A DNA stretch of 64,000 bases, taken from the NCBI GenBank assembly GCA_001044335.1, contig CP011001.1:682001-746000 (forward strand), written 5' to 3'. The DNA is from Methylophilales bacterium MBRSF5 (GTDB lineage Bacteria; Pseudomonadota; Gammaproteobacteria; Burkholderiales; Methylophilaceae). Under the pieces are notes generated by a model. It was given only the letters and a program-made list of their open reading frames with translations, was not told the origin of the DNA and ran no database searches. Every line of letters begins with the position of its first letter. Position 1 is the stretch's first letter. Made by a program: the position numbers and the translations under genes. Positions 1 to 64,000 of the stretch are shown here, in pieces.

Positions 1-866
1 CAAGCCTGAATTCTTTTTAAGTTATCTTCAGCATCAGCTGGTCGCTTCATTGATTTTAGAATTCTAGGGCTTGCATGTTGAAATGGAACATCTAAATAAG
101 GAAGAATTGTCTCCTTATCCATCAACTCAATCATATAATCAATATGTGGATATGGATAGATATAATGAAAACGTACCCATACACCAAATTTTTTCAGTTC
201 TTTAGCTAAATGATATAAATCTCGTTTGACAGGCTTACCATCCCAAAAGGATTGCTTTACCTTAAAATCAACACCATAAGCACTCGTGTCTTGGGAGATG
301 ATGATTAATTCTGTCACTCCAGAATCAACCAGATTTTGTGCTTCACCTAGAATATCTTCAGGGGTTCTACTGACTAGTTTTCCTCTCATTGAAGGAATAA
401 TACAGAATGAGCATTTGTGGTTACAACCTTCGGATATCTTAATATATGCATAGTGGGAGGGTGTTAGCCTTAAGCCAGACTTTGGTATTAAATCAATAAA
501 AGAGTCGTGTGGTTTGGGGGCAACTTTGTTGATAATATCAACAACTTCTTTATCTGCTTCAGAGCCGGTGATGGCGATTAGATTTTTAAATCTTTCCTCA
601 ATAATATTCTTCTTCTCTCCTAAACAACCAGTCACTATGACATTACCATTACTTTTTAAAGCCTCATCAATGGTGTTGAGAGATTCTTCAATTGCAGAAT
701 CAATAAAACCACAGGTATTAACAACTACAACATCTGATTTATCGTATGAGGATGAAATTTCATACCCTTGAGTTTTTACCCTCGTCATTATTTTTTCTGT
801 ATCAGAACCTGCCTTGGGGCAGCCAAGAGAAATAAAACCAATCTTAGGTATCTTAACTGATGACAT
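1..866 (-). CDS. rimO: Ribosomal protein S12 methylthiotransferase RimO (3' end outside window)
   Basis: This radical-SAM enzyme adds a methylthio group to an aspartate of ribosomal protein S12. About 288 codons are visible, starting at the ATG at 866, and the C-terminal part including the TRAM domain lies off the left edge. The UPF0004 domain carries the three expected cysteines C16, C52 and C81, the first in SLGCPK and the second in NTCGF. The radical-SAM motif CNHKCSFC gives C148, C152 and C155. I prefer RimO to the related MiaB because of SLGCPK and the [13 protein letters not shown] context. The usual Asn-Leu after SLGCPK is replaced here by Ala-Gly, a small oddity. Confidence 0.93.
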
Positions 867-868
867 GC

Positions 869-1627
869 TTAGTGAATAAGTGAATGAAGGAAATAAATAA
901 TTAAAACGCCAAGAAAAATAGAAAATGTTTGTTGAAGCGTTTGTTTGATTTCAACTTTTTGATGTAGCGATGGAATAAGGTCTGATATGGCAACATAAAT
1001 CATACTTGAAGCAGCAAAAGCTAAAATCATTGGTATGAGGAATTCAAGGTCATTTAAAACAAAATATGCAAGGATAGCTCCTAAAATCATTGCGCACCCA
1101 GTAACAATATTCATCACTAGTGTTCTTGATAAACTATACCCTGAGTTAATTAATATAGAAAAATTACTAATTTCTTGAGGAATTTCATGCACGATAATAG
1201 CCAGAGCAGTTATCAACCCAAGGTTTATATCAACAATAAATGCACTGGAAATCAATATACCATCAATAAAATTATGAAAGCAATCACCAATAATCAAGAT
1301 ACTGCCTTTTTTTACATCATGATTCACAACAGGAGAATGATTCTCACAATGTGATCCGTGACAATGTCTCCAAACCAATAATTTTTCTAAAATAAAAAAA
1401 ACGAGAATGCCAATCAAAACAATTAATGAAATTTGATGTAAGTCTCTTGAAAGTTCATAAGCGTGCGGAATAATTTCTAAAAAGGCAGCCCCTAGCAAGG
1501 TGCCAACTGCAAAACTAACAAAATAATCAGCGTAATTGACCATTTTCAATTTACTAAATAAGTAGGCAAGCGTGAGGCTTAAAAGAGAGCCAAAAAAACA
1601 AACTGCAATAATAACCAATAAATTCAT
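869..1627 (-). CDS. ZIP family divalent metal transporter
   Basis: A 252-residue inner-membrane protein with about eight hydrophobic segments. It has the ZIP signature histidines in two central helices, HNFIDG at residues 118-123 and HEIPQE at 147-152, which form the metal site in this family. The loop between about residues 86 and 103 is rich in His and Cys, a common metal-binding loop in ZIPs. The predicted role is uptake of zinc or another divalent metal into the cytoplasm; the ion cannot be told from sequence. It lies only a few bases upstream of rimO on the same strand and may share its transcript. Confidence 0.88.
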
Positions 1628-1658
1628 TAGGTGGATTATACGTGATTAATGTAAAGAA

Positions 1659-2345
1659 TTAAGTATTAATCCACGCCATTGAAATCAATCTATATGGAGT
1701 TTTATTTTGACGATGAGAAAATAAAAAATCATCGCTAAAAGTACAATAATTTTGACTAATTGAGTTACCGTATATTTTTTGAACACCATAATATTTCAGT
1801 AATGAGACAGTAATTCTGACTAAGTCCACATAAAACTTATTTTTTTTATATTTAAAATGTTTTGCCAGAAAATTATATTTTTTATTAAATAAGTCATATA
1901 CGTCCCTATCGGTTTCAAAGTACTTTTGGGAAATACCTGGCCCTATCCACGCTACTACGTCCTCACAATTTGTTTTTATTTTTTTTAGTGTTTCAAGAAT
2001 AATACCTGCTGAAAGACCTCTCCAACCACAATGAATTGCAGCAACAAAAGATCCTTGTTCGTTTGAAAGCAATACAGGTATACAGTCAGCTGTTCTAACC
2101 GCAACAATAACATTGGGCTCGTAAGTAAAAATACCATCACAAGTAAAATGATGATCATTTTTATAAATCTGTATAACTTTGTTTGAGTGAATCTGATTAA
2201 CTAAGGAAAATTTTCTATTAGTGATTGCAAATAAATCTTTAGCTTGTTCATCGACAAAATTATTTAAAATTTTTAAATTAGCATCTGATTGAAAAGCTTT
2301 TACAAAATCAGGCGCTGTCCAGTCAACTTCAATTTTACTCTTCAT
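1659..2345 (-). CDS. pgeF: Peptidoglycan editing factor / laccase-domain protein PgeF (YfiH)
   Basis: A member of the DUF152/YfiH family, which removes mis-incorporated L-Ser from the peptidoglycan precursor UDP-MurNAc-L-Ser and was earlier called a polyphenol oxidase. The conserved metal-site motifs are present: TADCIPVLL near residue 88 and HCGWRG near residue 107. I chose the ATG at 2345 over an in-frame TTG two codons upstream. The start lies inside the 3' end of rluD (overlap about 11 bases), so the two are probably translationally coupled; rluD-yfiH is also adjacent in E. coli. Length (about 228 residues) is normal. Confidence 0.88.
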   Translation of the reverse strand: MKSKIEVDWTAPDFVKAFQSDANLKILNNFVDEQAKDLFAITNRKFSLVNQIHSNKVIQIYKNDHHFTCDGIFTYEPNVIVAVRTADCIPVLLSNEQGSFVAAIHCGWRGLSAGIILETLKKIKTNCEDVVAWIGPGISQKYFETDRDVYDLFNKKYNFLAKHFKYKKNKFYVDLVRITVSLLKYYGVQKIYGNSISQNYCTFSDDFLFSHRQNKTPYRLISMAWINT

Positions 2346-3378
2346 CGTCAAAATCTAAATCATTACCATTTAAGTCGAAATCCTGTTGAAGAAAGTGATC
2401 TGTAGGGCCAAAGTCATTTTCAACTGAATCTTTCCTGATCACAGATAAAAGCTCCCTCATATCCTCAGGAAGATCAATGGTCCACTTCATTTCCTTATTG
2501 GTCTTAGGATGAATCAATCCAAGCGCTATAGCATGAAGAGCCTGTCTGTCAAAATTTTTAATAGATTTTAACAAGTCTGCATCCATATGTTTGATCGGGA
2601 TTATTTTCTTTAGCCCGTAGCCCTTGTCTCCAACTATTGGGGAATTATTGTCTAACATGTGGACACGGATTTGATGAGTTCTTCCAGTTTTCAAAAGACA
2701 TCTCACATATGTATGGTAGTTAAACCTTTCAAGCACTTCTAAGCTTGTTTCTGCATACTTACCATTAACATTGGTAACGGCCATCTTTGTCCTTTGTCTT
2801 GGATGTCTGCCAATTGGCTTTTGAATGACCTTATTTTGCCAAATTTGACCCCACACTATGGCTCTATATTCCCTGTACACACTTTTACTTTGCAATTGAC
2901 TAATCAAGTTATTTTGTGATTCCTCATTTTTTGCAACAACCATCAATCCAGTTGTATCTTTATCCAGCCTATGCACAATGCCTCCTCTAGGAAGTTTTTC
3001 AAGATCTCTATTGTAATAAAGCAAACCATTGAGTAGGGTTCCATTAACATTCCCTGAGCCAGGGTGGACTACAAGATTGTGAGGTTTATTTAAAACCAAA
3101 ATATCATCATCTTCGTAGACAATATCCAATGAAATATTTTCAGCAATCACATCTATTTCATCCTCAATCACACCATTGATTATAATTTCTTCACCACCAA
3201 CAACCTTATAATTTTGTGAAACACTTGAGCCATTAAGAAAAATAAGGTCATTTTTAATCATGGATTGAATTTTTGATCTCGAAAATTCAGGTACTAAGTT
3301 TGATAAAACGGCATCTAGCCTTGACCCAAAAAAAGTTGCAGGTATGATAAGTTTTTTATTAGAATCAGTATTGGTCAT
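2335..3378 (-). CDS. rluD: 23S rRNA pseudouridine synthase RluD
   Basis: A 347-residue RluA-family enzyme that makes pseudouridines 1911, 1915 and 1917 in helix 69 of 23S rRNA (family knowledge). An S4 RNA-binding domain covers about residues 15-75. The catalytic motif HRLDKDTTG is at 136-144, with Asp139 as the nucleophile, and the GRTHQIRVH motif follows. The C-terminal tail is long and acidic (many D and E). Its ATG shares bases with the ATG of divergent bamD (see findings). It is followed by pgeF in an overlapping arrangement. Confidence 0.94.
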   Translation of the reverse strand: MTNTDSNKKLIIPATFFGSRLDAVLSNLVPEFSRSKIQSMIKNDLIFLNGSSVSQNYKVVGGEEIIINGVIEDEIDVIAENISLDIVYEDDDILVLNKPHNLVVHPGSGNVNGTLLNGLLYYNRDLEKLPRGGIVHRLDKDTTGLMVVAKNEESQNNLISQLQSKSVYREYRAIVWGQIWQNKVIQKPIGRHPRQRTKMAVTNVNGKYAETSLEVLERFNYHTYVRCLLKTGRTHQIRVHMLDNNSPIVGDKGYGLKKIIPIKHMDADLLKSIKNFDRQALHAIALGLIHPKTNKEMKWTIDLPEDMRELLSVIRKDSVENDFGPTDHFLQQDFDLNGNDLDFDDEE

Positions 3379-4183
3379 GTTTAGATATCTTACCTTATTT
3401 ATTTCTTCAATATTTCTTGCAGGTTGCTTTATTTTTGGTGAACCTACCGAGTTTGACGAAACAACGGGACAGAGCCCTGAGTGGATTTATGGAAAAGCAG
3501 AGGCTTTTACTGACCAGAGAGATTTCAGAAAAACCATTGATTTTCTAGAAAAACTTATTAAGCGTTATCCAGATAACAAGCTTATTCCATCAGCCAGGTT
3601 AAATCTGGCGTATGCTTATTACAAATTTGGTCAAAAGGAGCTCAGCACATCTACTGTTAACCAGTTTATAACTCTTTACCCCAGCCACCCATCCATGGAC
3701 TACGCATACTATCTTAAGGGTTTAAATCTGTATCAAGAAAGGGGGATAATTAATAAATTAACTTTTCAAGACATTAGTGATCGGGACGTCAATGACTTGA
3801 AGAAGGCTTTTGATGCCTTCGCTGAGGTCGCAAATAAATTTCCAAACTCAAAATATAGTCAAGATTCAACCGATAGGATGACTTATTTAATGAATAAAAT
3901 TGCTGAGTATGATCTTCATGTTGCAAGATACTATATGAAGCGAAGAGCCTATGTTGCGGCATTGAATCGAGCTAAACAAGTTTACACCAACTATCCTGAA
4001 AGTATTCATGTTGAGGAATCTCTAGTAATCCAATATGTGGCATATAAAGAACTAAAATTAAAAGATCTCGAAATAGCTACGAAGAAAATTATTGATCATA
4101 ATTATCCAGAAAACAAACTAGCATTAGACACTCAAGAAGGAACTAAGACATGGTGGAAGTTTTGGGAAAGTTTGGCAGATTAA
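3377..4183 (+). CDS. bamD: Outer membrane assembly lipoprotein BamD
   Basis: An essential lipoprotein of the BAM complex (with BamA and BamB) that inserts beta-barrel proteins into the outer membrane. The start at 3377 gives a lipoprotein signal ending in LAGC with Cys17 as the lipidation site. A further in-frame ATG at 3344 would add 11 residues ahead of the signal and is less likely. The mature part shows TPR-type helices, for example around YGKAEAF and YPDNKLIPSARLNLAYAYYKFG. Length (268 residues) fits. It is divergent from rluD, as in many proteobacteria, and its stop overlaps the end of convergent der by four bases. Confidence 0.93.
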   Translation: MFRYLTLFISSIFLAGCFIFGEPTEFDETTGQSPEWIYGKAEAFTDQRDFRKTIDFLEKLIKRYPDNKLIPSARLNLAYAYYKFGQKELSTSTVNQFITLYPSHPSMDYAYYLKGLNLYQERGIINKLTFQDISDRDVNDLKKAFDAFAEVANKFPNSKYSQDSTDRMTYLMNKIAEYDLHVARYYMKRRAYVAALNRAKQVYTNYPESIHVEESLVIQYVAYKELKLKDLEIATKKIIDHNYPENKLALDTQEGTKTWWKFWESLAD

Positions 4184-5580
4184 TTCTTACTTGAAAGTTT
4201 TTTTCTTAACTGATTTTTTATTTTTCTTCTTGTAACCAATCCTGTGCTAACTTTCTTCGCTTTATGTGCATAGGGATTATCTGATGCCTCAAAAATCATC
4301 TTTAAAGGAATTGACTGTAAAGATAACGCTTTTCTGAAATAATTATCTAAATATCTTTTATATGAAGGGGCTAAATCTTCTAAATGATTCCCATGGATTT
4401 TGAAAGATAATGGAGATTTAGAGATAAAACTCATAAACTTTAATTTTGGCCTTAATCCTTTACTAATTGAAGGGGGGTGGTTTATTAGTGCATCCTCTAA
4501 AAGCTTATTTAAAATTGATGTTTTATACTCTTTACTTAAATGTTGCCGAATTGCTTTTATATTTTTGAAAATTTTAGATAGATTTGTTTTCTTTTCAGCA
4601 GAGATCTTGATGTTATCAATAAAACCAAAATTTAGATTAAATTTTTCCAGCTCACTATCAAACCGTTCTTTTTCATATTGATTAAGCAAATCCCATTTAT
4701 TGAATAAAAGTATAAGCGGCTTAAATGACTTCAAGCACTCAGTTATCAATGATTGGTCTTGAGAGGTGATTCCTACCGAAGAATCAATAATAAGTAAAAT
4801 AAAATTAGCATTCTTTGCGCTTTCAAGAGATTTTAGTAGCGCAAATTTTTCTTCCTTAACAGTTACTTTTCCTTTTCTTCTTATTCCAGCAGTATCAACA
4901 AGAATGTACTTATCGGAATTTAATTCAAATTCAATTTCTATTGAATCTATTGTGGTTCCTGGCAAATCGCTAGCTATGAGCCTATCGGATCCAATTAGTG
5001 AGTTAATTAGCGTAGATTTTCCCGCGTTAGGTTTACCTAAAATAGCTATTTTAAAATAGTCATTTATTTCATTTGATGTAGGTATTCCATCTAATTTGTG
5101 AACAATTAATTCAACAATTGAATCTATGCCATAGTTGTGACTCACTGAAGTGCAAATTACTTGTTGATAACCAAGCTTTGTAAAGTCTAGCTTTGCGATT
5201 TCATCAGAAACGCCATCCACCTTGTTAATTACCAAGCAAATATCTTTGTCTTTTTTTCTCAACAGTTTAGATATCACCTGGTCATCAGGCAAAAGTCCAG
5301 ACTTATAGTCAACCACAAATAAAACAAGATCAGCCTCATCTGCAGCAAGGTTTGTTTGGTTAAGAATTTGTGAATCTAAAGCATTATTATTTTTTGAAAA
5401 ATTAAGCCCACCTGAATCTATTATTTCATAGGTAAGATTATTAATGACTGTTTTGCCCACTTGTCGATCTCTGGTCAACCCCTCAAATTCTGAAACGATG
5501 GCCTTTTTTGAATTGGTTAACTTGTTAAAAAGACTAGATTTTCCAACATTAGGCCTACCGACTATAGCGACGTTATTCAT
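4180..5580 (-). CDS. der: Ribosome biogenesis GTPase Der (EngA)
   Basis: An essential GTPase needed for 50S subunit maturation, with two tandem G domains and a C-terminal KH-like domain. The first P-loop GRPNVGKS is at 8-15 and the second GKPNAGKS at 182-189. DSGG and DTAG (about 229-232) are the G3 motifs, and NKVDG and NKWD are the G4 motifs. The 466-residue length is typical. It is the last gene of the ndk-to-der cluster and its start overlaps the bamB stop by 8 bases, which suggests coupled translation. Confidence 0.96.
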   Translation of the reverse strand: MNNVAIVGRPNVGKSSLFNKLTNSKKAIVSEFEGLTRDRQVGKTVINNLTYEIIDSGGLNFSKNNNALDSQILNQTNLAADEADLVLFVVDYKSGLLPDDQVISKLLRKKDKDICLVINKVDGVSDEIAKLDFTKLGYQQVICTSVSHNYGIDSIVELIVHKLDGIPTSNEINDYFKIAILGKPNAGKSTLINSLIGSDRLIASDLPGTTIDSIEIEFELNSDKYILVDTAGIRRKGKVTVKEEKFALLKSLESAKNANFILLIIDSSVGITSQDQSLITECLKSFKPLILLFNKWDLLNQYEKERFDSELEKFNLNFGFIDNIKISAEKKTNLSKIFKNIKAIRQHLSKEYKTSILNKLLEDALINHPPSISKGLRPKLKFMSFISKSPLSFKIHGNHLEDLAPSYKRYLDNYFRKALSLQSIPLKMIFEASDNPYAHKAKKVSTGLVTRRKIKNQLRKKLSSKN

Positions 5581-6790
5581 TGACTTGAATTTTTATAATT
5601 TTTTGATGATTCAATAGGATATATACATAATCTTCAAATTTATACATTTTCGTATTGTTTAATGAGTTTTGAACACTCATCGTTTCCCCGAAGTCAATTA
5701 AATCCTCAAGGTCTTTTCCAAATTTATGTACACCGACCCTTTCACCCTCATCAAGGGAAACAATATGCAGCACTCCAAGATAATCAATGGCAAGCAAATA
5801 ATCATTAAAAATCAACGGTCTAGAGATTTTTCTAAAACTTAAATCATTATTTTTCCATATTGTCTTACCAGACTTCAAGTCAAAATTATAGATTGAGTCA
5901 TTTTCATGAGCTACGACAAGGTTAATATTATCTGTTGCAATACCATGATAGGAACTAATTTTCCGGGACCAAATTTTTGAACCTGAGGCTCTATCAAAAG
6001 CTGTAATCTCTCCATTGTAGGACGAAGCAAACAAAGTACTATCGACAATGCCTAAATCGCCAGCAACGTCATTTGTCCGATCTATCTCCGTGACACCCTT
6101 TGGTCTAGACAAAGTTAATTCAGTTAAAAAACTGCCAGACTCAGGTTCAATAATAACCACTTTACCGCCAGGGAACCCAGAATATAAAATATCATCCATA
6201 ACTATCATTGGAGATTGAACATTAATTGAGAGTGGTGGATTCTGTCTCGTGTAGGACCATAAGGACAAGCCGGTATTAATATCAAAAGATTCAATATTAT
6301 TATTAATGTATTTGAATATGATTTGATTTTTATAAAAGAAGGGTTTGAGATTTAGGCTGTTGGGGAGCTTAATACTCCAAATTAAGTTGCCCTTTTCATC
6401 AATTTTCGTTAAAAAATTTCTTTCATCAGTGAAGTAAAAATGATTTTCTAAACCACTAAATAATCCAGTTTTAATCCTACTATCAATTTTTTTGCTAAAA
6501 AGTGTATCGCCAGTATCTTGCGAAAGTTTAGTAAAAACTCCATCCTCGGTAATAAAAAAGATCGAATCTTCTTTAAAAACAATTTCAGCATACCCAGGGA
6601 GGAGATCAAATTCGTTTGTCCACGGCTGATTAACTTGAACTGTGTTTTCAAAATCTTCGGGTAATGGTTCCGGAATATTATCAAGACCGCTGTCGAAATA
6701 TACATCTTGAATCTGTCTTTCGAGTTCTTTTACAGGACCTATACATCCCGAAAGAGGAATTAAAAAAAACAAGAAAAGTAAATTCTTCAT
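5573..6790 (-). CDS. bamB: Outer membrane assembly lipoprotein BamB
   Basis: A 405-residue PQQ-like eight-bladed beta-propeller lipoprotein that supports BamA in outer membrane protein assembly. The signal peptide ends with LSGC, making Cys16 the lipidated residue. Repeated propeller blades are visible as W-containing strands, such as GNLIWSIKLP, SLWSYTRQ, SKIWSRKIS and KTIWKNND. It lies between the YfgM-like gene and der, the usual proteobacterial position, and is slightly longer than E. coli BamB. Confidence 0.92.
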   Translation of the reverse strand: MKNLLFLFFLIPLSGCIGPVKELERQIQDVYFDSGLDNIPEPLPEDFENTVQVNQPWTNEFDLLPGYAEIVFKEDSIFFITEDGVFTKLSQDTGDTLFSKKIDSRIKTGLFSGLENHFYFTDERNFLTKIDEKGNLIWSIKLPNSLNLKPFFYKNQIIFKYINNNIESFDINTGLSLWSYTRQNPPLSINVQSPMIVMDDILYSGFPGGKVVIIEPESGSFLTELTLSRPKGVTEIDRTNDVAGDLGIVDSTLFASSYNGEITAFDRASGSKIWSRKISSYHGIATDNINLVVAHENDSIYNFDLKSGKTIWKNNDLSFRKISRPLIFNDYLLAIDYLGVLHIVSLDEGERVGVHKFGKDLEDLIDFGETMSVQNSLNNTKMYKFEDYVYILLNHQKIIKIQVNE

Positions 6791-6811
6791 TGGGTCACTT
6801 TATGCTTAATC

Positions 6812-7438
6812 TTAAAGATTTTGCAATTTATATTCAATCACCCTTGAAAAATCACTTTGAGGTGAAAAAGAACTGATAGCTTTAGCATACAATTCTTTAG
6901 CTTTATCAATATCGCCCTCTTTTTTAGCAATATCTGCTTGAAGGTCAAACTTAAAGCCTAAAAATCCTTTGGTTTTAATCTTTTCAGAGAACTGTTTCGC
7001 TTTTTCAAGATCATCCTCGGATAATGCTATTAATCCAAGATAATAAACTGATAGACTTTTAATAGATGGTTCAATTGCTTGTTGGCTTACCCATTGCAAT
7101 CTATCTTTGACATCATCATCGATAGAGTCATTTTTTAAGATCGTTTTTACGTAAATAATTTGCGCTCTTGCAGCATAGGGTGTTTTAGCATAATTTTTTT
7201 TTAAGTCATCTGCAATTGATTTTAAATTTTCGGTATCAGTCGTTTTGCTAATTAATAGTTTTTGAAACAGCTGTGAAGCCTCTCCCGTATTTTGCTCTTG
7301 TTTTGATTTATATAAATCATTACCAATCAAAATAATTAATAGCGCTACAACCAAGGCAATAATCAATTTTTTATTCCGTTGCGCGAATTCTTTGATTTTT
7401 TCAAGTTGTTCCGGGTTATTTTCGATATCTTGTGCCAT
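6812..7438 (-). CDS. YfgM-like membrane-anchored tetratricopeptide protein
   Basis: A 208-residue protein with a cytoplasmic N-terminus, one membrane segment at about residues 25-41 and a periplasmic helical TPR-like domain. In E. coli, YfgM binds the SecYEG translocon and the chaperone PpiD. Position between hisS and bamB matches yfgM, although two ABC ATPase genes have come in between (see findings). The periplasmic part ends in the SDFSRVIEYKLQNL region typical of the family's C-terminal helix. Assignment rests on topology, length and synteny more than on strong motifs. Confidence 0.8.
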   Translation of the reverse strand: MAQDIENNPEQLEKIKEFAQRNKKLIIALVVALLIILIGNDLYKSKQEQNTGEASQLFQKLLISKTTDTENLKSIADDLKKNYAKTPYAARAQIIYVKTILKNDSIDDDVKDRLQWVSQQAIEPSIKSLSVYYLGLIALSEDDLEKAKQFSEKIKTKGFLGFKFDLQADIAKKEGDIDKAKELYAKAISSFSPQSDFSRVIEYKLQNL

Positions 7439-7453
7439 ATAAATCCTTTATTA

Positions 7454-8236
7454 CTAAATTGAACCAGGTATTGCTTCAATAAGTGCTTTTGTGTAATCCG
7501 TACAGGGCTTATTAAATAACTTTGAAACAGTGCCCTTCTCTACAAGCTTACCATTTTGCAAAACTATAACCTCATCGGCGATGTATTTTACCACCCTTAA
7601 GTCATGAGTGATAAATAAATAAGTTAACTGAAATTTTTTTTGTAATTTTTTTAATAATTCTAAAATTTGCGCTTGGATTGATACATCCAGGGCTGACACA
7701 GGCTCATCGCAAACTATAACCTCAGGGTTAATAATCAGTGCCCTTGCGATACAAATTCTTTGCCTCTGACCACCGCTGAATTGATGTGGATAACGGGATA
7801 AATCTTGCTCAGAAAGACCAACCAACTTGATATGCTCGATCACATGTCTTTCAATCTCATCTTTATCTCCCATCGCATGAATTTCCAAAGGTTCCGAAAG
7901 GATTTGGCGTATCGTGAATTTAGGATTCAATGATGAAAACGGATCCTGGAAAATCATTTGTATTTTTTTTCTAAAAACTTTTGTTTCAACAGAACTCAAA
8001 TTAACTATATTCTGTTTCATGAAATTTATCTCGCCACTATCAGGATTGAGCAGCTTCATAATTGTTTTAGCCAATGTAGATTTACCGCTACCTGATTCCC
8101 CAACAATTGCTAAACACTTCCCTTTTTTAACAGAAAAAGAAACGTCATCTAAAGCATTCACCGTAAAAGATTTTGTATTTAAAAAACCCGTGTGCTTGGT
8201 GTAAGTCTTTTTTAAATTACGAACATCAATGTACAT
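7454..8236 (-). CDS. Oligopeptide/dipeptide-type ABC transporter ATP-binding protein (DppF/OppF-like)
   Basis: A 260-residue ABC ATPase. Walker A GESGSGKST is at 46-54, the signature FSGGQRQR at 153-160, and Walker B VIVCDEP near 173-179, followed by an H-loop (ITHD). The Q-loop segment QMIFQDPFSSLNP is characteristic of the peptide/nickel transporter subfamily. Its start abuts the stop of its paralogue, so the pair probably forms a heterodimer driving import. No permease or binding-protein gene lies nearby. The fused protein YejF is a homologue with both halves in one chain. The substrate is unknown. Confidence 0.87.
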   Translation of the reverse strand: MYIDVRNLKKTYTKHTGFLNTKSFTVNALDDVSFSVKKGKCLAIVGESGSGKSTLAKTIMKLLNPDSGEINFMKQNIVNLSSVETKVFRKKIQMIFQDPFSSLNPKFTIRQILSEPLEIHAMGDKDEIERHVIEHIKLVGLSEQDLSRYPHQFSGGQRQRICIARALIINPEVIVCDEPVSALDVSIQAQILELLKKLQKKFQLTYLFITHDLRVVKYIADEVIVLQNGKLVEKGTVSKLFNKPCTDYTKALIEAIPGSI

Positions 8237-9079
8237 TTATATTTTTTCCATTTCAGCCTGAAGCCATTGATAATCAATAGGTTTTAGAGTTTTTTTTGAA
8301 TGTATGCTCGGGATACATTGCAACAGAGCTTTCGTGTACGGATGTTTAGGATGACGAATTAAATTTTTTGCTTTTCCTTGTTCAACTACTCGTCCTTTGT
8401 ACATCACCAACACCTGATCCGCTATATCTTCGACGACACCAAAATCATGAGTGATAAATAGAACAGTCATTTGATATTTTTTTTGCAGATCCTGTATTAA
8501 ATTTAAGACTTGCTTTTGAACAGTCACATCAAGCGCCGTGGTTGGCTCATCAGCAATTAGCAGCTTAGGTTTATTTATGATTGCCATGGCAATCATTACT
8601 CTTTGTCTTTGTCCTCCTGACAACTCATCAGGGTAGCTGTCATATCGATCTGGAGGAATGCCGACATCTTGAAAAGTCTGCTCCACCATTTTTTTTGCTT
8701 CAGATTTAGTGATGCTGTTGTGGGCATGCAATGCTTCGGCGACCTGGTACCCAACAGTAAACACGGGATTCAGGGATGTCATTGGGTCTTGGAAGATCAT
8801 AGATATCTCTTTGCCACGATACTCTCTTAATTTTTTTTCATCTAGCAGGGCTAGGTCATTTTTTTCAAAATGGATAACTCCTTGAGCTTTAAGTTGACTT
8901 GACAGCAATTTAATAATTGATAATGCAGTAAGACTTTTGCCACTGCCAGATTCCCCGACAATGCAGGTAAGTTTGCCCCTTTCAAGCGAAAAAGAAACAT
9001 CGTTAACTAAGATAGTTTTTTTATTCTTTTCTGGAAAAACGATAAGATTTTTTACTTCAAGGATATTTTTAGCTAGCAT
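8237..9079 (-). CDS. Oligopeptide/dipeptide-type ABC transporter ATP-binding protein (DppD/OppD-like)
   Basis: A 280-residue ABC ATPase. Walker A GESGSGKSL is at 42-50, Q-loop SMIFQDPMTSLNP near 93-105, LSGGQRQR at 153-160 and Walker B LLIADEPT at 173-180. The C-terminal segment with HPKHPYTKALLQCIP is the oligopeptide/dipeptide C-terminal extension. It is the first of a pair of ATPases; the start overlaps the hisS stop by about 11 bases. Position inside a normally conserved hisS-yfgM junction is unusual. The matching permeases must be encoded elsewhere. Confidence 0.87.
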   Translation of the reverse strand: MLAKNILEVKNLIVFPEKNKKTILVNDVSFSLERGKLTCIVGESGSGKSLTALSIIKLLSSQLKAQGVIHFEKNDLALLDEKKLREYRGKEISMIFQDPMTSLNPVFTVGYQVAEALHAHNSITKSEAKKMVEQTFQDVGIPPDRYDSYPDELSGGQRQRVMIAMAIINKPKLLIADEPTTALDVTVQKQVLNLIQDLQKKYQMTVLFITHDFGVVEDIADQVLVMYKGRVVEQGKAKNLIRHPKHPYTKALLQCIPSIHSKKTLKPIDYQWLQAEMEKI

Positions 9080-10334
9080 GTTGAGTTATAAAGTTAACAA
9101 TATCTTTCTTATTAATCTCTTCTTGTGACAACTCCTGTCGTAAAAGTTTAATTTGGACACTGTCGTTATTTACTTCATTATCGCCGATAATGATAGCAAA
9201 TTGTGCTCCAGATTTATCAGCCTTCTTCATTTGTGACTTAAAACTATTTTTACCCACATTCATACAGACTGAAATGTTTGAATTTCTGAGTTGGTTCGAG
9301 ACATTAAATGCATAGTTATCAACATTCTCTCCTAGAGACAAAACGTAAACTTGCGGTTTAATATCTAAACTAGAATTATTCAACTCTTCAAGAAGCAATA
9401 TAATCCTCTCGATTCCGATACCTACACCAAAGGCTGGAGTTTCTTTGCCGTTAATGGATTGGATAAGGTAGTCGTAACGACCTCCACCAGCAATAGTTCC
9501 CTGACTTCCTAGATCGCTTGTGACAAATTCAAACACAGTCCGATTGTAATAATCTAAACCTCTCACAAGATTTTTATTGACTGTATAAGCAATGTTGCTT
9601 TGATCAAGATACTGAGTTACCTGCTCAAAGTGCTTTGCACTCTCTGCTGAATTCTGATCCAAAAATTTTGGAGCACTATCAATTAAACCCTGCATTTTTG
9701 GATTTTTTGAATCTAAAATTCGCAGAGGATTTGTGTAAAGTCTTCGTTTAGCATCTTCATCAAGCAAGTCTTGATGAGATTCAAAATATTTTATCAGATC
9801 TTGTCTATATACAGCTCTCTCCTCAGGATCTCCAATATTGTTAATTTGAAGTTCTATATTTTTTAGGCCTAAATTCTTCCAAAGAGAGTCCAGGAGGCAG
9901 ATGATTTCCGCATCTAAAAGTGGTTCGGAAAAACCAAAGGCTTCGATACCTAGTTGATTAAATTGTCTTTGTCGGCCTTTTTGAACGTTCTCATGCCTAA
10001 ACATGGGTCCTTGATAAAATAATCGAATTGGGCCGTTGTAGGTAAGGTTGTTTTCAATTACTGCTCGAACACAACCTGCCGTCCCCTCGGGACGAAGTGT
10101 TAACTTGTCATTATTCAAATTATCCTGCCAAGAATACATTTCCTTTTCCACAATATCTGTTTGCTCGCCAACACTGTGAATATATAGGTCAGTGTTTTCA
10201 ACTAATGGAAGTTTTATTTCCTCATATGCAAAACGGTCTAGCACCTGATATGCGGTTTCATAAAAAAAACGCCAATACTTTTGCTTTTCAGGTAAGACGT
10301 CATAGAAACCCTTGATTGATTGATACTTTTTCAT
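9069..10334 (-). CDS. hisS: Histidyl-tRNA synthetase
   Basis: A class II aminoacyl-tRNA synthetase of 421 residues that charges tRNA-His. Motif 2 is at TLRPEGTA (79-86), the histidine-specific motifs LVRGLDYYNRTVFE and GGGRYDYL follow, and motif 3 is AFGVGIGIERI. A C-terminal anticodon-binding domain starts near residue 325 (VYVLSLGE). The ATG at 10334 directly follows the ispG stop, in line with the ispG-hisS order in other proteobacteria. Confidence 0.97.
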   Translation of the reverse strand: MKKYQSIKGFYDVLPEKQKYWRFFYETAYQVLDRFAYEEIKLPLVENTDLYIHSVGEQTDIVEKEMYSWQDNLNNDKLTLRPEGTAGCVRAVIENNLTYNGPIRLFYQGPMFRHENVQKGRQRQFNQLGIEAFGFSEPLLDAEIICLLDSLWKNLGLKNIELQINNIGDPEERAVYRQDLIKYFESHQDLLDEDAKRRLYTNPLRILDSKNPKMQGLIDSAPKFLDQNSAESAKHFEQVTQYLDQSNIAYTVNKNLVRGLDYYNRTVFEFVTSDLGSQGTIAGGGRYDYLIQSINGKETPAFGVGIGIERIILLLEELNNSSLDIKPQVYVLSLGENVDNYAFNVSNQLRNSNISVCMNVGKNSFKSQMKKADKSGAQFAIIIGDNEVNNDSVQIKLLRQELSQEEINKKDIVNFITQHAS

Positions 10335-11540
10335 TTATCTATACTTTTTATCTATATAATTTTTGATGATGTTTTTGAACTCATCAGCAATATTATCACC
10401 TTTTAATGTGACTGTTTTTTCACCATCTTCGTAAACAGGAGCTACAGGTATCTCTCCCGTTCCAGGTAAGCTAATTCCTATATCAGCCATTTTGGACTCT
10501 CCTGGACCATTCACCACGCAGCCCATGACGGCTACTTTCATATTTTCTACTCCCGGATAACTTTTCTTCCACTCCGGCATATTTTCTCTTAAATATGATT
10601 GGGTTTGTTTTGCTAACTCTTGAAAGAAAGTTGAAGTAGTCCTTCCGCATCCAGGACAAGCAATCACTAAGGGAACAAAAGACCGAATATTCATTGTTTG
10701 TAAAAGTTCTTGCGCAACAACAACTTCTTTAATTCTTGTTTCTCCTGGCTCAGGAGTTAACGATATCCTTATTGTGTCACCAATACCTTGTTGCAAAAGA
10801 TAACCCATCGATGCACTGGAAGCGACAACCCCCTTAGTGCCCATTCCAGCCTCTGTCAATCCTAAATGAAGGGGGAAATTGCAACGCTTCGCTAGTTGTT
10901 CATAAACAAAAATAAGATCTTGGGTGTCACTTGTTTTACATGAAATAATAATTTTATCTTTTGCTAATCCTTGTTTGACTGCGGCTTCAGCACTAAGCAA
11001 TGCAGACTGAATCAAGGCCTCCCGCATGAGATCGTTAGAGGATTTTGGCTCACTCAATTGTTGGTTTTGATCCATCATTTTAGCTAGTAAATCTTGATCC
11101 AATGATCCCCAATTCACTCCAATACGAACTGGTTTGTCATGGTCAATAGCACATTGAATCATTTGTGAAAACTGATCCTCACGTTTTGATCCTTTACCTA
11201 CATTCCCTGGATTTATTCTGTATTTATCTAGCGCCTTTGCGCAATCTGGATAAAGTTTTAGGAGCTTGTGTCCGTTAAAGTGGAAATCTCCAACAAGCGG
11301 GACATTGCAACCTACGCTTAACAACTTTTCTTTAATTTTTATTGTTGCTTGAGCAGCAGCCTCAGTATTCACTGTAATTCGTACTATTTCAGAACCAGCT
11401 TTCCATAGCTCTAGAATTTGTTCAACAGTCGCCTCGACATTTTCAGTATCGGTATTGGTCATAGATTGAATTACCACGGGGTGATGACCTCCAATATGAA
11501 TATCACCGACTTTTACAACTAATCTATTTTTTTTGATCAA
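10335..11540 (-). CDS. ispG: 4-hydroxy-3-methylbut-2-enyl diphosphate synthase IspG (GcpE)
   Basis: A [4Fe-4S] enzyme of the non-mevalonate isoprenoid pathway that converts MEcPP to HMBPP. The cluster ligands C295 and C298 (CPGCGRTT) and C341 ([11 protein letters not shown], with the fourth-ligand Glu348) are present. Length (401 residues) matches the proteobacterial type. The start is TTG at 11540, next to the rlmN stop, and is supported by a GAGGG sequence about 10 bases upstream; no ATG is available near the expected N-terminus. Confidence 0.95.
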
Positions 11541-12629
11541 TTATCTTTTTCCCTCTTGAATTAATCGCAACGTCCGTTTTGTTTTATCTTTTACATCCCC
11601 AGCTAACTGTCCACAGGCTGCATCAATATCATCACCTCGAGTTTTACGGATGGTTGTGACGATGCCACTGTCCATTAAAATTTTCTGAAAACTCAATATC
11701 CGCTCCCTGCTTGAAGATTCATATCCGCTTCTAGGAAAAGGATTAAATGGGATGAGATTAAATTTACAAGGGGTGTTTTTTACCAAATCAACTAATTCTT
11801 TTGCATGCTGATCTTGGTCATTAACATCCTTTAACATCACATATTCCATGGTAATAAAATCTCTTGGTGCTTCTTCAAGATAGCTTTGACAAGAATCTAG
11901 CAATACTTCAATTGGATACTTCTTGTTAATCGGCACGATTTCGTCTCTGATTTTATTATTGGGCGCATGCAACGAAATGGCTAAAGACACAGGACAATCA
12001 TATTTTAATTTCTCAATCGCAGGCACTAAGCCGCTGGTAGAGACAGTAACTCTTCTTCGGCTTAATCCATAAGCCTTATCGTCCAACATAATTTTTAAAG
12101 AAGAAGCGACCTGATCATAATTGGCTAACGGCTCTCCCATCCCCATCATTACCACATTAGTTACCGGCTTATGTTCACTCGTATCATAGTCATTAGATAG
12201 TAAATGGTTGGCTAACCACAGCTGGCCAATAATCTCAGCCTGAGATAGATTGCGGTTAAAGCCTTGGCGACCGGTTGAGCAGAATGTACATTCCAGGGCA
12301 CAACCCACTTGTGATGAAATACAAAGAGTCCCTCTATTTTTCTCTGGAATAAAAACCGTTTCGATCGCGTTATTTGAGCCCATATCAAATAACCATTTAC
12401 GTGTTCCATCTCTTGAAACATGATCGAAGTTAATTTTTGGGAAATTGAGCTGGTAGTTGTTGCTAAGAAATAAGCGGAAATCTTTAGCAAGATCCGTCAT
12501 TTTATTAAAATCGGTTTGCTCTTCCTTAAAGAGCCAACGCCATAACTGCTTGGCTCGAAAAGGTTGATGACCAGATTTTGCAATTTGATCTTGAAAGGTT
12601 TTTAAATCAATATCAAGTAAATTAATCAA
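11541..12629 (-). CDS. rlmN: Dual-specificity RNA methyltransferase RlmN
   Basis: A radical-SAM enzyme that methylates C2 of adenine 2503 in 23S rRNA and A37 in some tRNAs. The radical-SAM cysteines are C110, C114 and C117 (CALECTFC). The methyl-carrier cysteine is in the C-terminal [10 protein letters not shown] segment, and GEPLANYD is also present. The protein has 362 residues. In many proteobacteria pilF and rodZ lie between rlmN and ispG; here ispG follows with no gap. Confidence 0.96.
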
Positions 12630-12635
12630 AAAAAA

Positions 12636-13040
12636 TTAGCCAAAGAAATATTCAATTTCAATTTTAGCATTTTCTAATGAGTCAGATCCATGCACAGCAT
12701 TTGCATCAATACTTTCAGCAAAGTCAGCACGAATCGTGCCTGGTGCAGCTTCTTGAGGGTTTGTAGCGCCCATTAATTCACGATTTTTAAGCACAGCATT
12801 GTCACCCTCTAATGCCTGAACCATCACTGGGCCAGAAGTCATAAAAGTTACTAAATCGTTAAAGAAAGGACGTTCTTTATGAACTGCATAGAATCCTTCT
12901 GCTTCCTCTTTGCTGAGATGAGCCATTTTAGCTTGCACTATTTTTAAGCCATTTTCTTCAAATCTTGTGTAAATTTTACCAATGACATTCTTTGCCACTG
13001 CGTCTGGCTTGATAATTGATAGGGTTTGTTCTGTTGCCAT
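12636..13040 (-). CDS. ndk: Nucleoside diphosphate kinase
   Basis: The enzyme transfers the gamma phosphate between nucleoside triphosphates and diphosphates. The 134-residue product starts [15 protein letters not shown], and the active-site His117 is in NAVHGSDS. I chose the ATG at 13040 because a GGAG ribosome-binding site lies about 7 bases upstream; an in-frame TTG four codons earlier would sit over that site. It heads the ndk-rlmN-ispG-hisS cluster and is divergent from trhO. Confidence 0.96.
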
Positions 13041-13127
13041 GAATATCTCCAATTGATCTTAAAAGAGCGTTAAAATAACATTTTTTAAGCTTTTAATAAA
13101 CGTTTTAATCGGGAAGTTTCAACCTAC

Positions 13128-14093
13128 ATGGATAAGTATCTAGTCACCGCCTTGTATCACTTTGTCAATATTGATCAATTTAAGTCTTTTCAACGGCCCA
13201 TTCTAGATTTTTGCAAAGCCAATGACATCAAAGGGACCTTATTACTTGCTAAAGAAGGGATCAATGGCACTATTGCAGGACTATCAGATGCAATTACCAA
13301 ATTCCACCATTTTATTAAATCCGACCCCCTCTTTTTGGGTGCTTTTGAAAATATCGATCACAAGGAATCTTGGGCATCATCCAACCCTTTTTATAGAATG
13401 AAGGTTAAGCTTAAAAAAGAAATCGTCACTTTGGGTATTACTGGAATCAGTCCTAAGAAAAATGTTGGTCAGTACGTGGACCCCCTAGACTGGAATAATT
13501 TAATCAGTGACCCAAATACAATTCTTGTCGACACCCGCAACGACTATGAGTATGACATCGGCACCTTTAAAAATGCCATTAACCCAAATACAAAAACATT
13601 TCGTGAGTTTCCGGAATATGTCAAAAAGAATCTTGGCGGGCAAAAGAATAAGAAAATTGCGATGTTCTGCACCGGTGGCATTCGTTGCGAAAAGGCCACC
13701 TCCCTTCTTCTTGATGAAGGGTTTGATGAGGTCTATCACCTTAAAGGTGGAATTTTAAAATATTTAGAAAACGTTCCCAAAGAAGAAAGTTTATGGGAAG
13801 GAGAATGTTTTGTTTTTGATCAACGTGTTAGCGTCAAACATGGTCTTGCGGAAGGAATTTATGATCAATGCTACGCTTGCCGTCATCCGCTCAATCCAGA
13901 TGAAATTAATTCTTCTTTATATGTCAAAGGAGAATCTTGTCCTTACTGTCATGATAAATTAAGCCCTGAGAAAAAAGCCTCGCTGCATGAAAGACAAAAA
14001 CAAATTGAGTTAGCAAAAGCCAGAGGTGAACAACATATTGGTCGGGAGTTTGATGACAGTGTTACCAAAAAGGAATTTCATGAAGACAGTTAA
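13128..14093 (+). CDS. trhO: tRNA uridine(34) hydroxylase TrhO (YceA), rhodanese family
   Basis: Catalyses oxygen-dependent 5-hydroxylation of uridine 34 in some tRNAs (function known for E. coli YceA). An N-terminal acylphosphatase-like domain (about 1-100) is followed by a rhodanese domain with [10 protein letters not shown] at 181-190; the key Cys is C181. The C-terminal region has two Cys pairs (CYACRHPL and CPYC) that resemble a zinc ribbon, as in the family. The 321-residue length is normal. Its last 14 bases overlap the start of the next gene. Confidence 0.92.
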
Positions 14094-15084
14094 CTGGGGT
14101 ATCTTAGGAGCTGCAAGGGTCAATCAAAGACTTCTTCCAGCGATTGAGAATAATGCTCATTCACAAATATTAATGTTAGCCAGCAGACGCAATGGCGCTG
14201 CAGATGAATGTGTCAAACAATACGTAAAAAATCCTGATGGGATAAAAACAACGACCCAATTTGTCGACGTAATTAATCATCCTGATATTAACGCCATTTA
14301 TATCCCCCTGGCTAATGAGGAACACACTGAAGTTGCCTTAAAAGCGATAGAACAAAAAAAACATGTACTAATAGAAAAGCCAATGGCATTAACCCAACAA
14401 GAAGTCAAAAGCATCACTCAAGCGGCAAAAGATAATAATGTCATCGTCATGGAAGGTTTTATGTATGTCTTTCATCCGCAATTTGATTTTGTTCTAGACT
14501 TTATTAACTCAGGCAAATTAGGGAAAATTCAATACACACATAGTATGTTTTCCTTTCCAATCCAACCAGCACGTTACTACCGCATCAATCGATCTATGCA
14601 AGATGGTGGTGGAGCTTTCTGGGATATCGGCCCTTATGCCATTCACACACTCAGACAAGTTATGGGGGCTCACATTAAGCAGGTTAATGCCACTGCTAAG
14701 ATGAATAGTCATCAAGCGGATATGTCTGCCAGTGGAATTTTAGAGTTTACTGATCAACGACGAGCCACTTTTGATATTAGTTTTGAGTGCACAAGACGAT
14801 CTGAATTTGAAATATTTGGGGAAAAAGGACGATTAAAATGTCATACCGTGTGGCAGCACGAAAATGATGAGGCGATTATTAGTTTCGAGCTAGAAGGATC
14901 CGCCCCAGTTGTTGAAAAAATTCAAAAGGGAAACCATTTTGATTTAGAAATTAATCACTTTGTCGACTGCATACTCAATAACAAAGAAAGCAAGAAATTA
15001 AGCATGGATGATGCTATTAAGCAGGCAGCTACAATGGAGGCCACATTCAAGTCTATCCAAAGCAATCAGTGGGTATCCGTTTGA
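14080..15084 (+). CDS. Gfo/Idh/MocA family NAD(P)-dependent oxidoreductase
   Basis: A 334-residue protein with an N-terminal Rossmann fold ([11 protein letters not shown]) and the EKPMAL motif typical of the family. The C-terminal substrate domain contains [17 protein letters not shown], the conserved region with the catalytic Asp/His. The start at 14080 is favoured over an upstream in-frame ATG at 14026 because it gives the usual [10 protein letters not shown] start and has an AGGA site upstream. The substrate is unknown; family members act on sugars, inositols or dihydrodiols. It overlaps trhO and the next gene. Confidence 0.86.
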
Positions 15085-15716
15085 CCTCGGCTTTTATTTT
15101 TGATTTTGATGGGACGTTAGTCGATTCTGAACAAGCCATATATCAATGTTTTCAAAGCATTACCAAACAACTTGCTCCAGAGCGAATGGAGTATGCAAAA
15201 AATATTCTTATTGGGCCGCCCTTAAGGGATACCGCATCAGAAATATTGGGTCCTGATCATCAGGATTCATTAGATGAATTTGTGCAATTATTTATTGCCA
15301 TGCATGATGAGCAAGTCATCCAGCACACACAACCCTACCCTGATGTCATTCAAGTCTTAAAACAATTGTACAATAAAAATATATCCATGACGGTAGCCAC
15401 GAATAAAAGACTAGCCCCGACACAAAAACTTATCGATCATTTTGGTTGGAATGATTATTTTTCATTTATTGAGTGTAGTGACAGCCAGAATGAAATGAGA
15501 AACAAGGACAGCATGATTCAAGACATCATCAATCAAAATGAATTATTTCACGGGAGCTTCTTTGTCGGAGATACCGTGAATGATGGTTTATCCGCGAACC
15601 TGAATCAGCTCAGATTTATCAAAGCTTGCTATGGCTATGGTCGAGATCAAGACTGGTCCAATGTCACCACCTATCAAGAAATTCATCAGTTTATTGAAAT
15701 TTTAAAGCTCATTTAA
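15069..15716 (+). CDS. HAD superfamily phosphatase (phosphoglycolate phosphatase-like)
   Basis: A 215-residue haloacid dehalogenase-type hydrolase. Motif I is DFDGT with nucleophile Asp12 and acid Asp14, motif II is the Thr in TVATNK, and motif IV is FVGDTVNDG. The size and helical cap resemble Gph/YjjG phosphatases of small phosphorylated metabolites; the exact substrate is not known. The start is uncertain: GTG at 15069 or a TTG at 15081 whose bases overlap the stop codon of the upstream gene. Confidence 0.82.
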   Translation: MGIRLTSAFIFDFDGTLVDSEQAIYQCFQSITKQLAPERMEYAKNILIGPPLRDTASEILGPDHQDSLDEFVQLFIAMHDEQVIQHTQPYPDVIQVLKQLYNKNISMTVATNKRLAPTQKLIDHFGWNDYFSFIECSDSQNEMRNKDSMIQDIINQNELFHGSFFVGDTVNDGLSANLNQLRFIKACYGYGRDQDWSNVTTYQEIHQFIEILKLI

Positions 15717-15813
15717 AGCCTCACCTCATGGCTATCTCACTCATTTAAACATCAAGAAGTTCGTTTTGAAATTTGACTATTGAATAATTAAAATAATGCA
15801 TTAAATCAATAAC

Positions 15814-15918
15814 TTAGATAAATAATTGAATAATCTGGTAGAGGATAAAACCTAACAACCCCGTCACTAAAAACAGGGCCATGTTGTCAAGAATAAAATG
15901 CATAAACTTGCTAAACAT
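15814..15918 (-). CDS. Small single-span membrane peptide, 34 residues
   Basis: An ATG at 15918 opens a 34-codon frame. Its product is MFSKFMHFILDN followed by a hydrophobic run (MALFLVTGLLGFILYQII) that can span the membrane once. A GAAGGT ribosome-binding sequence lies about 6 bases upstream. I do not recognise the family. It stands alone between the HAD phosphatase and the XRE regulator. Support is the site, the start and the well-formed hydrophobic helix; comparative conservation is not available here. Confidence 0.45.
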   Translation of the reverse strand: MFSKFMHFILDNMALFLVTGLLGFILYQIIQLFI

Positions 15919-15996
15919 GGTTACCTTCAATATATATATCAATATGACAACATTATGCCTATTGAACGTATAAAGCAATACGTAAAATATGGTTAT

Positions 15997-16227
15997 TTAT
16001 TTGAGGCGGACGCCGGGTTGATGATCGGGGGTACCGATGAATTCCACACCTCCCTCTTCTAAAGTTTTCTGTATCGCGTCAAGAATTCTTGCTTGACCTG
16101 ATGGTAATCCATTCATGGCCTCAAGTCTTCTAATTGTCGCAACGCCTATTTCTGATTTCTTTGCCAGATCATCAGCAGTCCATTTCAACATTGCTCTTGC
16201 AGCTCTTATTTGTTCGCCTGTAATCAA
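15997..16227 (-). CDS. Small XRE-family HTH transcriptional regulator
   Basis: A 76-residue protein beginning MITGEQIRAARAMLKW, the standard opening of short Cro/C1-type regulators, with the HTH at about residues 16-38 (DDLAKKSEIGVATIRRLE). The tail GGVEFIGTPDHQPGVRLK matches the common form of small XRE proteins in mobile regions. The start codon is TTG and I see no clear ribosome-binding site. It lies beside an integrase remnant, so it may be left over from a mobile element. Confidence 0.75.
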   Translation of the reverse strand: MITGEQIRAARAMLKWTADDLAKKSEIGVATIRRLEAMNGLPSGQARILDAIQKTLEEGGVEFIGTPDHQPGVRLK

Positions 16228-16305
16228 TTGTTTTTTTATTTATTTTGATTTTTTTTATATCATTTTTAATATATAATTAATAATATTAAATATGAAAGCA
16301 ATTAA

Positions 16306-16809
16306 AAAAATATAACACAAATATTTAAGAAACTCGAGGGTGCCTATGCGGACTCTACCATACGCGCCTACGCCAAGAACATTGAGAACTATCAAAAATA
16401 TTTCCAACAACACAATGCAGCTGTGTTGCCATCTCAAATAGACATTATCGTGGGCTTCATTGACCACCTGTTAGCACAAAACCTCAGTGCCTAATAAATC
16501 CTCCGCCACGTGACCGCCATCGCCCATATCCATCGCATGAGTCACCGAACTGATCCGACCATAGATCCAGACATTAAAATCGCTATGCATCGTGCTTTTC
16601 GGCAACAAGGACGCTACCAGCAACAAGCCTACCCCATCCATCAAGAGATTATTAATGACTATCAAAAACTCTTGCCCTTAATGCAAGAAGCCAGCCTGCC
16701 AGATTTGGATACCTATGACAAATTAATGCGTTATCAAACGTCTCTCAACAATCAACTCTCTAAACAGATTGGCGAACTGGTTGAGCTTGAAAAAACGTAC
16801 GCTAAATAG
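16306..16809 (+). pseudogene. Decayed N-terminal fragment of a tyrosine recombinase (integrase)
   Basis: Reading in one frame, the segment from 16306 has no start codon and encodes a core-binding-like (SAM-like) domain, with STIRAYAKNIENYQKYF and IDIIVGFIDHLLAQNLSA. Two adjacent stop codons TAA TAA at 16492-16497 follow. The same frame then continues with RHVTAIAHIHRMSHRTDPT and AFRQQGRYQQQAYPI, which resemble the rest of an integrase N-terminal domain. The catalytic domain (R..H-x-x-R..Y) is absent. Codon and base use is clearly richer in G+C than the flanks, which suggests transfer. The part from 16510 could still be translated from a GTG, but I treat it as dead. Confidence 0.6.
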
Positions 16810-17725
16810 TGCGAAGTTTTTTAGGAAAAATGATTGCTAATAGAATACAAGCAAAGAAAAAATAGATTTTTTCACGAAGACGTCTTCGGCACTGCGGCGC
16901 ATACAAAGCAAGTCTTAAAAAACCAAAACGAGATAATGGATACCATTGTTTTACAAAGGGATCTTTTTCAAGTTTCAGCATTTTAATTAGACGCAATACT
17001 TGATCAAAACCCTCCCCTAACAACACTCTCTTAAATCTCACAAAAAATCCAGCAAAACCGACATGCGCCCCAAAGGCATTTAACTCATGTTGTCGATATT
17101 GCATGCCGGCATAACAATCAATAAACCATTTACAATCATTCGTCCTAGCAAAAGCATAAATTAACCAATCGTGATACTGCTTCATTTGGCTAACTTCAGC
17201 TTGATTGTTTTCTAAAAAGGTTTGTAGATTGGTTGCGAGTTTTTTGTTAATCACAAAAGTACAGCCTGGTCCAGCGGACTCAAACAAGTGGTCAAAGTTT
17301 TGTTGAGGCTGATTTTTAATTAAAACTTTTCTCTTGCCATCGGCCCAAAAGGCTTCCACATTGGAAGAATAGCCATCGTAACCTTGTTCTAATTTTTGAA
17401 TCGCTTTTTCTAGCTTATCCTCTTTCCAGATATCATCCTGATCTGCCAAGGCAATGTAATCGACATCATTAAGATCAACACGCATTAATAGATTGATAAA
17501 ATTTGACGCAGCTGACCCAAATTTTTTATTTGTTTCTAAAATTTGAATTTCATTAAAACTTTTTGCGCATCTCTTAACAATATTTACTGTATTGTCTGAT
17601 GACTGATCAATATTGACGAAAATTTTATTAGGCTTTTGTGTTTGATTTAAGATAGATTGGATCTGCTGCTCAATATAATCTTCACCATTATAAGCTGCTA
17701 ATAATACATTTATTCTTGAACTCAA
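16802..17725 (-). CDS. Glycosyltransferase family 2
   Basis: A 307-residue protein with a GT-A nucleotide-sugar-binding fold: VLLAAYNGEDYIEQQIQSIL at the N-terminus and the acidic metal-binding motif in ALADQDDIW. It resembles rhamnosyltransferase-type GT2 enzymes of O-antigen loci. The C-terminal 80 residues end in a hydrophobic helix. The start appears to be TTG at 17725, since the N-terminal strand follows directly and no ATG precedes it. It is the last gene of the polysaccharide island on this side and its 3' end overlaps the integrase remnant. Confidence 0.85.
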   Translation of the reverse strand: MSSRINVLLAAYNGEDYIEQQIQSILNQTQKPNKIFVNIDQSSDNTVNIVKRCAKSFNEIQILETNKKFGSAASNFINLLMRVDLNDVDYIALADQDDIWKEDKLEKAIQKLEQGYDGYSSNVEAFWADGKRKVLIKNQPQQNFDHLFESAGPGCTFVINKKLATNLQTFLENNQAEVSQMKQYHDWLIYAFARTNDCKWFIDCYAGMQYRQHELNAFGAHVGFAGFFVRFKRVLLGEGFDQVLRLIKMLKLEKDPFVKQWYPLSRFGFLRLALYAPQCRRRLREKIYFFFACILLAIIFPKKLRTI

Positions 17726-17730
17726 ACTTG

Positions 17731-18366
17731 CTACACCAATTTAATAAAAATAAAAATAGAAGCTAATAAAATTGTAATCCGTCCCAATATGCGTATTGCA
17801 ATAAGCTCAAAGAGAACAGATGGATTTTTTTTATTTTTTGTTGCATCAATAAATTTAGCCACTTTTGGATCCATGTAATAGACTACAAACACAGAGCTGA
17901 TTGCGGTTAATGCAGGGCTTAGTTGCACAATCCATAAACTATGCTCTTTAAAAAAATAACTTAATATATTTAAGTAGAATGGAACATATAAATAAATTGC
18001 ATAAATAACCAAGCCAATAAGCAATAAAAATGTATTTTTTTTCGTCAAAGGGAAATAAAAATTTATTCTCATTTTTGATGAGAAATTAACTGACTGCAGC
18101 AACGTTAATATTAATGTGGCGATGCTCGAAATCAACAAGCATAATAGTAAAAAATATAAATTATCTCGAGTGAGCATTAAGCCCAATAATGGTGGAGTAA
18201 AAAATAAAAAACCACGACTTAGAAAATCAAACTGAAATTTTTTTGTATAGGCTGTAGCAATCTTTGACGAATTGTGACGCGAGGTAAGATAAAAGATAGC
18301 GTAATTATCTAAAAATACTGCTACATTTTGAACAATAACAATAAACGCTAGTAAGAATATTTCCAT
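17731..18366 (-). CDS. Multi-span membrane protein, possibly Amj/DUF2837-like lipid flippase
   Basis: A 211-residue protein with about six predicted membrane segments. The N-terminal part, with SRHNSSKIATAYTKKF and then a segment ending TPPLLGLML, reminds me of the Amj family (an alternate lipid II flippase), where an Arg/Lys-containing loop is followed by a helix ending in APLLG. That resemblance is from memory and weak. The neighbours (GT2, 2OG oxygenase) suggest a role in surface glycan or lipid-linked precursor handling. Without a profile search it should be read as a hypothetical membrane protein. Confidence 0.6.
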   Translation of the reverse strand: MEIFLLAFIVIVQNVAVFLDNYAIFYLTSRHNSSKIATAYTKKFQFDFLSRGFLFFTPPLLGLMLTRDNLYFLLLCLLISSIATLILTLLQSVNFSSKMRINFYFPLTKKNTFLLLIGLVIYAIYLYVPFYLNILSYFFKEHSLWIVQLSPALTAISSVFVVYYMDPKVAKFIDATKNKKNPSVLFELIAIRILGRITILLASIFIFIKLV

Positions 18367-18368
18367 CG

Positions 18369-19145
18369 TTATTTGATCTTATAAGCTTTCGCAAAACGTT
18401 GACTGTCTTGTCTCAATTTGATTGCTTTGAGCACCTTCTTATCATCCTTTTGTATCTCCCGAGGTGCGTAGACTGCGCGCTGGTGAGAATCAGCTTGCTT
18501 TGGTTCAGTCAGATAATATACAGCCAAGCTTTTGCGATAGATGCCTTTCGGGACCTGTAATTGCTGACTCATGCCATGCCAGGAGTGTTGCGTGGTATCA
18601 AAGATAATGGCCCTGTTGAATACAGGAGCGATCTCACGAATCAGCTCTTTGGGTTGGTTAGCAGTTTCATCATGACTCCATAACCCTAAATGTCCCTTGT
18701 GTTCGCTTGGTCGTAGGTCTTGCGACAGATACATAATGATATTTAATTTACGCTGCAAACCACACTTAGGATGAATCGAATAATCGAAGTGGGGGTTAAG
18801 ATTACCCCCCGTGCCATGCATGTGCCACCCTCCTCCATGTAAGCCCATGTCCGGAAAGAGATGCGCTCCGACATATTTTTCTAATAGTTGGATCATCTGG
18901 GGAGAATTGAGCATCATTAAAATTTGGTAAGTCAGTGGCGGGTACTTATTCCAGTCGTTCAGTGCTTTTTTGTGTTCAAGCGGGTTGTTGTACTCAAACC
19001 AGACCTTGTCCTCGTACCTTGGGAAATCACTCTCCAATCCCTTCGCTGTTTTAAGATCAAAGAAGTTGTCGATCACGCAATGATCAAAGGGTTGGTTGTG
19101 TTTGAAGTTTTTGAGGGCTTGCTCTATGTGGTCGAAACGGATCAT
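18369..19145 (-). CDS. 2-oxoglutarate/Fe(II)-dependent oxygenase
   Basis: A 258-residue protein with the jelly-roll dioxygenase facial triad. H119 and D121 lie in NPHFDYS, the distal His is most likely H190 in HSWHG, and R204 fits the 2-oxoglutarate-binding residue (YRKSLAVYYL). It should hydroxylate a small molecule, sugar or protein with O2 and 2-oxoglutarate; the substrate is unknown. Similar prolyl-hydroxylase-like proteins occur in surface polysaccharide loci. It uses more G+C than the membrane protein gene next door. A TATAAT-like -10 sequence lies about 30 bases upstream. Confidence 0.8.
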   Translation of the reverse strand: MIRFDHIEQALKNFKHNQPFDHCVIDNFFDLKTAKGLESDFPRYEDKVWFEYNNPLEHKKALNDWNKYPPLTYQILMMLNSPQMIQLLEKYVGAHLFPDMGLHGGGWHMHGTGGNLNPHFDYSIHPKCGLQRKLNIIMYLSQDLRPSEHKGHLGLWSHDETANQPKELIREIAPVFNRAIIFDTTQHSWHGMSQQLQVPKGIYRKSLAVYYLTEPKQADSHQRAVYAPREIQKDDKKVLKAIKLRQDSQRFAKAYKIK

Positions 19146-19173
19146 AAAATAATTTTAAAAAAAATATTTATCC

Positions 19174-19202
19174 ATTATAACTGTTAATGCACCTGTTTAA
19201 GC
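19174..19202 (-). promoter_or_regulatory. Possible promoter for the 2OG-oxygenase/GT2 transcript
   Basis: On the minus strand a perfect TATAAT lies at 19179-19174, with a weak -35-like TGCTTA about 18 bases upstream, in the 90-base spacer before the oxygenase start at 19145. It would drive the oxygenase and the two genes downstream. Confidence 0.35.
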
Positions 19203-19235
19203 ACGAGATATCCCTTTCATTTACTATTCTTCACG

Positions 19236-20612
19236 TTAGTATTGTAAGAAAGAAAATACAAGTGATATGAATGAGGGGATAAGTATCAGTAATGAAAAAA
19301 ATAAAAATCTAAAAAAAATAAATCTTGCAAAAATAAAATTAAAGTTACTTATTTTCTTTTGATTTATAAATAAAAATAGAAGCGGGGAAAATAAAAATAG
19401 TGTAAAAATAAAAAAAGCTGGAATTTTTAACAAAGGTGAATAAAAATCACTCCCCAAGAGTGATAAATTTGGCAAATAATCTCTAAAGGGGCCATTAACA
19501 ATCATTGTTAAATCAACGTTTTCCTTTAGGCCGCTGCCATTAAATATAAACCAAACAAAAAACAAATATCCAATCATTTCTAAAATTGAACAAGTTACTT
19601 TCTTATTAATAAAAAAATATAACAATGAAAAAAAAGGAGCAATATAAATAAACCATTGGGGATGCCATTTAACAGAACAAAAAATTGTAACAAAAGAAAG
19701 ATATGAAATTAGTGTTACATATTTTAAAAAATTATTATTTTTGTATTGATAAAAATATGAAAATAAACAGATCGTTAAATAAAAAAGAATAAAAATAACC
19801 TTTATAAAAAAATATATAGAATTTAGGCCGCTAACTGAATTTAATGAGGAGTCAGTAATTAGGTGAACAAAAAAACTTAAAAATTGTGATTGAAAAGCCG
19901 GATCAACACTGAAAATAATAACTTGCAAAAGAATAAAAGAAAATACAATTAATGAGTAATAAAATAATTTGGGAATATTTTTTTCAATAATAAGTAGTAA
20001 TGGGAAAAACACAATAAGAGGAATAAATTTAAAACTAGCTGCGACGCCAAATAATATACAAAATAGAAGAATTTCTTTTTTTAGGTAATAGTAAAAGCCC
20101 AATAGTAAAAAAAACAGACCTAAAATATCATATCCTCCAAATATGAATACTGAAAAAATTGCCAGAGGGGATGAAATGTAAATAGATTTGAGATAATTTA
20201 TATCATTATGTTTAGAGGTATAAATATTTAAAATCTTGTTGAAAACCTGAACAGAAAAAATAAAAAAAATCACCAATAAAAGTTTATTCCAAAGGCTAAA
20301 AATGAAAAACGGTATTTGATAATAATCTCCAAAAATTAGATAAATTGGCAGATTAAATAAACTGAAAATAAAGTATATGAACGGTAAATAATCATTTCTT
20401 AAGACTATATTTTTATTGTAAGTATAAAAATCAAAAAAATGTCCATTAAATAATGCGTAAGATGATTTTGCAGTATGCATTAAATCACCATCAAAAAAGA
20501 AAGGGTTGTTAATGTCAGCCTGAAGAAATAGAACCGAAAAAATTAAAATAATTAATAAATAAAAAAAGTTTTCTTTTGATGTAAAAACAAGATAGCTTGA
20601 TAAAAAAAGCAT
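19236..20612 (-). CDS. Multi-span membrane glycosyltransferase (GT-C / DUF2029-like)
   Basis: A 458-residue, very hydrophobic protein with about eleven membrane segments. The first extracytoplasmic loop has acidic residues in DINNPFFFDGDLMHTAKSSYAL, and WHPQWFIYIAPFFSLLYFF near residue 315 is typical of polyprenyl-phosphate-sugar-dependent mannosyltransferases of the DUF2029/GT87 type. The likely role is adding a sugar from a lipid carrier on the periplasmic side. The donor and acceptor are unknown. It is the most AT-rich gene in this part of the island. Confidence 0.65.
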   Translation of the reverse strand: MLFLSSYLVFTSKENFFYLLIILIFSVLFLQADINNPFFFDGDLMHTAKSSYALFNGHFFDFYTYNKNIVLRNDYLPFIYFIFSLFNLPIYLIFGDYYQIPFFIFSLWNKLLLVIFFIFSVQVFNKILNIYTSKHNDINYLKSIYISSPLAIFSVFIFGGYDILGLFFLLLGFYYYLKKEILLFCILFGVAASFKFIPLIVFFPLLLIIEKNIPKLFYYSLIVFSFILLQVIIFSVDPAFQSQFLSFFVHLITDSSLNSVSGLNSIYFFIKVIFILFYLTICLFSYFYQYKNNNFLKYVTLISYLSFVTIFCSVKWHPQWFIYIAPFFSLLYFFINKKVTCSILEMIGYLFFVWFIFNGSGLKENVDLTMIVNGPFRDYLPNLSLLGSDFYSPLLKIPAFFIFTLFLFSPLLFLFINQKKISNFNFIFARFIFFRFLFFSLLILIPSFISLVFSFLQY

Positions 20613-20684
20613 AACTGAAATTATTATTTTTTTGTTTTAAGAAATTTAAAGTTTAAATATATAGTGTAGCATTTGATTGAACGC

Positions 20685-20706
20685 CATCCTATTATAAAGT
20701 AGGATG
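20685..20706. terminator. Hairpin in the spacer between transcription units (terminator-like)
   Basis: A 7-bp perfect inverted repeat CATCCTA / TAGGATG with an 8-base loop sits 35 bases beyond the stop of the acyltransferase gene. It lacks a clear U-run on the minus strand, so it may be a weak terminator or an RNA-processing site. Confidence 0.35.
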
Positions 20707-20740
20707 AAAAATTCAGTATCAAATGGATAAGATATTCTGA

Positions 20741-21346
20741 CTAAAGATTATGGATAGTTAATGTTGCACCGTAAAAGTCAGTGTCTACAACGTGTTGATT
20801 TTGGTAGCTCAGCGGATCATCTGAATTTGAGTAATTTCGAATTTCATTGTATTTTCCAACATGGGCAAAAGGCGGAATGATTACGTTGTCATGAACCACT
20901 ACATTGGATTGAATTACAGCTTGAGGGCCAATAACGACTCCTTCTCCGATAGATACGAAATTTCCTACTTTGACTTGACGGCCAATCTGGGTTCGACTGC
21001 CTACAATTGAGTGGATACCAATACTTACTTTTTGACCAATGGAGCAGGATAAATCAACGAACGCCCCTCTTGCCAACTTTGCTGATATATCTTCTTGTTT
21101 GAGAGGCTGAAGTTTTGGAAAACTGCTTAGAATTTGATAAATTTGTGCACGATACAAACCAAAATTCCTTGGCGATACAAAATTTATGACCTCACCCTCA
21201 TTGTTTTCAATAGCTTTAATAAATTGCGTTTCATCGTTACGATCAAACAAAACTTGAACTGTAGTGGTGTTATCAAATTCGAAATGCGCCATTTTAGCCT
21301 TAGAAAAATCAGAATTATCGTGAATAATAATTAGTTTATTTTGCAT
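20741..21346 (-). CDS. Hexapeptide-repeat sugar acyltransferase (PglD/NeuD-like)
   Basis: A 201-residue protein with a left-handed beta-helix domain from about residue 85 to 175, shown by hexapeptide repeats (VGSRTQIGRQVKVGNFVSIG, VVIGPQAVIQSNVVV). The N-terminal 80 residues could be a nucleotide-binding or substrate domain, as in PglD, but the usual glycine-rich start is not evident. It probably acetylates an amino or hydroxyl group of a nucleotide sugar. It overlaps the start of the Rieske gene by 11 bases, which suggests that the two modify the same residue. Confidence 0.78.
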   Translation of the reverse strand: MQNKLIIIHDNSDFSKAKMAHFEFDNTTTVQVLFDRNDETQFIKAIENNEGEVINFVSPRNFGLYRAQIYQILSSFPKLQPLKQEDISAKLARGAFVDLSCSIGQKVSIGIHSIVGSRTQIGRQVKVGNFVSIGEGVVIGPQAVIQSNVVVHDNVIIPPFAHVGKYNEIRNYSNSDDPLSYQNQHVVDTDFYGATLTIHNL

Positions 21347-22439
21347 ACACTTCTCGGTCTAAAAATTCATTAATGCGAACATTCTGGTTTTCATAATCAC
21401 CTAAATTTTGCATATCTTGACCGTTCTCGATCTGCTTTTGCAGACCCTCAACAGCCACAAAATCTTCTTTTAAAACCACCTTTGCTTTTTCAAACCATTC
21501 ATAAAAGACCGCCAAACTCGGTGTTTTTCCAGTTGCTTGAGTAATAAAAAAACTTAAGTCTAAGCGTGTTTTATTAGGTGAAATGGGGACGAAATTCTCC
21601 ACTGCAAATAAAGTTCCACCATCAGGTGATGGAATATGGGTGTATGGAAATAATAACCAATTTAAATAGGACTTGCCATCATCGCAACACATAAATTCAG
21701 ATTTATATTTTTCTGGAGGAAGCTTGTTTTCACCATCCCGGCTAAAATTAGATAGCTCAGCAAGTTCTGTAATCGGTTGATTATTAATTACAGGTTCCTT
21801 AAATGTTGCAAAAAAATCTACCTCTTGTGTTAGAGAAGTAGGATGCAAATATAGAGGATGAACACAGTCTCTGAGGTTTTCAAAAATAAGCTTCCAATTG
21901 AAATTAAGCTCGATTGACAATGATGCAAATGTTTTATTGAGCATTCCTTTGGTCTTATTTAAATTATTTAAAACTTCCTCACCAAATTGCTCTTCAATGT
22001 CAATAGGAAAATCATCCCCATTGATAAATAAAAAATCGCCTAATTGTTTGATGGATAGTTTTTTTAAACTCATCTGTGAAATTTCTGACTGATTTAATCC
22101 ATACATTTTCTCAGCAAATGGAATATTTTTTACATGCCCATTCGACTCGTAAGACCAACAGTGATATGGACAAATTAATCTTAGAGGACCATAGGGCTCT
22201 GATACGATTGGATGACCACGATGTAAACACTTGTTATAAAAAGCATTAAACTGATCATTCTCTTTAGTAATAATTACTTCCCCAATTGGAGAGTTAATTA
22301 ATACATAACTGGATTGAGTTTGGTCAAACTCAGGAACAGCAGCTGCATAAATCCAAAGCTTAGAAAACAAATGCTCTTGTTCTTTATAGAAATATTCTTG
22401 TTTATGATATCTTAAGTAATCTATTCGCTTCATATGCAT
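21336..22439 (-). CDS. Rieske-type non-heme iron oxygenase, alpha-subunit-like (1 of 3)
   Basis: A 367-residue oxygenase. The [2Fe-2S] Rieske ligands C71, H73, C90 and H93 lie in CLHRGH and CPYHCW, and the mononuclear iron triad is D191/H194/H199 (LRDCVHPLYLH) with a later acidic ligand in KEDFVAVE. All metal ligands are present, so it should be active with an electron-donor reductase encoded elsewhere. It is a paralogue of the genes at 22568 and 38210. Linked acyltransferase and glycosyltransferase genes suggest a glycan or lipid-linked substrate. The start could be the ATG at 22439 or at 22433. Confidence 0.87.
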   Translation of the reverse strand: MHMKRIDYLRYHKQEYFYKEQEHLFSKLWIYAAAVPEFDQTQSSYVLINSPIGEVIITKENDQFNAFYNKCLHRGHPIVSEPYGPLRLICPYHCWSYESNGHVKNIPFAEKMYGLNQSEISQMSLKKLSIKQLGDFLFINGDDFPIDIEEQFGEEVLNNLNKTKGMLNKTFASLSIELNFNWKLIFENLRDCVHPLYLHPTSLTQEVDFFATFKEPVINNQPITELAELSNFSRDGENKLPPEKYKSEFMCCDDGKSYLNWLLFPYTHIPSPDGGTLFAVENFVPISPNKTRLDLSFFITQATGKTPSLAVFYEWFEKAKVVLKEDFVAVEGLQKQIENGQDMQNLGDYENQNVRINEFLDREVYAK

Positions 22440-22527
22440 ATTCGCTTAACATTGTTAGATGTTTCAAAGCCATTATAAGGTATAAAGAAAATTAATAATT
22501 AAATTACAACATAAAATCTATATTAAT

Positions 22528-22556
22528 TTGACATATAATTAGGACATAAATATTAA
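22528..22556 (+). promoter_or_regulatory. Sigma-70-type promoter for the Rieske oxygenase at 22568
   Basis: TTGACA at 22528-22533 and TATTAA at 22551-22556 are separated by 17 bases. The only plus-strand gene of the island starts 12 bases further, so the leader would be very short. The first gene of the opposite transcription unit starts at 22439. Confidence 0.5.
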
Positions 22557-22567
22557 AATTTATTCAT

Positions 22568-23782
22568 ATGAAAAATATAATTAAGAATACACAGTCTTTA
22601 TTAAAATTTGGATATCAAAAATCTAATCTACTTTACCAGGCGATCAAATATAAATTAAATTTAACCTCTCCTTATATACTGCCAAGAGAATACTACATAA
22701 GTGAAAAAATACTCGAAAAAGAACATAAAAATCTTTTTGAAAAATATTGGATTTTTGCCGGCCTTACTCATGAAATTAAAGAGAACAAATCATGGGTGAG
22801 GAAAAAAATTGGTCATCGTGAAATATTATTAGTGCATGAAGATGGAAAATATTTTGCATTAGAAAATGTGTGTCCCCATAAAAATATGCAGTTGTGTAAG
22901 GAAAGTAAAGGTAAAGGAACATTTGTTTGTGACTATCATGCATGGTCCTTTAACTGTGACGGCTCGGTAAAAACTATCCCTTTTCATGACCGAAGTTATA
23001 AATTTAATAAAAAACAACAAAATTTCTCAAACATGAGCAAATTTCAAGTTGTAGCTGTTGGGGCGTTCATATTCGTAAAAATTAAAAAAAGTAATATCAC
23101 TATTCAAAACCAGTTTGACCCAGCAATCATTAAATCTCTCAAGCTTATGTCAAAAATGTTACAAGATCAGTACGGTACTTTTTTTGAGGTCCGTGACTTT
23201 AATTGGAAATTAAATTTTGAAAATTTAAGAGACTCTCTCCACCCCCCTGTACTTCACTCAAAAACACTTGGCAAGGAAGTGGATTTTTCGGCACAGTATG
23301 AGGATGTTCCAAAAATATATAAATTACTTGGTCGAATATCTCTAAAATATGCATCCTCATTTACCAAAGACGGAGACAATATCAAAGGTAAAAAAGGTCA
23401 CTTAGATGAGATAATTAAACCCTCATTTTCTAATGGTTATTACAATTGGCTTTTATTTCCTAACTTTCATATGGCCACCCCTGATGGAGGTAGAAGCTAT
23501 AGTATTGAAGTTCACAATCCTGTAGGTCCTGATAAAAACGAGATTTCCCACTATGTGATTGTCAATAAAGCAAATGACCCTGACGATGTATTTATGGATG
23601 AGATTATTGAACACCGACTAAGAGGACTAAGACCAGTTCTAGATGAGGATTATGAAGCATGCGAAAGAGTCCAAAAAGCCATCAAATTTACAAACAGGGA
23701 ACAAAATGTGGGTTGCTATGAACATTACAATATAAACATAGCTAAGATGTATAAAAAAATATTAAATAAATACTTTTTTTAG
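22568..23782 (+). CDS. Rieske-type non-heme iron oxygenase, alpha-subunit-like (2 of 3)
   Basis: A 404-residue oxygenase with Rieske ligands C102, H104, C121 and H124 (CPHKN and CDYHAW) and the mononuclear iron motif D222/H225/H230 (LRDSLHPPVLH), plus DEDYEACE near the C-terminus. It has about 35 more N-terminal residues than its two paralogues. It is the only plus-strand gene in the island and has its own promoter. Its 3' end overlaps the end of the convergent gtrA-like gene by 21 bases. The substrate is unknown. Confidence 0.87.
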   Translation: MKNIIKNTQSLLKFGYQKSNLLYQAIKYKLNLTSPYILPREYYISEKILEKEHKNLFEKYWIFAGLTHEIKENKSWVRKKIGHREILLVHEDGKYFALENVCPHKNMQLCKESKGKGTFVCDYHAWSFNCDGSVKTIPFHDRSYKFNKKQQNFSNMSKFQVVAVGAFIFVKIKKSNITIQNQFDPAIIKSLKLMSKMLQDQYGTFFEVRDFNWKLNFENLRDSLHPPVLHSKTLGKEVDFSAQYEDVPKIYKLLGRISLKYASSFTKDGDNIKGKKGHLDEIIKPSFSNGYYNWLLFPNFHMATPDGGRSYSIEVHNPVGPDKNEISHYVIVNKANDPDDVFMDEIIEHRLRGLRPVLDEDYEACERVQKAIKFTNREQNVGCYEHYNINIAKMYKKILNKYFF

Positions 23783-24154
23783 AGCAAGAGTATAGTTAAA
23801 CATCATTCCCAAAATAACCCCTAATGCTTGACCAAATAGTTGCAAGTCGGCGCCATAATAACTTATTACAGCATTAAGTGTAATCAAGTTAATTAATAAC
23901 CCTAAAATGTTAACGCTTAAATATTTGAAGTATTTAGCAATTAAAATATGACCGTAATAATGTCTTTTAAAAGTAAACTTTGAATTAAAAAGAAAGTTTG
24001 AAAATGTCGCAAATAAAAAAGAAATAATTGAAGATATATTTATATTAATAGAAATTTTAGTAAGAAAATAAAATAAGGTAAGGTTTACACATAAACCAAT
24101 TGATCCAACAAATGCAAATTTAAAAAAAGTTTTTGGATTTAATATTTTTTGCAT
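23762..24154 (-). CDS. GtrA-family membrane protein
   Basis: A 130-residue protein with four predicted membrane helices (FAFVGSIGLCVNLTLFYFL at the start, then three more), matching the GtrA/DPMS3-like family. Members help a GT2 enzyme of the GtrB/DPM1 type to flip or transfer a polyprenyl-phosphate-linked sugar. The partner is most likely the upstream GT2 at 24120, whose 3' end overlaps this gene by 35 bases. Confidence 0.85.
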   Translation of the reverse strand: MQKILNPKTFFKFAFVGSIGLCVNLTLFYFLTKISININISSIISFLFATFSNFLFNSKFTFKRHYYGHILIAKYFKYLSVNILGLLINLITLNAVISYYGADLQLFGQALGVILGMMFNYTLALKKVFI

Positions 24155-24860
24155 GTATTAGAAGCTTTAAATAAGAAAACATAAAGCTCAAAAGTTTCCT
24201 TTTTGATTTTCCATGTAATCTTTTATTAAATGAAAAAGGTATTTCTAAGATTTTAACTTGATATTTTATAGTCAACTTTATCAAAATTTCTTCAACAATG
24301 TCAAAATTTTCACCAATAAGCTTTATCGATTTTAATTGATTTGTTTTGTAAAATCTAAAGCTATTTGAAATATCTTTACAATTTAATTTTAAGGTTAACG
24401 AAAAAAATTTGTTAAGAATAATACTTAATGCTTTTAATATTAAACTATTATTAGAATAACCTCCCTTAACATATCTTGATGCAATTATTAGATCGTAATT
24501 GCCTGTTGTATATTTCTGAATAAATTGATTAATATAGATGGGATCGTGAGAGCCATCAGCATCCATGATAACCGTATGTTCAGAATTTAAATGTTCAATA
24601 CCTGATCTAATTGCATCTCCGTAAGAATCAGATGGTTTTCGATTAATTATTTTGATATTATTTTTTTTAAGAAAAAACTTTTTATTGTTTTTTTTTATTA
24701 ATGATTGGTATCTAGGATCTGTTACTAGGTTTTCTACTATTATTATTTCAAAATTTCTACTATATTTTTTTAGAGTCAAAATTAGTTTTGGTAGCAGTAA
24801 TTTGATATTTTCATATTCTTTGTATGCGGGGACCAAGACTGATAATTTATAATTTTGCAT
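24120..24860 (-). CDS. Glycosyltransferase family 2, polyprenyl-phosphate sugar synthase (DPM1/GtrB-like)
   Basis: A 246-residue GT2 protein with VLVPAYKEYENIKLLLPKL at the N-terminus and the DADGSHDP motif (acidic metal-binding residues). SRYVKGGYS is typical of dolichol/undecaprenyl-phosphate mannose and glucose synthases. It lacks the C-terminal membrane domain of GtrB and probably relies on the GtrA-like protein encoded next. The product would be a lipid-linked sugar donor for the GT-C membrane transferases in the island. Confidence 0.85.
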   Translation of the reverse strand: MQNYKLSVLVPAYKEYENIKLLLPKLILTLKKYSRNFEIIIVENLVTDPRYQSLIKKNNKKFFLKKNNIKIINRKPSDSYGDAIRSGIEHLNSEHTVIMDADGSHDPIYINQFIQKYTTGNYDLIIASRYVKGGYSNNSLILKALSIILNKFFSLTLKLNCKDISNSFRFYKTNQLKSIKLIGENFDIVEEILIKLTIKYQVKILEIPFSFNKRLHGKSKRKLLSFMFSYLKLLIHAKNIKSKNFF

Positions 24861-25872
24861 ACGAATTTACCCAATCTAACATTTTATTAATACCATCTGA
24901 CCAGCTTACTTTTGGCTCCCACCCAGTAAATTTTTTAATTTTTTCAATATTTGCAATAAAAACTAATTGATCACTTTCGCGTGGTGGTTTTTTTGAATAT
25001 TCAAGCTGCATAGCTAGTTTAGAATTAAGATAATTGAATAATTCTAAAATTGATAGACTATTATCAGGTCCGCCGCCAATATTAAATGCTTGTCCTCTTA
25101 CCTTATCTATATTTTTTAAGATTAAAAAATATAGATCAACCATGTCTGTTGTGAATAATACATCCCTAACTTGCTTACCATCTCCACTGATATCGAATTG
25201 ATGATTTTTACGATGTTTTTGCTCAGCTGCATTTAAACAAAACCAGCCTATCCATCCTTGATCAGCAGTTGAAAATTGCCTTCCTCCATACATAGATGAA
25301 TGTCTTAAAACAACTCCTTTAATGTCAAACATTCTTGAATAATCAAGAATATATTGATCAGCGGCACCTTTAGAATTTCCATAAGGTGAGTGAAAATCAA
25401 GAGCTACATTTTCATCAAAACCATTAGGCATCTCTTCACAAAAATAGCGAAAATTGCCTTCTTTATAGTTAAACTGATTCAGATCACCATAAACTTTATT
25501 TGTAGATGAGTAAATTATAGATGAACCAGGGCTATACTTTCTTATTGCCTCAAGAATATTGAAAGTGCCTAGGGCATTTATTTCAAAATCTTTTCTTGGG
25601 TTAGATATGGAAGTTGTCATCGCTACCTGACCAGCCAAATGAAAAATATGATCTGGCTTTATTGAAGATACAATCTCTTCAACATCATTTTGATTTCTAA
25701 TATCAGAATTAAAAAAAGTAAAATTACCTATATCTTTTAACCATAGATAATTTTTTTCAGAACCAACTCTAGACATATTGTCAAAAATGGTAAGCTCAAA
25801 ATTATTTTTGATTGCTTCTTTTGCAAGGTTAGAACCTAAGAATCCCAATCCACCTGTTATAAGAATTTTCAT
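24847..25872 (-). CDS. rfbE: CDP-paratose 2-epimerase (tyvelose epimerase) RfbE-like
   Basis: A 341-residue extended SDR with GGLGFLGSN at the N-terminus and the active-site YGNSKGAAD (Y..K). Segments such as HLAGQVAMTTSISNP, YSSTNKVYGDL and HSSMYGGRQF follow closely, in my memory, the CDP-tyvelose 2-epimerase of Salmonella and Yersinia. It would epimerise C2 of CDP-paratose to give CDP-tyvelose. Directly upstream are the genes for the earlier steps (rfbS-like, rfbH, rfbG, rfbF), which supports the call. Confidence 0.85.
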   Translation of the reverse strand: MKILITGGLGFLGSNLAKEAIKNNFELTIFDNMSRVGSEKNYLWLKDIGNFTFFNSDIRNQNDVEEIVSSIKPDHIFHLAGQVAMTTSISNPRKDFEINALGTFNILEAIRKYSPGSSIIYSSTNKVYGDLNQFNYKEGNFRYFCEEMPNGFDENVALDFHSPYGNSKGAADQYILDYSRMFDIKGVVLRHSSMYGGRQFSTADQGWIGWFCLNAAEQKHRKNHQFDISGDGKQVRDVLFTTDMVDLYFLILKNIDKVRGQAFNIGGGPDNSLSILELFNYLNSKLAMQLEYSKKPPRESDQLVFIANIEKIKKFTGWEPKVSWSDGINKMLDWVNSYAKL

Positions 25873-26699
25873 ATTTTATTTTGGGAGATTAATTTATCGA
25901 AAATATTATCAAAGTTAATATCCGGTTTCCATCCAATCTTTTTTATATTATCTAATTGTAAAATTGGATTATCAACATCAAAACTTGGTCTTTTTAATGC
26001 ACCATATTTTAATTTCGTACTAGAGTTTAATTTAAATTTTATTCTTTCAATATAATCTTTTAATTTATGGTTTTCATCGGCACCAATATCAAAATTAATA
26101 TCTTTATCAATACATTCCAATTGACTAATAATTAATTTAATACCGTAAACCAAATCATCAATATAAATAAAATTTCTTAATTGATCACAATCTGACAAAT
26201 CAATTGATTTATTTTTATTAAAAAAAGAAGTTAAAAGATGGTTAGTGAAGCTTTTATAATTATCAGGCCCGCACATAAAGTCAAATTTAATATTTATTTT
26301 TACTATTTTTTTGAAAAATATCATTAATTTTTTAAAGGAATTTTTTGTTGCGGAATAAATACTATTTCTTGGATCAAGTGTCGTATCAATATTAATAAGA
26401 TATTGAATATTTTCTTGAAATGTTTCTAAAATTAATAATGGTAAATTTATATTTACATCACAAATTTCTTTTAATGTTTCATTATTTCTTCCATAACATG
26501 TTGCCATATGAATAAAAATAATTTTTTTACCTTCAAGATTTTTTTTTAATAATCCAAAATCAGATGGTTGATAAAAATTATGATTATAAGTATTTTGTAA
26601 TTTTTTTCTTGAAATCAAATGAATTTCATAACCTTCTATAGATCTTAAGAAATTAGATCCTAAATAACCAGTACCACCTGTAATGAGAATATTTTTCAA
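25869..26699 (-). CDS. CDP-paratose/abequose synthase-like reductase (RfbS/RfbJ family)
   Basis: A 276-residue short extended SDR with GGTGYLGSN and a Y-x-x-x-K pair in YSATK. In the CDP-3,6-dideoxyhexose pathway the reductase RfbS (paratose) or RfbJ (abequose) reduces the 4-keto group after RfbH. The position between rfbH and the 2-epimerase fits RfbS, since only paratose is a substrate for RfbE. The stereochemistry cannot be read from sequence, so the paratose assignment is inference. Very AT-rich, with overlaps of four bases on its 3' side. Confidence 0.72.
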   Translation of the reverse strand: MKNILITGGTGYLGSNFLRSIEGYEIHLISRKKLQNTYNHNFYQPSDFGLLKKNLEGKKIIFIHMATCYGRNNETLKEICDVNINLPLLILETFQENIQYLINIDTTLDPRNSIYSATKNSFKKLMIFFKKIVKINIKFDFMCGPDNYKSFTNHLLTSFFNKNKSIDLSDCDQLRNFIYIDDLVYGIKLIISQLECIDKDINFDIGADENHKLKDYIERIKFKLNSSTKLKYGALKRPSFDVDNPILQLDNIKKIGWKPDINFDNIFDKLISQNKI

Positions 26700-26701
26700 A
26701 G

Positions 26702-28024
26702 TTAAAAATTTAGTCCAAGAAAAGTCTCTATTCGATTAATCATATACTCAATCATTTCATCATTTATTCCTGGATAAACCCCAATCCAAAAACTATTATT
26801 CATAATAAAATCTGTATTTGTTAAAACTCCAGAAACTTTATAATTTTTATCAACCATATATGGTTGCTTTGTTAGGTTGCCAGCAAATAGTAATCTTGTT
26901 CCTATTTTTTCTTGATTCAAATATTCAACAAAAGCAGTTCTAGGAGTAAGTTCTGGGTTTTTTACTGTTATTAAAAAACCAAACCATGATGGATCACTAT
27001 CCTTGGTTGGTTCTGGAAGAATAATATGGTCTAAACATGACTTACTTAAACCTTCATAAAGTTTTTGATAATTTTCTTTTCTTTTCTTAATAAAGCCATC
27101 TAATTTAGATATCTGAGCTAAACCACAGGCTGCCTGCATATCAGAAATTTTTAAATTAAAACCTTGATGTGAGTATGTGTACTTATGATCATATCCTTTA
27201 GGAAGATTGCCAAGCTCCCAACCAAATCTCTTACCACAAGTATTATCTTTACCAGGAGCACAATAACAATCCCTACCCCAATCTCTGAATGACTCAATAA
27301 TTTTTTTTAATAATGAGTCATTAGTAAAAACAGCTCCTCCCTCACCCATTGTTATATGATGAGCTGGGTAAAAACTTAATGTTCCAATATGTCCAAATGT
27401 GCCAGTAAGTTGATTTCTATATCTTGATCCAAGTGCATCACAATTATCTTCAATTAACCATAAGTCATATTTTTTGCATAACTCCATTACTCTTTCAATA
27501 TCAAAAGGGTTACCTAAACTATGTGCAATCATAATAGCTCTAGTTTTGTTAGTTATTGCATCCTCAATTAAATTAGGATCTATATTGTGTGTATCTTTAG
27601 TAATATCAATAAAGACAGGTACAGCTCCATTTTGTAAAATAGGATTGACAGTTGTCGGAAATCCAGCCGCAACAGTAATTACCTCACTACCTGGAAAAAC
27701 TCTTTTTTCTCCTAAAAGCGGAGAAGTCAGTGCGGAAAAAGCTAGCAAGTTCGCAGATGATCCTGAGTTTGTAGTCAGTAAATGTTTCACTCCAAGAAAA
27801 TTTGATAGTTTATCCTCGAATTCATTATTAAATCTCCCAGTTGTAAGCCATCCATCCAAAACAGAATCTGTCATGAACATGAGTTCTTCATAATCTAAGA
27901 TTTTTCCAGAGGGTGGAATGAATGTTTCCCCAGCTATAAAGGTATTGTTTGCATACTTAATATCACTGTATGATTTAATTAACTGCAAAATATCACCCCG
28001 AATTTTTTCTAATTTATCATCCAT
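26702..28024 (-). CDS. rfbH: CDP-4-dehydro-6-deoxyglucose 3-dehydratase (E1) RfbH
   Basis: A PMP-dependent [2Fe-2S] enzyme that removes the C3 hydroxyl of CDP-4-keto-6-deoxyglucose. It belongs to the DegT fold but carries His instead of the PLP-binding Lys in YPAHHITMGEGG, the hallmark of E1. The iron-sulfur Cys cluster DCYCAPGKDNTCG is also present. I take the ATG at 28024 as start rather than the in-frame TTG at 28033. It needs a reductase partner (E3, RfbI/DdhD) that I do not see in the window. Confidence 0.94.
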   Translation of the reverse strand: MDDKLEKIRGDILQLIKSYSDIKYANNTFIAGETFIPPSGKILDYEELMFMTDSVLDGWLTTGRFNNEFEDKLSNFLGVKHLLTTNSGSSANLLAFSALTSPLLGEKRVFPGSEVITVAAGFPTTVNPILQNGAVPVFIDITKDTHNIDPNLIEDAITNKTRAIMIAHSLGNPFDIERVMELCKKYDLWLIEDNCDALGSRYRNQLTGTFGHIGTLSFYPAHHITMGEGGAVFTNDSLLKKIIESFRDWGRDCYCAPGKDNTCGKRFGWELGNLPKGYDHKYTYSHQGFNLKISDMQAACGLAQISKLDGFIKKRKENYQKLYEGLSKSCLDHIILPEPTKDSDPSWFGFLITVKNPELTPRTAFVEYLNQEKIGTRLLFAGNLTKQPYMVDKNYKVSGVLTNTDFIMNNSFWIGVYPGINDEMIEYMINRIETFLGLNF

Positions 28025-29081
28025 TATCCTCAAAGTATCCTCTAATTTGATTTTCTGTAAAAGTTAGCATGTCTTGTTTATTAAAAAATGCATCGTACCA
28101 ATCAATGGTCATGTTTATAGTGTCATGGTAGTCTAATTTGGAAGTCCAATTTAGGTATTTATTAGATTTGCTCGAGTCAAGCTTTAAATATCCAGCCTCA
28201 TGAAAACCAACATGATCTTTCTCAAATTTTATGTCTAAGGAGCTCCATTTTTCTCCAAAGATGGTTATTATATCTTCTACACTCTTTTCTTGAATTGAAC
28301 TTGGTCCAAAATTCCATGAAATATTATCTAATTCAAAGTTTTTAGTATTTAAAAATTCAATTAATTTAAGATAACCACAAAGAGGCTCTAATACATGCTG
28401 CCAAGGCCTTGTTGATAGTGGATTTCTTATGTAAACAGCAGAGTTACTCTCTACGCCTCTTATTAAATCTGGAATCAATCTATCCTTTGACCAATCACCA
28501 CCACCAATAACATTCCCCGACCTTGCAGTAGCCAGGTGATTTGTCGAATTTTTAATAAATGAATTATAAAATGAGGAAGTAACAAGTTCAGAACATGCTT
28601 TACTACTACTGTACGGATCAAAGCCTCCAAGCTCGTCAATCTCTCGATAACCCCATAACCATTCGTTATTTTTGTAGCATTTATCTGTTGTAATATTTAA
28701 AAGACAAGAATTTTTCCGCAACTTCAAACACTCTAGGATATTGACTGTGCCGATCACATTAATTTCGTAGGTGTCTCTTGGATTATTATAAGAGTCGGAT
28801 ACAAGTGGTTGAGCAGCCATATGAATGATAATATCTGGGGCAAAATCTAGAATCGACTGATTTAACGTCTCAAAATCTCTAATATCAGCAAATGTCGTTG
28901 GTATCAAATCACATAAATTTAATAAATTAAACATTGATGGATCAGTGTTAGGTTGTAAAGCATAACCATGCATTTTTGCACCAAGATTATGAAGAATTAA
29001 AGATAGCCATGATCCTTTAAAACCAGTATTACCAGTTACAAAAACTTTTTTATTAATCCAAAAATTTTTATCTAATCCCAT
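28017..29081 (-). CDS. rfbG: CDP-glucose 4,6-dehydratase RfbG
   Basis: An extended SDR that converts CDP-glucose to CDP-4-keto-6-deoxyglucose. It shows the glycine-rich TGNTGFKGSWLSL, the HMAAQPLVSDSY segment and the Y..K pair in YSSSKACSE; TTDKCYKN is characteristic of CDP-glucose dehydratases. The ATG at 29081 is preferred to a TTG three codons upstream and overlaps rfbF by ten bases. About 354 residues, as expected. Confidence 0.93.
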   Translation of the reverse strand: MGLDKNFWINKKVFVTGNTGFKGSWLSLILHNLGAKMHGYALQPNTDPSMFNLLNLCDLIPTTFADIRDFETLNQSILDFAPDIIIHMAAQPLVSDSYNNPRDTYEINVIGTVNILECLKLRKNSCLLNITTDKCYKNNEWLWGYREIDELGGFDPYSSSKACSELVTSSFYNSFIKNSTNHLATARSGNVIGGGDWSKDRLIPDLIRGVESNSAVYIRNPLSTRPWQHVLEPLCGYLKLIEFLNTKNFELDNISWNFGPSSIQEKSVEDIITIFGEKWSSLDIKFEKDHVGFHEAGYLKLDSSKSNKYLNWTSKLDYHDTINMTIDWYDAFFNKQDMLTFTENQIRGYFEDNG

Positions 29082-29839
29082 AACTTCCAAGGTGCCTTAT
29101 TTTGATCCCACATATCATTAAGCATATTTTTTTCCCTTAATGTATCCATCGGTTGCCAAAAACCCTGATGATGAAATGCAGTAAGATTTTTATCATTCAC
29201 TAGATTTTTTAAAGGAGCTTGTTCAAAAACAGTAGAGTCGTCAGCAATATAATCCTTGATTTTTTTATTTAAAACAAAAAAACCACCATTAATAAAATTG
29301 GAATCTCCAATTGGTTTTTCATAAAAGGAAGTAACAACATTTTGATCAATAGCAAGCGCACCAAATCTGCCAGGAGGTTGAACTGCAGTAACGGTCGCGA
29401 TTTTATTAAATTTTTTATGGTGTTCTAATAGCTGAAGTATATTGACATCAGATAACCCATCTCCATAAGTCATAAAAAAGTTATCATCAACGTAATTAAG
29501 TATCTTTTTAATTCTTCCACCAGTCATGGTATTTTCACCTGTATCAATGAGTGTAATTTTCCAATCTTCTGATTTGTTGTTATGAAAATTTATTGAGTTA
29601 TCATGTAAATTAACTGTGAAATCAGATGTATGACTGTAATAGTTGATAAAATATTCTTTTATTAAATAGCCTTTGTAGCCTAAACATATGACAAAATCGT
29701 TAAATCCATAATGTGAATAAATTTTCATGATGTGCCAAAGTATCGGCTTACCGCCGACTTCGACAAGTGGTTTTGGTTTAATATCGGTTTCTTCTGAGAG
29801 TCTTGAACCAAGACCTCCAGCTAAAATAACTGTTTTCAT
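29072..29839 (-). CDS. rfbF: Glucose-1-phosphate cytidylyltransferase RfbF
   Basis: A 255-residue nucleotidyltransferase that makes CDP-glucose from CTP and glucose-1-phosphate, the first step of the CDP-3,6-dideoxyhexose branch. The signature LAGGLGSRLSEETDIKPKPLVEVGGKPI at the N-terminus and TYGDGLSDVN are conserved in RfbF/AscA. It overlaps both neighbouring genes by a few bases, in keeping with a single operon. Confidence 0.94.
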   Translation of the reverse strand: MKTVILAGGLGSRLSEETDIKPKPLVEVGGKPILWHIMKIYSHYGFNDFVICLGYKGYLIKEYFINYYSHTSDFTVNLHDNSINFHNNKSEDWKITLIDTGENTMTGGRIKKILNYVDDNFFMTYGDGLSDVNILQLLEHHKKFNKIATVTAVQPPGRFGALAIDQNVVTSFYEKPIGDSNFINGGFFVLNKKIKDYIADDSTVFEQAPLKNLVNDKNLTAFHHQGFWQPMDTLREKNMLNDMWDQNKAPWKLWD

Positions 29840-30126
29840 AATTTAATTTCTTTAAATGATATTTTTCTATTATTTAAAATTTGTAATATAAGTTTTACTC
29901 TATTACCAAAAAATAAATTTTTAAATATTATAAAAATATTATTACATTGGTTTATTTCTAGATTAAAAAAATCTAGAAATTCTTGCTCAATTACTTTTCT
30001 TGAAAACCCAAAAGGATTGAAATAATGCAATGAATATTTATCAATTTTTTTTCTTTTTAAAATATCAGTAACCTCATCATTGGATATATTATAAATTATC
30101 TTAACATTTAAAATTTTTTGACTCAT
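29836..30126 (-). CDS. Hypothetical protein, 96 residues
   Basis: A basic protein (many K, N and I) that I do not recognise. It has an ATG start at 30126 inside the 3' end of the membrane protein gene (overlap 26 bases), and its stop overlaps the rfbF start by four bases. This tight packing on the same strand argues for a real gene. No signal peptide or clear membrane span is seen, only a moderately hydrophobic stretch (NIFIIFKNLFF). It could be a remnant of a longer enzyme. Confidence 0.5.
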   Translation of the reverse strand: MSQKILNVKIIYNISNDEVTDILKRKKIDKYSLHYFNPFGFSRKVIEQEFLDFFNLEINQCNNIFIIFKNLFFGNRVKLILQILNNRKISFKEIKL

Positions 30127-31477
30127 GTCCCTTAAAATCCTTTATTAACTCAGGAAATAAATCATAATAATTTGGATCACAGTGACCAACAACATAGGAT
30201 TTATTCTCTGGCTTAATTATCTGAGATAGACATGCATGACCCCAAGACCAATCATAGACAAAATAATTAAACCTTTTTTTGTAAAATCTTTTATCATCTT
30301 TGAAATTTAAAAGAAACTCATCTTGTAAAATATAGGGTGTTGGATTAATTTCAATATATTTTTTAAAATCATTTAGATAACTTTTAAACTCGTACGCTTT
30401 AATGAACATGAATAAAGTATTTATTAGGAAAATAATAATAAGTGTATTTAAAGATATTTTAATAAAACCATTAAACTTTTCTAGGCTAAAAAGAAATATA
30501 AATGATGTAAAAAAAATAATAATTAATAAGAACATAGTTTTTGAGAAATAAGAATTAGATGGGTAGTGGTTAGCAGTGTTTGCTAATATACAAAATACGG
30601 CAACTACAAATAAAATAATAATTCTTACTTTTGATTTTTTTTGTTTTTTATCATTTTTATTATTAGCGGTAAAAAAAATTATTGTTGATATGAGCATAGC
30701 TGCAACAAAATATATAATTGTGTCGTATATAAAACCATCTGGCTGTCTATAGGCATATTCAGTTAGCCCCTTAAGACCGTTGGTAACTATTTGAGCATCT
30801 AGTGAAAATTTAGAGCTCAAGATTGCTAAAAGAGAGATTATCAATAATCCAATTTCGGGGATAAAATAATTAATCTTTTTTTTATTGTGGTGATGATTAA
30901 AAAAAATAGTTAATAGTAATATAGAGAAAAATGGAAAAACATCGTATGAAAGAATTAAAATAAATATTGAAATATTAAATATTATTCTGGCTGTTACATC
31001 CTCTGGTAAATCCTTTAATTGAAAAAAAGATGCAATAATGAGGGGTATTAGGGGATATATTAAATTATATTCACCAACAGCAAAAAAACTGTAAGGAATA
31101 TAAAACAAAGATACAATGAGAAAAAAAATAAAGTATCCTATTTTTTTGTAGTCATTTTTGAAGAGCTGAATTGCTCCAAATGAAATTAAAAATGGGATAA
31201 AAAAACCTAAAGCAAATATTTTTTCCGCAATAAAAAGATCTTTAACGTGAAATTGTTGAGAAAAAATCATTGGTATTTTTAATAAAAATTGACTTATAGA
31301 CCTTGTTGGTATTTCAGAAAATACGCCCTGATAAAAATTTTCAAGCAAAATACATGCGCCATCTGCAAATAAATATCTTTCAAAAAAAATCCTATCTGCA
31401 AACAGAACAACTAGTGAAACAAAAGCCAAATAGAAAATTAAAGACTCTTCTTTTACTTTGTGAGTTATAAAATCCAT
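30101..31477 (-). CDS. Multi-span membrane protein, probable GT-C-type glycosyltransferase
   Basis: A 458-residue protein with about ten predicted helices and a C-terminal extracytoplasmic tail of about 85 residues. The first periplasmic loop contains acidic residues (FADGACILLENFYQG), as in GT-C enzymes that use polyprenyl-phosphate sugars. The position ahead of the CDP-sugar genes fits a surface glycan role. I cannot name the family with confidence; an O-antigen polymerase is another option. Confidence 0.55.
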   Translation of the reverse strand: MDFITHKVKEESLIFYLAFVSLVVLFADRIFFERYLFADGACILLENFYQGVFSEIPTRSISQFLLKIPMIFSQQFHVKDLFIAEKIFALGFFIPFLISFGAIQLFKNDYKKIGYFIFFLIVSLFYIPYSFFAVGEYNLIYPLIPLIIASFFQLKDLPEDVTARIIFNISIFILILSYDVFPFFSILLLTIFFNHHHNKKKINYFIPEIGLLIISLLAILSSKFSLDAQIVTNGLKGLTEYAYRQPDGFIYDTIIYFVAAMLISTIIFFTANNKNDKKQKKSKVRIIILFVVAVFCILANTANHYPSNSYFSKTMFLLIIIFFTSFIFLFSLEKFNGFIKISLNTLIIIFLINTLFMFIKAYEFKSYLNDFKKYIEINPTPYILQDEFLLNFKDDKRFYKKRFNYFVYDWSWGHACLSQIIKPENKSYVVGHCDPNYYDLFPELIKDFKGHESKNFKC

Positions 31478-32190
31478 GTTGCACCGCCATCCATAATCAC
31501 TGTTTCACCTGTAATAAATTTAGACCCTTGAAGACATATAAAAGCCACAGCATTTGCCACATCCTCGGGTGAACCCAGGCCTAATGGATAATCATGAATA
31601 TTATTCACTGCGTTACCAATATTTCCCTCCCATAATGGTGTGTCTATGGCTGCTGGTGCAATCGAGTTGACAGTGATATCTTTCTTCAATAAATCTCTGG
31701 CCAACCCATTAAAAGCTGCATCACAACCAGCTTTTGAAGCCGCATACGCCACAGTATTATTGGCGCCAATATAGGCAGAGATTGAAGAAATAAAAACTAT
31801 TCTGCCTGGTTTGTTAATTTTATTAGCGCGGAGTAAATTTGAAACAAAGTCTAATGTTGAAATAAGATTAGATTCTATTACATCTCTAATAAATTTTTTT
31901 GATAACATACGCATTGGTCTAGCGCCAATGATTCCATGACAGAGAATTAAATTATCAAAAGCTTCTACCTCTTTTGCAAATTTTTTAACTGCTTCCTCGT
32001 CATTTAAATCCAAACTTACCGGCACTACTGAATTATTTTTAATTTTATTTAATTTCTCCTCAGACCTGCCGAGGGCAATTACGTTTTGACCCGAGCTTGT
32101 AAATAACTTAACAATCTCTTCACCCAAACCACCAGTCGCACCAGTGACAAGTGTCGTTTTACCATTAATTTTTGCTAAATCATCAAGCAT
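31465..32190 (-). CDS. Short-chain dehydrogenase/reductase, FabG-like (1 of 2)
   Basis: An SDR of about 241 residues with TGATGGLGEE, an HGIIGA active-site region, Ser in FISSISAYIG and the catalytic YAASK. The C-terminal GETVIMDGGATW matches 3-ketoacyl-ACP reductases. The ATG at 32190 is favoured over the upstream ATG because it sits directly before the nucleotide-binding strand. It is the last of four genes (ACP, KAS III, SDR, SDR) that look like a dedicated acyl-building module. The first codons overlap the upstream SDR. Confidence 0.85.
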   Translation of the reverse strand: MLDDLAKINGKTTLVTGATGGLGEEIVKLFTSSGQNVIALGRSEEKLNKIKNNSVVPVSLDLNDEEAVKKFAKEVEAFDNLILCHGIIGARPMRMLSKKFIRDVIESNLISTLDFVSNLLRANKINKPGRIVFISSISAYIGANNTVAYAASKAGCDAAFNGLARDLLKKDITVNSIAPAAIDTPLWEGNIGNAVNNIHDYPLGLGSPEDVANAVAFICLQGSKFITGETVIMDGGATWIL

Positions 32191-32908
32191 ATCGTGACTT
32201 TCCAAGCATACGTCCGGCATCTGCAGCAATCATTTGTCCATTAATCCATTTGCTCCTTTGTGATATTAAAAATAAAAATGGCAAAGATGAATAATCTACA
32301 GGACTTACCCCAATGATATCCTTGTCATTAACTTCAACGCTGTTTGACATATCAGACTCAACATAATCAAAAGATGCCACATTAAAGCGAATTTTATTAG
32401 AAAAGGATACATCTGCGACCAAAGAGCGAGCTAACCCCAACAATCCCATCTTGGCAGCCGCATAAGGAGCGGTGCATGGCGGATGACACAATCTGGCAGC
32501 CGCTGAGGTAAGTACTACAGATCCTGAGTCTTTAATTTTTTTTGACTTGAGTAAGTGTCCTATTAAAGACATGGGCGATGTGAGATTGGTGGTGATTTGC
32601 GGTTCGATCGTTTTTCGTTGCAACATTTTTGGTGGAACAAGTTTGACAATCCCACTGACTACACACACCGCATCTAATACTGGTAACTCTTGAACCAGGT
32701 GTTTTATGGACTCGTCATCATTGATGTCGCATGCGTAATAATTGGTGTTTAATTCTTGAGCTAATTCTTTTAACTTTTCTTTATTTCTTGACGAGAGAAG
32801 GGGTCTGGCTTTGAGTTTTGCTAAGTCAGAAGACAACTGTCTGCCAATCCCCTGACTTGCACCCATCACCAAGATGGTTTTATTTTCTAAGTCTTCAAAA
32901 AAATTCAT
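32183..32908 (-). CDS. Short-chain dehydrogenase/reductase, FabG-like (2 of 2)
   Basis: A 241-residue SDR with GASQGIGRQL, VVSGIV, catalytic Ser in LTSAAARL and YAAAK. It is a divergent paralogue of its neighbour. The pair could carry out two successive reductions (3-keto, and another keto group), or one may act as dehydratase-like enoyl reductase; this is inference. Its start shares the stop codon region of the KAS III gene. Confidence 0.83.
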   Translation of the reverse strand: MNFFEDLENKTILVMGASQGIGRQLSSDLAKLKARPLLSSRNKEKLKELAQELNTNYYACDINDDESIKHLVQELPVLDAVCVVSGIVKLVPPKMLQRKTIEPQITTNLTSPMSLIGHLLKSKKIKDSGSVVLTSAAARLCHPPCTAPYAAAKMGLLGLARSLVADVSFSNKIRFNVASFDYVESDMSNSVEVNDKDIIGVSPVDYSSLPFLFLISQRSKWINGQMIAADAGRMLGKSRYA

Positions 32909-33948
32909 TAGTCATATAAGTGAAAGCTTTTTTCCTGTCCGTTTGCAACGTATCCTAATGTCGACCATGACAAACCGATCCCAAAGCCACACATAATTGT
33001 TTTAGTACTTTGATTGTTCCATTTTCCATCAAGTCGAGCAGTCAACGTTATAGGTATAGAAGCACTGGAGGTATTGCCATGGTCAGATAATGACTCTGGA
33101 AACTTCTCTATCGGGAGTTTTAACTTCATCCGAATTGTGTTATTGATCATTTTGTTCGCCTGATGCAACACAAAATAATCAACCTCTTCCATTTCTAACT
33201 GCATTTCTTTAGCCATTTTAGTGAGCTCATCGGGCACTAATCCTACTGAGAAATTATGAATCGCAGGACCATCCAGCACCACATCTGTTCCAGAGCGCAT
33301 CACACCAGTAGAGTCTAACTTTACGTCATGAGAATCTCGAGTCACAGGTCTTACTTTTCCTCCATGAGGGATGTACAGCGCCTCTAAGCCAGAACCGTCT
33401 GTACCGCAACTAAAGTGTGCTGAATGTTCATGACCTAGGGTTACACTGGTAACCGTACAACCATCGCCAAATAAAACTCCATGCCCTTCATCGGTCGTAC
33501 CGGGACTGTAACTTTGATCACCAACAACGATCAAGACTCTTTTCATACCAGACATTAAATGACCGTGAGCCACAAACAACCCATAGGGATAACCGGAGCA
33601 ACCCAAATTAATATCATACGCCAAGGTCGATTTGCCAAAATGACATCGGTCTTGCAATAACACGGCAGTTCCAGGAATAATATAATCTGGTGATTGGGTT
33701 ACTACAATAATGCCATCCACATCATCCGTGGATAACTTTAACTCTTTAAGCAAAAAGTTTATCCCTGTTTCACCTAAAGTTGAAAATCTTTGTCCTTCAC
33801 TGCAAACATATTTACTTTCAATGCCAATGGACCGCGATAGTCGCTTGATCTTATCACTCGAATCTTCTTTAATAACATTTATTTTTTTTGCAGGGCTTAC
33901 AGAGACCAGGCCCTCAATAAATAAATTGTTCAATCCAATGTGTTTCAT
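32908..33948 (-). CDS. Beta-ketoacyl-ACP synthase III family protein (FabH-like)
   Basis: A 346-residue thiolase-fold enzyme with the Cys-His-Asn triad: Cys in DINLGCSGYPYG, His in FVLHQANKMI and Asn in DHGNTSSAS. It should condense an acyl-CoA or acyl-ACP with malonyl-ACP. Being in a polysaccharide island next to its own carrier protein, it is probably not the housekeeping FabH. It overlaps the ACP gene by four bases. The product may be a short hydroxyacyl group put on an amino sugar. Confidence 0.88.
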   Translation of the reverse strand: MKHIGLNNLFIEGLVSVSPAKKINVIKEDSSDKIKRLSRSIGIESKYVCSEGQRFSTLGETGINFLLKELKLSTDDVDGIIVVTQSPDYIIPGTAVLLQDRCHFGKSTLAYDINLGCSGYPYGLFVAHGHLMSGMKRVLIVVGDQSYSPGTTDEGHGVLFGDGCTVTSVTLGHEHSAHFSCGTDGSGLEALYIPHGGKVRPVTRDSHDVKLDSTGVMRSGTDVVLDGPAIHNFSVGLVPDELTKMAKEMQLEMEEVDYFVLHQANKMINNTIRMKLKLPIEKFPESLSDHGNTSSASIPITLTARLDGKWNNQSTKTIMCGFGIGLSWSTLGYVANGQEKSFHLYD

Positions 33949-34172
33949 TTTGAAACCATATCATACAACTGTTTCGGAGTGACTTGATCTTCCCATAACT
34001 TTTCTCCATTAACTTGGTGATCAAACTCAATCTCACAAAAAGTCATAACCCCTAGGGTAGCCAAAGAATCGAAATCAGGAATTTGACAGAACGAGAGATC
34101 AGGATCAAGGGAGGTTATATCCGGTAGGTCAATTGCTGTAACCAAACCGTCTAAAAAATCGTCGAAACTCAT
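33945..34172 (-). CDS. Acyl carrier protein-like
   Basis: A 75-residue acidic protein with the phosphopantetheine attachment motif in PDFDSLATLG, where the Ser of DSL is expected to be modified. Length and acidity match ACPs, though helix I is divergent. It starts the module ACP-KAS III-SDR-SDR and is separated by one base from the GT2 gene upstream. It probably carries the growing acyl chain for the enzymes encoded downstream. Confidence 0.83.
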   Translation of the reverse strand: MSFDDFLDGLVTAIDLPDITSLDPDLSFCQIPDFDSLATLGVMTFCEIEFDHQVNGEKLWEDQVTPKQLYDMVSK

Positions 34173-34173
34173 A

Positions 34174-35016
34174 TTAAAACCTTTTTAAAAAAAATATTTG
34201 AATTAATTTGATTGCTACATATGCAATTATACCTTTCAAAATAACTAATAAGTTAAAAAACCGTAAACTTTTTAAGGAAATAATTTTTTTTGCCAACAAA
34301 TAATTAACCTGAAAATTAAATAAGTAAGTTGATCTTAAGGTGCCTTGCATTACGTTGATGGTTTCCAGGGTTTTATCAATCTGATAAATATCACTTTGAG
34401 TTGACCAAATCCCTGCAGCATGAACTCTATAAAAAAAACTAGGCTCTTTGATAATTTTTGCAGGGCCATGTTGAAGCAGCTGCATAAATAATGGGTAGTC
34501 CCCTAAGGGCAAATCAATATAAGCTGGGTCAATTCTTGAAATAATTGTTCTTCTGAAGACCACGGTGCCTAGTTGGATAAAATTTCCTAACGAGAGGATG
34601 GAGGCTGAGACATTCCCGTAAAATTTTGAAATGGATTGTTTATCTCGTGTCCCTTTATAAAATCGGGAGCCTACAAAACTAATGTCTTTTTGGTTATTTA
34701 ATATTTGGCTTGCGGTTTCAAGGTATTTGTCATTGACCCAATAGTCATCCCCTTCTAAAATAATAACCAAATCTCCTGAGGCATGTTGAAGTAATTTATC
34801 AATATTTTTAAGGCCGCCTTCATTTTTTTCCCACACGAACAACTGGATTCGATCATCTTGTTTTGCCAATTTTTCCACCACGTGTGCTGTTGCATCCATT
34901 GAAGCATCGTCCCCTACCAGTATTTCAATATCTTTAAAGGACTGGTTTATTGCCGACACAATCGTTTGTTGAATAAAACTCTCTTGGTTAAAAGTGGGAA
35001 TCAGAACGCTTATCAT
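34174..35016 (-). CDS. Glycosyltransferase family 2
   Basis: A 280-residue GT2 protein with VLIPTFNQESFIQQTIVSAI at the N-terminus, DDASMDAT and the metal-binding region in EGDDYWVND. The C-terminal 60 residues are hydrophobic and basic, consistent with membrane association. The donor and acceptor sugars are unknown. It sits between the DegT aminotransferase and the ACP gene. Confidence 0.86.
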   Translation of the reverse strand: MISVLIPTFNQESFIQQTIVSAINQSFKDIEILVGDDASMDATAHVVEKLAKQDDRIQLFVWEKNEGGLKNIDKLLQHASGDLVIILEGDDYWVNDKYLETASQILNNQKDISFVGSRFYKGTRDKQSISKFYGNVSASILSLGNFIQLGTVVFRRTIISRIDPAYIDLPLGDYPLFMQLLQHGPAKIIKEPSFFYRVHAAGIWSTQSDIYQIDKTLETINVMQGTLRSTYLFNFQVNYLLAKKIISLKSLRFFNLLVILKGIIAYVAIKLIQIFFLKRF

Positions 35017-35038
35017 GATTGTATTTTTATATCATTAA

Positions 35039-36121
35039 TTAATTTATAGAATTAATCACCTGAAATACCTTCTTGATCTCGTCAGGTTTCAAATGCAGAT
35101 GAAAGGGGATACCGATGGTGGTTTGAGCTAACATATCTGTCTGCGGCAGGCTATAGGAAGCAAATTGCCTTAAATATTCATTGGCATGGCAGCCTTGATT
35201 CCACCAATCACGCCACTCAATATTATTCTTATCAAACTCTTTAATTAAAAGTTGTTTTATTTTTTTATCTTTGCAATGAATGACGCACGTGGATGAAACA
35301 TAATCAACCCCCCAACCTTGCATGAAATGTATGTTGGGATTGTCTAAAGAGGATAAAAATTTGTGGGCTAATTGAAGATACTTTATTTTTGTTTTGTTCC
35401 AAAACTTCAAGGTAGGAATACCAATAGCGGAATGAATTTCACTCAACTTATGATTTAACCCAGCCTGAATAGAATCTCTTTTGTTAATAAAACCAAAATT
35501 AGAATACGCACGGGCAGACTGAATAATTTTTTTTGATGGTGAATATAACAATCCACCTTCACCAATGGCAAATACTTTAGTCGCATGCATCGATATGACG
35601 ATTGACAGTCTTTTGTTAAATGCATTATCAAATCCAGCTGCTGCATCTACCAAGATTGGAATTGAATATTTTTTGGAAAATTGTCTAGGGCCAGTATCTC
35701 GAATGGGTTTGCCAAACGGGGCCACAAGAAGCAGTATGGCTGTTTCGTTTAATACTCGTTTTGGAACTTGATTTAATTGGTCCTGAGATGGCTGCATTGT
35801 TTTAAGATCAACATCTAGATAATAGGGAACCAAGCCAGCTTCTTTAATAGCCTGCACGGTTGCCACAAATGTCCAGGAAGGAACTAAGCAATATTTTTTT
35901 TTTGGTGCACTGATCGCCTTGATTGCAGACACTAATGCTGAAGTGCCACTGGAAAATAACTCAATATAGTCGCTATCTACATTGAAAAAATGTGCTAACT
36001 TATTTTTAAACTGATTGTAAAGCGGCCCAAAATTAGCAAACCATAAGTTCTTATGCATTTTTGTTAAATATTGTAGGTAATATTTTTTATCGATCATGTA
36101 AGGCTTAAACAGATTAATCAT
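35039..36121 (-). CDS. DegT/DnrJ/EryC1/StrS family aminotransferase
   Basis: A 360-residue PLP-dependent enzyme of the sugar aminotransferase family. The catalytic Lys lies in SMHATKVFAIGEGG, so unlike RfbH this one can transaminate. LFSSGTSALVSAI is the phosphate-binding region. It probably makes an amino sugar from a keto sugar nucleotide, which would supply the amine for the acyl module or for the linked acyltransferase. The product cannot be named from sequence. The ATG overlaps the upstream permease stop. Confidence 0.85.
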   Translation of the reverse strand: MINLFKPYMIDKKYYLQYLTKMHKNLWFANFGPLYNQFKNKLAHFFNVDSDYIELFSSGTSALVSAIKAISAPKKKYCLVPSWTFVATVQAIKEAGLVPYYLDVDLKTMQPSQDQLNQVPKRVLNETAILLLVAPFGKPIRDTGPRQFSKKYSIPILVDAAAGFDNAFNKRLSIVISMHATKVFAIGEGGLLYSPSKKIIQSARAYSNFGFINKRDSIQAGLNHKLSEIHSAIGIPTLKFWNKTKIKYLQLAHKFLSSLDNPNIHFMQGWGVDYVSSTCVIHCKDKKIKQLLIKEFDKNNIEWRDWWNQGCHANEYLRQFASYSLPQTDMLAQTTIGIPFHLHLKPDEIKKVFQVINSIN

Positions 36122-36849
36122 AAAAATAACCTCAATTTTGATTTTAAATCCTTAAGTACAATATATATCACTGCAAAAAAAACTATAAAAGTTAAACCAC
36201 TCAAATAAAACAACTCTTCATCAAACAAGTGCGGGTAAAAACAGAGAAAATTTAATTCATAAAAAAGATGAAATGGATTGAGGGTAATAAGATAAGCAAA
36301 ATTACTTTTTATATCTCGAATGAAATAAATGACTGGCGATAACCAAAAAAGAAGTTGCATAATCAAACCAAAAATTCTTTCAAAGTCATCAAAAATAAAA
36401 GCCAATGGGGCAATTAAGTGTGCCAAAAATATGATCGATAAAATTAATAACAAAGAAATGACAATGACTAAAATCAAGCTTATCAATGGAAATTGAAACC
36501 AAAAGGCATACACCATTAATAAACAGATAAAATTAATGAACTGCATTAGTACTTCAGCATTAATAATAGCTGAGGGTGATAAATAAGAATTCTTTAAGAT
36601 ATGGTTATATTTTTTTAATGAGGTTAATGACAATGTCAATGAATTGGCAATTAAAAAGTAAACCAAAACATTTACTGCTTTTAAGCCAGGTTGCATTGTA
36701 TCTATATTGCCACTAATTAATTTCCCAATAAAAAACTCAATTGAAATACTTGTGATTAGAATGGGTAGTAACCCAATTAGAAAACCAACAATATGATTTT
36801 TTTTCTGCAAAACAAACAGCAACTTAAAAAAAGAAAAAAATTGCTGCAT
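36118..36849 (-). CDS. Polysaccharide ABC transporter permease (Wzm-like)
   Basis: A 243-residue ABC-2 type membrane protein with six predicted helices and SPVIYFIRDI near the C-terminus, a signature of O-antigen and capsule exporters. With the ATPase directly upstream it would move an undecaprenyl-linked polysaccharide across the inner membrane. Start and stop overlap those of the neighbours. Confidence 0.83.
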   Translation of the reverse strand: MQQFFSFFKLLFVLQKKNHIVGFLIGLLPILITSISIEFFIGKLISGNIDTMQPGLKAVNVLVYFLIANSLTLSLTSLKKYNHILKNSYLSPSAIINAEVLMQFINFICLLMVYAFWFQFPLISLILVIVISLLLILSIIFLAHLIAPLAFIFDDFERIFGLIMQLLFWLSPVIYFIRDIKSNFAYLITLNPFHLFYELNFLCFYPHLFDEELFYLSGLTFIVFFAVIYIVLKDLKSKLRLFL

Positions 36850-37535
36850 TAATTCACATCCTCAAAATCACTTGGACTGAGAATACGAATAATACGATCA
36901 CAGTTATCTTTTAACACATTGGGATCATGTGAGACAATAATCGCACATTGAAGAGATTTTAATTTCTGTTTCATTTTCAAAGCAGATTGATCCCGAAAGT
37001 GCTGATCACCAACAGCAAAAACCTCATCTAGCAACAGGATGTCTTCATTACCATGCATGGCTAATTCAAAAGCCAACCTAGATTTCATCCCAGACGACAA
37101 TGATCTTAATATGGTTGAGGGCCTCACATTCAAACCCGCATTTTCTAAAATTTCAGTCACAAATTGCTCATTAACCATAAAATTTGCTGAGAAACTGAGA
37201 TTCCATAACTCTATATTCCTTTGGATATCTAAGTCAGGATGAAAAACATGTCCTAAACCCAGTAAAGGTAAGACTTTGCCTGAGGTTTTAATTTCACCTC
37301 CTTCGGCAGGTAGCAAACCAGCAATAGCAGCCAACAAGGAAGTCTTGCCCACTCCATTTGAACCCTCAATGCCAATAATAGTTGAATGACCAACCTCTAA
37401 TGAAAAATTTTCAAACACTACTTTTTTTTCAGGTAAAAGATTGCCGGTCATTAAAAATTTTTTAAATGAATAATTATCAGACTCACTCTTAAAATAAGCT
37501 AGATTGAGGTTTTTGATACTAATGGCAGAATTCAT
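36849..37535 (-). CDS. Polysaccharide ABC transporter ATP-binding protein (Wzt/KpsT-like)
   Basis: A 228-residue ABC ATPase with Walker A GSNGVGKTS, signature LSSGMKSRLAFE and Walker B ILLLDEVFAVGD, typical of the O-antigen/teichoic acid exporter family. It ends soon after the ATPase domain and lacks the C-terminal carbohydrate-binding domain of long Wzt, so export should not need that terminal-cap recognition. It pairs with the adjacent permease. Confidence 0.9.
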   Translation of the reverse strand: MNSAISIKNLNLAYFKSESDNYSFKKFLMTGNLLPEKKVVFENFSLEVGHSTIIGIEGSNGVGKTSLLAAIAGLLPAEGGEIKTSGKVLPLLGLGHVFHPDLDIQRNIELWNLSFSANFMVNEQFVTEILENAGLNVRPSTILRSLSSGMKSRLAFELAMHGNEDILLLDEVFAVGDQHFRDQSALKMKQKLKSLQCAIIVSHDPNVLKDNCDRIIRILSPSDFEDVN

Positions 37536-37544
37536 CTGAGATAG

Positions 37545-38186
37545 TTAATTCATTTTTATTGATTTTGGGGTCACTAATTTGGATCCAGAAGGAAGGTCCC
37601 TTAATACGGTAGCGCCTGCACCAATGACACAGTCATCTCCAATGTTAATATTATTGCCAATAATAGCCCCAGAATGAATATTATTGCGGCAACCTATGGC
37701 TGAATTACCACCTATGATTACATTAACGCCAATATGATTAAAGTTGCCAATGCGGCACTCATGAGCGATAACGGTTTGACTATCTATAAAATTACCAATA
37801 CCTACCGAAGTTAGATTGGATATCTTACATCCAAAATAAATGCCTGATTGAATTGAGGCTGCATCAGCAAAGTTAGTATCGACTCTGAAGTCATGAATTT
37901 GGTCATCAGAAATATTGTATTTTTTAACAAATTCAAACTTATAGTTTGGATCACCAACTCCTAATAAAAAACGATTTTTCTGATCAGAAGAATCAAGGTC
38001 ATCAGGAGAAATGACCTCATATGGCATCCCATTATTCCTCAGGATTGACTTAAATTGTTGTCTATTTTCTTTCCTATCATCCAAAAAACCCATAAAACAA
38101 TTTCCTGCCCCCGGTACTTTTATAAATCTGTTTGCAATATCAAAAGCAAAACCAGATGTTCCTAAAACCCATATATGTCTGTCCAT
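37545..38186 (-). CDS. Sugar O/N-acyltransferase, NeuD/PglD family
   Basis: A 213-residue protein with an N-terminal Rossmann-like nucleotide-sugar-binding part (WVLGTSGFAFDIANR) and a C-terminal left-handed beta-helix of hexapeptide repeats (IGNFNHIGVNVIIGGN, IGDDCVIGAGATV). His in VIAHECRIGNFNHIG fits the catalytic base. It probably transfers an acyl group to a UDP- or dTDP-amino sugar, and with the DegT aminotransferase and acyl module nearby it is a candidate for the acyl transfer step. Confidence 0.85.
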   Translation of the reverse strand: MDRHIWVLGTSGFAFDIANRFIKVPGAGNCFMGFLDDRKENRQQFKSILRNNGMPYEVISPDDLDSSDQKNRFLLGVGDPNYKFEFVKKYNISDDQIHDFRVDTNFADAASIQSGIYFGCKISNLTSVGIGNFIDSQTVIAHECRIGNFNHIGVNVIIGGNSAIGCRNNIHSGAIIGNNINIGDDCVIGAGATVLRDLPSGSKLVTPKSIKMN

Positions 38187-38209
38187 AAGTTATTACTCGT
38201 GAAAATTCA

Positions 38210-39280
38210 TTATTTTAAAATCCTGCGATAAACCGCATGAAATCTTTCGATCATTCTCTCATAAATACCATTGCTAGGCATCATAATAAGATTATTGTTC
38301 ATTTTGGACTGTATTTTTTCAAGCAAAGAAAAGTCCTCTTCGTAAACTAAGTTTGATGATTTTGTTAGACGATTTAAAAATTGAATCAGCTTGTAATTGC
38401 GTAAATTGTGCTTAGTGAGAAGATAACTTATATTAATCTTAGTTTGATTGGCGCTAATGGGTTCAAAAAATTCAACCACAAACGTTGAGCCATTATCGGC
38501 ACTGGCAATATGAACATTAGGAAACAAATGTAAGTTAAAGTATCGATTGCTACAGTTCCATGGATCTTTAAACAATTTAGCATAATCAGGTTTTCGAATC
38601 TCGACATCCAAGCCCCCAAAACTCAAAGACTTAATATTCAACAAGAAAGTTGGAATCCATTTTGGTATTCCAGGTAAACCGCTTTTCACAGACTGCATTA
38701 AAGTTTTTTTATGAACAAATAAAGGGTGTAGTGGATCTCTTAGATTATCAATGATTAATTTCCAATTAAAATACCTTTGCTTAACTTCAGTGTGACTTTC
38801 TTCAATACAGTTTGAAATGCTTATGAGTTCATCAATAATTTTAGTTGAAAATTGTTTTGTTAAAGGAATTGGTCTTTTTGCAAAATTAATAAACATAAAC
38901 TTTCCAACAATGTTCAGTGCTATTGAGTGCAAGCCTATATTATTTGAATTGAGCTTATATAACTCCTGATTAAAGGGGATGTTGTTCACAACACCATTTA
39001 ATTTAAAACTCCACCCGTGGTATGGACAGGTAATCAGATTTCGGTCACATTGCTCTTCTGCAACTAACTCTGCAAAACGATGTGGGCATTGATTCAAAAA
39101 AACATGATGTGATTTTCCATCGAATGTAAACACAAGATCCATGCCTAAGATATTTTTTTTAACAATTTTATTTTTAGTAAATTCGAAGGTAAACCCAGCA
39201 AAAATCCAATATTTAAAAAAAATATTTTTCTTTTCCTGATTGAATATTTTTTCACAACTATAGTAATTTGATGAAAGCAT
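38210..39280 (-). CDS. Rieske-type non-heme iron oxygenase, alpha-subunit-like (3 of 3)
   Basis: About 356 residues from the ATG at 39280 (a TTG six codons upstream is less likely). Rieske ligands are C65, H67, C85 and H88 (CPHRF and CPYHGW), and the iron triad D182/H185/H190 (LRDPLHPLFVH) is in the same spacing as in the two paralogues, with EEDFSLLE as the later acidic ligand. The shared NIPF-loop after the Rieske domain shows the three are one subfamily. The start overlaps no gene, but the upstream GT2 ends two bases away. Confidence 0.86.
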   Translation of the reverse strand: MLSSNYYSCEKIFNQEKKNIFFKYWIFAGFTFEFTKNKIVKKNILGMDLVFTFDGKSHHVFLNQCPHRFAELVAEEQCDRNLITCPYHGWSFKLNGVVNNIPFNQELYKLNSNNIGLHSIALNIVGKFMFINFAKRPIPLTKQFSTKIIDELISISNCIEESHTEVKQRYFNWKLIIDNLRDPLHPLFVHKKTLMQSVKSGLPGIPKWIPTFLLNIKSLSFGGLDVEIRKPDYAKLFKDPWNCSNRYFNLHLFPNVHIASADNGSTFVVEFFEPISANQTKINISYLLTKHNLRNYKLIQFLNRLTKSSNLVYEEDFSLLEKIQSKMNNNLIMMPSNGIYERMIERFHAVYRRILK

Positions 39281-39281
39281 A

Positions 39282-40214
39282 TTAACCGGCCAACCCAACT
39301 AAAAAGAGCAACATAAGGGACTCAATACAACTTTGTCTTTGGTAATTATTTTTTAGAAATAACTTTAATTTTTTCAATCTTGAGGATTGCATAAAATTGA
39401 TAAAGTCATCAACTTGGCTTGCCTTAGAAAGATGTCCCCAGCACTTTTGATTTTGGGACAATACCTCACTAATATTGTACTGATGTTGAAAATAATTTTG
39501 TGAAACAACCTTAGCAATCGTTTTATATATGCGCATAAATAAATTAACTCTAAAACCAATGAGGGAGTCATGATGCTGCCGATAAAACAACAAAGGTCGA
39601 TCATCTAAAATGACTTCTACATCATGGATCATTGAAACAATATAACACCACCAGTCATGCGATGGAATTTGAATACCTTTTGTATTATATTGCGTCAGAA
39701 TATTTCTAAATGTGCTATTAAATGCCATGGTGTTACCACCAGTAATATTTTCAAAAAAAGAATTTTCTAGTGACGGACTGACCATTTCATGATTAGTAGC
39801 ACCAATACATGTTTTATCATCATTTATGATTATTTTGGAGCTGGAGTAAAGGATCGGTTTGTTATTGGAGTGTCGTTTAAAGCAGTCCACAATGTAATCA
39901 AGTTTTTTGGGTACCCAAAAATCATCTTGATCACAAAATAAAAAAATATCCGCTTGTATATTTTTTTGATTTACTAATGATAAAAAATTATTAACATAAT
40001 CTTCTTTTGGACCTTGTTGGTAAAAAATCTTATCTGGATATTTTTTTTGATACTGGGCAATGATCTGATATGTTTTTTTTGAAAATGAATCATCACTGAC
40101 ATAGAGTTTAAAATGCATATAAGTTTGCATCATTATCGAATCTAACTGATCCAAAATAAAATATTCATCTTCAAACGTCGCCATCAAAATAGCAATTGTT
40201 GGATGTTTATGCAT
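39282..40214 (-). CDS. Glycosyltransferase family 2, rhamnosyltransferase-like
   Basis: A 310-residue GT2 protein with AILMATFEDEYFILDQLDSI, YVSDDS and the metal site in CDQDDFWVPKK. DQDDFW and the N-terminal pattern are shared with rhamnosyltransferases such as RfbF/RgpB types in O-antigen loci, which fits the dTDP-rhamnose genes in the island. A hydrophobic C-terminus is present. It overlaps the next GT2 gene by eight bases. Confidence 0.85.
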   Translation of the reverse strand: MHKHPTIAILMATFEDEYFILDQLDSIMMQTYMHFKLYVSDDSFSKKTYQIIAQYQKKYPDKIFYQQGPKEDYVNNFLSLVNQKNIQADIFLFCDQDDFWVPKKLDYIVDCFKRHSNNKPILYSSSKIIINDDKTCIGATNHEMVSPSLENSFFENITGGNTMAFNSTFRNILTQYNTKGIQIPSHDWWCYIVSMIHDVEVILDDRPLLFYRQHHDSLIGFRVNLFMRIYKTIAKVVSQNYFQHQYNISEVLSQNQKCWGHLSKASQVDDFINFMQSSRLKKLKLFLKNNYQRQSCIESLMLLFLVGLAG

Positions 40215-41061
40215 CTGACTTTTTCAATTTTAAAAAATGAATTATTTTGATAAATACTAATAATGCAGATCTTAAGAATAATTGAATAAACTCATGAAAT
40301 ACAAACCAAAAATATTTCTTTTGGGTTGTTGCTATGTATTTAAAATCCTTCATTAATTGTTTAAATCGCACTTTCGAATGAATGGGTACTTTTTTACCTA
40401 AAACTGAAAATACCTCATCACCAATCGTATGTATAAATTTTGTATTAAAATTTCCATAAAGATGGAAACCCATCCTTCTAATCCTTAAGCTCCATTCTAT
40501 ATCGACATAATCAATAAATAAGTTTTCATCAAAGAGCCCAGTGTATCTAAAAATTGGGGCATAAATTAATAGGCCTGAGGTGATGGCAGAGTGTATCTGA
40601 ATAATCTTTTTACTACCTTGTTGATACATTCTTTTTCTGAATAGACCATAACTCATGAAATATGGCTTATCTTTTTTACTTCTCACATAGCTCGCCCCAA
40701 GAGCAACCATCAATGGATCATCAATGCTGTCAAACATGTTGAGATGATCTTTTATTTTTTTAACATCTAATAACGTATCCTGATCAAACAATATTACTTT
40801 TTTTGCATTTAACTCCAGAGATTTATTAATCCCGATATTTAGTGCTTTACTCAGACCTAAATTTTTATTGTTGTTGATAATCGTTGTATGTTGATATTTT
40901 TTTATGTTTTTGTTGATATCGGAGTTGTTTTTTTTATCAATGGTATTATTTACGCAAATAACTGAAAAATCTTTTAATTTTTGAATATTATTTTCCAAAA
41001 AATCTAAATCAGGATTGAATAAAACGATAATTAAAACAACGTTGTCAGTCGATGCCGTCAC
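40207..41061 (-). CDS. Glycosyltransferase family 2, rhamnosyltransferase-like (WbbL type)
   Basis: A 284-residue GT2 protein. It has NNNKNLGLSKALNIGI, LFDQDTLLD (metal site) and DYVDIEWSLRIRRMG, the last being a conserved catalytic segment of WbbL/RfbN-type rhamnosyltransferases. A membrane-associated tail of about 30 hydrophobic residues follows. The start is GTG at 41061. The gene lies just downstream of rfbC, which supports use of dTDP-rhamnose. Confidence 0.86.
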   Translation of the reverse strand: MTASTDNVVLIIVLFNPDLDFLENNIQKLKDFSVICVNNTIDKKNNSDINKNIKKYQHTTIINNNKNLGLSKALNIGINKSLELNAKKVILFDQDTLLDVKKIKDHLNMFDSIDDPLMVALGASYVRSKKDKPYFMSYGLFRKRMYQQGSKKIIQIHSAITSGLLIYAPIFRYTGLFDENLFIDYVDIEWSLRIRRMGFHLYGNFNTKFIHTIGDEVFSVLGKKVPIHSKVRFKQLMKDFKYIATTQKKYFWFVFHEFIQLFLRSALLVFIKIIHFLKLKKSDA

Positions 41062-41064
41062 AAT

Positions 41065-41628
41065 TTATTTACTTCCATGATACTGCATCAAATATTTTTG
41101 AAAGGATATGCCGAGTTTGTCTTTCTCTGATAGGATTGGATCAGACAATAATGGCCAATCAATAGCAAGGTCATCATCATCATACAAAATACAAACCTCA
41201 CTTTCTTTCGAGTAAAAATTCGTTGCTTTATATAAAACCTGAGCTGATGCTGATAAAACTAAAAAGCCATGAGCAAATCCAGGTGGAATCCATAGTTGTT
41301 TAGTATTCGTTGCTGATAACAATTCCCCCACCCACTGACCTCTTGAAGGCGAATCAGGTCTGATGTCAACAGCTACATCAAAGACTTCACCCTCAATGAC
41401 ACGAACTAGCTTTCCTTGCTCAAAAGGTGGACGCTGGTAATGCAATCCTCTAAGTGTATTTTGTTTAGACTTTGAATGATTATCTTGCACAAAATGGATA
41501 TCATCATGTAGCAAAGAATTAAATACATCTTGATTGAAAGACTCATAAAAGAACCCCCGGTCATCATTAAACACATTTGGAGTAATCAACTTTACTTCAG
41601 GGATTGCCAGAGAGGTTATGGTAGCCAT
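41065..41628 (-). CDS. rfbC: dTDP-4-dehydrorhamnose 3,5-epimerase RfbC
   Basis: A 187-residue cupin-fold enzyme of the dTDP-L-rhamnose pathway. [32 protein letters not shown] with the catalytic His, and [10 protein letters not shown] are all conserved. It is separated from rfbA, rfbB and rfbD by the GT-C, WecA-like and galE genes, so the rhamnose set is split in two. Confidence 0.94.
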
Positions 41629-41633
41629 TTATC

Positions 41634-42689
41634 TTAATTGTTTAATTTTTTATATACATAAATATACCCTATCGACAGTAAAGATAGAGCAATAATCACA
41701 ATATTTAAACTAATTTGTGGAAATAAAAATAAGACTATAGTTGTTGGAATTGTGTACAAAGGAAACAAAGCAAGAGTGGTTATTACGTTTGAAAATTTAG
41801 TCCTGTTATATTTATTCTTTAATTCATTAAAAATAATCGTATGCAGATGTCTGTTGTCCGGAGTCAAAGGACTTAATCCCGATGATATTTTTCTAATAAA
41901 GGAAAATAGCAGCTCCAAACAGGGATAAAATAGAATTAGAACTGCGAGCCATGAAAGAAGCTGGTTATGCTTTCCAAATGTATAAATAGTTAACAACGCA
42001 ATAACAAAACCATAAAAATACGCACCGGTATCGCCAACAAAAACTTTCCCCAATGGAAAATTAAAGCATAAGAATACAATCAGAGGTACTAAGAAAATTG
42101 AAGATACAACAACAACCTCATTATCTCCGTAAAAAAAACCAATTGAGGCTATAGATACTAATTGAAAAATAGCCGTCAAACCAAAAAGCCCGTTCATGCC
42201 ATCAATCAAATTCATCCCATTCATCACCACCAATAAAGAAAAGGTAAAAAATATGATGCCAACTGGATACACAGATATTAAATGTCCTAAATATGGAAAA
42301 TCGATTACAGGAAAATCTATTGGATTAAGATAGAAAAAAATCAAACAACCCATCACCATTGTTATTAGCCTCAGTCGCGGGCTGGTATTATGGAATAGAT
42401 CTTCTTTTGTACTGATTGCTATGAAAGGTATTGCTGAGATAAGAATGTTAACAATAATTTTTTGCTGGATAAATTCAAACCACACAAGCAAAGCTATAAA
42501 AATATAAATAAAAATGCCTCCTAATCTTGAAACTTCGTTTTTATGTACTCGCTGAATATTTTGATATGTCTTGAAATTTAAGGCATGAAATATATTTGTC
42601 CAAAAAAAAGATATGAAAGCAAATGCAATAAACAGACCTAGCAATGGGTACTTTAAAAATAAAAAAACATCAAAAAAACTATTGAGCAT
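41634..42689 (-). CDS. Undecaprenyl-phosphate sugar-1-phosphate transferase, WecA/MraY family
   Basis: A 351-residue membrane protein with about ten helices. The family motifs are present: NLIDGMNGLFG, FVGDTGAYFYGF and DNRHLHTIIF. It transfers a HexNAc-1-phosphate (GlcNAc or similar) to undecaprenyl phosphate on the cytoplasmic side, and so is the probable initiating enzyme for this O-unit. It overlaps the GT-C gene upstream by 11 bases. Confidence 0.9.
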   Translation of the reverse strand: MLNSFFDVFLFLKYPLLGLFIAFAFISFFWTNIFHALNFKTYQNIQRVHKNEVSRLGGIFIYIFIALLVWFEFIQQKIIVNILISAIPFIAISTKEDLFHNTSPRLRLITMVMGCLIFFYLNPIDFPVIDFPYLGHLISVYPVGIIFFTFSLLVVMNGMNLIDGMNGLFGLTAIFQLVSIASIGFFYGDNEVVVVSSIFLVPLIVFLCFNFPLGKVFVGDTGAYFYGFVIALLTIYTFGKHNQLLSWLAVLILFYPCLELLFSFIRKISSGLSPLTPDNRHLHTIIFNELKNKYNRTKFSNVITTLALFPLYTIPTTIVLFLFPQISLNIVIIALSLLSIGYIYVYKKLNN

Positions 42690-44118
42690 GTTTGGTTAAA
42701 ATAAATTTTGTTTTTGTTTCAGGAAAATTTTTTATAATGATTTTCTGATCAATATTCACTACATTATTAATTTTATATAATTTATAAAGCGGAGAAGATT
42801 GATTATTTTCATCTTTTACAAGATCTTGGATACTGTAATTTACATAATATTTGATTCTTTGATGTTCCTGAAAATCAACCTGTTGTAATGCATTTTCTTT
42901 TAAATAATCAGCGACCTCTTGCTCTAAACTTTCATTCTTATCAATTAAACAATTTAGAATAAAAAAAGCTATCGTAATTCCTAGGATTTTTTTTATAAAT
43001 CTATTTACCTTTCCATCTTTAAATATGATTAATATAACTGGTGTAATTAAAATAAATATCCACCACCAATGAAAACCCCAATACCGATTTGTCAATACAT
43101 ACACATTAAACAAATTGATACTGACTAATATAAAACTGACAATTAAAAAGAAATAGATGTATTTTTGGTAATTATTTTTTATTTTTTTCTTTGCAAACAA
43201 TGAATAAAAAAACAAACCCCCATGTAACACCCCCAAACCCTTGATCCACTTAAAAATTAGCACTGAAAACAAAACTGCATAGGTAATAATTAAACTGTAA
43301 TTTTCAAATAAATTTGATAAATATTCATTATCTGTTTGAACGGGTAATGGTTTTACAAGCTGCTGAAGAAATAAAATGGGTCGATTTAAAAACTCAGTTA
43401 AACGTGATGAGCTCATCACATTCATTAAATCAATATTTGAAAATAAAATTACTAACAGGGCTAATATTGCTGCAAGGATACATAGTGAATAATCTAGAAC
43501 CAATTGTTTTAACTTTTGAGTTTTGTTTTGAGTTAAATTCCACAATGGCAAAAGAATTACAAATACCAATCCCTCTGGACGAAAAAGGCCTGCAAAGAGA
43601 AATCCTAACTGCCAAGTTATAGAATTTTTTAAGGAATATTGTTTTAAATTTTTAGAATAGAAGTAAGTCCCCATCATACAACCCGCCCACAATCCATGAT
43701 CTCTTAAGACCATGCCCACATAATCATCCATGATCGGAATAAAAGATAATAAGATTACCCCACCATAAAATATGATGTGTTTTTCTTTGTTATAAATAAG
43801 TTGCAGTGTTTTTAGATAAAACAAAATAGCAATTCCAAACAAGGCTAAATCAACCCCATGCGCTACGACCTGAAAATGTAAATTTGTGAATTTATGGAAT
43901 ATAGCAATTAGGATGCTAAAGAATGGCCATGGGTATAAAGCTAAACCCTCTTTCCAGCTACCCTCCGCAATTAAATAAGCCTGTTTGAGGTAAAGCAAGC
44001 CATCGCGGTTGATGTGACCGTCTTGAATATAAATAGACCAGATGGCAACAAGCATAATGACCGACCACATCGGCCATAGTGAGGACAATTTCTCTCTAAT
44101 TAAATCGAAATATTTCAT
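42679..44118 (-). CDS. Membrane glycosyltransferase, GT-C (PMT/GT39-like)
   Basis: A 479-residue protein with about ten membrane helices and an extracytoplasmic C-terminal domain of about 90 residues. The first loop has HINRDGLLYLKQAYLIAEG, and WPFFSILIAIFHKFT follows, as in GT39/ArnT-type enzymes with an acidic catalytic residue. A RDHGLWAG segment is also typical. The probable role is periplasmic sugar addition from a lipid-linked donor. The name of the sugar is unknown. Confidence 0.7.
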   Translation of the reverse strand: MKYFDLIREKLSSLWPMWSVIMLVAIWSIYIQDGHINRDGLLYLKQAYLIAEGSWKEGLALYPWPFFSILIAIFHKFTNLHFQVVAHGVDLALFGIAILFYLKTLQLIYNKEKHIIFYGGVILLSFIPIMDDYVGMVLRDHGLWAGCMMGTYFYSKNLKQYSLKNSITWQLGFLFAGLFRPEGLVFVILLPLWNLTQNKTQKLKQLVLDYSLCILAAILALLVILFSNIDLMNVMSSSRLTEFLNRPILFLQQLVKPLPVQTDNEYLSNLFENYSLIITYAVLFSVLIFKWIKGLGVLHGGLFFYSLFAKKKIKNNYQKYIYFFLIVSFILVSINLFNVYVLTNRYWGFHWWWIFILITPVILIIFKDGKVNRFIKKILGITIAFFILNCLIDKNESLEQEVADYLKENALQQVDFQEHQRIKYYVNYSIQDLVKDENNQSSPLYKLYKINNVVNIDQKIIIKNFPETKTKFILTKHAQ

Positions 44119-45120
44119 TTAAGAATTCACGCTCCACGCATCGCGACACATCGACTCTAAATTTAACTTTGCTGACCAATTCAAGTGATTTTTTATTTTA
44201 TCGACTGCTGCATAGCAGGTGGCAATGTCCCCATCACGCCTGGGTTGAATTTGATACGGAATCTTCACTTGATTAACTTCCTCAAAAGCCTTTACCATTT
44301 CTTTCACAGAAAATCCTTTGCCGCAACCCACATTATAAATCTCACAACCGATAACATCATCCATTAACGCACTCCAATGTGCCTCCATCAAATCCGTCAC
44401 ATGGATGTAATCCCTCACCCCTGTTCCATCATCAGTCTCATAATCGTCGCCATAGATATTGAGGAAATCATACTCTCCTCGAGCGACTCCCAATATGTAT
44501 GGCATCAAATTATTAGGCATACCGTTTGGCTTTTCTCCAATAATGCACTTGTAAGAACCCACCGGATTAAAGTAGCGCAATAACTTCACCGAGGCTGTTT
44601 TAAAATACTCATCTTGTATAAATAGTTCTTCAACTTGAGCTTTGGTTTCACCATATGGGTTATAGGGCTGGACTGGATGGTCTTCATCAATCGGCAAATA
44701 TTGAGGGTCGCCATACACCGTTGCACTGGATGAGAAGATCAAATTTTTAATGCCTTGCGCTTTTATGCAGTCGATCACATTTTGTGAACCCACTACATTA
44801 TTGTCATGATAGAGATCAGGATTGGCGACCGACTCAGCCACTGATTTTAACCCCGCAAAATGAATCACCGCGCTGAAACGATGCTCATTAAAAAAATCTT
44901 TTAACTTATCTTGATCGCGAATATCAATATTAAAAAAGGGAATGGTGACATTGAAATGTTTTTCTAAGGTTTGTAAATTTGAGAGGTCACTATTGCTTAA
45001 GTTATCCACCACCACCAAATCGATTCGCTTTTCTAAACAGAGGGCGACCATGTGTGAGCCTAAAAAACCAGCTCCGCCAGTAATTAAAATAGGATGTGAA
45101 AATGTGTTTACATCAGTCAT
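44119..45120 (-). CDS. galE: UDP-glucose 4-epimerase GalE
   Basis: A 333-residue extended SDR that interconverts UDP-glucose and UDP-galactose. TGGAGFLGSH, HFAGLKSVAESV, Ser in FSSSATVYG and YGETK, as well as NLMPYILGVA, are all characteristic. The gene is the 3' end of a segment (44.1-49.9 kb) with distinctly richer G+C than the GT genes downstream. Confidence 0.94.
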   Translation of the reverse strand: MTDVNTFSHPILITGGAGFLGSHMVALCLEKRIDLVVVDNLSNSDLSNLQTLEKHFNVTIPFFNIDIRDQDKLKDFFNEHRFSAVIHFAGLKSVAESVANPDLYHDNNVVGSQNVIDCIKAQGIKNLIFSSSATVYGDPQYLPIDEDHPVQPYNPYGETKAQVEELFIQDEYFKTASVKLLRYFNPVGSYKCIIGEKPNGMPNNLMPYILGVARGEYDFLNIYGDDYETDDGTGVRDYIHVTDLMEAHWSALMDDVIGCEIYNVGCGKGFSVKEMVKAFEEVNQVKIPYQIQPRRDGDIATCYAAVDKIKNHLNWSAKLNLESMCRDAWSVNS

Positions 45121-45129
45121 TCTTAAGCA

Positions 45130-46002
45130 CTATTCAGATAAGACTTTCATGAGGTACTGGCCGTATTGGTTCTTCAGTAACGGCTTGGCTAAGTCTTCTA
45201 ATTGGGGTGCACTAATCCACCCTTGACGATACGCCACCTCTTCCGGGCAGGCTACTTTCAACCCCTGGCGGTTTTCAATGGTTGAGATGAACTGACCTGC
45301 ATCGAGCAATGAGTCATGCGTGCCGGTATCCAGCCAGGCATAACCTCGGTCCATGATCTCGACACTGAGATTTTTTTGAGTGAGGTATAATTTATTCAGA
45401 TCGGTAATTTCCAATTCTCCACGAGGTGATGGTTTGAGGCTCTTGGCTAAACACACCACCTGCTCATCATAAAAATACAAACCCGTCACCGCGAAGTTGG
45501 ATTTTGGCTTGCTGGGTTTTTCCTCTAAGGAAATGACTTGATTATTGTCATCAAACTCTGCCACACCATAGCGTTCTGGATCATGCACATGGTAGGCAAA
45601 CACGGTAGCCCCAGTTTCTCGTTGATCTGCGGACTGGAGTAACTCTTGCAGGTCATGTCCGTAAAAAATATTGTCTCCCAATATTAACGCTGACGGATCG
45701 TCGCCAATAAATTCTTCGCCTAATAGGAACGCTTGGGCTAAGCCATCTGGGCTCGGTTGGACCTTGTATTTAAAGTTCACGCCCCACTGCGATCCATCAC
45801 CCAACAGAGACTCAAATCGTTGTGTGTCTTCAGGTGTTGAGATGATCAAGATGTCGCGCATGCCGCCGAGCATGAGTGTGGTCAGCGGGTAATAGATCAT
45901 CGGCTTGTCATAGACTGGAAGGAGTTGTTTAGAGATGGTCTGTGTCACCGGATACAGTCGGGTCCCTGAGCCACCTGCCAAGATAATGCCCTTACGATTC
46001 AT
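45130..46002 (-). CDS. rfbA: Glucose-1-phosphate thymidylyltransferase RfbA
   Basis: Makes dTDP-glucose, the first step to dTDP-rhamnose. About 290 residues starting [20 protein letters not shown], with [20 protein letters not shown] and EEKPSKPKS conserved. The ATG at 46002 has a GGAAGG ribosome-binding site and is preferred to an in-frame start five codons earlier. It overlaps cysQ by four bases. Confidence 0.96.
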
Positions 46003-46787
46003 GTTTTTTCCTTCCAATTAAACTTTATGTTTTTATTTCGTACCGCGATCAGATCGGGGTTGAGTATTTTACTCACATTATAAACCAAGGATTGGTCATC
46101 TAAGGTATAGATCTCACCGCCAGTTTCTTTTAAAATCGCATGTCCGGCCGCCATATCCCAGAGCGAGGTTGGCCCAAAGCGTGGATAGGCATCAGCCAAC
46201 CCCTTGGCCAACATAGTCAACTTTAAACTGGATCCTGCCGCAACCGTTTCGCCTTGGTGGTGCTGAATAAAATCTTTTGTTTGTTGATTGAGGTGTGACC
46301 TCGAGACCGCAAAAATCGGTGGCTGCCTTGTTTCATTTTGTTGCTTTAAAAGAGGTTGAGTCTCTCGGTCTTTTATCTTTTTTGCGCCAGCACCCTTTGT
46401 CGCCAAAAACGTTTCATTTGTCACGGGGATATGAATCACTCCCAAGACTGGCTGATGGTTCTCTATTAATGCAATGTTTACTGTGAATTCACCATTACCT
46501 TTAATAAATTCTTTGGTACCGTCGAGTGGATCGACACACCAAAAGGTCACAACATCCCCTTCTAATTCCTCCCCCTCCTCGCTCAAGATCGGGATCTCAG
46601 GTGTCAGTTTTTTTAATGCTTTTGAGATGATGTGATGTGAGGCTAGGTCAGCTTGCGTTAAAGGGCTCTGGTCACTCTTGGTTTGAACCTCAAAGTCATC
46701 CTGCTGATAGATTTGAAGAATCGCTTGACCGGCCTCCTCTGCAATGATTTTGACGTGATCGAGTAAAGTCTGGTCTAGCTCGATCAA
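45999..46787 (-). CDS. cysQ: 3'(2'),5'-bisphosphate nucleotidase CysQ
   Basis: A 262-residue lithium-sensitive phosphatase of the inositol monophosphatase superfamily that hydrolyses PAP to AMP. Metal-binding motifs [15 protein letters not shown] and WDMAAGHA are present. It lies directly downstream of cysC, and both are inside the rhamnose operon. PAP arises when PAPS is used by sulfotransferases or by PAPS reductase. Confidence 0.92.
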
Positions 46788-47368
46788 GTGAGATTAACTT
46801 TCTCTAAGATCAGCTGCACACATTCACTGATCGATTTATTTTGGGTGTCGATGATGACGTCTGGATTTTCGGGTGGCTCATAGGGAGAATCAATACCAGT
46901 AAATTCTTTAACCTCACCCCGTCGTGCTTTTTGATATAAACCTTTTACATCACGCTGTTCGCATTCTTGTAAAGAAGTTGAGATATAGATCTCTTTAAAT
47001 TGATTATCTTTAAAAAGACTACGTGCCCAGTCACGCTCTTGTTTAAACGGTGAGATTAAACCTGCAATCACAATCAGTCCGGCATCGACTATGAGTTTGG
47101 CTGCCTCGGCTGCACGCCTCACATTCTCATTACGGTCTGCTTTACTAAACCCTAAATCTGAATTGAGTCCGTGGCGCAGATTATCACCATCGAGGATATA
47201 AGTGTGTTTCCCTTTTTTGTTCAGCTCCTGCTCTAATGCATTGGCTAGCGTTGACTTACCCGCCCCGGAGAGTCCGGTCATCCACAGGCACACAGGTGTC
47301 TGGTGTTTGATCTTGGCCCGCTCGATTTGCGTCAAAGCGAACTGTTGGAATTTGATATTCTTATCCAT
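46784..47368 (-). CDS. cysC: Adenylylsulfate kinase CysC
   Basis: A 194-residue P-loop kinase that phosphorylates APS to PAPS. WMTGLSGAGKSTLANALE carries the P-loop, DGDNLRHGLNSDLGFS binds APS, and the core is free of an ATP-sulfurylase fusion. It is overlapped by rfbD (eight bases) and cysQ (four bases). No CysD/CysN or CysH gene is in the window. Confidence 0.94.
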   Translation of the reverse strand: MDKNIKFQQFALTQIERAKIKHQTPVCLWMTGLSGAGKSTLANALEQELNKKGKHTYILDGDNLRHGLNSDLGFSKADRNENVRRAAEAAKLIVDAGLIVIAGLISPFKQERDWARSLFKDNQFKEIYISTSLQECEQRDVKGLYQKARRGEVKEFTGIDSPYEPPENPDVIIDTQNKSISECVQLILEKVNLT

Positions 47369-48209
47369 GAATAATTTTATTTAACTCTTGTGACCAATCA
47401 TTAAAACTTAAGCCAAAAGATTTTTTGATTTTATCATTACTCAACACACTATTCGCCGGCCGTTTGGTTTTTGTTGGGAACTCATGAGTTGAAATGGGAT
47501 GTAAATTATCCAGATTAAATTTTGGATTCGTTTGACCAATAATTTCATTCGCAAACTCATGCCAGGAACAAGACCCATCCGGCACCAGGTGATAGATCCC
47601 GGTATTTATTTCAGAGAGTAGCGGGATGATACATTTGACTTGCTCGGCAATAAATTGGTTGGAGGTCGGAACACCAAATTGGTCTGCCACCACCTTGAGT
47701 TCTTCTCGTTCTTGGCTTAACTTTTTCATGGTGAGGTAGAAGTTGTGCCCGATGTTAGAATACACCCAGCTGGTTCTGAAGATATAAGTTAACCGACCGA
47801 CTTCTTGAATCGCCTCCTCGCCCGCGCACTTGGACTGCCCATAAATGCCTAAGGGATGGGTGGGATCATTCTCAACGTAAGCCTCTTTTTTCTCGCCATT
47901 GAATACGTAGTCGGTCGAGAAGTGAATGAGTGGGATATTATATTCGCTTGCCTTTTCCGCCATCACCTTGGGTGCGTCTTGGTTTATTTTAAAAGCCAAC
48001 TCAGGCTCGTCCTCAGCCTGATCCACTTTCGTGTATGCCGCGGGGTTGATGATCAGATCCGGTTGGTGCTGGTCGATGACTTGTTTGATTTTATCTAAAT
48101 TGGTCAGGTCGCAATCTTGTCGGGTGAGGCCAATTAATTCATGCTCGGTGAGTTCACGCATTAAGGCATGCCCCACCTGACCATTGATGCCCGTGATTAA
48201 GATCTTCAT
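47361..48209 (-). CDS. rfbD: dTDP-4-dehydrorhamnose reductase RfbD
   Basis: The last enzyme of dTDP-L-rhamnose synthesis; 282 residues. [10 protein letters not shown] is the NADPH-binding loop, FSTDYVFNG and the YGQSKCAGE catalytic pair follow, and FRTSWVYS is conserved. It overlaps rfbB by four bases and cysC by eight. Confidence 0.95.
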
Positions 48210-49264
48210 GAATAGTTTTTATTGAGCCAGTGTTGGTACTCGCCCGACTGAACGTTAGCGACCCAGTCCTGGTTATCCAGGTACCACTGGACCGTCTTAC
48301 GGATGCCGGTCTCGAAGGTCTCTTCCGGTTTCCAGCCAAGCTCATTACTAATCTTGGTCGCGTCAATCGCGTAGCGTCGGTCGTGTCCAGGCCGGTCTTT
48401 AACGAAGGTGATTTGGTCTTTATACGACTTGCCATCCTCGCGGGGTTGGAGTTCGTCAAGCAAGTCACACAAGGTATGCACGACATCTAAATTCGCCTTC
48501 TCGTTCCAGCCACCGATGTTGTAGGTCTCGCCAATAGCGCCCTTCTCCAACACGGTCGCAATGCCCTTGCAGTGGTCGACCACGTAGAGCCAGTCCCGGA
48601 TCTGCTGGCCATCCCCATAGATCGGTAGGTCTTGGCCCTGCAGGGCTTTGAGGATACAGAGAGGGATGAGTTTTTCTGGGAAGTGATAGGGTCCGTAGTT
48701 ATTGGAACAATTGGTTGTTAAGACAGGTAAGCCATAGGTGTGGTGCCAGGCACGAACCAAATGGTCTGACGCCGCCTTTGACGCACTATAAGGACTATTG
48801 GGTTCATACTGGTTCGTTTCTTTAAAAGCCGGGTCGCTTGCGCTTAAGGTCCCGTACACTTCATCTGTTGACACATGCAGAAATCGGAATTGTGTTTTTG
48901 CATCATCGCTCAACGTATTAAAAAATGATCGGACTTCCTCTAACAAGCGATAGGTGCCGATAATGTTGGTCTGCATAAAGTCATCCGGTCCGTGAATGGA
49001 TCGGTCGACGTGACTCTCCGCCGCAAAGTTCACAATGGCTCTGGGTTGATGTTCTTGAAATAGTTTGGCTAGTAATGTTGAGTCCCCAATGTCACCCTGC
49101 GCAAAAGCATAGTTTGGGTTGTTTTCCACTGACTTTAAATTCTCGAGGTTGCCCGCATAGGTCAACTTATCTAGGGCAATGACTTTTTCATTGTTGTTGT
49201 TTAACCAATTGAGGACAAAATTGGAGCCGATAAAGCCGGCTGCGCCGGTGACGATAATACTCAT
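48206..49264 (-). CDS. rfbB: dTDP-glucose 4,6-dehydratase RfbB
   Basis: A 352-residue extended SDR that makes dTDP-4-keto-6-deoxyglucose. [29 protein letters not shown] and the [10 protein letters not shown] catalytic motif are present, as well as [18 protein letters not shown]. It follows gmhA with a four-base overlap. G+C is high for this window, which hints that this part of the island has a different history. Confidence 0.96.
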
Positions 49265-49833
49265 GCTTTTAACTGTAATCCTTCTTCAATGAGGTCACAT
49301 AGAATATGGCCGATGGTGATGTGCATCTCCTGGATGCGTGCGGTGGTGTTTGAATTAATCACAATCGCTTCACTCACTAAAGATGATGCCTTGCCCCCAC
49401 CCTTACCTAATAAACCAATCGTGGTCATCTGTTTTTGGTTGGCGACTGCCAGAGCGTTTAACACATTCTGACTGTTACCCGAAGTAGTGATACCTACTAA
49501 CACATCCCCCTCAGAACCAAGACCCTCTACCTGGCGTGAAAAGATGTGTTCATAGCCATAGTCATTCACAATGCAGGTCATGACCGCCGAGTCTGCATTC
49601 AGTGATATCGATTTGAGGGCTTTCCGATCCCCAACGAAACGACCAACCAACTCGCCTGCTAAGTGTTGTGCATCAGACGCACTGCCACCATTACCGCACC
49701 AGAAGATGGTCTTACCATCCTGTAAGGCTTGAATCATGTTATTCGCCACCCTATCTATTTGTGGGGCTAATAACTCAAGGGTAGATAATACAGCTTGGTG
49801 TTCTTCGAGGTGTTTTTTAATGATTTCGTTCAT
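49261..49833 (-). CDS. gmhA: Phosphoheptose isomerase GmhA (SIS domain)
   Basis: A SIS-domain isomerase of about 190 residues that converts sedoheptulose-7-phosphate to D-glycero-D-manno-heptose-7-phosphate for the LPS inner core. [22 protein letters not shown] and [13 protein letters not shown] are the sugar-phosphate binding motifs. DiaA-like proteins share this domain, so the heptose role is a likely but not certain reading. The ATG at 49833 is chosen; the eleven codons before it include an unusual leader. It is the first gene of the rhamnose operon, and a TATAAT sequence lies immediately upstream of the ATG. Confidence 0.85.
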
Positions 49834-49884
49834 AGACCCTATTATAACTAAGGAATTACATTCCATGATGAATCTTTTAGATAT

Positions 49885-49911
49885 AAAAAAACCAGCCTAA
49901 GCTGGTTTTTT
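49885..49911 (-). terminator. Rho-independent terminator after the DUF465 gene
   Basis: CCAGC-CTAA-GCTGG forms a 5-bp GC-rich stem, extended on both sides by an A-run and a T-run (about 11 bp in total) with a 4-base loop. The symmetry makes it functional in both directions. It isolates the small gene at 49930 from gmhA. Confidence 0.8.
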
Positions 49912-49929
49912 AAGATATTGTTTTATTTC

Positions 49930-50085
49930 TCACGCTTTTTTTAACTCATTAACAATTAATGTTTTTAATCTCAATCTTTCTTTTTTTAGCTTAGTAACTA
50001 CATCATCTGATAGGTAATGTTGATAAGCATCAACGATTTTTTCACTTAACTCTTTATGTCTTGACTGTAAATGTTGTAAATTCAT
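49930..50085 (-). CDS. DUF465 (YdcH-like) small protein, 51 residues
   Basis: A short alpha-helical protein: MNLQHLQSRHKELSEKI at the start, then DAYQHYLSDDVVTKLKKERLRLK. This pattern (helix, D-x-x-V-x-x-LKKERLRLKD) is the DUF465/YdcH family. It has a GAAGGAG ribosome-binding site at the right distance and a terminator downstream. Its function is unknown. Expression may start from the AT-rich spacer to the right. Confidence 0.85.
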   Translation of the reverse strand: MNLQHLQSRHKELSEKIVDAYQHYLSDDVVTKLKKERLRLKTLIVNELKKA

Positions 50086-50308
50086 TAAAACTCCTTCAAT
50101 TAATACGTTATATATAAAATAGAATTTGTTGCTAAATTTACATCTCCTTTTCTATGAATTTATTAGATTCACATCTTTAAATTACTCCTAAAATAATTAA
50201 AAAAGAAGGGGTAATTTGTAACAAAATTGTAAAAATTTAATCCCAATCAATTACTTAGATACCTGCACAATCATGATGCATTAAAAAAAGTTCAAAATTT
50301 GTAAAATT

Positions 50309-50343
50309 TTTTCCACATTATCTGTGGATAAAATTGTGTATAA
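50309..50343. promoter_or_regulatory. DnaA-box-like cluster
   Basis: Within 35 bases there is TTTTCCACA (50309-50317, one mismatch to TTATCCACA), TGTGGATAA (50323-50331, exact reverse complement of the consensus) and TGTGTATAA (50335-50343, one mismatch). No dnaA, dnaN or gyrB lies near, so it is not evidently oriC. Confidence 0.45.
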
Positions 50344-50576
50344 ACCCTGAAAATTAGTTTAAATCCCCTTTTTTTTATAGCGATTTATAAAATTGATTAA
50401 TTTTTAATCAAAAAAAAAATCAATAAAATCAATAACTTATAATTAAGTCTTTGATTTTTCTATGTCTTAAGTCAGAGAAATTAGTGAAAAATAGGATGAT
50501 GGGCAAAGGTGTGCATAAGTCAATCCTTTTTTTTGATTTTTTTTTCTTATTAAAACCGTTTTTTTAAAAAAAGGGG

Positions 50577-50606
50577 TTGTCAAATTTTACGAAGTATGTG
50601 TATTAT
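50577..50606 (+). promoter_or_regulatory. Promoter for the 32-residue ORF and perhaps tdh-kbl
   Basis: TTGTCA at 50577-50582 and TATTAT at 50601-50606 are spaced by 18 bases. A GGGAG ribosome-binding site and an ATG follow within 30 bases. Confidence 0.55.
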
Positions 50607-50630
50607 TTTTTAATTTTTAGGGAGAAAAAA

Positions 50631-50729
50631 ATGAAAATAATTAAAGAAATGAAAGAAGTACTAATTGCATCAGGAATTTTATTTGCTATTTTGATGTGTA
50701 TTTTAGTTTTCACACAAGTTTATTTCTAA
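50631..50729 (+). CDS. Small single-span membrane peptide, 32 residues
   Basis: The product begins MKIIKEMKEVLIASG and has one hydrophobic helix (ILFAILMCILVFTQVYF). The ATG is preceded by GGGAGA about 7 bases upstream and by a good promoter. The basic start and membrane span suggest insertion with the N-terminus in the cytoplasm. I do not recognise the family. Other ORFs of similar size and design occur at 15814, 53467 and 60649. Confidence 0.55.
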   Translation: MKIIKEMKEVLIASGILFAILMCILVFTQVYF

Positions 50730-50839
50730 CTTTTATTTATAAATCTTTATAAAAACCATACTTTAAATATAGTTTTTTCAAGCTCTATTTCGTGATAAAG
50801 TTTGCACTCTTAATTTAACTTTAATAAGGGTATTAAATT

Positions 50840-51148
50840 ATGTTGCGATATCTAATAATTGCTTTTATGGCCAGCCTATCTGCTTGTTCATTTGTCGAAC
50901 AAAAACCTGGCTCAGAAAATGTCACAGTCACTGACAAGGATTCTGTTGTGAGCTGTCAAGAAAAAGGTAAATCTCGCGTTACGGTGCTGTCTGAAATAGG
51001 AGTAGCAGACTTAATGGACGAGTATGTTGCAGAAAAACTCGACTTAATGGGTAAAAACGCTGCAGTGGATCAAGGCGGTGACACGATCGTAAAAATTGAA
51101 GAACCTGAACCAGGCATCGCCGTATACGCTATCTATAAGTGTAAATAA
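50840..51148 (+). CDS. DUF4156-type small lipoprotein
   Basis: A 102-residue protein with a lipoprotein signal ending LSAC (Cys16). Two later cysteines (VSCQEKG and YKCK at the C-terminus) could form a disulfide. The pattern with GDTIVKI and IAVYAIYKC is that of DUF4156 lipoproteins, whose function is not known. The gene is two bases ahead of tdh. Confidence 0.75.
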
Positions 51149-51150
51149 CC

Positions 51151-52182
51151 ATGAAAGCCCTAGTCAAAACAAAAGCCGAAGAAGGCATTTGGCTTCAGGA
51201 TATGCCTGAACCGGAATGTGGTAACAATGACGTCATAGTAAAAATCCACAAAACGGCCATATGTGGCACAGATATTCATATCTATAATTGGGATGAATGG
51301 GCTCAAAAAACAATTCCAGTTCCTATGATTACTGGCCATGAGTATGCTGGTGAGATTGTCGAAGTGGGTCAAAATGTCACTGACTTATCTGTGGGCGACA
51401 TTGTATCTGGTGAAGGCCACATCACATGTGGGCGCTGCCGCAACTGTTTAGCAGGCAGAATTCATCTTTGTCCTAATACTATTGGTGTTGGCGTAAATCG
51501 TACAGGAGCATTCGCTGAGTATGTGTCTATTCCAGCCAAAAATATTTTTAAACCAAGTCGTGAAATCACTACTGATCTTCTATCTGTATTTGACCCCTAT
51601 GGAAATGCAGTGCACACCGCCCTATCCTTTAATATGGTGGGTGAAGATGTTTTAATTACCGGAGCAGGTCCCATTGGAAGTATGGCAGCACTTGTTGCCA
51701 AACATGCGGGTGCGAGAAATATTGTTATTACCGACATGAACCAATTCCGTCTCGATCTGATTAAAAAAATATTACCAGAAGTAATTACCATCAATGTATC
51801 TAAGGAAAAAATCACAAAAGAGATGATGGCTAAACTGGGTATCTTTGAAGGGTTTGATGTTGGTCTAGAAATGTCAGGCTCTCCACAAGCATTCAGTGGA
51901 ATGTTAGATCTCATGATTAACGGTGGGAATATTGCCATGCTAGCCATCATGCCTGCTGGCTCAGGAATTGATTGGGATATGGTGGTTTTTAAAGGCTTAA
52001 CGATCAAGGGAATTTATGGACGTGAAATCTTTGAGACTTGGTATAAGGGATCTATGATGGTACAAACTGGCTTGCCTTTAGAAAAAATAATCACCCACCG
52101 ATTCTCTTATCAAGAGTTTCAAGACGGTTTCGACGTCATGCGCTCTGGAAACTCTGGAAAAGTCATCTTAAACTGGATATAA
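51151..52182 (+). CDS. tdh: L-threonine 3-dehydrogenase
   Basis: A 343-residue medium-chain zinc dehydrogenase that oxidises threonine to 2-amino-3-ketobutyrate with NAD. Catalytic zinc ligands are in [11 protein letters not shown] and [10 protein letters not shown], the structural zinc is bound by [15 protein letters not shown], and the Rossmann motif is GAGPIGSMA. The next gene kbl completes the pathway to glycine and acetyl-CoA; both are probably co-transcribed. Confidence 0.96.
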
Positions 52183-52185
52183 GTT

Positions 52186-53376
52186 ATGAGCTTCGAAACA
52201 CTAAAAGAATCCTTTCAAACAGATCTTCAAGATATTAAAGATTCAGGATTATGGAAAAACGAACGATTTATTGATTCGGATCAAAAAAGCAAAATCACAC
52301 TTCAAGATGGATCTTCCGTCATCAACATGTGCGCGAATAACTATCTTGGATTAGCTAATAATCAAGAGATCATTCAAGCCGCGAAAGAAAGCCTAGATCG
52401 TTGGGGGTTTGGTGTTGCTTCTGTTAGATTTATTTGTGGAACACAAACCCTGCATAAAAGATTAGAAGAAGAGGTGTCAAAATTTCTTGGTACTGAAGAT
52501 ACTATTTTGTATGCAGCCTGTTTCGACGCTAATGCCGGGTTATTTGAAACTTTATTAAATAATGAAGATGCCATTATTTCTGATGAATTAAACCATGCCT
52601 CCATTATTGATGGTGTTCGCTTATGTAAAGCTCAACGTTATCGTTACAAGAATAACGATATGCAAGACTTAAGAGCAAAGCTTGAGGAAGCCAAAAAAAA
52701 TAAAGCGCGACGTATTTTAATTACCACCGACGGTGTATTTTCAATGGATGGCACGATTGCCAAACTCGATGAGATTTGTGATCTTGCTGATGAATTTGGT
52801 GCTATGGTTCATCATGATGATTGTCATGCCACAGGCTTTATGGGCAAGCAAGGTAAAGGCGTGCATGAGTATCGCAATGTCATGGATCGTGTAGATATCA
52901 TCACCAGCACCTTTGGGAAAGCACTTGGTGGAGCATCCGGTGGATTCACGTCAGGTCGGGCAGAAATTATTGATATGCTCAGACAACGGTCTAGACCTTA
53001 CCTCTTTTCTAATTCCCTAGCACCTAACATTTGTGCCGCCTCCCTAAAAGTATTTGAAATGCTTAACCAATCAACTGATTTAAGAGATAAGTTAGAAAAA
53101 AATACTCACTATTTTAGAAAAGGCATGCAGGAGCAAGGTTTTGATGTGGATAATGGTGATCATCCAATTGTCCCAATCATGCTTGGTGATTCTGTCCTTG
53201 CGCAAAAAATGAGTCAAGAATTACTGAAACTTGGTGTGTATGCGATTGGCTTCTTTTACCCGGTTGTTCCTCAAGGTAAAGCCAGGATTCGAACTCAGCT
53301 GTCTGCTGCACATAGTTTTGAAGACCTTGATATTGCTATAACTGCATTTAGCAAAGCCAGAGAAGCTGTTTCTTAA
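52186..53376 (+). CDS. kbl: Glycine C-acetyltransferase (2-amino-3-ketobutyrate CoA ligase)
   Basis: A 396-residue PLP enzyme of the alpha-oxoamine synthase family that splits aminoketobutyrate to glycine and acetyl-CoA. [24 protein letters not shown] and the PLP-binding Lys in [14 protein letters not shown] are diagnostic. It starts three bases after tdh. I see no clear terminator before the next small gene. Confidence 0.96.
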
Positions 53377-53406
53377 AAAAATATTTAAAAAAACTGAGTG
53401 TTACTA

Positions 53407-53437
53407 TTGATTTTTTAAATGAGAATCATTATCATTA
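53407..53437 (+). promoter_or_regulatory. Promoter overlapped by a Fur-box-like operator
   Basis: TTGATT (53407-53412) and TATCAT (53430-53435) are spaced 17 bases apart. The stretch 53416-53434 (core ATGAGAATCATTATC) matches the 19-bp Fur consensus at 15 of 19 positions by my count and overlaps the -10 region. The ATG of the small gene is about 30 bases downstream. Confidence 0.65.
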
Positions 53438-53466
53438 GCATTAAGGTTAATAAAAGATAAATACAA

Positions 53467-53598
53467 ATGACAGATTTTGAAAAATATTTGAAGAATCACC
53501 AGCAAAAACAAAAAACTAGTAAGAGTGTTTACTATGTTGGCATTCTATCTCTGATTGCATTAGTAGCCATTGTAGTTAATTCTGCTTCACTAATTTAG
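53467..53598 (+). CDS. Small membrane protein, 43 residues, behind a Fur-type operator
   Basis: The product has a basic, charged N-terminus (MTDFEKYLKNHQQKQKTSKS) and a single hydrophobic helix (VYYVGILSLIALVAIVVNSA). The ribosome-binding site is weak (AAGATAAAT). It ends three bases before the convergent DUF2721 gene. A strong Fur-box match overlaps its promoter, so it should be expressed under iron limitation. I do not recognise its family. Confidence 0.55.
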   Translation: MTDFEKYLKNHQQKQKTSKSVYYVGILSLIALVAIVVNSASLI

Positions 53599-53601
53599 TA
53601 C

Positions 53602-54012
53602 TTATTGTTTTACCACATTCTTCGAGAGTGTCACCTCTCTCGTGAAAGATATCAATCCAAAAATAAGTGCACTCATCGCTCCAATAAATAAGAAAGCAAT
53701 AAACTGGTCAAAGTTAAATTGAATTTCTGTACCAATAAATATTGAGGCAATGACAATACAAGTCAGCAATGCTGATAATGTAGTGAGTGCAATTGCCCAA
53801 TGAGTCCATTTAGCCCTTAATCGCAACATATTAAGCTCTAATAAATCATCATTACTCAATTTAGCTCGACCTTCATTTAGTACTCTGAACCGATCAATAA
53901 TTCGTGCTAATCGATTAGTCATCACCGTTAAGGTAGCGCCAATTGCCGTGAGTAGAAAAGCTGGGGCAACAGCCAGCTGAATAGCGCTTGCAACTTCCAT
54001 GAGTGGATTCAT
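53602..54012 (-). CDS. DUF2721 membrane protein
   Basis: A 136-residue protein with three hydrophobic segments. The N-terminal AIQLAVAPAFLLTAIGATLTVMTNRLARIIDR is highly typical of the DUF2721 family. Its function is not known. It lies convergent to the small iron-regulated ORF and downstream of the BLUF-psiE-DASS operon, 28 bases after the DASS start codon region. Confidence 0.87.
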   Translation of the reverse strand: MNPLMEVASAIQLAVAPAFLLTAIGATLTVMTNRLARIIDRFRVLNEGRAKLSNDDLLELNMLRLRAKWTHWAIALTTLSALLTCIVIASIFIGTEIQFNFDQFIAFLFIGAMSALIFGLISFTREVTLSKNVVKQ

Positions 54013-54040
54013 ATGACAAATAGATTAAGTTATTAATTAA

Positions 54041-55441
54041 TCACATCATAATATAAAAAATTGAAGTGATAATAAATATTGTCAAAATATTCATGATAAA
54101 ACCTACTCTTACCATATCTATCACCTTAATTTTTTCTGTTGCAAAGATAACAGCATTTGGCGGAGTCGCAATGGGCAACATAAAAGCACAGCTGGCAGCC
54201 ATCACAACAGCCATGCCAATAATATTAACCGGAAGTCCTATATCAACAGCTATTACACCAATGATCGGAAGAAAAGATATAGTTAAAGCCGTATTAGACA
54301 AAACTTCGGTTAAAAATACCGTTGCAAAAATCAAAATTAAAATTATATAAATTACAGAAAAGTTATCGAGAAAAGTTAACTGAGAACCAAGCCAATCACC
54401 CAAGCCACTGACCATAATTGCTTTTGCCAGGGCCAAGCCGCCCCCAAATAGCAACAACAACCCCCAAGGTAGTTGTTTCATATGCTTCCATTGTAATAAA
54501 TCATTTTTTTTATTTGACGATGGGATAAGAAAAAATAAAAAAGCTGAGGTGATAGCAATACCTGAATCAGTTAAGTTAGATAAAAAATTAAACTGATTTA
54601 AGTAACCACGGAACACCCATGCAGAGACCGTTACAATAAAAACCAATAAAACCTTAACTTCATCGCTGCTCATAGTGGGTAATTTTTCTAATGAAATATT
54701 TTGCCACTTAGTTTGGTCAATGTTTTTATTTTTTTTAATCAAATAAAAGAAGATAAAAAAAGATACAAATAATATGATTGCTGATATCGGCAAGGCCACT
54801 GTCATCCATTCTAGGAAAGATATCTGTATATCAAAATTTTCATGCATAAAGCCAACGAAAAAAACATTTGGAGCTGTGCCAATAATGGTGCTCATCCCTC
54901 CAATACTTGCTGAATATGCAATACTAAGTAATAGTAAAATTTCAAATTGCGTATTTTCCACCTTCAACTCTTTACAGACTTGAATAGCGATTGGGAGAAG
55001 CATTAAGGCCGTGGCTGTGTTAATAATCCACATGCTTGTAAAATAAGATACCAACATAAAACATGCCAAAACACTAAACATACTTCGTCCAAATTTTGAA
55101 ATCATGAGATAGGCGAATCTTTTATGTAAGCCAGATATTTCTATTACAATGGCCAGCATAAAACCACCTAAAAATAAAAAAATACTAGGGCTTGCATATG
55201 GAGCTGCTACCTCTTGGAAATTCTGATTGGTCAGTATAGGTATCAGAATTAAAGGAAGCAAGGCGGTAACATAAATGGGGATAACTTCAAAAAACCACCA
55301 GACAATCATCAATAGCATGATTGATAATACCGCCAAAGCCTCAGAGTTTAAGGATGATATAGAACCAAAAGATATGAATATAAATATTATTAAACCAACC
55401 CAAAATCCGATTTTCTTTATCGCTTGCTTTGAATCATTCAT
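54041..55441 (-). CDS. SLC13/DASS family anion permease
   Basis: A 466-residue membrane protein with about eleven helices. The SLC13 motifs are seen: SNTALTISFLPI, ATPPNAVIFAT and GTAPNVFF. Family members import di- and tricarboxylates or sulfate with sodium. The substrate is not clear here. The start is the ATG at 55441, overlapping the psiE stop by eight bases. Confidence 0.88.
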   Translation of the reverse strand: MNDSKQAIKKIGFWVGLIIFIFISFGSISSLNSEALAVLSIMLLMIVWWFFEVIPIYVTALLPLILIPILTNQNFQEVAAPYASPSIFLFLGGFMLAIVIEISGLHKRFAYLMISKFGRSMFSVLACFMLVSYFTSMWIINTATALMLLPIAIQVCKELKVENTQFEILLLLSIAYSASIGGMSTIIGTAPNVFFVGFMHENFDIQISFLEWMTVALPISAIILFVSFFIFFYLIKKNKNIDQTKWQNISLEKLPTMSSDEVKVLLVFIVTVSAWVFRGYLNQFNFLSNLTDSGIAITSAFLFFLIPSSNKKNDLLQWKHMKQLPWGLLLLFGGGLALAKAIMVSGLGDWLGSQLTFLDNFSVIYIILILIFATVFLTEVLSNTALTISFLPIIGVIAVDIGLPVNIIGMAVVMAASCAFMLPIATPPNAVIFATEKIKVIDMVRVGFIMNILTIFIITSIFYIMM

Positions 55442-55811
55442 CTAATAGCTTATTGGTTGGGCGATAATTAATTACTAGAATTGCTATGGCAATAAGTAAG
55501 ATTGCTCCAGCCTCAATTAATATATTTGTTGGATCCGACTGATTGCCTTTTAGAATTATAAGTCGACAAAGCGCAGTAATAGCAATGTACATAGGTATAG
55601 AAATTGGAATTCTATTGCTTTTACAAAATACAGCTACCATTCCTAAAATTTCGGAGTAAATAAATAATAAAAGTAACTCAGCAAGAGTAACGTTCATATT
55701 TAGAAACATATTTTTAATTTCTAAAAGAGCTGCACACAATGTTGCGATAGCGACGATTATAAGAAGAATCTTTTCGGCGTAAGTTATTAAATCTTTAAAA
55801 TGATCTTTCAC
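55434..55811 (-). CDS. psiE: PsiE-family phosphate-starvation-inducible membrane protein
   Basis: A 125-residue protein with four hydrophobic helices. IPISIPMYIAITALCRLIIL and YSEILGMVAVF are characteristic of PsiE (DUF939-like). In E. coli psiE is induced by phosphate starvation; its action is unknown. The start codon is GTG at 55811, with the BLUF gene ending 20 bases upstream. Confidence 0.83.
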   Translation of the reverse strand: MKDHFKDLITYAEKILLIIVAIATLCAALLEIKNMFLNMNVTLAELLLLFIYSEILGMVAVFCKSNRIPISIPMYIAITALCRLIILKGNQSDPTNILIEAGAILLIAIAILVINYRPTNKLLDE

Positions 55812-55830
55812 GAGGAAAATTTATTGGGAA

Positions 55831-56238
55831 TTAAATACTTTTGAATTGCATAAGAATGTTCTTTGCAAGAGAGGCATTAATAGCATTCCAGTCCATTAGA
55901 TTGCCGTTATCTTTTTGGTAGCCTTTGATTTTATCTCGATCATAAAAATCTAAATTAATAAAACGCATCGACCACGCTGCAAATTCTCTGACATCAATAT
56001 CCTTCTCAGATATTAGGTTGACATTAAAGTGACGAGGGTCCTTGCAAATCTTTTTATAAAGATTTTTAAGATCTTTTTCTTCGCCCTCAAGAACCTGGCA
56101 AAAGGAACCTTGATCGTAGAGCAATAACCCTGTGATACTGTGATCAGAATTATGACGCATGCTTTCAAACATGATGGACTGCAGGTCGTCCTTAGTCATC
56201 CTGTTAGCAGCATTACTCACATAAATTAATTCAAACAT
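55831..56238 (-). CDS. BLUF-domain blue-light photoreceptor (short, stand-alone)
   Basis: A BLUF protein of about 135 residues, starting MFELIYVSNA at the ATG at 56238 with a GGGGAGG ribosome-binding site; a TTG two codons upstream is less likely. The flavin-binding Tyr (Y6), Asn (N31 in RHNSDHSITGLLLY) and Gln (FCQVLEGE) of the BLUF photocycle are present. There is no output domain, so it should act through a partner. It heads an operon with psiE and a DASS permease. Confidence 0.88.
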   Translation of the reverse strand: MFELIYVSNAANRMTKDDLQSIMFESMRHNSDHSITGLLLYDQGSFCQVLEGEEKDLKNLYKKICKDPRHFNVNLISEKDIDVREFAAWSMRFINLDFYDRDKIKGYQKDNGNLMDWNAINASLAKNILMQFKSI

Positions 56239-56533
56239 TCCCAAACCTCCCCTTTTGAGAAAAGTCTTAAAGTTAGTTATAAATTAGCATATAAAAATTT
56301 ACGTTGCAATAATTAATTTGCTGTGGATAAATCTGTGGATAAATTAAAAAAATTAAAATTTAAACAATTGTGATTTAATTTAACAAAACATATATTAAAA
56401 ATTAATATTTAAAAACAATAATTTATCAGTAACAAAAAAAATATATCAGGTATAGGTAAAATCAAAGAGATTTAATTTTTATATAAAAAAAAATATAAAA
56501 CTGTGGATAAATCGTAGGATAACTTAATTTTGA
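56239..56533. other. AT-rich spacer with three exact DnaA-box sequences
   Basis: The 295-base spacer lies between the 3' end of metY and the BLUF start. It is nearly all A and T apart from three TGTGGATAA sequences (56322-56330, 56334-56342, 56502-56510), each an exact reverse complement of TTATCCACA, in the same orientation. No ORF is evident. Confidence 0.6.
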
Positions 56534-57811
56534 CTATCCCTGAGACGCTTTTAAAGCTTGATCTATATCCGCAATAATATCCTCTATATGTTCAATACCT
56601 ACAGAAATTCTGACCATATCTTCCGAAACACCTGCGCTTTTCAACTCCGTAGGGTTAAGTTGTCGATGCGTGGTAGATGCAGGGTGACATGCCAATGATT
56701 TTGCATCCCCAATATTCACTAAACGAAGAATCATTTGCAGGGCATCAATAAACTTTGCTCCAGCCTCCAGGCCTCCCTTCACACCAAAGCTGACAATACC
56801 TGAGGCCTTTCCTTTTGAGATTTTTTTACAAACATCATGATACTTATCTGTGGCAAGTCCTGCATAATTAACCCAATTTACACTTGCATGACTTTTTAAA
56901 TATTCTGCTAATGCTTGGGCATTTTCACAGTGTCTTTCAATCCTCAAACCTAGCGTCTCTAGTCCCTGAAGAATCTGAAATGCACTAAAGGCTGACAGCG
57001 CTGACCCGGTATTTCTTAATGGCACAACCCGACATCTTCCAATGAATGCTGCGGGACCCAACGCCTCAGTGTAAACAACCCCATGGTATGAAGGATCAGG
57101 CTCATTCAACATTGGAAATCTTTCTTTATTTTTTGCCCAATCAAATTTTCCTGAATCAACAATTATCCCCCCCACCGTTGTTCCATGGCCACCTATATAT
57201 TTTGTTAATGAATGAACAACAATGTCTGCACCAAAATCTATAGGTTTACATAAATACGGAGTCGGGACTGTGTTATCAACAATTAAGGGTATCCCATGCT
57301 TGTGAGCAATTTTTGCTAAGTTCTCAATATCAACCACATTGCCTAGTGGATTACCAATCGATTCACAATAAATAGCCTTCGTTTTGTCATCAATAGATAG
57401 TTCTATTAAGTCAAAATCAGAAGCATCAACCATCTTTACCTCAATGCCCTGCTGAGGAAATGTGTGTGCAAATAAGTTAAATGTCCCTCCATACAGCTGA
57501 TTAGCACTAATGATATTATCTCCAGCTCTAGTGATGCACTGGATTGAATAAGTAATAGCTGCCATTCCTGAAGCCAAGGCCAATGCACCAATGCCTCCTT
57601 CCATTTCAGCAATTCTCTGCTCTAAAACAGCATTGGTTGGATTCATAATTCTTGAATAAATATTACCTTCAACTTTTAGATCAAAGAGGTCGGCTCCATG
57701 TTGTGTGTTATCGAAGGTAAATGATGTTGTCTGATAGATTGGAGTTGTGGCTGCTTTGGTGGTAGATTCTGATGTGTACCCGGAGTGCAGTGCTATGCTT
57801 TCTAAGTTCAT
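56534..57811 (-). CDS. metY: O-acetylhomoserine aminocarboxypropyltransferase (sulfhydrylase) MetY
   Basis: A PLP enzyme of 425 residues that makes homocysteine from O-acetylhomoserine and sulfide. TPIYQTTSF, the PLP-binding Lys in VHSLTKYIGGHGT, and DPSYHGVVY with the typical insert of MetY (longer than MetB/MetZ) support the call. A GGATAA ribosome-binding region precedes the ATG. I see no SAM riboswitch in the short leader. Confidence 0.94.
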   Translation of the reverse strand: MNLESIALHSGYTSESTTKAATTPIYQTTSFTFDNTQHGADLFDLKVEGNIYSRIMNPTNAVLEQRIAEMEGGIGALALASGMAAITYSIQCITRAGDNIISANQLYGGTFNLFAHTFPQQGIEVKMVDASDFDLIELSIDDKTKAIYCESIGNPLGNVVDIENLAKIAHKHGIPLIVDNTVPTPYLCKPIDFGADIVVHSLTKYIGGHGTTVGGIIVDSGKFDWAKNKERFPMLNEPDPSYHGVVYTEALGPAAFIGRCRVVPLRNTGSALSAFSAFQILQGLETLGLRIERHCENAQALAEYLKSHASVNWVNYAGLATDKYHDVCKKISKGKASGIVSFGVKGGLEAGAKFIDALQMILRLVNIGDAKSLACHPASTTHRQLNPTELKSAGVSEDMVRISVGIEHIEDIIADIDQALKASQG

Positions 57812-57894
57812 GGTTATCCTTTAATTGTGTGTTTAATAACATTTTAGGGTTTTAAGAATAAAATTCAAATTTTCTAAATATCAAAATTAGGAAC

Positions 57895-59109
57895 TTATTT
57901 CTTTAAATGTACTTTTAGATAAACGAGATAGATAAATGTTATTAAATGAATTAATACAACACATCCAAAGAAATAGGTCATTGATAGGGGTGAGTTGAAT
58001 AAATTAATCCACACTAAAAATACAAACACATGAAGTATTAAAAATTTAAAGGTAAGCTTATTGATAAAATGAGTGCTAAAAAACTTTCGTAAAATAGGAT
58101 AATTCAGTATTTTAATAATGGCATGCAAAGCCCATATTACAGTCATCATTTGAATTAACTTGATTGCTTCATAATAGTCCTCGCTAAAAAATTTCATAAC
58201 AATGTCTTTAGCAAAAAAACTAACAATAAAAGCAAGCATCAAATAAGTTGAGATGAAAAATAAAACACTAGGTATAGTTTTGTTAAAGCTACTCTCCTTA
58301 GAATATATTCTGATCGACTGGGCAATCACATTGGTTAAGGCACCTCCCATTCGGTAAACTTGATCACCTAGGTTAAAGATTGCCATAGCCATTGGTCCTC
58401 CTACGATAGTAAGACCAAATCCCCATAAGGTGTTAATTTGATTATTAGTAACTGCATTTAATAAATAAGGGAAACTCGATTGAATAACAAGCGTGAACTG
58501 TTTTTTATTAAAATTTATCCAGGAGTAGGAATGTCGCATAATCATATGCCAATATGCATACAACGTAATTGCCCCCATATTAATTCCTTGAGCTAAGAAA
58601 GCCCAGTAAGCAGATGAATTATCGTTAACCAAGAAATATATGACGAGCAAATAAACCAGTCGAGATATTAATGTTGGCAAAATCATAGTTTGTGGAATTT
58701 TGTTGACTTGAAAAAACCACAGTGGGTATGCACCCCACATTAAAATGCTTGGAATAATACTCATCCAAAACAACAGAGGAAAGTTAAGTAAGTTTGCCAT
58801 AATTAAAAAAAGGATAATCAACAAACAAACAACAGCGATGCTTAATCTGAGGCTCAGCAGAAGACTAATTAATCTATTTTTATCGCGCAGTGTTTTTGCC
58901 CTACTCCAATTCTCTATACTAAAATGCTGAACCCCCCAGTCACTAACGACCCAAGATAATTGCACCAGCACAAAACCTATGGCCACTTGACCAAAAATAA
59001 AAAAATCCAACCGTGACGCTAAGATAGGAATAGCAATAAGAACCGAGAGTTGATTGGTAAGTATTATTGAACCCCGACTAAGGGCATGCTTGAGAATATT
59101 AAAGAACAT
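57895..59109 (-). CDS. Polysaccharide flippase (Wzx/MOP superfamily)
   Basis: A 404-residue protein with about twelve membrane helices and the polysaccharide biosynthesis protein pattern (ALSRGSIILTNQLSVLIAIPILASRL, IFNLGDQVYRM). It should flip an undecaprenyl-linked oligosaccharide. It lies outside the main island, beside the quinone oxidoreductase gene, so a second glycan pathway or an O-unit of a different type is possible. The start ATG is at 59109. Confidence 0.8.
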   Translation of the reverse strand: MFFNILKHALSRGSIILTNQLSVLIAIPILASRLDFFIFGQVAIGFVLVQLSWVVSDWGVQHFSIENWSRAKTLRDKNRLISLLLSLRLSIAVVCLLIILFLIMANLLNFPLLFWMSIIPSILMWGAYPLWFFQVNKIPQTMILPTLISRLVYLLVIYFLVNDNSSAYWAFLAQGINMGAITLYAYWHMIMRHSYSWINFNKKQFTLVIQSSFPYLLNAVTNNQINTLWGFGLTIVGGPMAMAIFNLGDQVYRMGGALTNVIAQSIRIYSKESSFNKTIPSVLFFISTYLMLAFIVSFFAKDIVMKFFSEDYYEAIKLIQMMTVIWALHAIIKILNYPILRKFFSTHFINKLTFKFLILHVFVFLVWINLFNSPLSMTYFFGCVVLIHLITFIYLVYLKVHLKK

Positions 59110-59122
59110 TAGTCACTATTCA

Positions 59123-60133
59123 CTAATATTGGATACAAATTTTACCAAAATGTTGATTGGATTCTTGATGTTTGAAGGCATCAATCAAACTTTCAAATGG
59201 GAACACCTTGTCAATAACTGGCTTAAATTGATATTGATTGATGGCATTAATCATATTCAGCTGATGCTGACGGTTTCCAACCAGAACTCCCTGAATTTTA
59301 ATCTGTTTTAGAAGCAAATTGATCATGTCTAATTTTCCATCGAGGCCGCTTAAAATACCAATAAAGGAAATATGGCCATTCACTTTACAAGCCGTCAATG
59401 AATGGTTGATGGTGTTTGGACCTCCAACATCAACAACATAATCAACTCCTTGACCGTTAGTCCAATCTAAAACAGCATTGCCCCATTCAGGGTTTTTTTT
59501 ATAATTGATGCAATAATCAGCACCAAACTCATACAGTCTTTTTATTTTGTCATCACTAGAGCTGGTTGCAACAACTCTTGCTCCAATCATCTTGGCAAAC
59601 TGTAAAGCATAGATAGATACCCCGCCGGTACCTTGAATAAGAATGGTGTCATTTTTTGTAATTTGTGTATCCTCGAACAAGGCACGCCAGGCCGTTAAAG
59701 CGGCTGTAGTTAATGTTGAAGACTCAAGATGTGTCCAAAGTTTTGGAGCCTTGGTAAAAAAATTTTCATCCACTGCAACATAATCACGAGCATAGCCATC
59801 AACACCATCCCCAGGAACTGTTTTAAAGTCTGAATAAATTGGCTCACCTTTATCCCAATCAGGGAAAAAGGTACTAACCACATGATCGCCCACTTTGAAA
59901 TTTTTTACATTGGTCCCGATGGCAACAATTTCCCCCGCCCCATCTGACATTGGAATTCTGTCCTCTGTTGGTCCCCACATTCCGGACACAACAGCATAGT
60001 CATGGTAATTTAATGATGAGGCTTTAATTTTGACTAGAATCTGGTGCTCATTGATAGCTGGAATATCACTTGTTGTAATAGATACCGAATCAAAACCACC
60101 ACCTTGATTTATTCGTAAAATTCTTGACTGCAT
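59123..60133 (-). CDS. Zinc-independent medium-chain dehydrogenase (quinone oxidoreductase-like)
   Basis: A 336-residue MDR-superfamily enzyme: GDGAG-type N-terminal region (PMSDGAGEIVAIG), nucleotide-binding loop GTGGVSIYALQFAK and DVGGPNTINHSL. The catalytic zinc ligands (Cys, His) of alcohol dehydrogenases are not visible (LNYHDYAVV), so it belongs with the zinc-free group. The substrate is unknown. The ATG at 60133 starts MQSRILRI. Confidence 0.85.
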   Translation of the reverse strand: MQSRILRINQGGGFDSVSITTSDIPAINEHQILVKIKASSLNYHDYAVVSGMWGPTEDRIPMSDGAGEIVAIGTNVKNFKVGDHVVSTFFPDWDKGEPIYSDFKTVPGDGVDGYARDYVAVDENFFTKAPKLWTHLESSTLTTAALTAWRALFEDTQITKNDTILIQGTGGVSIYALQFAKMIGARVVATSSSDDKIKRLYEFGADYCINYKKNPEWGNAVLDWTNGQGVDYVVDVGGPNTINHSLTACKVNGHISFIGILSGLDGKLDMINLLLKQIKIQGVLVGNRQHQLNMINAINQYQFKPVIDKVFPFESLIDAFKHQESNQHFGKICIQY

Positions 60134-60353
60134 AAATAACTTAGGAAATTTAAAGTAGTTTAAATTATAAACACAAAACTTTTACTTATAATTTTATTGA
60201 AGGATTTTCTATTTAAAATTTGAATCATTATTGAAAGGAAAAAAAGGGGTGGGTGTTTATCTTTAAAAGGTTTTGATAATTTTTACGTTTTTAAACTCGA
60301 TTGAGCGAAAATATTAACCGATTAAAACGATTAATTCACCAATGAAAAGAAGA
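60134..60353. other. Intergenic segment upstream of the quinone oxidoreductase gene
   Basis: About 220 bases with no recognisable gene. It contains an A-rich, G-rich patch (AAAAAGGGGTGGGTG) near 60240 and the repeat ACCGATTAAAACGATTAA near 60320. It ends at the copy of the ssrA 3' end. No feature is clear. Confidence 0.4.
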
Positions 60354-60369
60354 AATGGTGGAGCTGGGG
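60354..60369. repeat. 16-bp copy of the ssrA 3' end (att-like site, distal)
   Basis: AATGGTGGAGCTGGGG here is identical to 61888-61903, the 3' end of ssrA plus two flanking bases. After the repeat the two copies diverge. Such duplications are left when an element integrates at a tmRNA or tRNA 3' end. Confidence 0.6.
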
Positions 60370-60381
60370 AACATCAGACCC

Positions 60382-60473
60382 TTTTCTATAATGTTCTATA
60401 ATCATCTTAATTATTGATATTAAATAATCTCTATTCATCCGTTTAAGTCTATAATTTTCTATAGTGTTCTTAG
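60382..60473. repeat. Imperfect direct repeat of 19 bp near the att-like site
   Basis: TTTTCTATAATGTTCTATA (60382-60400) and TTTTCTATAGTGTTCTTAG (60455-60473) match at 16 of 19 positions. They lie beside the att-like copy and the TGGTATACA repeats and may be protein-binding sites. Confidence 0.4.
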
Positions 60474-60489
60474 GTAATCTATTTAAAAG

Positions 60490-60527
60490 TGGTATACAAA
60501 TGAAGTGGTATACAGAATTGGTATACA
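60490..60527. repeat. Three tandem TGGTATACA repeats
   Basis: Identical 9-mers at 60490-60498, 60506-60514 and 60519-60527, each with the palindromic core GTATAC. Spacing is 16 and 13 bases between starts. They could be operators or integrase arm-type sites; nothing else in the window carries them. Confidence 0.6.
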
Positions 60528-60648
60528 TGTTTATAAACTTAACAAATAAATAATAATAAAATTAATTACTGATAAGTAAAATTAATTAGTGTTCTGATAG
60601 TTAGTGTGCTAATAATTATATTGGTTCACAAATTATAAGGACATAAAT

Positions 60649-60747
60649 ATGTTTAAAAATACAGTTTTTGATTTATTTGTTATTCTTTATCTGCTTTTTG
60701 GAATTGCAATCTCAGTATATTTATCTCTTTATTTTGTGTTGTCTTAA
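60649..60747 (+). CDS. Small single-span membrane peptide, 32 residues, ahead of the globin gene
   Basis: The product starts MFKNTVFDLFVILYLLFG and is almost entirely hydrophobic. An AAGGAC ribosome-binding site lies about 8 bases upstream of the ATG. Its stop is 22 bases before the globin start. It could be a membrane peptide or a translated leader controlling the globin gene. I do not recognise the family. Confidence 0.5.
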   Translation: MFKNTVFDLFVILYLLFGIAISVYLSLYFVLS

Positions 60748-60769
60748 AAATTCTTCGAGGAGGAATATT

Positions 60770-61306
60770 ATGGGAAGAGTAATTTTATTTAACTCATTTG
60801 TTGCAATAAGTTTTATTTTTGCAACAATTTTTAGTCAATCTGTATTAGCTGAAGATAAAAAAGAGAGTTTGTACACGAGATTAGGTGGTATCTATAATAT
60901 CGCAATCACAGTGGACCACTTGGTTGATAAACTCTATACAAATCATGCACTTAATGCTAATCCGAACATTAAAAATGTTCATGACCAAATTCATACTAAA
61001 GCGGGTTTTAAAGTTTGGTTAACCAATTGGGTTGCAAAAAGAACTGGAGGTCCAGATGTTTATAAACCTGATGAATTTGGTAGAGGTAAAAATATGAAAG
61101 ATTCACACCCACATCTAAAAATTACAGATCGTGAATTTGACATTATTATGACCGAATGTTTACAAACATTCTATAACTTCAATGTACCTGATCAAGAGAT
61201 ATCTGAATTAATGGCTGATCTTCAAAGCTTTAGGGATGATATTGTAACTAACCCTACAGAAGGTTATAAGAGTCCTTATCAGATTCAAGAAAAATATAGA
61301 AATTAA
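60770..61306 (+). CDS. Exported group 1 truncated hemoglobin
   Basis: A 178-residue protein starting at the ATG at 60770, with a strong GGAGGA site. The first 28 residues are a Sec signal peptide (VAISFIFATIFSQSVLAED). The mature part begins with SLYTRLGGIYNIAITVDHLVDKL, the start of group I truncated globins, and has the proximal heme His in SHPHLKITDREFD. It would bind heme and O2 or NO in the periplasm. An in-frame ATG far upstream (60668) overlaps the small ORF and is not used. The partner gene is the convergent regulator. Confidence 0.87.
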   Translation: MGRVILFNSFVAISFIFATIFSQSVLAEDKKESLYTRLGGIYNIAITVDHLVDKLYTNHALNANPNIKNVHDQIHTKAGFKVWLTNWVAKRTGGPDVYKPDEFGRGKNMKDSHPHLKITDREFDIIMTECLQTFYNFNVPDQEISELMADLQSFRDDIVTNPTEGYKSPYQIQEKYRN

Positions 61307-61315
61307 AAGTATTTA

Positions 61316-61345
61316 AAAAAAAGAGGGGGTTAGCCCCTCTTTTTT
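61316..61345. terminator. Bidirectional terminator between the globin and OhrR genes
   Basis: GAGGGG-GTTAG-CCCCTC forms the core stem, flanked by an A-run and a T-run. It ends the globin transcript, and the stop codon of the convergent regulator gene lies inside its T-tract. Confidence 0.85.
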
Positions 61346-61826
61346 ATTTACACAATATTAGTTTTAAAGATTCACGATCCTCTTCGCTAATATCCATAAT
61401 TTGTGATAACTCATTAAGTCTTTGTTTTAAATCATCAAAATCTTGTTTTGGTAGATGTGTTTTACAAGCAACTTTATCTTGAATTAAAGCTACTTTCTCC
61501 TCGAGGTCTCGACCTTTTTTTGTTATTGATATATTTATTAATCTTTCATCAGACTTATCTCTTTGTTTCTTGATCAAACCTTGATCGATAAGCTTCTTAA
61601 TTATTGGTGTAACTGTTGGTGCATCAAGATTGAGTTTTTTTGCAATTTCACTAGCAGTAACTGTCGTATCTTCATTTTCCCACACAACCAATAAAACAAG
61701 GTATTGAGGATAGGTAATGCCAAATTCTTTTAGGTAAAACCGATAATATCGAGTAACTGCATTTGTAGCAGAATATAGTGCAAAGCAGAGTTGGTTTTTT
61801 AAAAGTAAATTGGAAAAATTTGTCAT
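61344..61826 (-). CDS. OhrR-type MarR family transcriptional regulator
   Basis: A 160-residue winged-helix regulator. The N-terminal KNQLCFALYSATNAVTRYYR contains the redox Cys (C14) in the exact context used by OhrR to sense organic hydroperoxides, and TYPQYLVLLVVWE follows. The wing is in KKQRDKSDERLINISIT. It probably represses an ohr-type gene or the globin; no ohr gene is in the window. It lies inside the segment bracketed by the ssrA repeats and ends in the shared terminator. Confidence 0.85.
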   Translation of the reverse strand: MTNFSNLLLKNQLCFALYSATNAVTRYYRFYLKEFGITYPQYLVLLVVWENEDTTVTASEIAKKLNLDAPTVTPIIKKLIDQGLIKKQRDKSDERLINISITKKGRDLEEKVALIQDKVACKTHLPKQDFDDLKQRLNELSQIMDISEEDRESLKLILCK

Positions 61827-61887
61827 AGTTGTTAAGTTAATTGATCACTTTAAAACATTCAAGAAAATAAATAATCTATTAATATTT

Positions 61888-61903
61888 AATGGTGGAGCTG
61901 GGG
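61888..61903. repeat. 16-bp repeat at the ssrA 3' end (att-like site, proximal)
   Basis: This is the tmRNA 3' acceptor end (CCACCA on the minus strand) plus two outside bases; an exact copy is at 60354-60369. Confidence 0.6.
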
Positions 61904-62240
61904 GGAATCGAACCCCCGTCCGCGAATCCTCCGCAGATAGTTCTACATACTTAGCTTATTATTTAATTTAATTAACACTTCAGTAACAAGCAACCAAATA
62001 TATTAACGAGTCACCTTAAATTTAAGAAACTACTAAGTAACCCAATAATTTCCGAGCCTCTCTGTATGACGCTGAAACCTGAGCGAGTGGCATATCAGGA
62101 CAGCGTTTAGCTGGATTAAGCAGCTAAAGCGTAGTTATCGTCGTTTGCGATTACTAATTTTCTAGCTTTTTTTACGAGGACACTAGGCCTCGGTATGCCC
62201 TATTCTGTTTTGTAACCCACGTCGAAACCGGGTCAGCCCC
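61890..62240 (-). ncRNA. ssrA: Transfer-messenger RNA (tmRNA)
   Basis: The 351-base RNA rescues stalled ribosomes together with SmpB. The 5' end GGGGCUGA pairs with the 3' CAGCUCC before the encoded CCA, and the T-arm GGGTTCGAATCCC-type hairpin is near the 3' end. The tag reading frame at 62148-62116 encodes ANDDNYALAA and a TAA stop, one residue from the E. coli tag ANDENYALAA. smpB lies directly upstream on the same strand, and a TATAAT at 62259-62254 next to the smpB stop may be its promoter. Confidence 0.97.
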
Positions 62241-62259
62241 AAAACATAATCTAATTATA

Positions 62260-62715
62260 CTATGCTTGTTTATTGGTAGATCGTAAAATACGTTCTTTTT
62301 CACGCTGCCAATCTTTTTCTTTTTCTGTTTGACGTTTATCGTATTGCTTCTTGCCCTTTGCCAAACCGACCTGAACCTTTATTTTTCCTTTGGAAAAATG
62401 AAAGTCTAGTGGGACTAGAGTAAAGCCTGATCGTTCCACTTTACCAATGAGTTTGACGATCTCCTGACCCTTTAAAAGAAGCTTTCTAGTGCGAATCGCA
62501 TCCGGTCTGATATGGGTTGAGGCGGCTCCTAAGGGTGTAATATGGCAACCTAATAAATATATTTCACCTCTTTGAATAATGACATAGGATTCTTTGATAT
62601 TAATCCGATTGTCTCGTATTGCCTTCACTTCCCAACCTTCTAAAACAATACCTGCCTCATATTTCTCTTCGATGAAGTAATCATGGAAAGCTTTTTTATT
62701 AGTGATGATTGTCAT
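62260..62715 (-). CDS. smpB: SsrA-binding protein SmpB
   Basis: A 151-residue RNA-binding protein required for trans-translation. [21 protein letters not shown] and [21 protein letters not shown] are conserved, and the C-terminal lysine/arginine-rich tail ([24 protein letters not shown]) inserts into the mRNA channel. It overlaps the GtrA gene upstream by four bases. Confidence 0.97.
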
Positions 62716-63125
62716 TTTTTTATAAAAGTAAAATTTTTATGTAGCCAGTAACTTGAAAATACTGAACTGAGTATAGCTAAACCATGAGCAAGGTACAAAT
62801 ATTCGTAATCAAAATATTTATAAAAACTATTCTTTAATAAAACTGTAACAATATAAATTTGTAATAAGGCTATTACATTAACAACGAAAAAAATAGCTGG
62901 TGATCCTTCTTTATTTTCTTCATGACTAACAAATACAAAATTTTTAAAAAGATAGTAGGCAGTAATCATCCCAAGAATATAAGCAAATGTAATTGAGATA
63001 TATAAATCTAAAAATGCACTAAACAATATTCTTGATGAAAAATTTACAAAAGCAGCAAAACCACCGCATGCTAAAAACAGCAGTTTCTCCTTATATTTGA
63101 AAATAATATCTTTAGAAGTATTCAT
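62712..63125 (-). CDS. GtrA-family membrane protein
   Basis: A 137-residue protein with four membrane helices ([21 protein letters not shown] at the start, [10 protein letters not shown] at the end), in the GtrA family. It overlaps its neighbours on both sides, so it may be co-transcribed with the FAD oxidoreductase. A GT2 partner could lie beyond the window edge. Confidence 0.83.
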
Positions 63126-64000
63126 TAATTATTTTTTTAGCAAACTTAATACTTTCACTGATGCCCCTATCCTCAGGGTAATAAAATGAAGTGTCTGCAA
63201 CATATAATCCTTGAACAGGTAATTTCACCTCAGGAAGAATTTTTGAATGATTAATTTCACAAACAGGTTGGGAGTAAAAGTAGCGGTTAACTTTGATATC
63301 AATAAAGTCACTTTCATTTATTTGAGGATTTATTTTTTTTATATATTTTTTTACCTTTAACTTAAATGTATTATCTGAATCTTTAAATTTAGGATTATGT
63401 TGTGGCATATAAAATGGTATATAAGCAATAGAACTCTTCTCAATAGTTCGTAAATTAGAGTATTCAATAATGCCTGGAATATCCATATCATCATCATTAA
63501 TATTCAACCAAAAATGATCTGTGATTTTTTTCTTTAATTTAACAATGACACAAACAACACCAATATTTTTTATCTTTTCATAGCTTGCTAATATTTTTTT
63601 TGGAAGCTGTGGAATGATTTTTGGAATATATGGAATTGGAATTGTTGATATGATATTTTCAGCTTGAATTTTTTTAGCTTTAATACTAAAGCTTATTACT
63701 TTATTATTTTTTATATTTACCTTTTCAACAGGGGTACTTAAGTGGATTTTACCGCCATTATTTAAAATAAATTCTTGCATCGCATTTAACAATGTTTGAG
63801 ATCCATTTTCCAGGTAGCCAAGCTGTTCAGTAAAAATATTTTTTCTTGAAAGACCTGTTCTTTTAATTCTCGACCAGATCCATGCGGCTGAAACTTTATC
63901 ACTGTACTCATAGAACTTTAGATTGAATAATTTTTTCCATAAGATATCAAATGAATGATTGCTAATTGATTTCCGCAACCAAGTTTCTGCACTGACCTGA
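63112..64000 (-). CDS. FAD-dependent amine oxidase/protoporphyrinogen oxidase-like protein (5' end outside window)
   Basis: About 296 codons of the C-terminal part are visible and the N-terminal FAD-binding Rossmann domain lies off the right edge. The reading frame continues to the edge with AETWLRKSI. GYLENGSQTLLNAMQEFI and the C-terminal FAD-contact segment GLYVADTSFYYPEDRGISES are typical of NAD(P)-binding amine-oxidase-like proteins found in polysaccharide loci, where they act on sugars or are UDP-galactopyranose-mutase-like. The substrate is unknown. Confidence 0.75.
   Translation of the reverse strand, partial: QVSAETWLRKSISNHSFDILWKKLFNLKFYEYSDKVSAAWIWSRIKRTGLSRKNIFTEQLGYLENGSQTLLNAMQEFILNNGGKIHLSTPVEKVNIKNNKVISFSIKAKKIQAENIISTIPIPYIPKIIPQLPKKILASYEKIKNIGVVCVIVKLKKKITDHFWLNINDDDMDIPGIIEYSNLRTIEKSSIAYIPFYMPQHNPKFKDSDNTFKLKVKKYIKKINPQINESDFIDIKVNRYFYSQPVCEINHSKILPEVKLPVQGLYVADTSFYYPEDRGISESIKFAKKIINEYF

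Follow-up and report, generated by a model that had tools for sequence, protein, structure and literature searches.

The viosamine island of Pseudomonas syringae pv. tabaci 6605 (vioA, vioM, vioT, vioS, vioB, vioR and acp) makes N-3-hydroxybutyryl viosamine, which is not carried by vioA, vioB, vioT or vioR mutants, and the glycosylation island of P. aeruginosa PAK is homologous to it (PMC3927599). Flavobacterium psychrophilum carries a 3,5-dihydroxyhexanoyl group on Qui2NAc4N, according to the part of its O-antigen report drawn on here (PMC6519341). Xanthomonas XCV2007-XCV2013 is entered in a gene table that gives no product or function for it (PMC3826837). Among open-access papers, that table was all that we found on Rieske enzymes in pathways leading to O-antigens, flagellin glycans or N-acyl sugars, and no paper was found there on a bacterial analogy with CMP-Neu5Ac hydroxylase (CMAH).

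We compare these systems with a locus of Methylophilales bacterium MBRSF5, contained in a window of 64,000 nucleotides (the whole stretch of DNA analysed). As regards its acyl module and amino-sugar transfer, we consider it probable that the locus is the acyl core of a horizontally acquired cassette, whose product would be an N-(3-hydroxyacyl) amino-6-deoxy-sugar in nucleotide-activated form, destined for an O-polysaccharide that an ABC transporter exports.

The acyl module and its neighbouring sugar genes

As the initial annotation had proposed, the O-polysaccharide island has an acyl-ACP module of its own, separate from housekeeping synthesis, next to genes for a sugar aminotransferase and an acyltransferase of the NeuD/VioB type. 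The module consists of four genes:

33945..34172, minus strand: dedicated ACP of 75 aa with DSL serine S36 (alignment, ACP profile matches, model)
32908..33948, minus strand: KAS III, Cys117-His262-Asn292 intact, FabH CoA-site residues replaced (profile matches and alignment)
32183..32908, minus strand: SDRa, a divergent SDR with Ala for the catalytic Ser, Y and K kept (alignment; the SDRa lineage travels with type A Rieske)
31465..32190, minus strand (ATG at 32190; TTG ORF from 32229): SDRb, probable 3-oxoacyl-ACP reductase, N-S-Y-K intact (alignment)

The coordinates, strand and families earlier assigned to four overlapping genes are borne out, with overlaps of 4 nt (ACP and KAS III), 1 nt (KAS III and SDRa) and 8 nt (SDRa and SDRb, from the ATG at 32190; 47 nt if the listed TTG is taken as the start). 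All module frames are open and the core catalytic residues intact: the DSL serine claimed for the carrier is part of a D35-S36-L37 motif invariant in 14 homologues, and the Cys-His-Asn claimed for the KAS III (C117, H262, N292) is invariant among relatives. The two genes described as ketoreductase-like do both encode SDRs, but these are not equivalent, as only SDRb (31465) keeps N-S-Y-K. The window ACP has no Pfam match, and 11 of 14 aligned ACP homologues match PP-binding. Its predicted structure (AF2, pLDDT 90.4) is a confident four-helix ACP-like fold, which Foldseek pairs with ACP folds at probabilities of ~1 and at E-values weak for so short a protein. Promoter and terminator scans were uninformative, promoter-like sites being fewer than in shuffles.

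The sugar and export genes are listed below; L048 is the Polynucleobacter locus that matches the window most closely in gene order.

34174..35016, minus strand: family 2 glycosyltransferase, lying between the DegT and ACP genes as it does in L048
35039..36121, minus strand: DegT/DnrJ-type sugar aminotransferase (PF01041 2.5e-46; L048 orthologue 41% identical)
36118..37535, minus strand: Wzm/Wzt-like ABC exporter, permease 36118-36849 and ATPase 36849-37535 (profile matches)
37545..38186, minus strand: NeuD/PglD/VioB-type left-handed beta-helix N-acyltransferase (TIGR03570 1.7e-28, below its cut-off)
41065..41628, minus strand: RmlC, dTDP-4-dehydrorhamnose 3,5-epimerase (TIGR01221 over cut-off)
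45130..46017, minus strand: RmlA, glucose-1-phosphate thymidylyltransferase (TIGR01207 over cut-off)
47361..48209, minus strand: RmlD, dTDP-4-dehydrorhamnose reductase (TIGR01214 over cut-off)
48206..49264, minus strand: RmlB, dTDP-glucose 4,6-dehydratase, source of the likely keto-sugar (TIGR01181 over cut-off)

The DegT (35039) and NeuD-like (37545) genes, both confirmed, lie in the same minus-strand run as the ACP gene, ~1 to 4 kb upstream of it. The DegT protein falls below every curated NCBIfam cut-off, and far below those of the VioA/DesI-type models, which counts against the pathway proposed below; PDB relatives of the NeuD-like protein are PglD and perosamine N-acetyltransferase. The exporter's permease and ATPase have L048 orthologues that are 39% and 57% identical.

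The larger cassette and its Rieske oxygenases

Relatives in genome contigs were found with a KAS III alignment as query, a single KAS III protein returning none. Conserved neighbourhoods among them show that the four genes belong to a longer cassette, DegT-ACP-KAS III-SDR-SDR-NeuD-Rieske-LbH, which recurs in dozens of other bacteria. In the 68 related loci with at least 7 kb downstream, co-directional cassette genes comprise SDRb (68/68), NeuD (65/68), a downstream Rieske gene (61/68) and Hex2 (54/68), and DegT is often part of the unit. The initial annotation had seen a complete route in the module, DegT and NeuD-like genes; those boundaries are too narrow, as relatives usually add one or more Rieske oxygenases and a second LbH protein. 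All cassette parts occur in the window, in rearranged order. The L048 locus runs GT-Wzt-Wzm-DegT-GT2-ACP-KS-SDR-SDR-NeuD-Rieske-Rieske-Hex2, with RmlC further on. Many related loci adjoin flagellar genes, and two relatives are viral, both weak. The KAS III family and the Rieske family were each absent from 30/30 other genomes in the same genus. Here a streamlined genome of 1.35 Mb pays for a multi-gene surface-variation cassette that 0/30 sampled congeners have.

Because window sequences were among the seeds of the Hex2, SDR and Rieske profiles, window scores against these profiles are circular; trees and alignments are the evidence used for these families.

38210..39298, minus strand: Rieske oxygenase 1, with its full set of iron ligands (profile, alignment, fold)
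21336..22439, minus strand: Rieske oxygenase 2, immediately upstream of Hex2 (groups with the L048 Rieske-Hex2 copy, support 0.96)
20741..21346, minus strand: Hex2, left-handed beta-helix (LbH) protein whose gene forms a pair with a Rieske gene
22568..23782, plus strand (opposite strand): Rieske oxygenase 3, ligands intact (alignment, tree)

These Rieske enzymes had been missed by the initial annotation. The C-X-H / C-X2-H cluster ligands and the D..H....H + D iron site are found in 3/3 window copies, and structure comparison supports the fold of a Rieske non-heme iron oxygenase alpha subunit. Against the model for GbcA, an N-demethylating monooxygenase, the score is 71.7 bits (cut-off 670). 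No electron-transfer partner for the oxygenases was found in the island, the genome's Fer2 matches lying elsewhere; a 96-aa ORF at 29836-30126 was considered as a ferredoxin and dropped, since it lacks the cysteine arrangement for a cluster.

Proposed pathway and alternative readings

Host FabD would load malonate onto the dedicated ACP, and the KAS III, from its family chemistry, would carry out a single condensation with a short primer (acetyl being the likeliest) to give 3-oxobutyryl-ACP. SDRb (31465), whose active site is complete, would reduce this to 3-hydroxybutyryl-ACP. DegT (35039) presumably adds the amino group to a keto-sugar, for which dTDP-4-keto-6-deoxyglucose made by RmlA/RmlB is the likeliest candidate, and the NeuD-like enzyme (37545), again judging by family chemistry, would acylate the amine. 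As many as three Rieske oxygenases, of which one has Hex2 as its partner, may then oxygenate the N-acyl sugar or the acyl chain. We hold this last step with somewhat less than even confidence; it is counted against by the ~9 kb separating the Rieske/Hex2 pair from SDRb, by the placement of one Rieske gene on the other strand and by the lack of an electron-transfer partner in the island. The Ser-less SDRa (32183) probably works in the oxygenation branch, or else accompanies SDRb without a catalytic role. Placing the sugar and exporting it would fall to glycosyltransferases and Wzm/Wzt. More tentatively, the Rieske-Hex2 pair together with SDRa may form an undescribed tailoring unit that oxygenates the N-hydroxyacyl amino sugar while it is still nucleotide-bound.

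The role of SDRa is where another reading fares best, though we think it unlikely: SDRa and SDRb would be one hetero-oligomeric ketoreductase with SDRa as a dead structural subunit, and the Rieske genes would have their role at another point of the polysaccharide. The SDRa and SDRb genes adjoin and show translational coupling, and SDRa has Ala at the FabG S138 position (Ala replaces the S of the S-Y-K triad in the window copy and in 25/42 SDRa sequences) beside an SDRb with the full N-S-Y-K tetrad. SDRb itself scores 129 bits against the FabG equivalog (cut-off 298) and is therefore FabG-like, not FabG. However, SDRa is absent from 20/68 related loci, so SDRb needs no partner there. A hetero-oligomer also does not predict that the presence of SDRa goes with type A Rieske (46/48 versus 6/20). 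This association holds after thinning at 85% KAS III identity (44 loci, p = 6e-5), and at 70%, with 11 loci, it is not demonstrable (p = 0.18).

A 3-hydroxybutyryl product also depends on the primer, and it is rather doubtful, though conceivable, that the KAS III condenses or transfers another acyl group, ACP-bound or unusual, in place of acetyl-CoA. Its C117/H262/N292 align with C112/H244/N274 of E. coli FabH. Yet W32, R36, R151, K214 and R249 (E. coli numbering), which we take to be the CoA/ACP-contact residues of FabH, are R, S, E, N and M in the window KAS III; all five are kept by the genome's own FabH and replaced across the cassette family despite its conserved Cys-His-Asn. The acetyl-CoA primer earlier suggested is therefore not assured, and primer and carrier use of the cassette KAS III may differ from those of FabH. 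A score far under the fabH cut-off (152 versus 292 bits) points the same way, and pocket comparison does not settle the acyl length. On the other side, the precedent set vioS/vioR/acp ends in N-3-hydroxybutyryl, and in the cassette a reductase always adjoins the KAS III.

A dihydroxyacyl product (3,5-dihydroxyhexanoyl, for instance) was an option in the initial annotation, but it is improbable that the module reaches one through two extension rounds with each SDR reducing one keto group. Two SDR genes are present, and F. psychrophilum, where this acyl group is borne on Qui2NAc4N, has a related gene set; but the wfp genes, as far as that source describes them, comprise two ketosynthases and one reductase, the reverse of the window module. 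The island holds one KAS III, the only other in the genome being housekeeping FabH, and a C4 acyl group is therefore likelier than a dihydroxy C6. SDRa, moreover, lacks the catalytic Ser, and its occurrence tracks the type of Rieske gene and not an additional ketosynthase; the two-ketosynthase layout exists in viral contig L120, not in the window.

The four genes are not housekeeping: that they serve general fatty acid synthesis, as they might had they been the sole fabH/fabG/acpP of the genome, or are decayed remnants, is so improbable that we reject it, given a separate, complete plsX-fabH-fabD-fabG-acpP-fabF locus elsewhere in the genome and open module frames with core catalytic residues intact. 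Overall, the pathway first proposed is right in its essentials, and the interpretation as a whole is partly supported.

Comparison with known systems

Amino sugars with unusual N-acyl groups determine serotype and, where flagellins carry them, host and phage recognition. If the tailoring unit is real, flagellins and O-antigens in many Beta- and Gammaproteobacteria would bear a class of oxidised surface sugars. The Rieske-Hex2 unit would then be a bacterial functional counterpart of CMAH, with a Rieske fold of the ring-hydroxylase type. A defined, dereplicated gene set and a predicted order of steps make the missing sugar directly testable, for example in Methylobacillus or Massilia.

Carnitine monooxygenase CntA and other Rieske monooxygenases related to it share fold and metal sites with the window proteins (TM ~0.77), but identity is 19–20%, and the window genes lack an adjacent dedicated reductase gene and sit in a glycan-synthesis context. 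F. psychrophilum wfpC-wfpG shares an ACP, ketosynthase, reductase and PglD-type acyltransferase that put a hydroxyacyl group on an O-antigen amino sugar; the passages describing these genes and their 3,5-dihydroxyhexanoyl product do not mention a Rieske enzyme (PMC6519341). Xanthomonas XCV2007-XCV2013 has, as its table entry lists it, the same set and order (Rieske, acetyltransferase, SDR, SDR, KAS III, ACP, aminotransferase); unlike the window island, it sits in a flagellar cluster, adjoining FleQ.

The viosamine island shares with the window a DegT aminotransferase, NeuD/VioB acyltransferase, KAS III, SDR reductase and small ACP. All five protein classes (VioA, VioB, VioS, VioR and ACP) are encoded together in the window, where the KAS III and reductase of this set keep their catalytic residues. 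The seven viosamine ORFs include a methyltransferase but no Rieske oxygenase, second SDR or Hex2, and they serve flagellin, whereas the window island has an ABC O-polysaccharide exporter. The viosamine island is genetic and mass-spectrometric precedent for the core chemistry; the main addition here is the widespread version with Rieske oxygenases beside the acyltransferase.

A probable acyl-building module in an O-polysaccharide island

The dedicated ACP-KAS III-SDR-SDR module of the initial annotation is confirmed as an observation: all four genes lie at the claimed positions and strand, with agreeing NCBIfam and Pfam families (the ACP without a Pfam match of its own).

33945-34172, minus strand: ACP gene, with a DSL serine
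32908-33948, minus strand: KAS III gene (NCBIfam/Pfam)
32183-32908, minus strand: first SDR gene, SDRa (NCBIfam/Pfam)
31465-32229, minus strand: second SDR gene, SDRb (NCBIfam/Pfam), alternative ATG start at 32190

The junctions are coupled, with overlaps of 4 nt (ACP/KAS III), 1 nt (KAS III/SDRa) and, provided SDRb starts at ATG 32190, 8 nt (SDRa/SDRb). The ACP is the least obvious family assignment, the sole member unmatched in the Pfam search; its DSL serine is invariant across 14 aligned homologues (11 of which match PP-binding), its profile matches solved ACPs, and its AlphaFold2 model (pLDDT 90.4) resembles ACPs.

That these might be the only fabH, fabG and acpP of the genome, and hence housekeeping, is contradicted by a separate plsX-fabH-fabD-fabG-acpP-fabF run ~100 kb away (L039, the genome's own fab locus). 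The single contig of 1,352,814 bases holds just two KAS III genes, the module copy and the fabH of that run. Neither the module-type KAS III nor a Rieske protein of the window family was found in any of 30 congeners; this KAS III occurs in 12 of 187 Methylophilaceae genomes (the remaining eleven carriers being assemblies of at least 2 Mb) and in 11 of 399 at the order level. Lateral gain of the module is supported by GC, which jumps to 40% across it versus 28-32% on some flanks. A genome size of 1.3 Mb within Methylophilaceae points to a streamlined planktonic lineage.

RmlA, RmlB, RmlC and RmlD all exceed curated cut-offs in the window, and dTDP-4-keto-6-deoxyglucose is therefore available. 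Given glycosyltransferases and the first four entries below, the region is an ABC-exporter-dependent O-polysaccharide island.

35039: DegT
37545: NeuD-like
36118-37535: Wzm/Wzt
41634: WecA-like protein
26702-29839: RfbF, RfbG and RfbH, a separate CDP-3,6-dideoxyhexose set, all over curated cut-offs

Within 44001-50000, a galE, rmlA, cysQ, cysC, rmlD, rmlB block has 43-46% GC (~30% just upstream), and sulfate-activation genes sit within the rhamnose operon.

A Rieske/LbH cassette across bacteria

An alignment-based scan yielded 80 named loci spanning Massilia, Xanthomonas, Methylobacillus, Methylovorus, Polynucleobacter, Bordetella, Delftia, Acidovorax, Paraburkholderia, Pseudomonas, Gemmatimonas and others. 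The genes usually run DegT-ACP-KAS III-SDRa-SDRb-NeuD-Rieske-Hex2, all in one direction and mostly gapless, Hex2 being a left-handed beta-helix (LbH) protein. In the 68 loci whose downstream sequence reaches 7 kb or more, SDRb is present in 68, NeuD in 65, Rieske in 61, Hex2 in 54 and SDRa in 48. These proportions describe this KAS III family only, since loci were selected for a KAS III resembling that of the window group. Several carry tandem Rieske-Hex2-Rieske-Hex2 units. By simple motif, a flagellin or sigma-54 activator gene adjoins at least 26 of the 80; a Xanthomonas genome paper tabulates this arrangement beside FleQ, as XCV2007-XCV2013 (PMC3826837). The initial interpretation was right in outline; the interest now lies in what it omitted, a conserved Rieske/LbH unit with a putative tailoring role.

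The window order is rearranged. Rieske 38210 and NeuD lie upstream of DegT, Rieske 21336 and Hex2 (20741) sit ~9 kb downstream of SDRb, and a third Rieske gene (22568) is on the opposite strand. The two layouts are bridged by a Polynucleobacter locus (L048), in which GT-Wzt-Wzm-DegT-GT2 are ordered as in the window and the compact cassette comes next; the second Rieske of L048 clusters with Rieske 21336 (support 0.96). Cluster (C-X-H, C-X2-H) and iron ligands are intact in each of the window's three Rieske proteins. The model of Rieske 38210 (pLDDT 91.6) is nearest to CntA carnitine monooxygenase (19-20% identity). Just one reductase in the genome combines Fer2 and NAD-binding domains, and its gene is outside the island, at 1.315 Mb. 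In the alignment, judged by eye, Hex2 shows no conserved histidine where NeuD has its catalytic one. The Rieske substrate and Hex2 role are the most conjectural part of the proposed pathway.

Several neighbors deserve mention. A 2OG-Fe(II) oxygenase family protein (18369-19145) is a further oxygenase in the island. Large proteins at 42679-44118, 30101-31477 and 19236-20612 have no counterpart in the 80 loci; the first two match no Pfam family, and the last two, judged by eye, resemble multi-pass membrane proteins. RfbF/RfbG/RfbH relatives, 48-62% identical to the window's, adjoin a Delftia locus (L035/L080). On a 124-kb viral-collection contig (L120:4726-9177, IMGVR_UViG_3300023174_000075), ACP, KAS III, SDR, a second KAS III and NeuD-like genes are consecutive, a two-ketosynthase layout shared with F. 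psychrophilum and possibly a phage-borne surface-sugar acyl module.

Active sites, locus grades and known systems

The two SDRs, both annotated as ketoreductase-like, differ. SDRb keeps N-S-Y-K, and its counterparts retain Ser in 39 of 40 and Tyr and Lys in 40 of 40; SDRa, which clusters with the first SDR of other cassette loci, has Ala at the catalytic Ser position, as do 25 of 42 SDRa sequences. Type A (Hex2-associated) Rieske accompanies SDRa in 46 of 48 loci; of the 20 loci lacking SDRa, 6 have it. The raw p is 3e-8, and thinning to 85% KAS III identity gives p = 6e-5; at 70% (11 loci), p = 0.18. This co-occurrence suggests three grades of related locus.

Grade 1: minimal ACP-KAS III-SDRb-NeuD without Rieske (e.g., L060, L087, L106, L111)
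Grade 2: set with another Rieske type (e.g., L044, L083, L109)
Grade 3: full type A set, including the window locus

Gene content, conservation and residues kept or lost are direct observations on the cassette; from these we infer the primer, acyl length, sugar and order of steps in the acyl/amino-sugar route. As only one ketosynthase is present, one condensation is the simplest reading. By sequence comparison, the KAS III family keeps Cys-His-Asn and has lost FabH residues W32, R36, R151, K214 and R249, which we take to be CoA/ACP contacts and all of which the genome's own FabH keeps; this loss counsels caution about the mechanism.

The module core parallels the viosamine island of P. syringae. 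There, 3-hydroxybutyryl is the acyl group, and mutants in vioA, vioB, vioT and vioR lack the modified viosamine (PMC3927599). Of the mono- or dihydroxyacyl product first proposed, a single condensation would favor the mono form; the dihydroxy type is known from the F. psychrophilum 3,5-dihydroxyhexanoyl locus, which has two ketosynthases and one reductase (PMC6519341), versus one ketosynthase in the window module.
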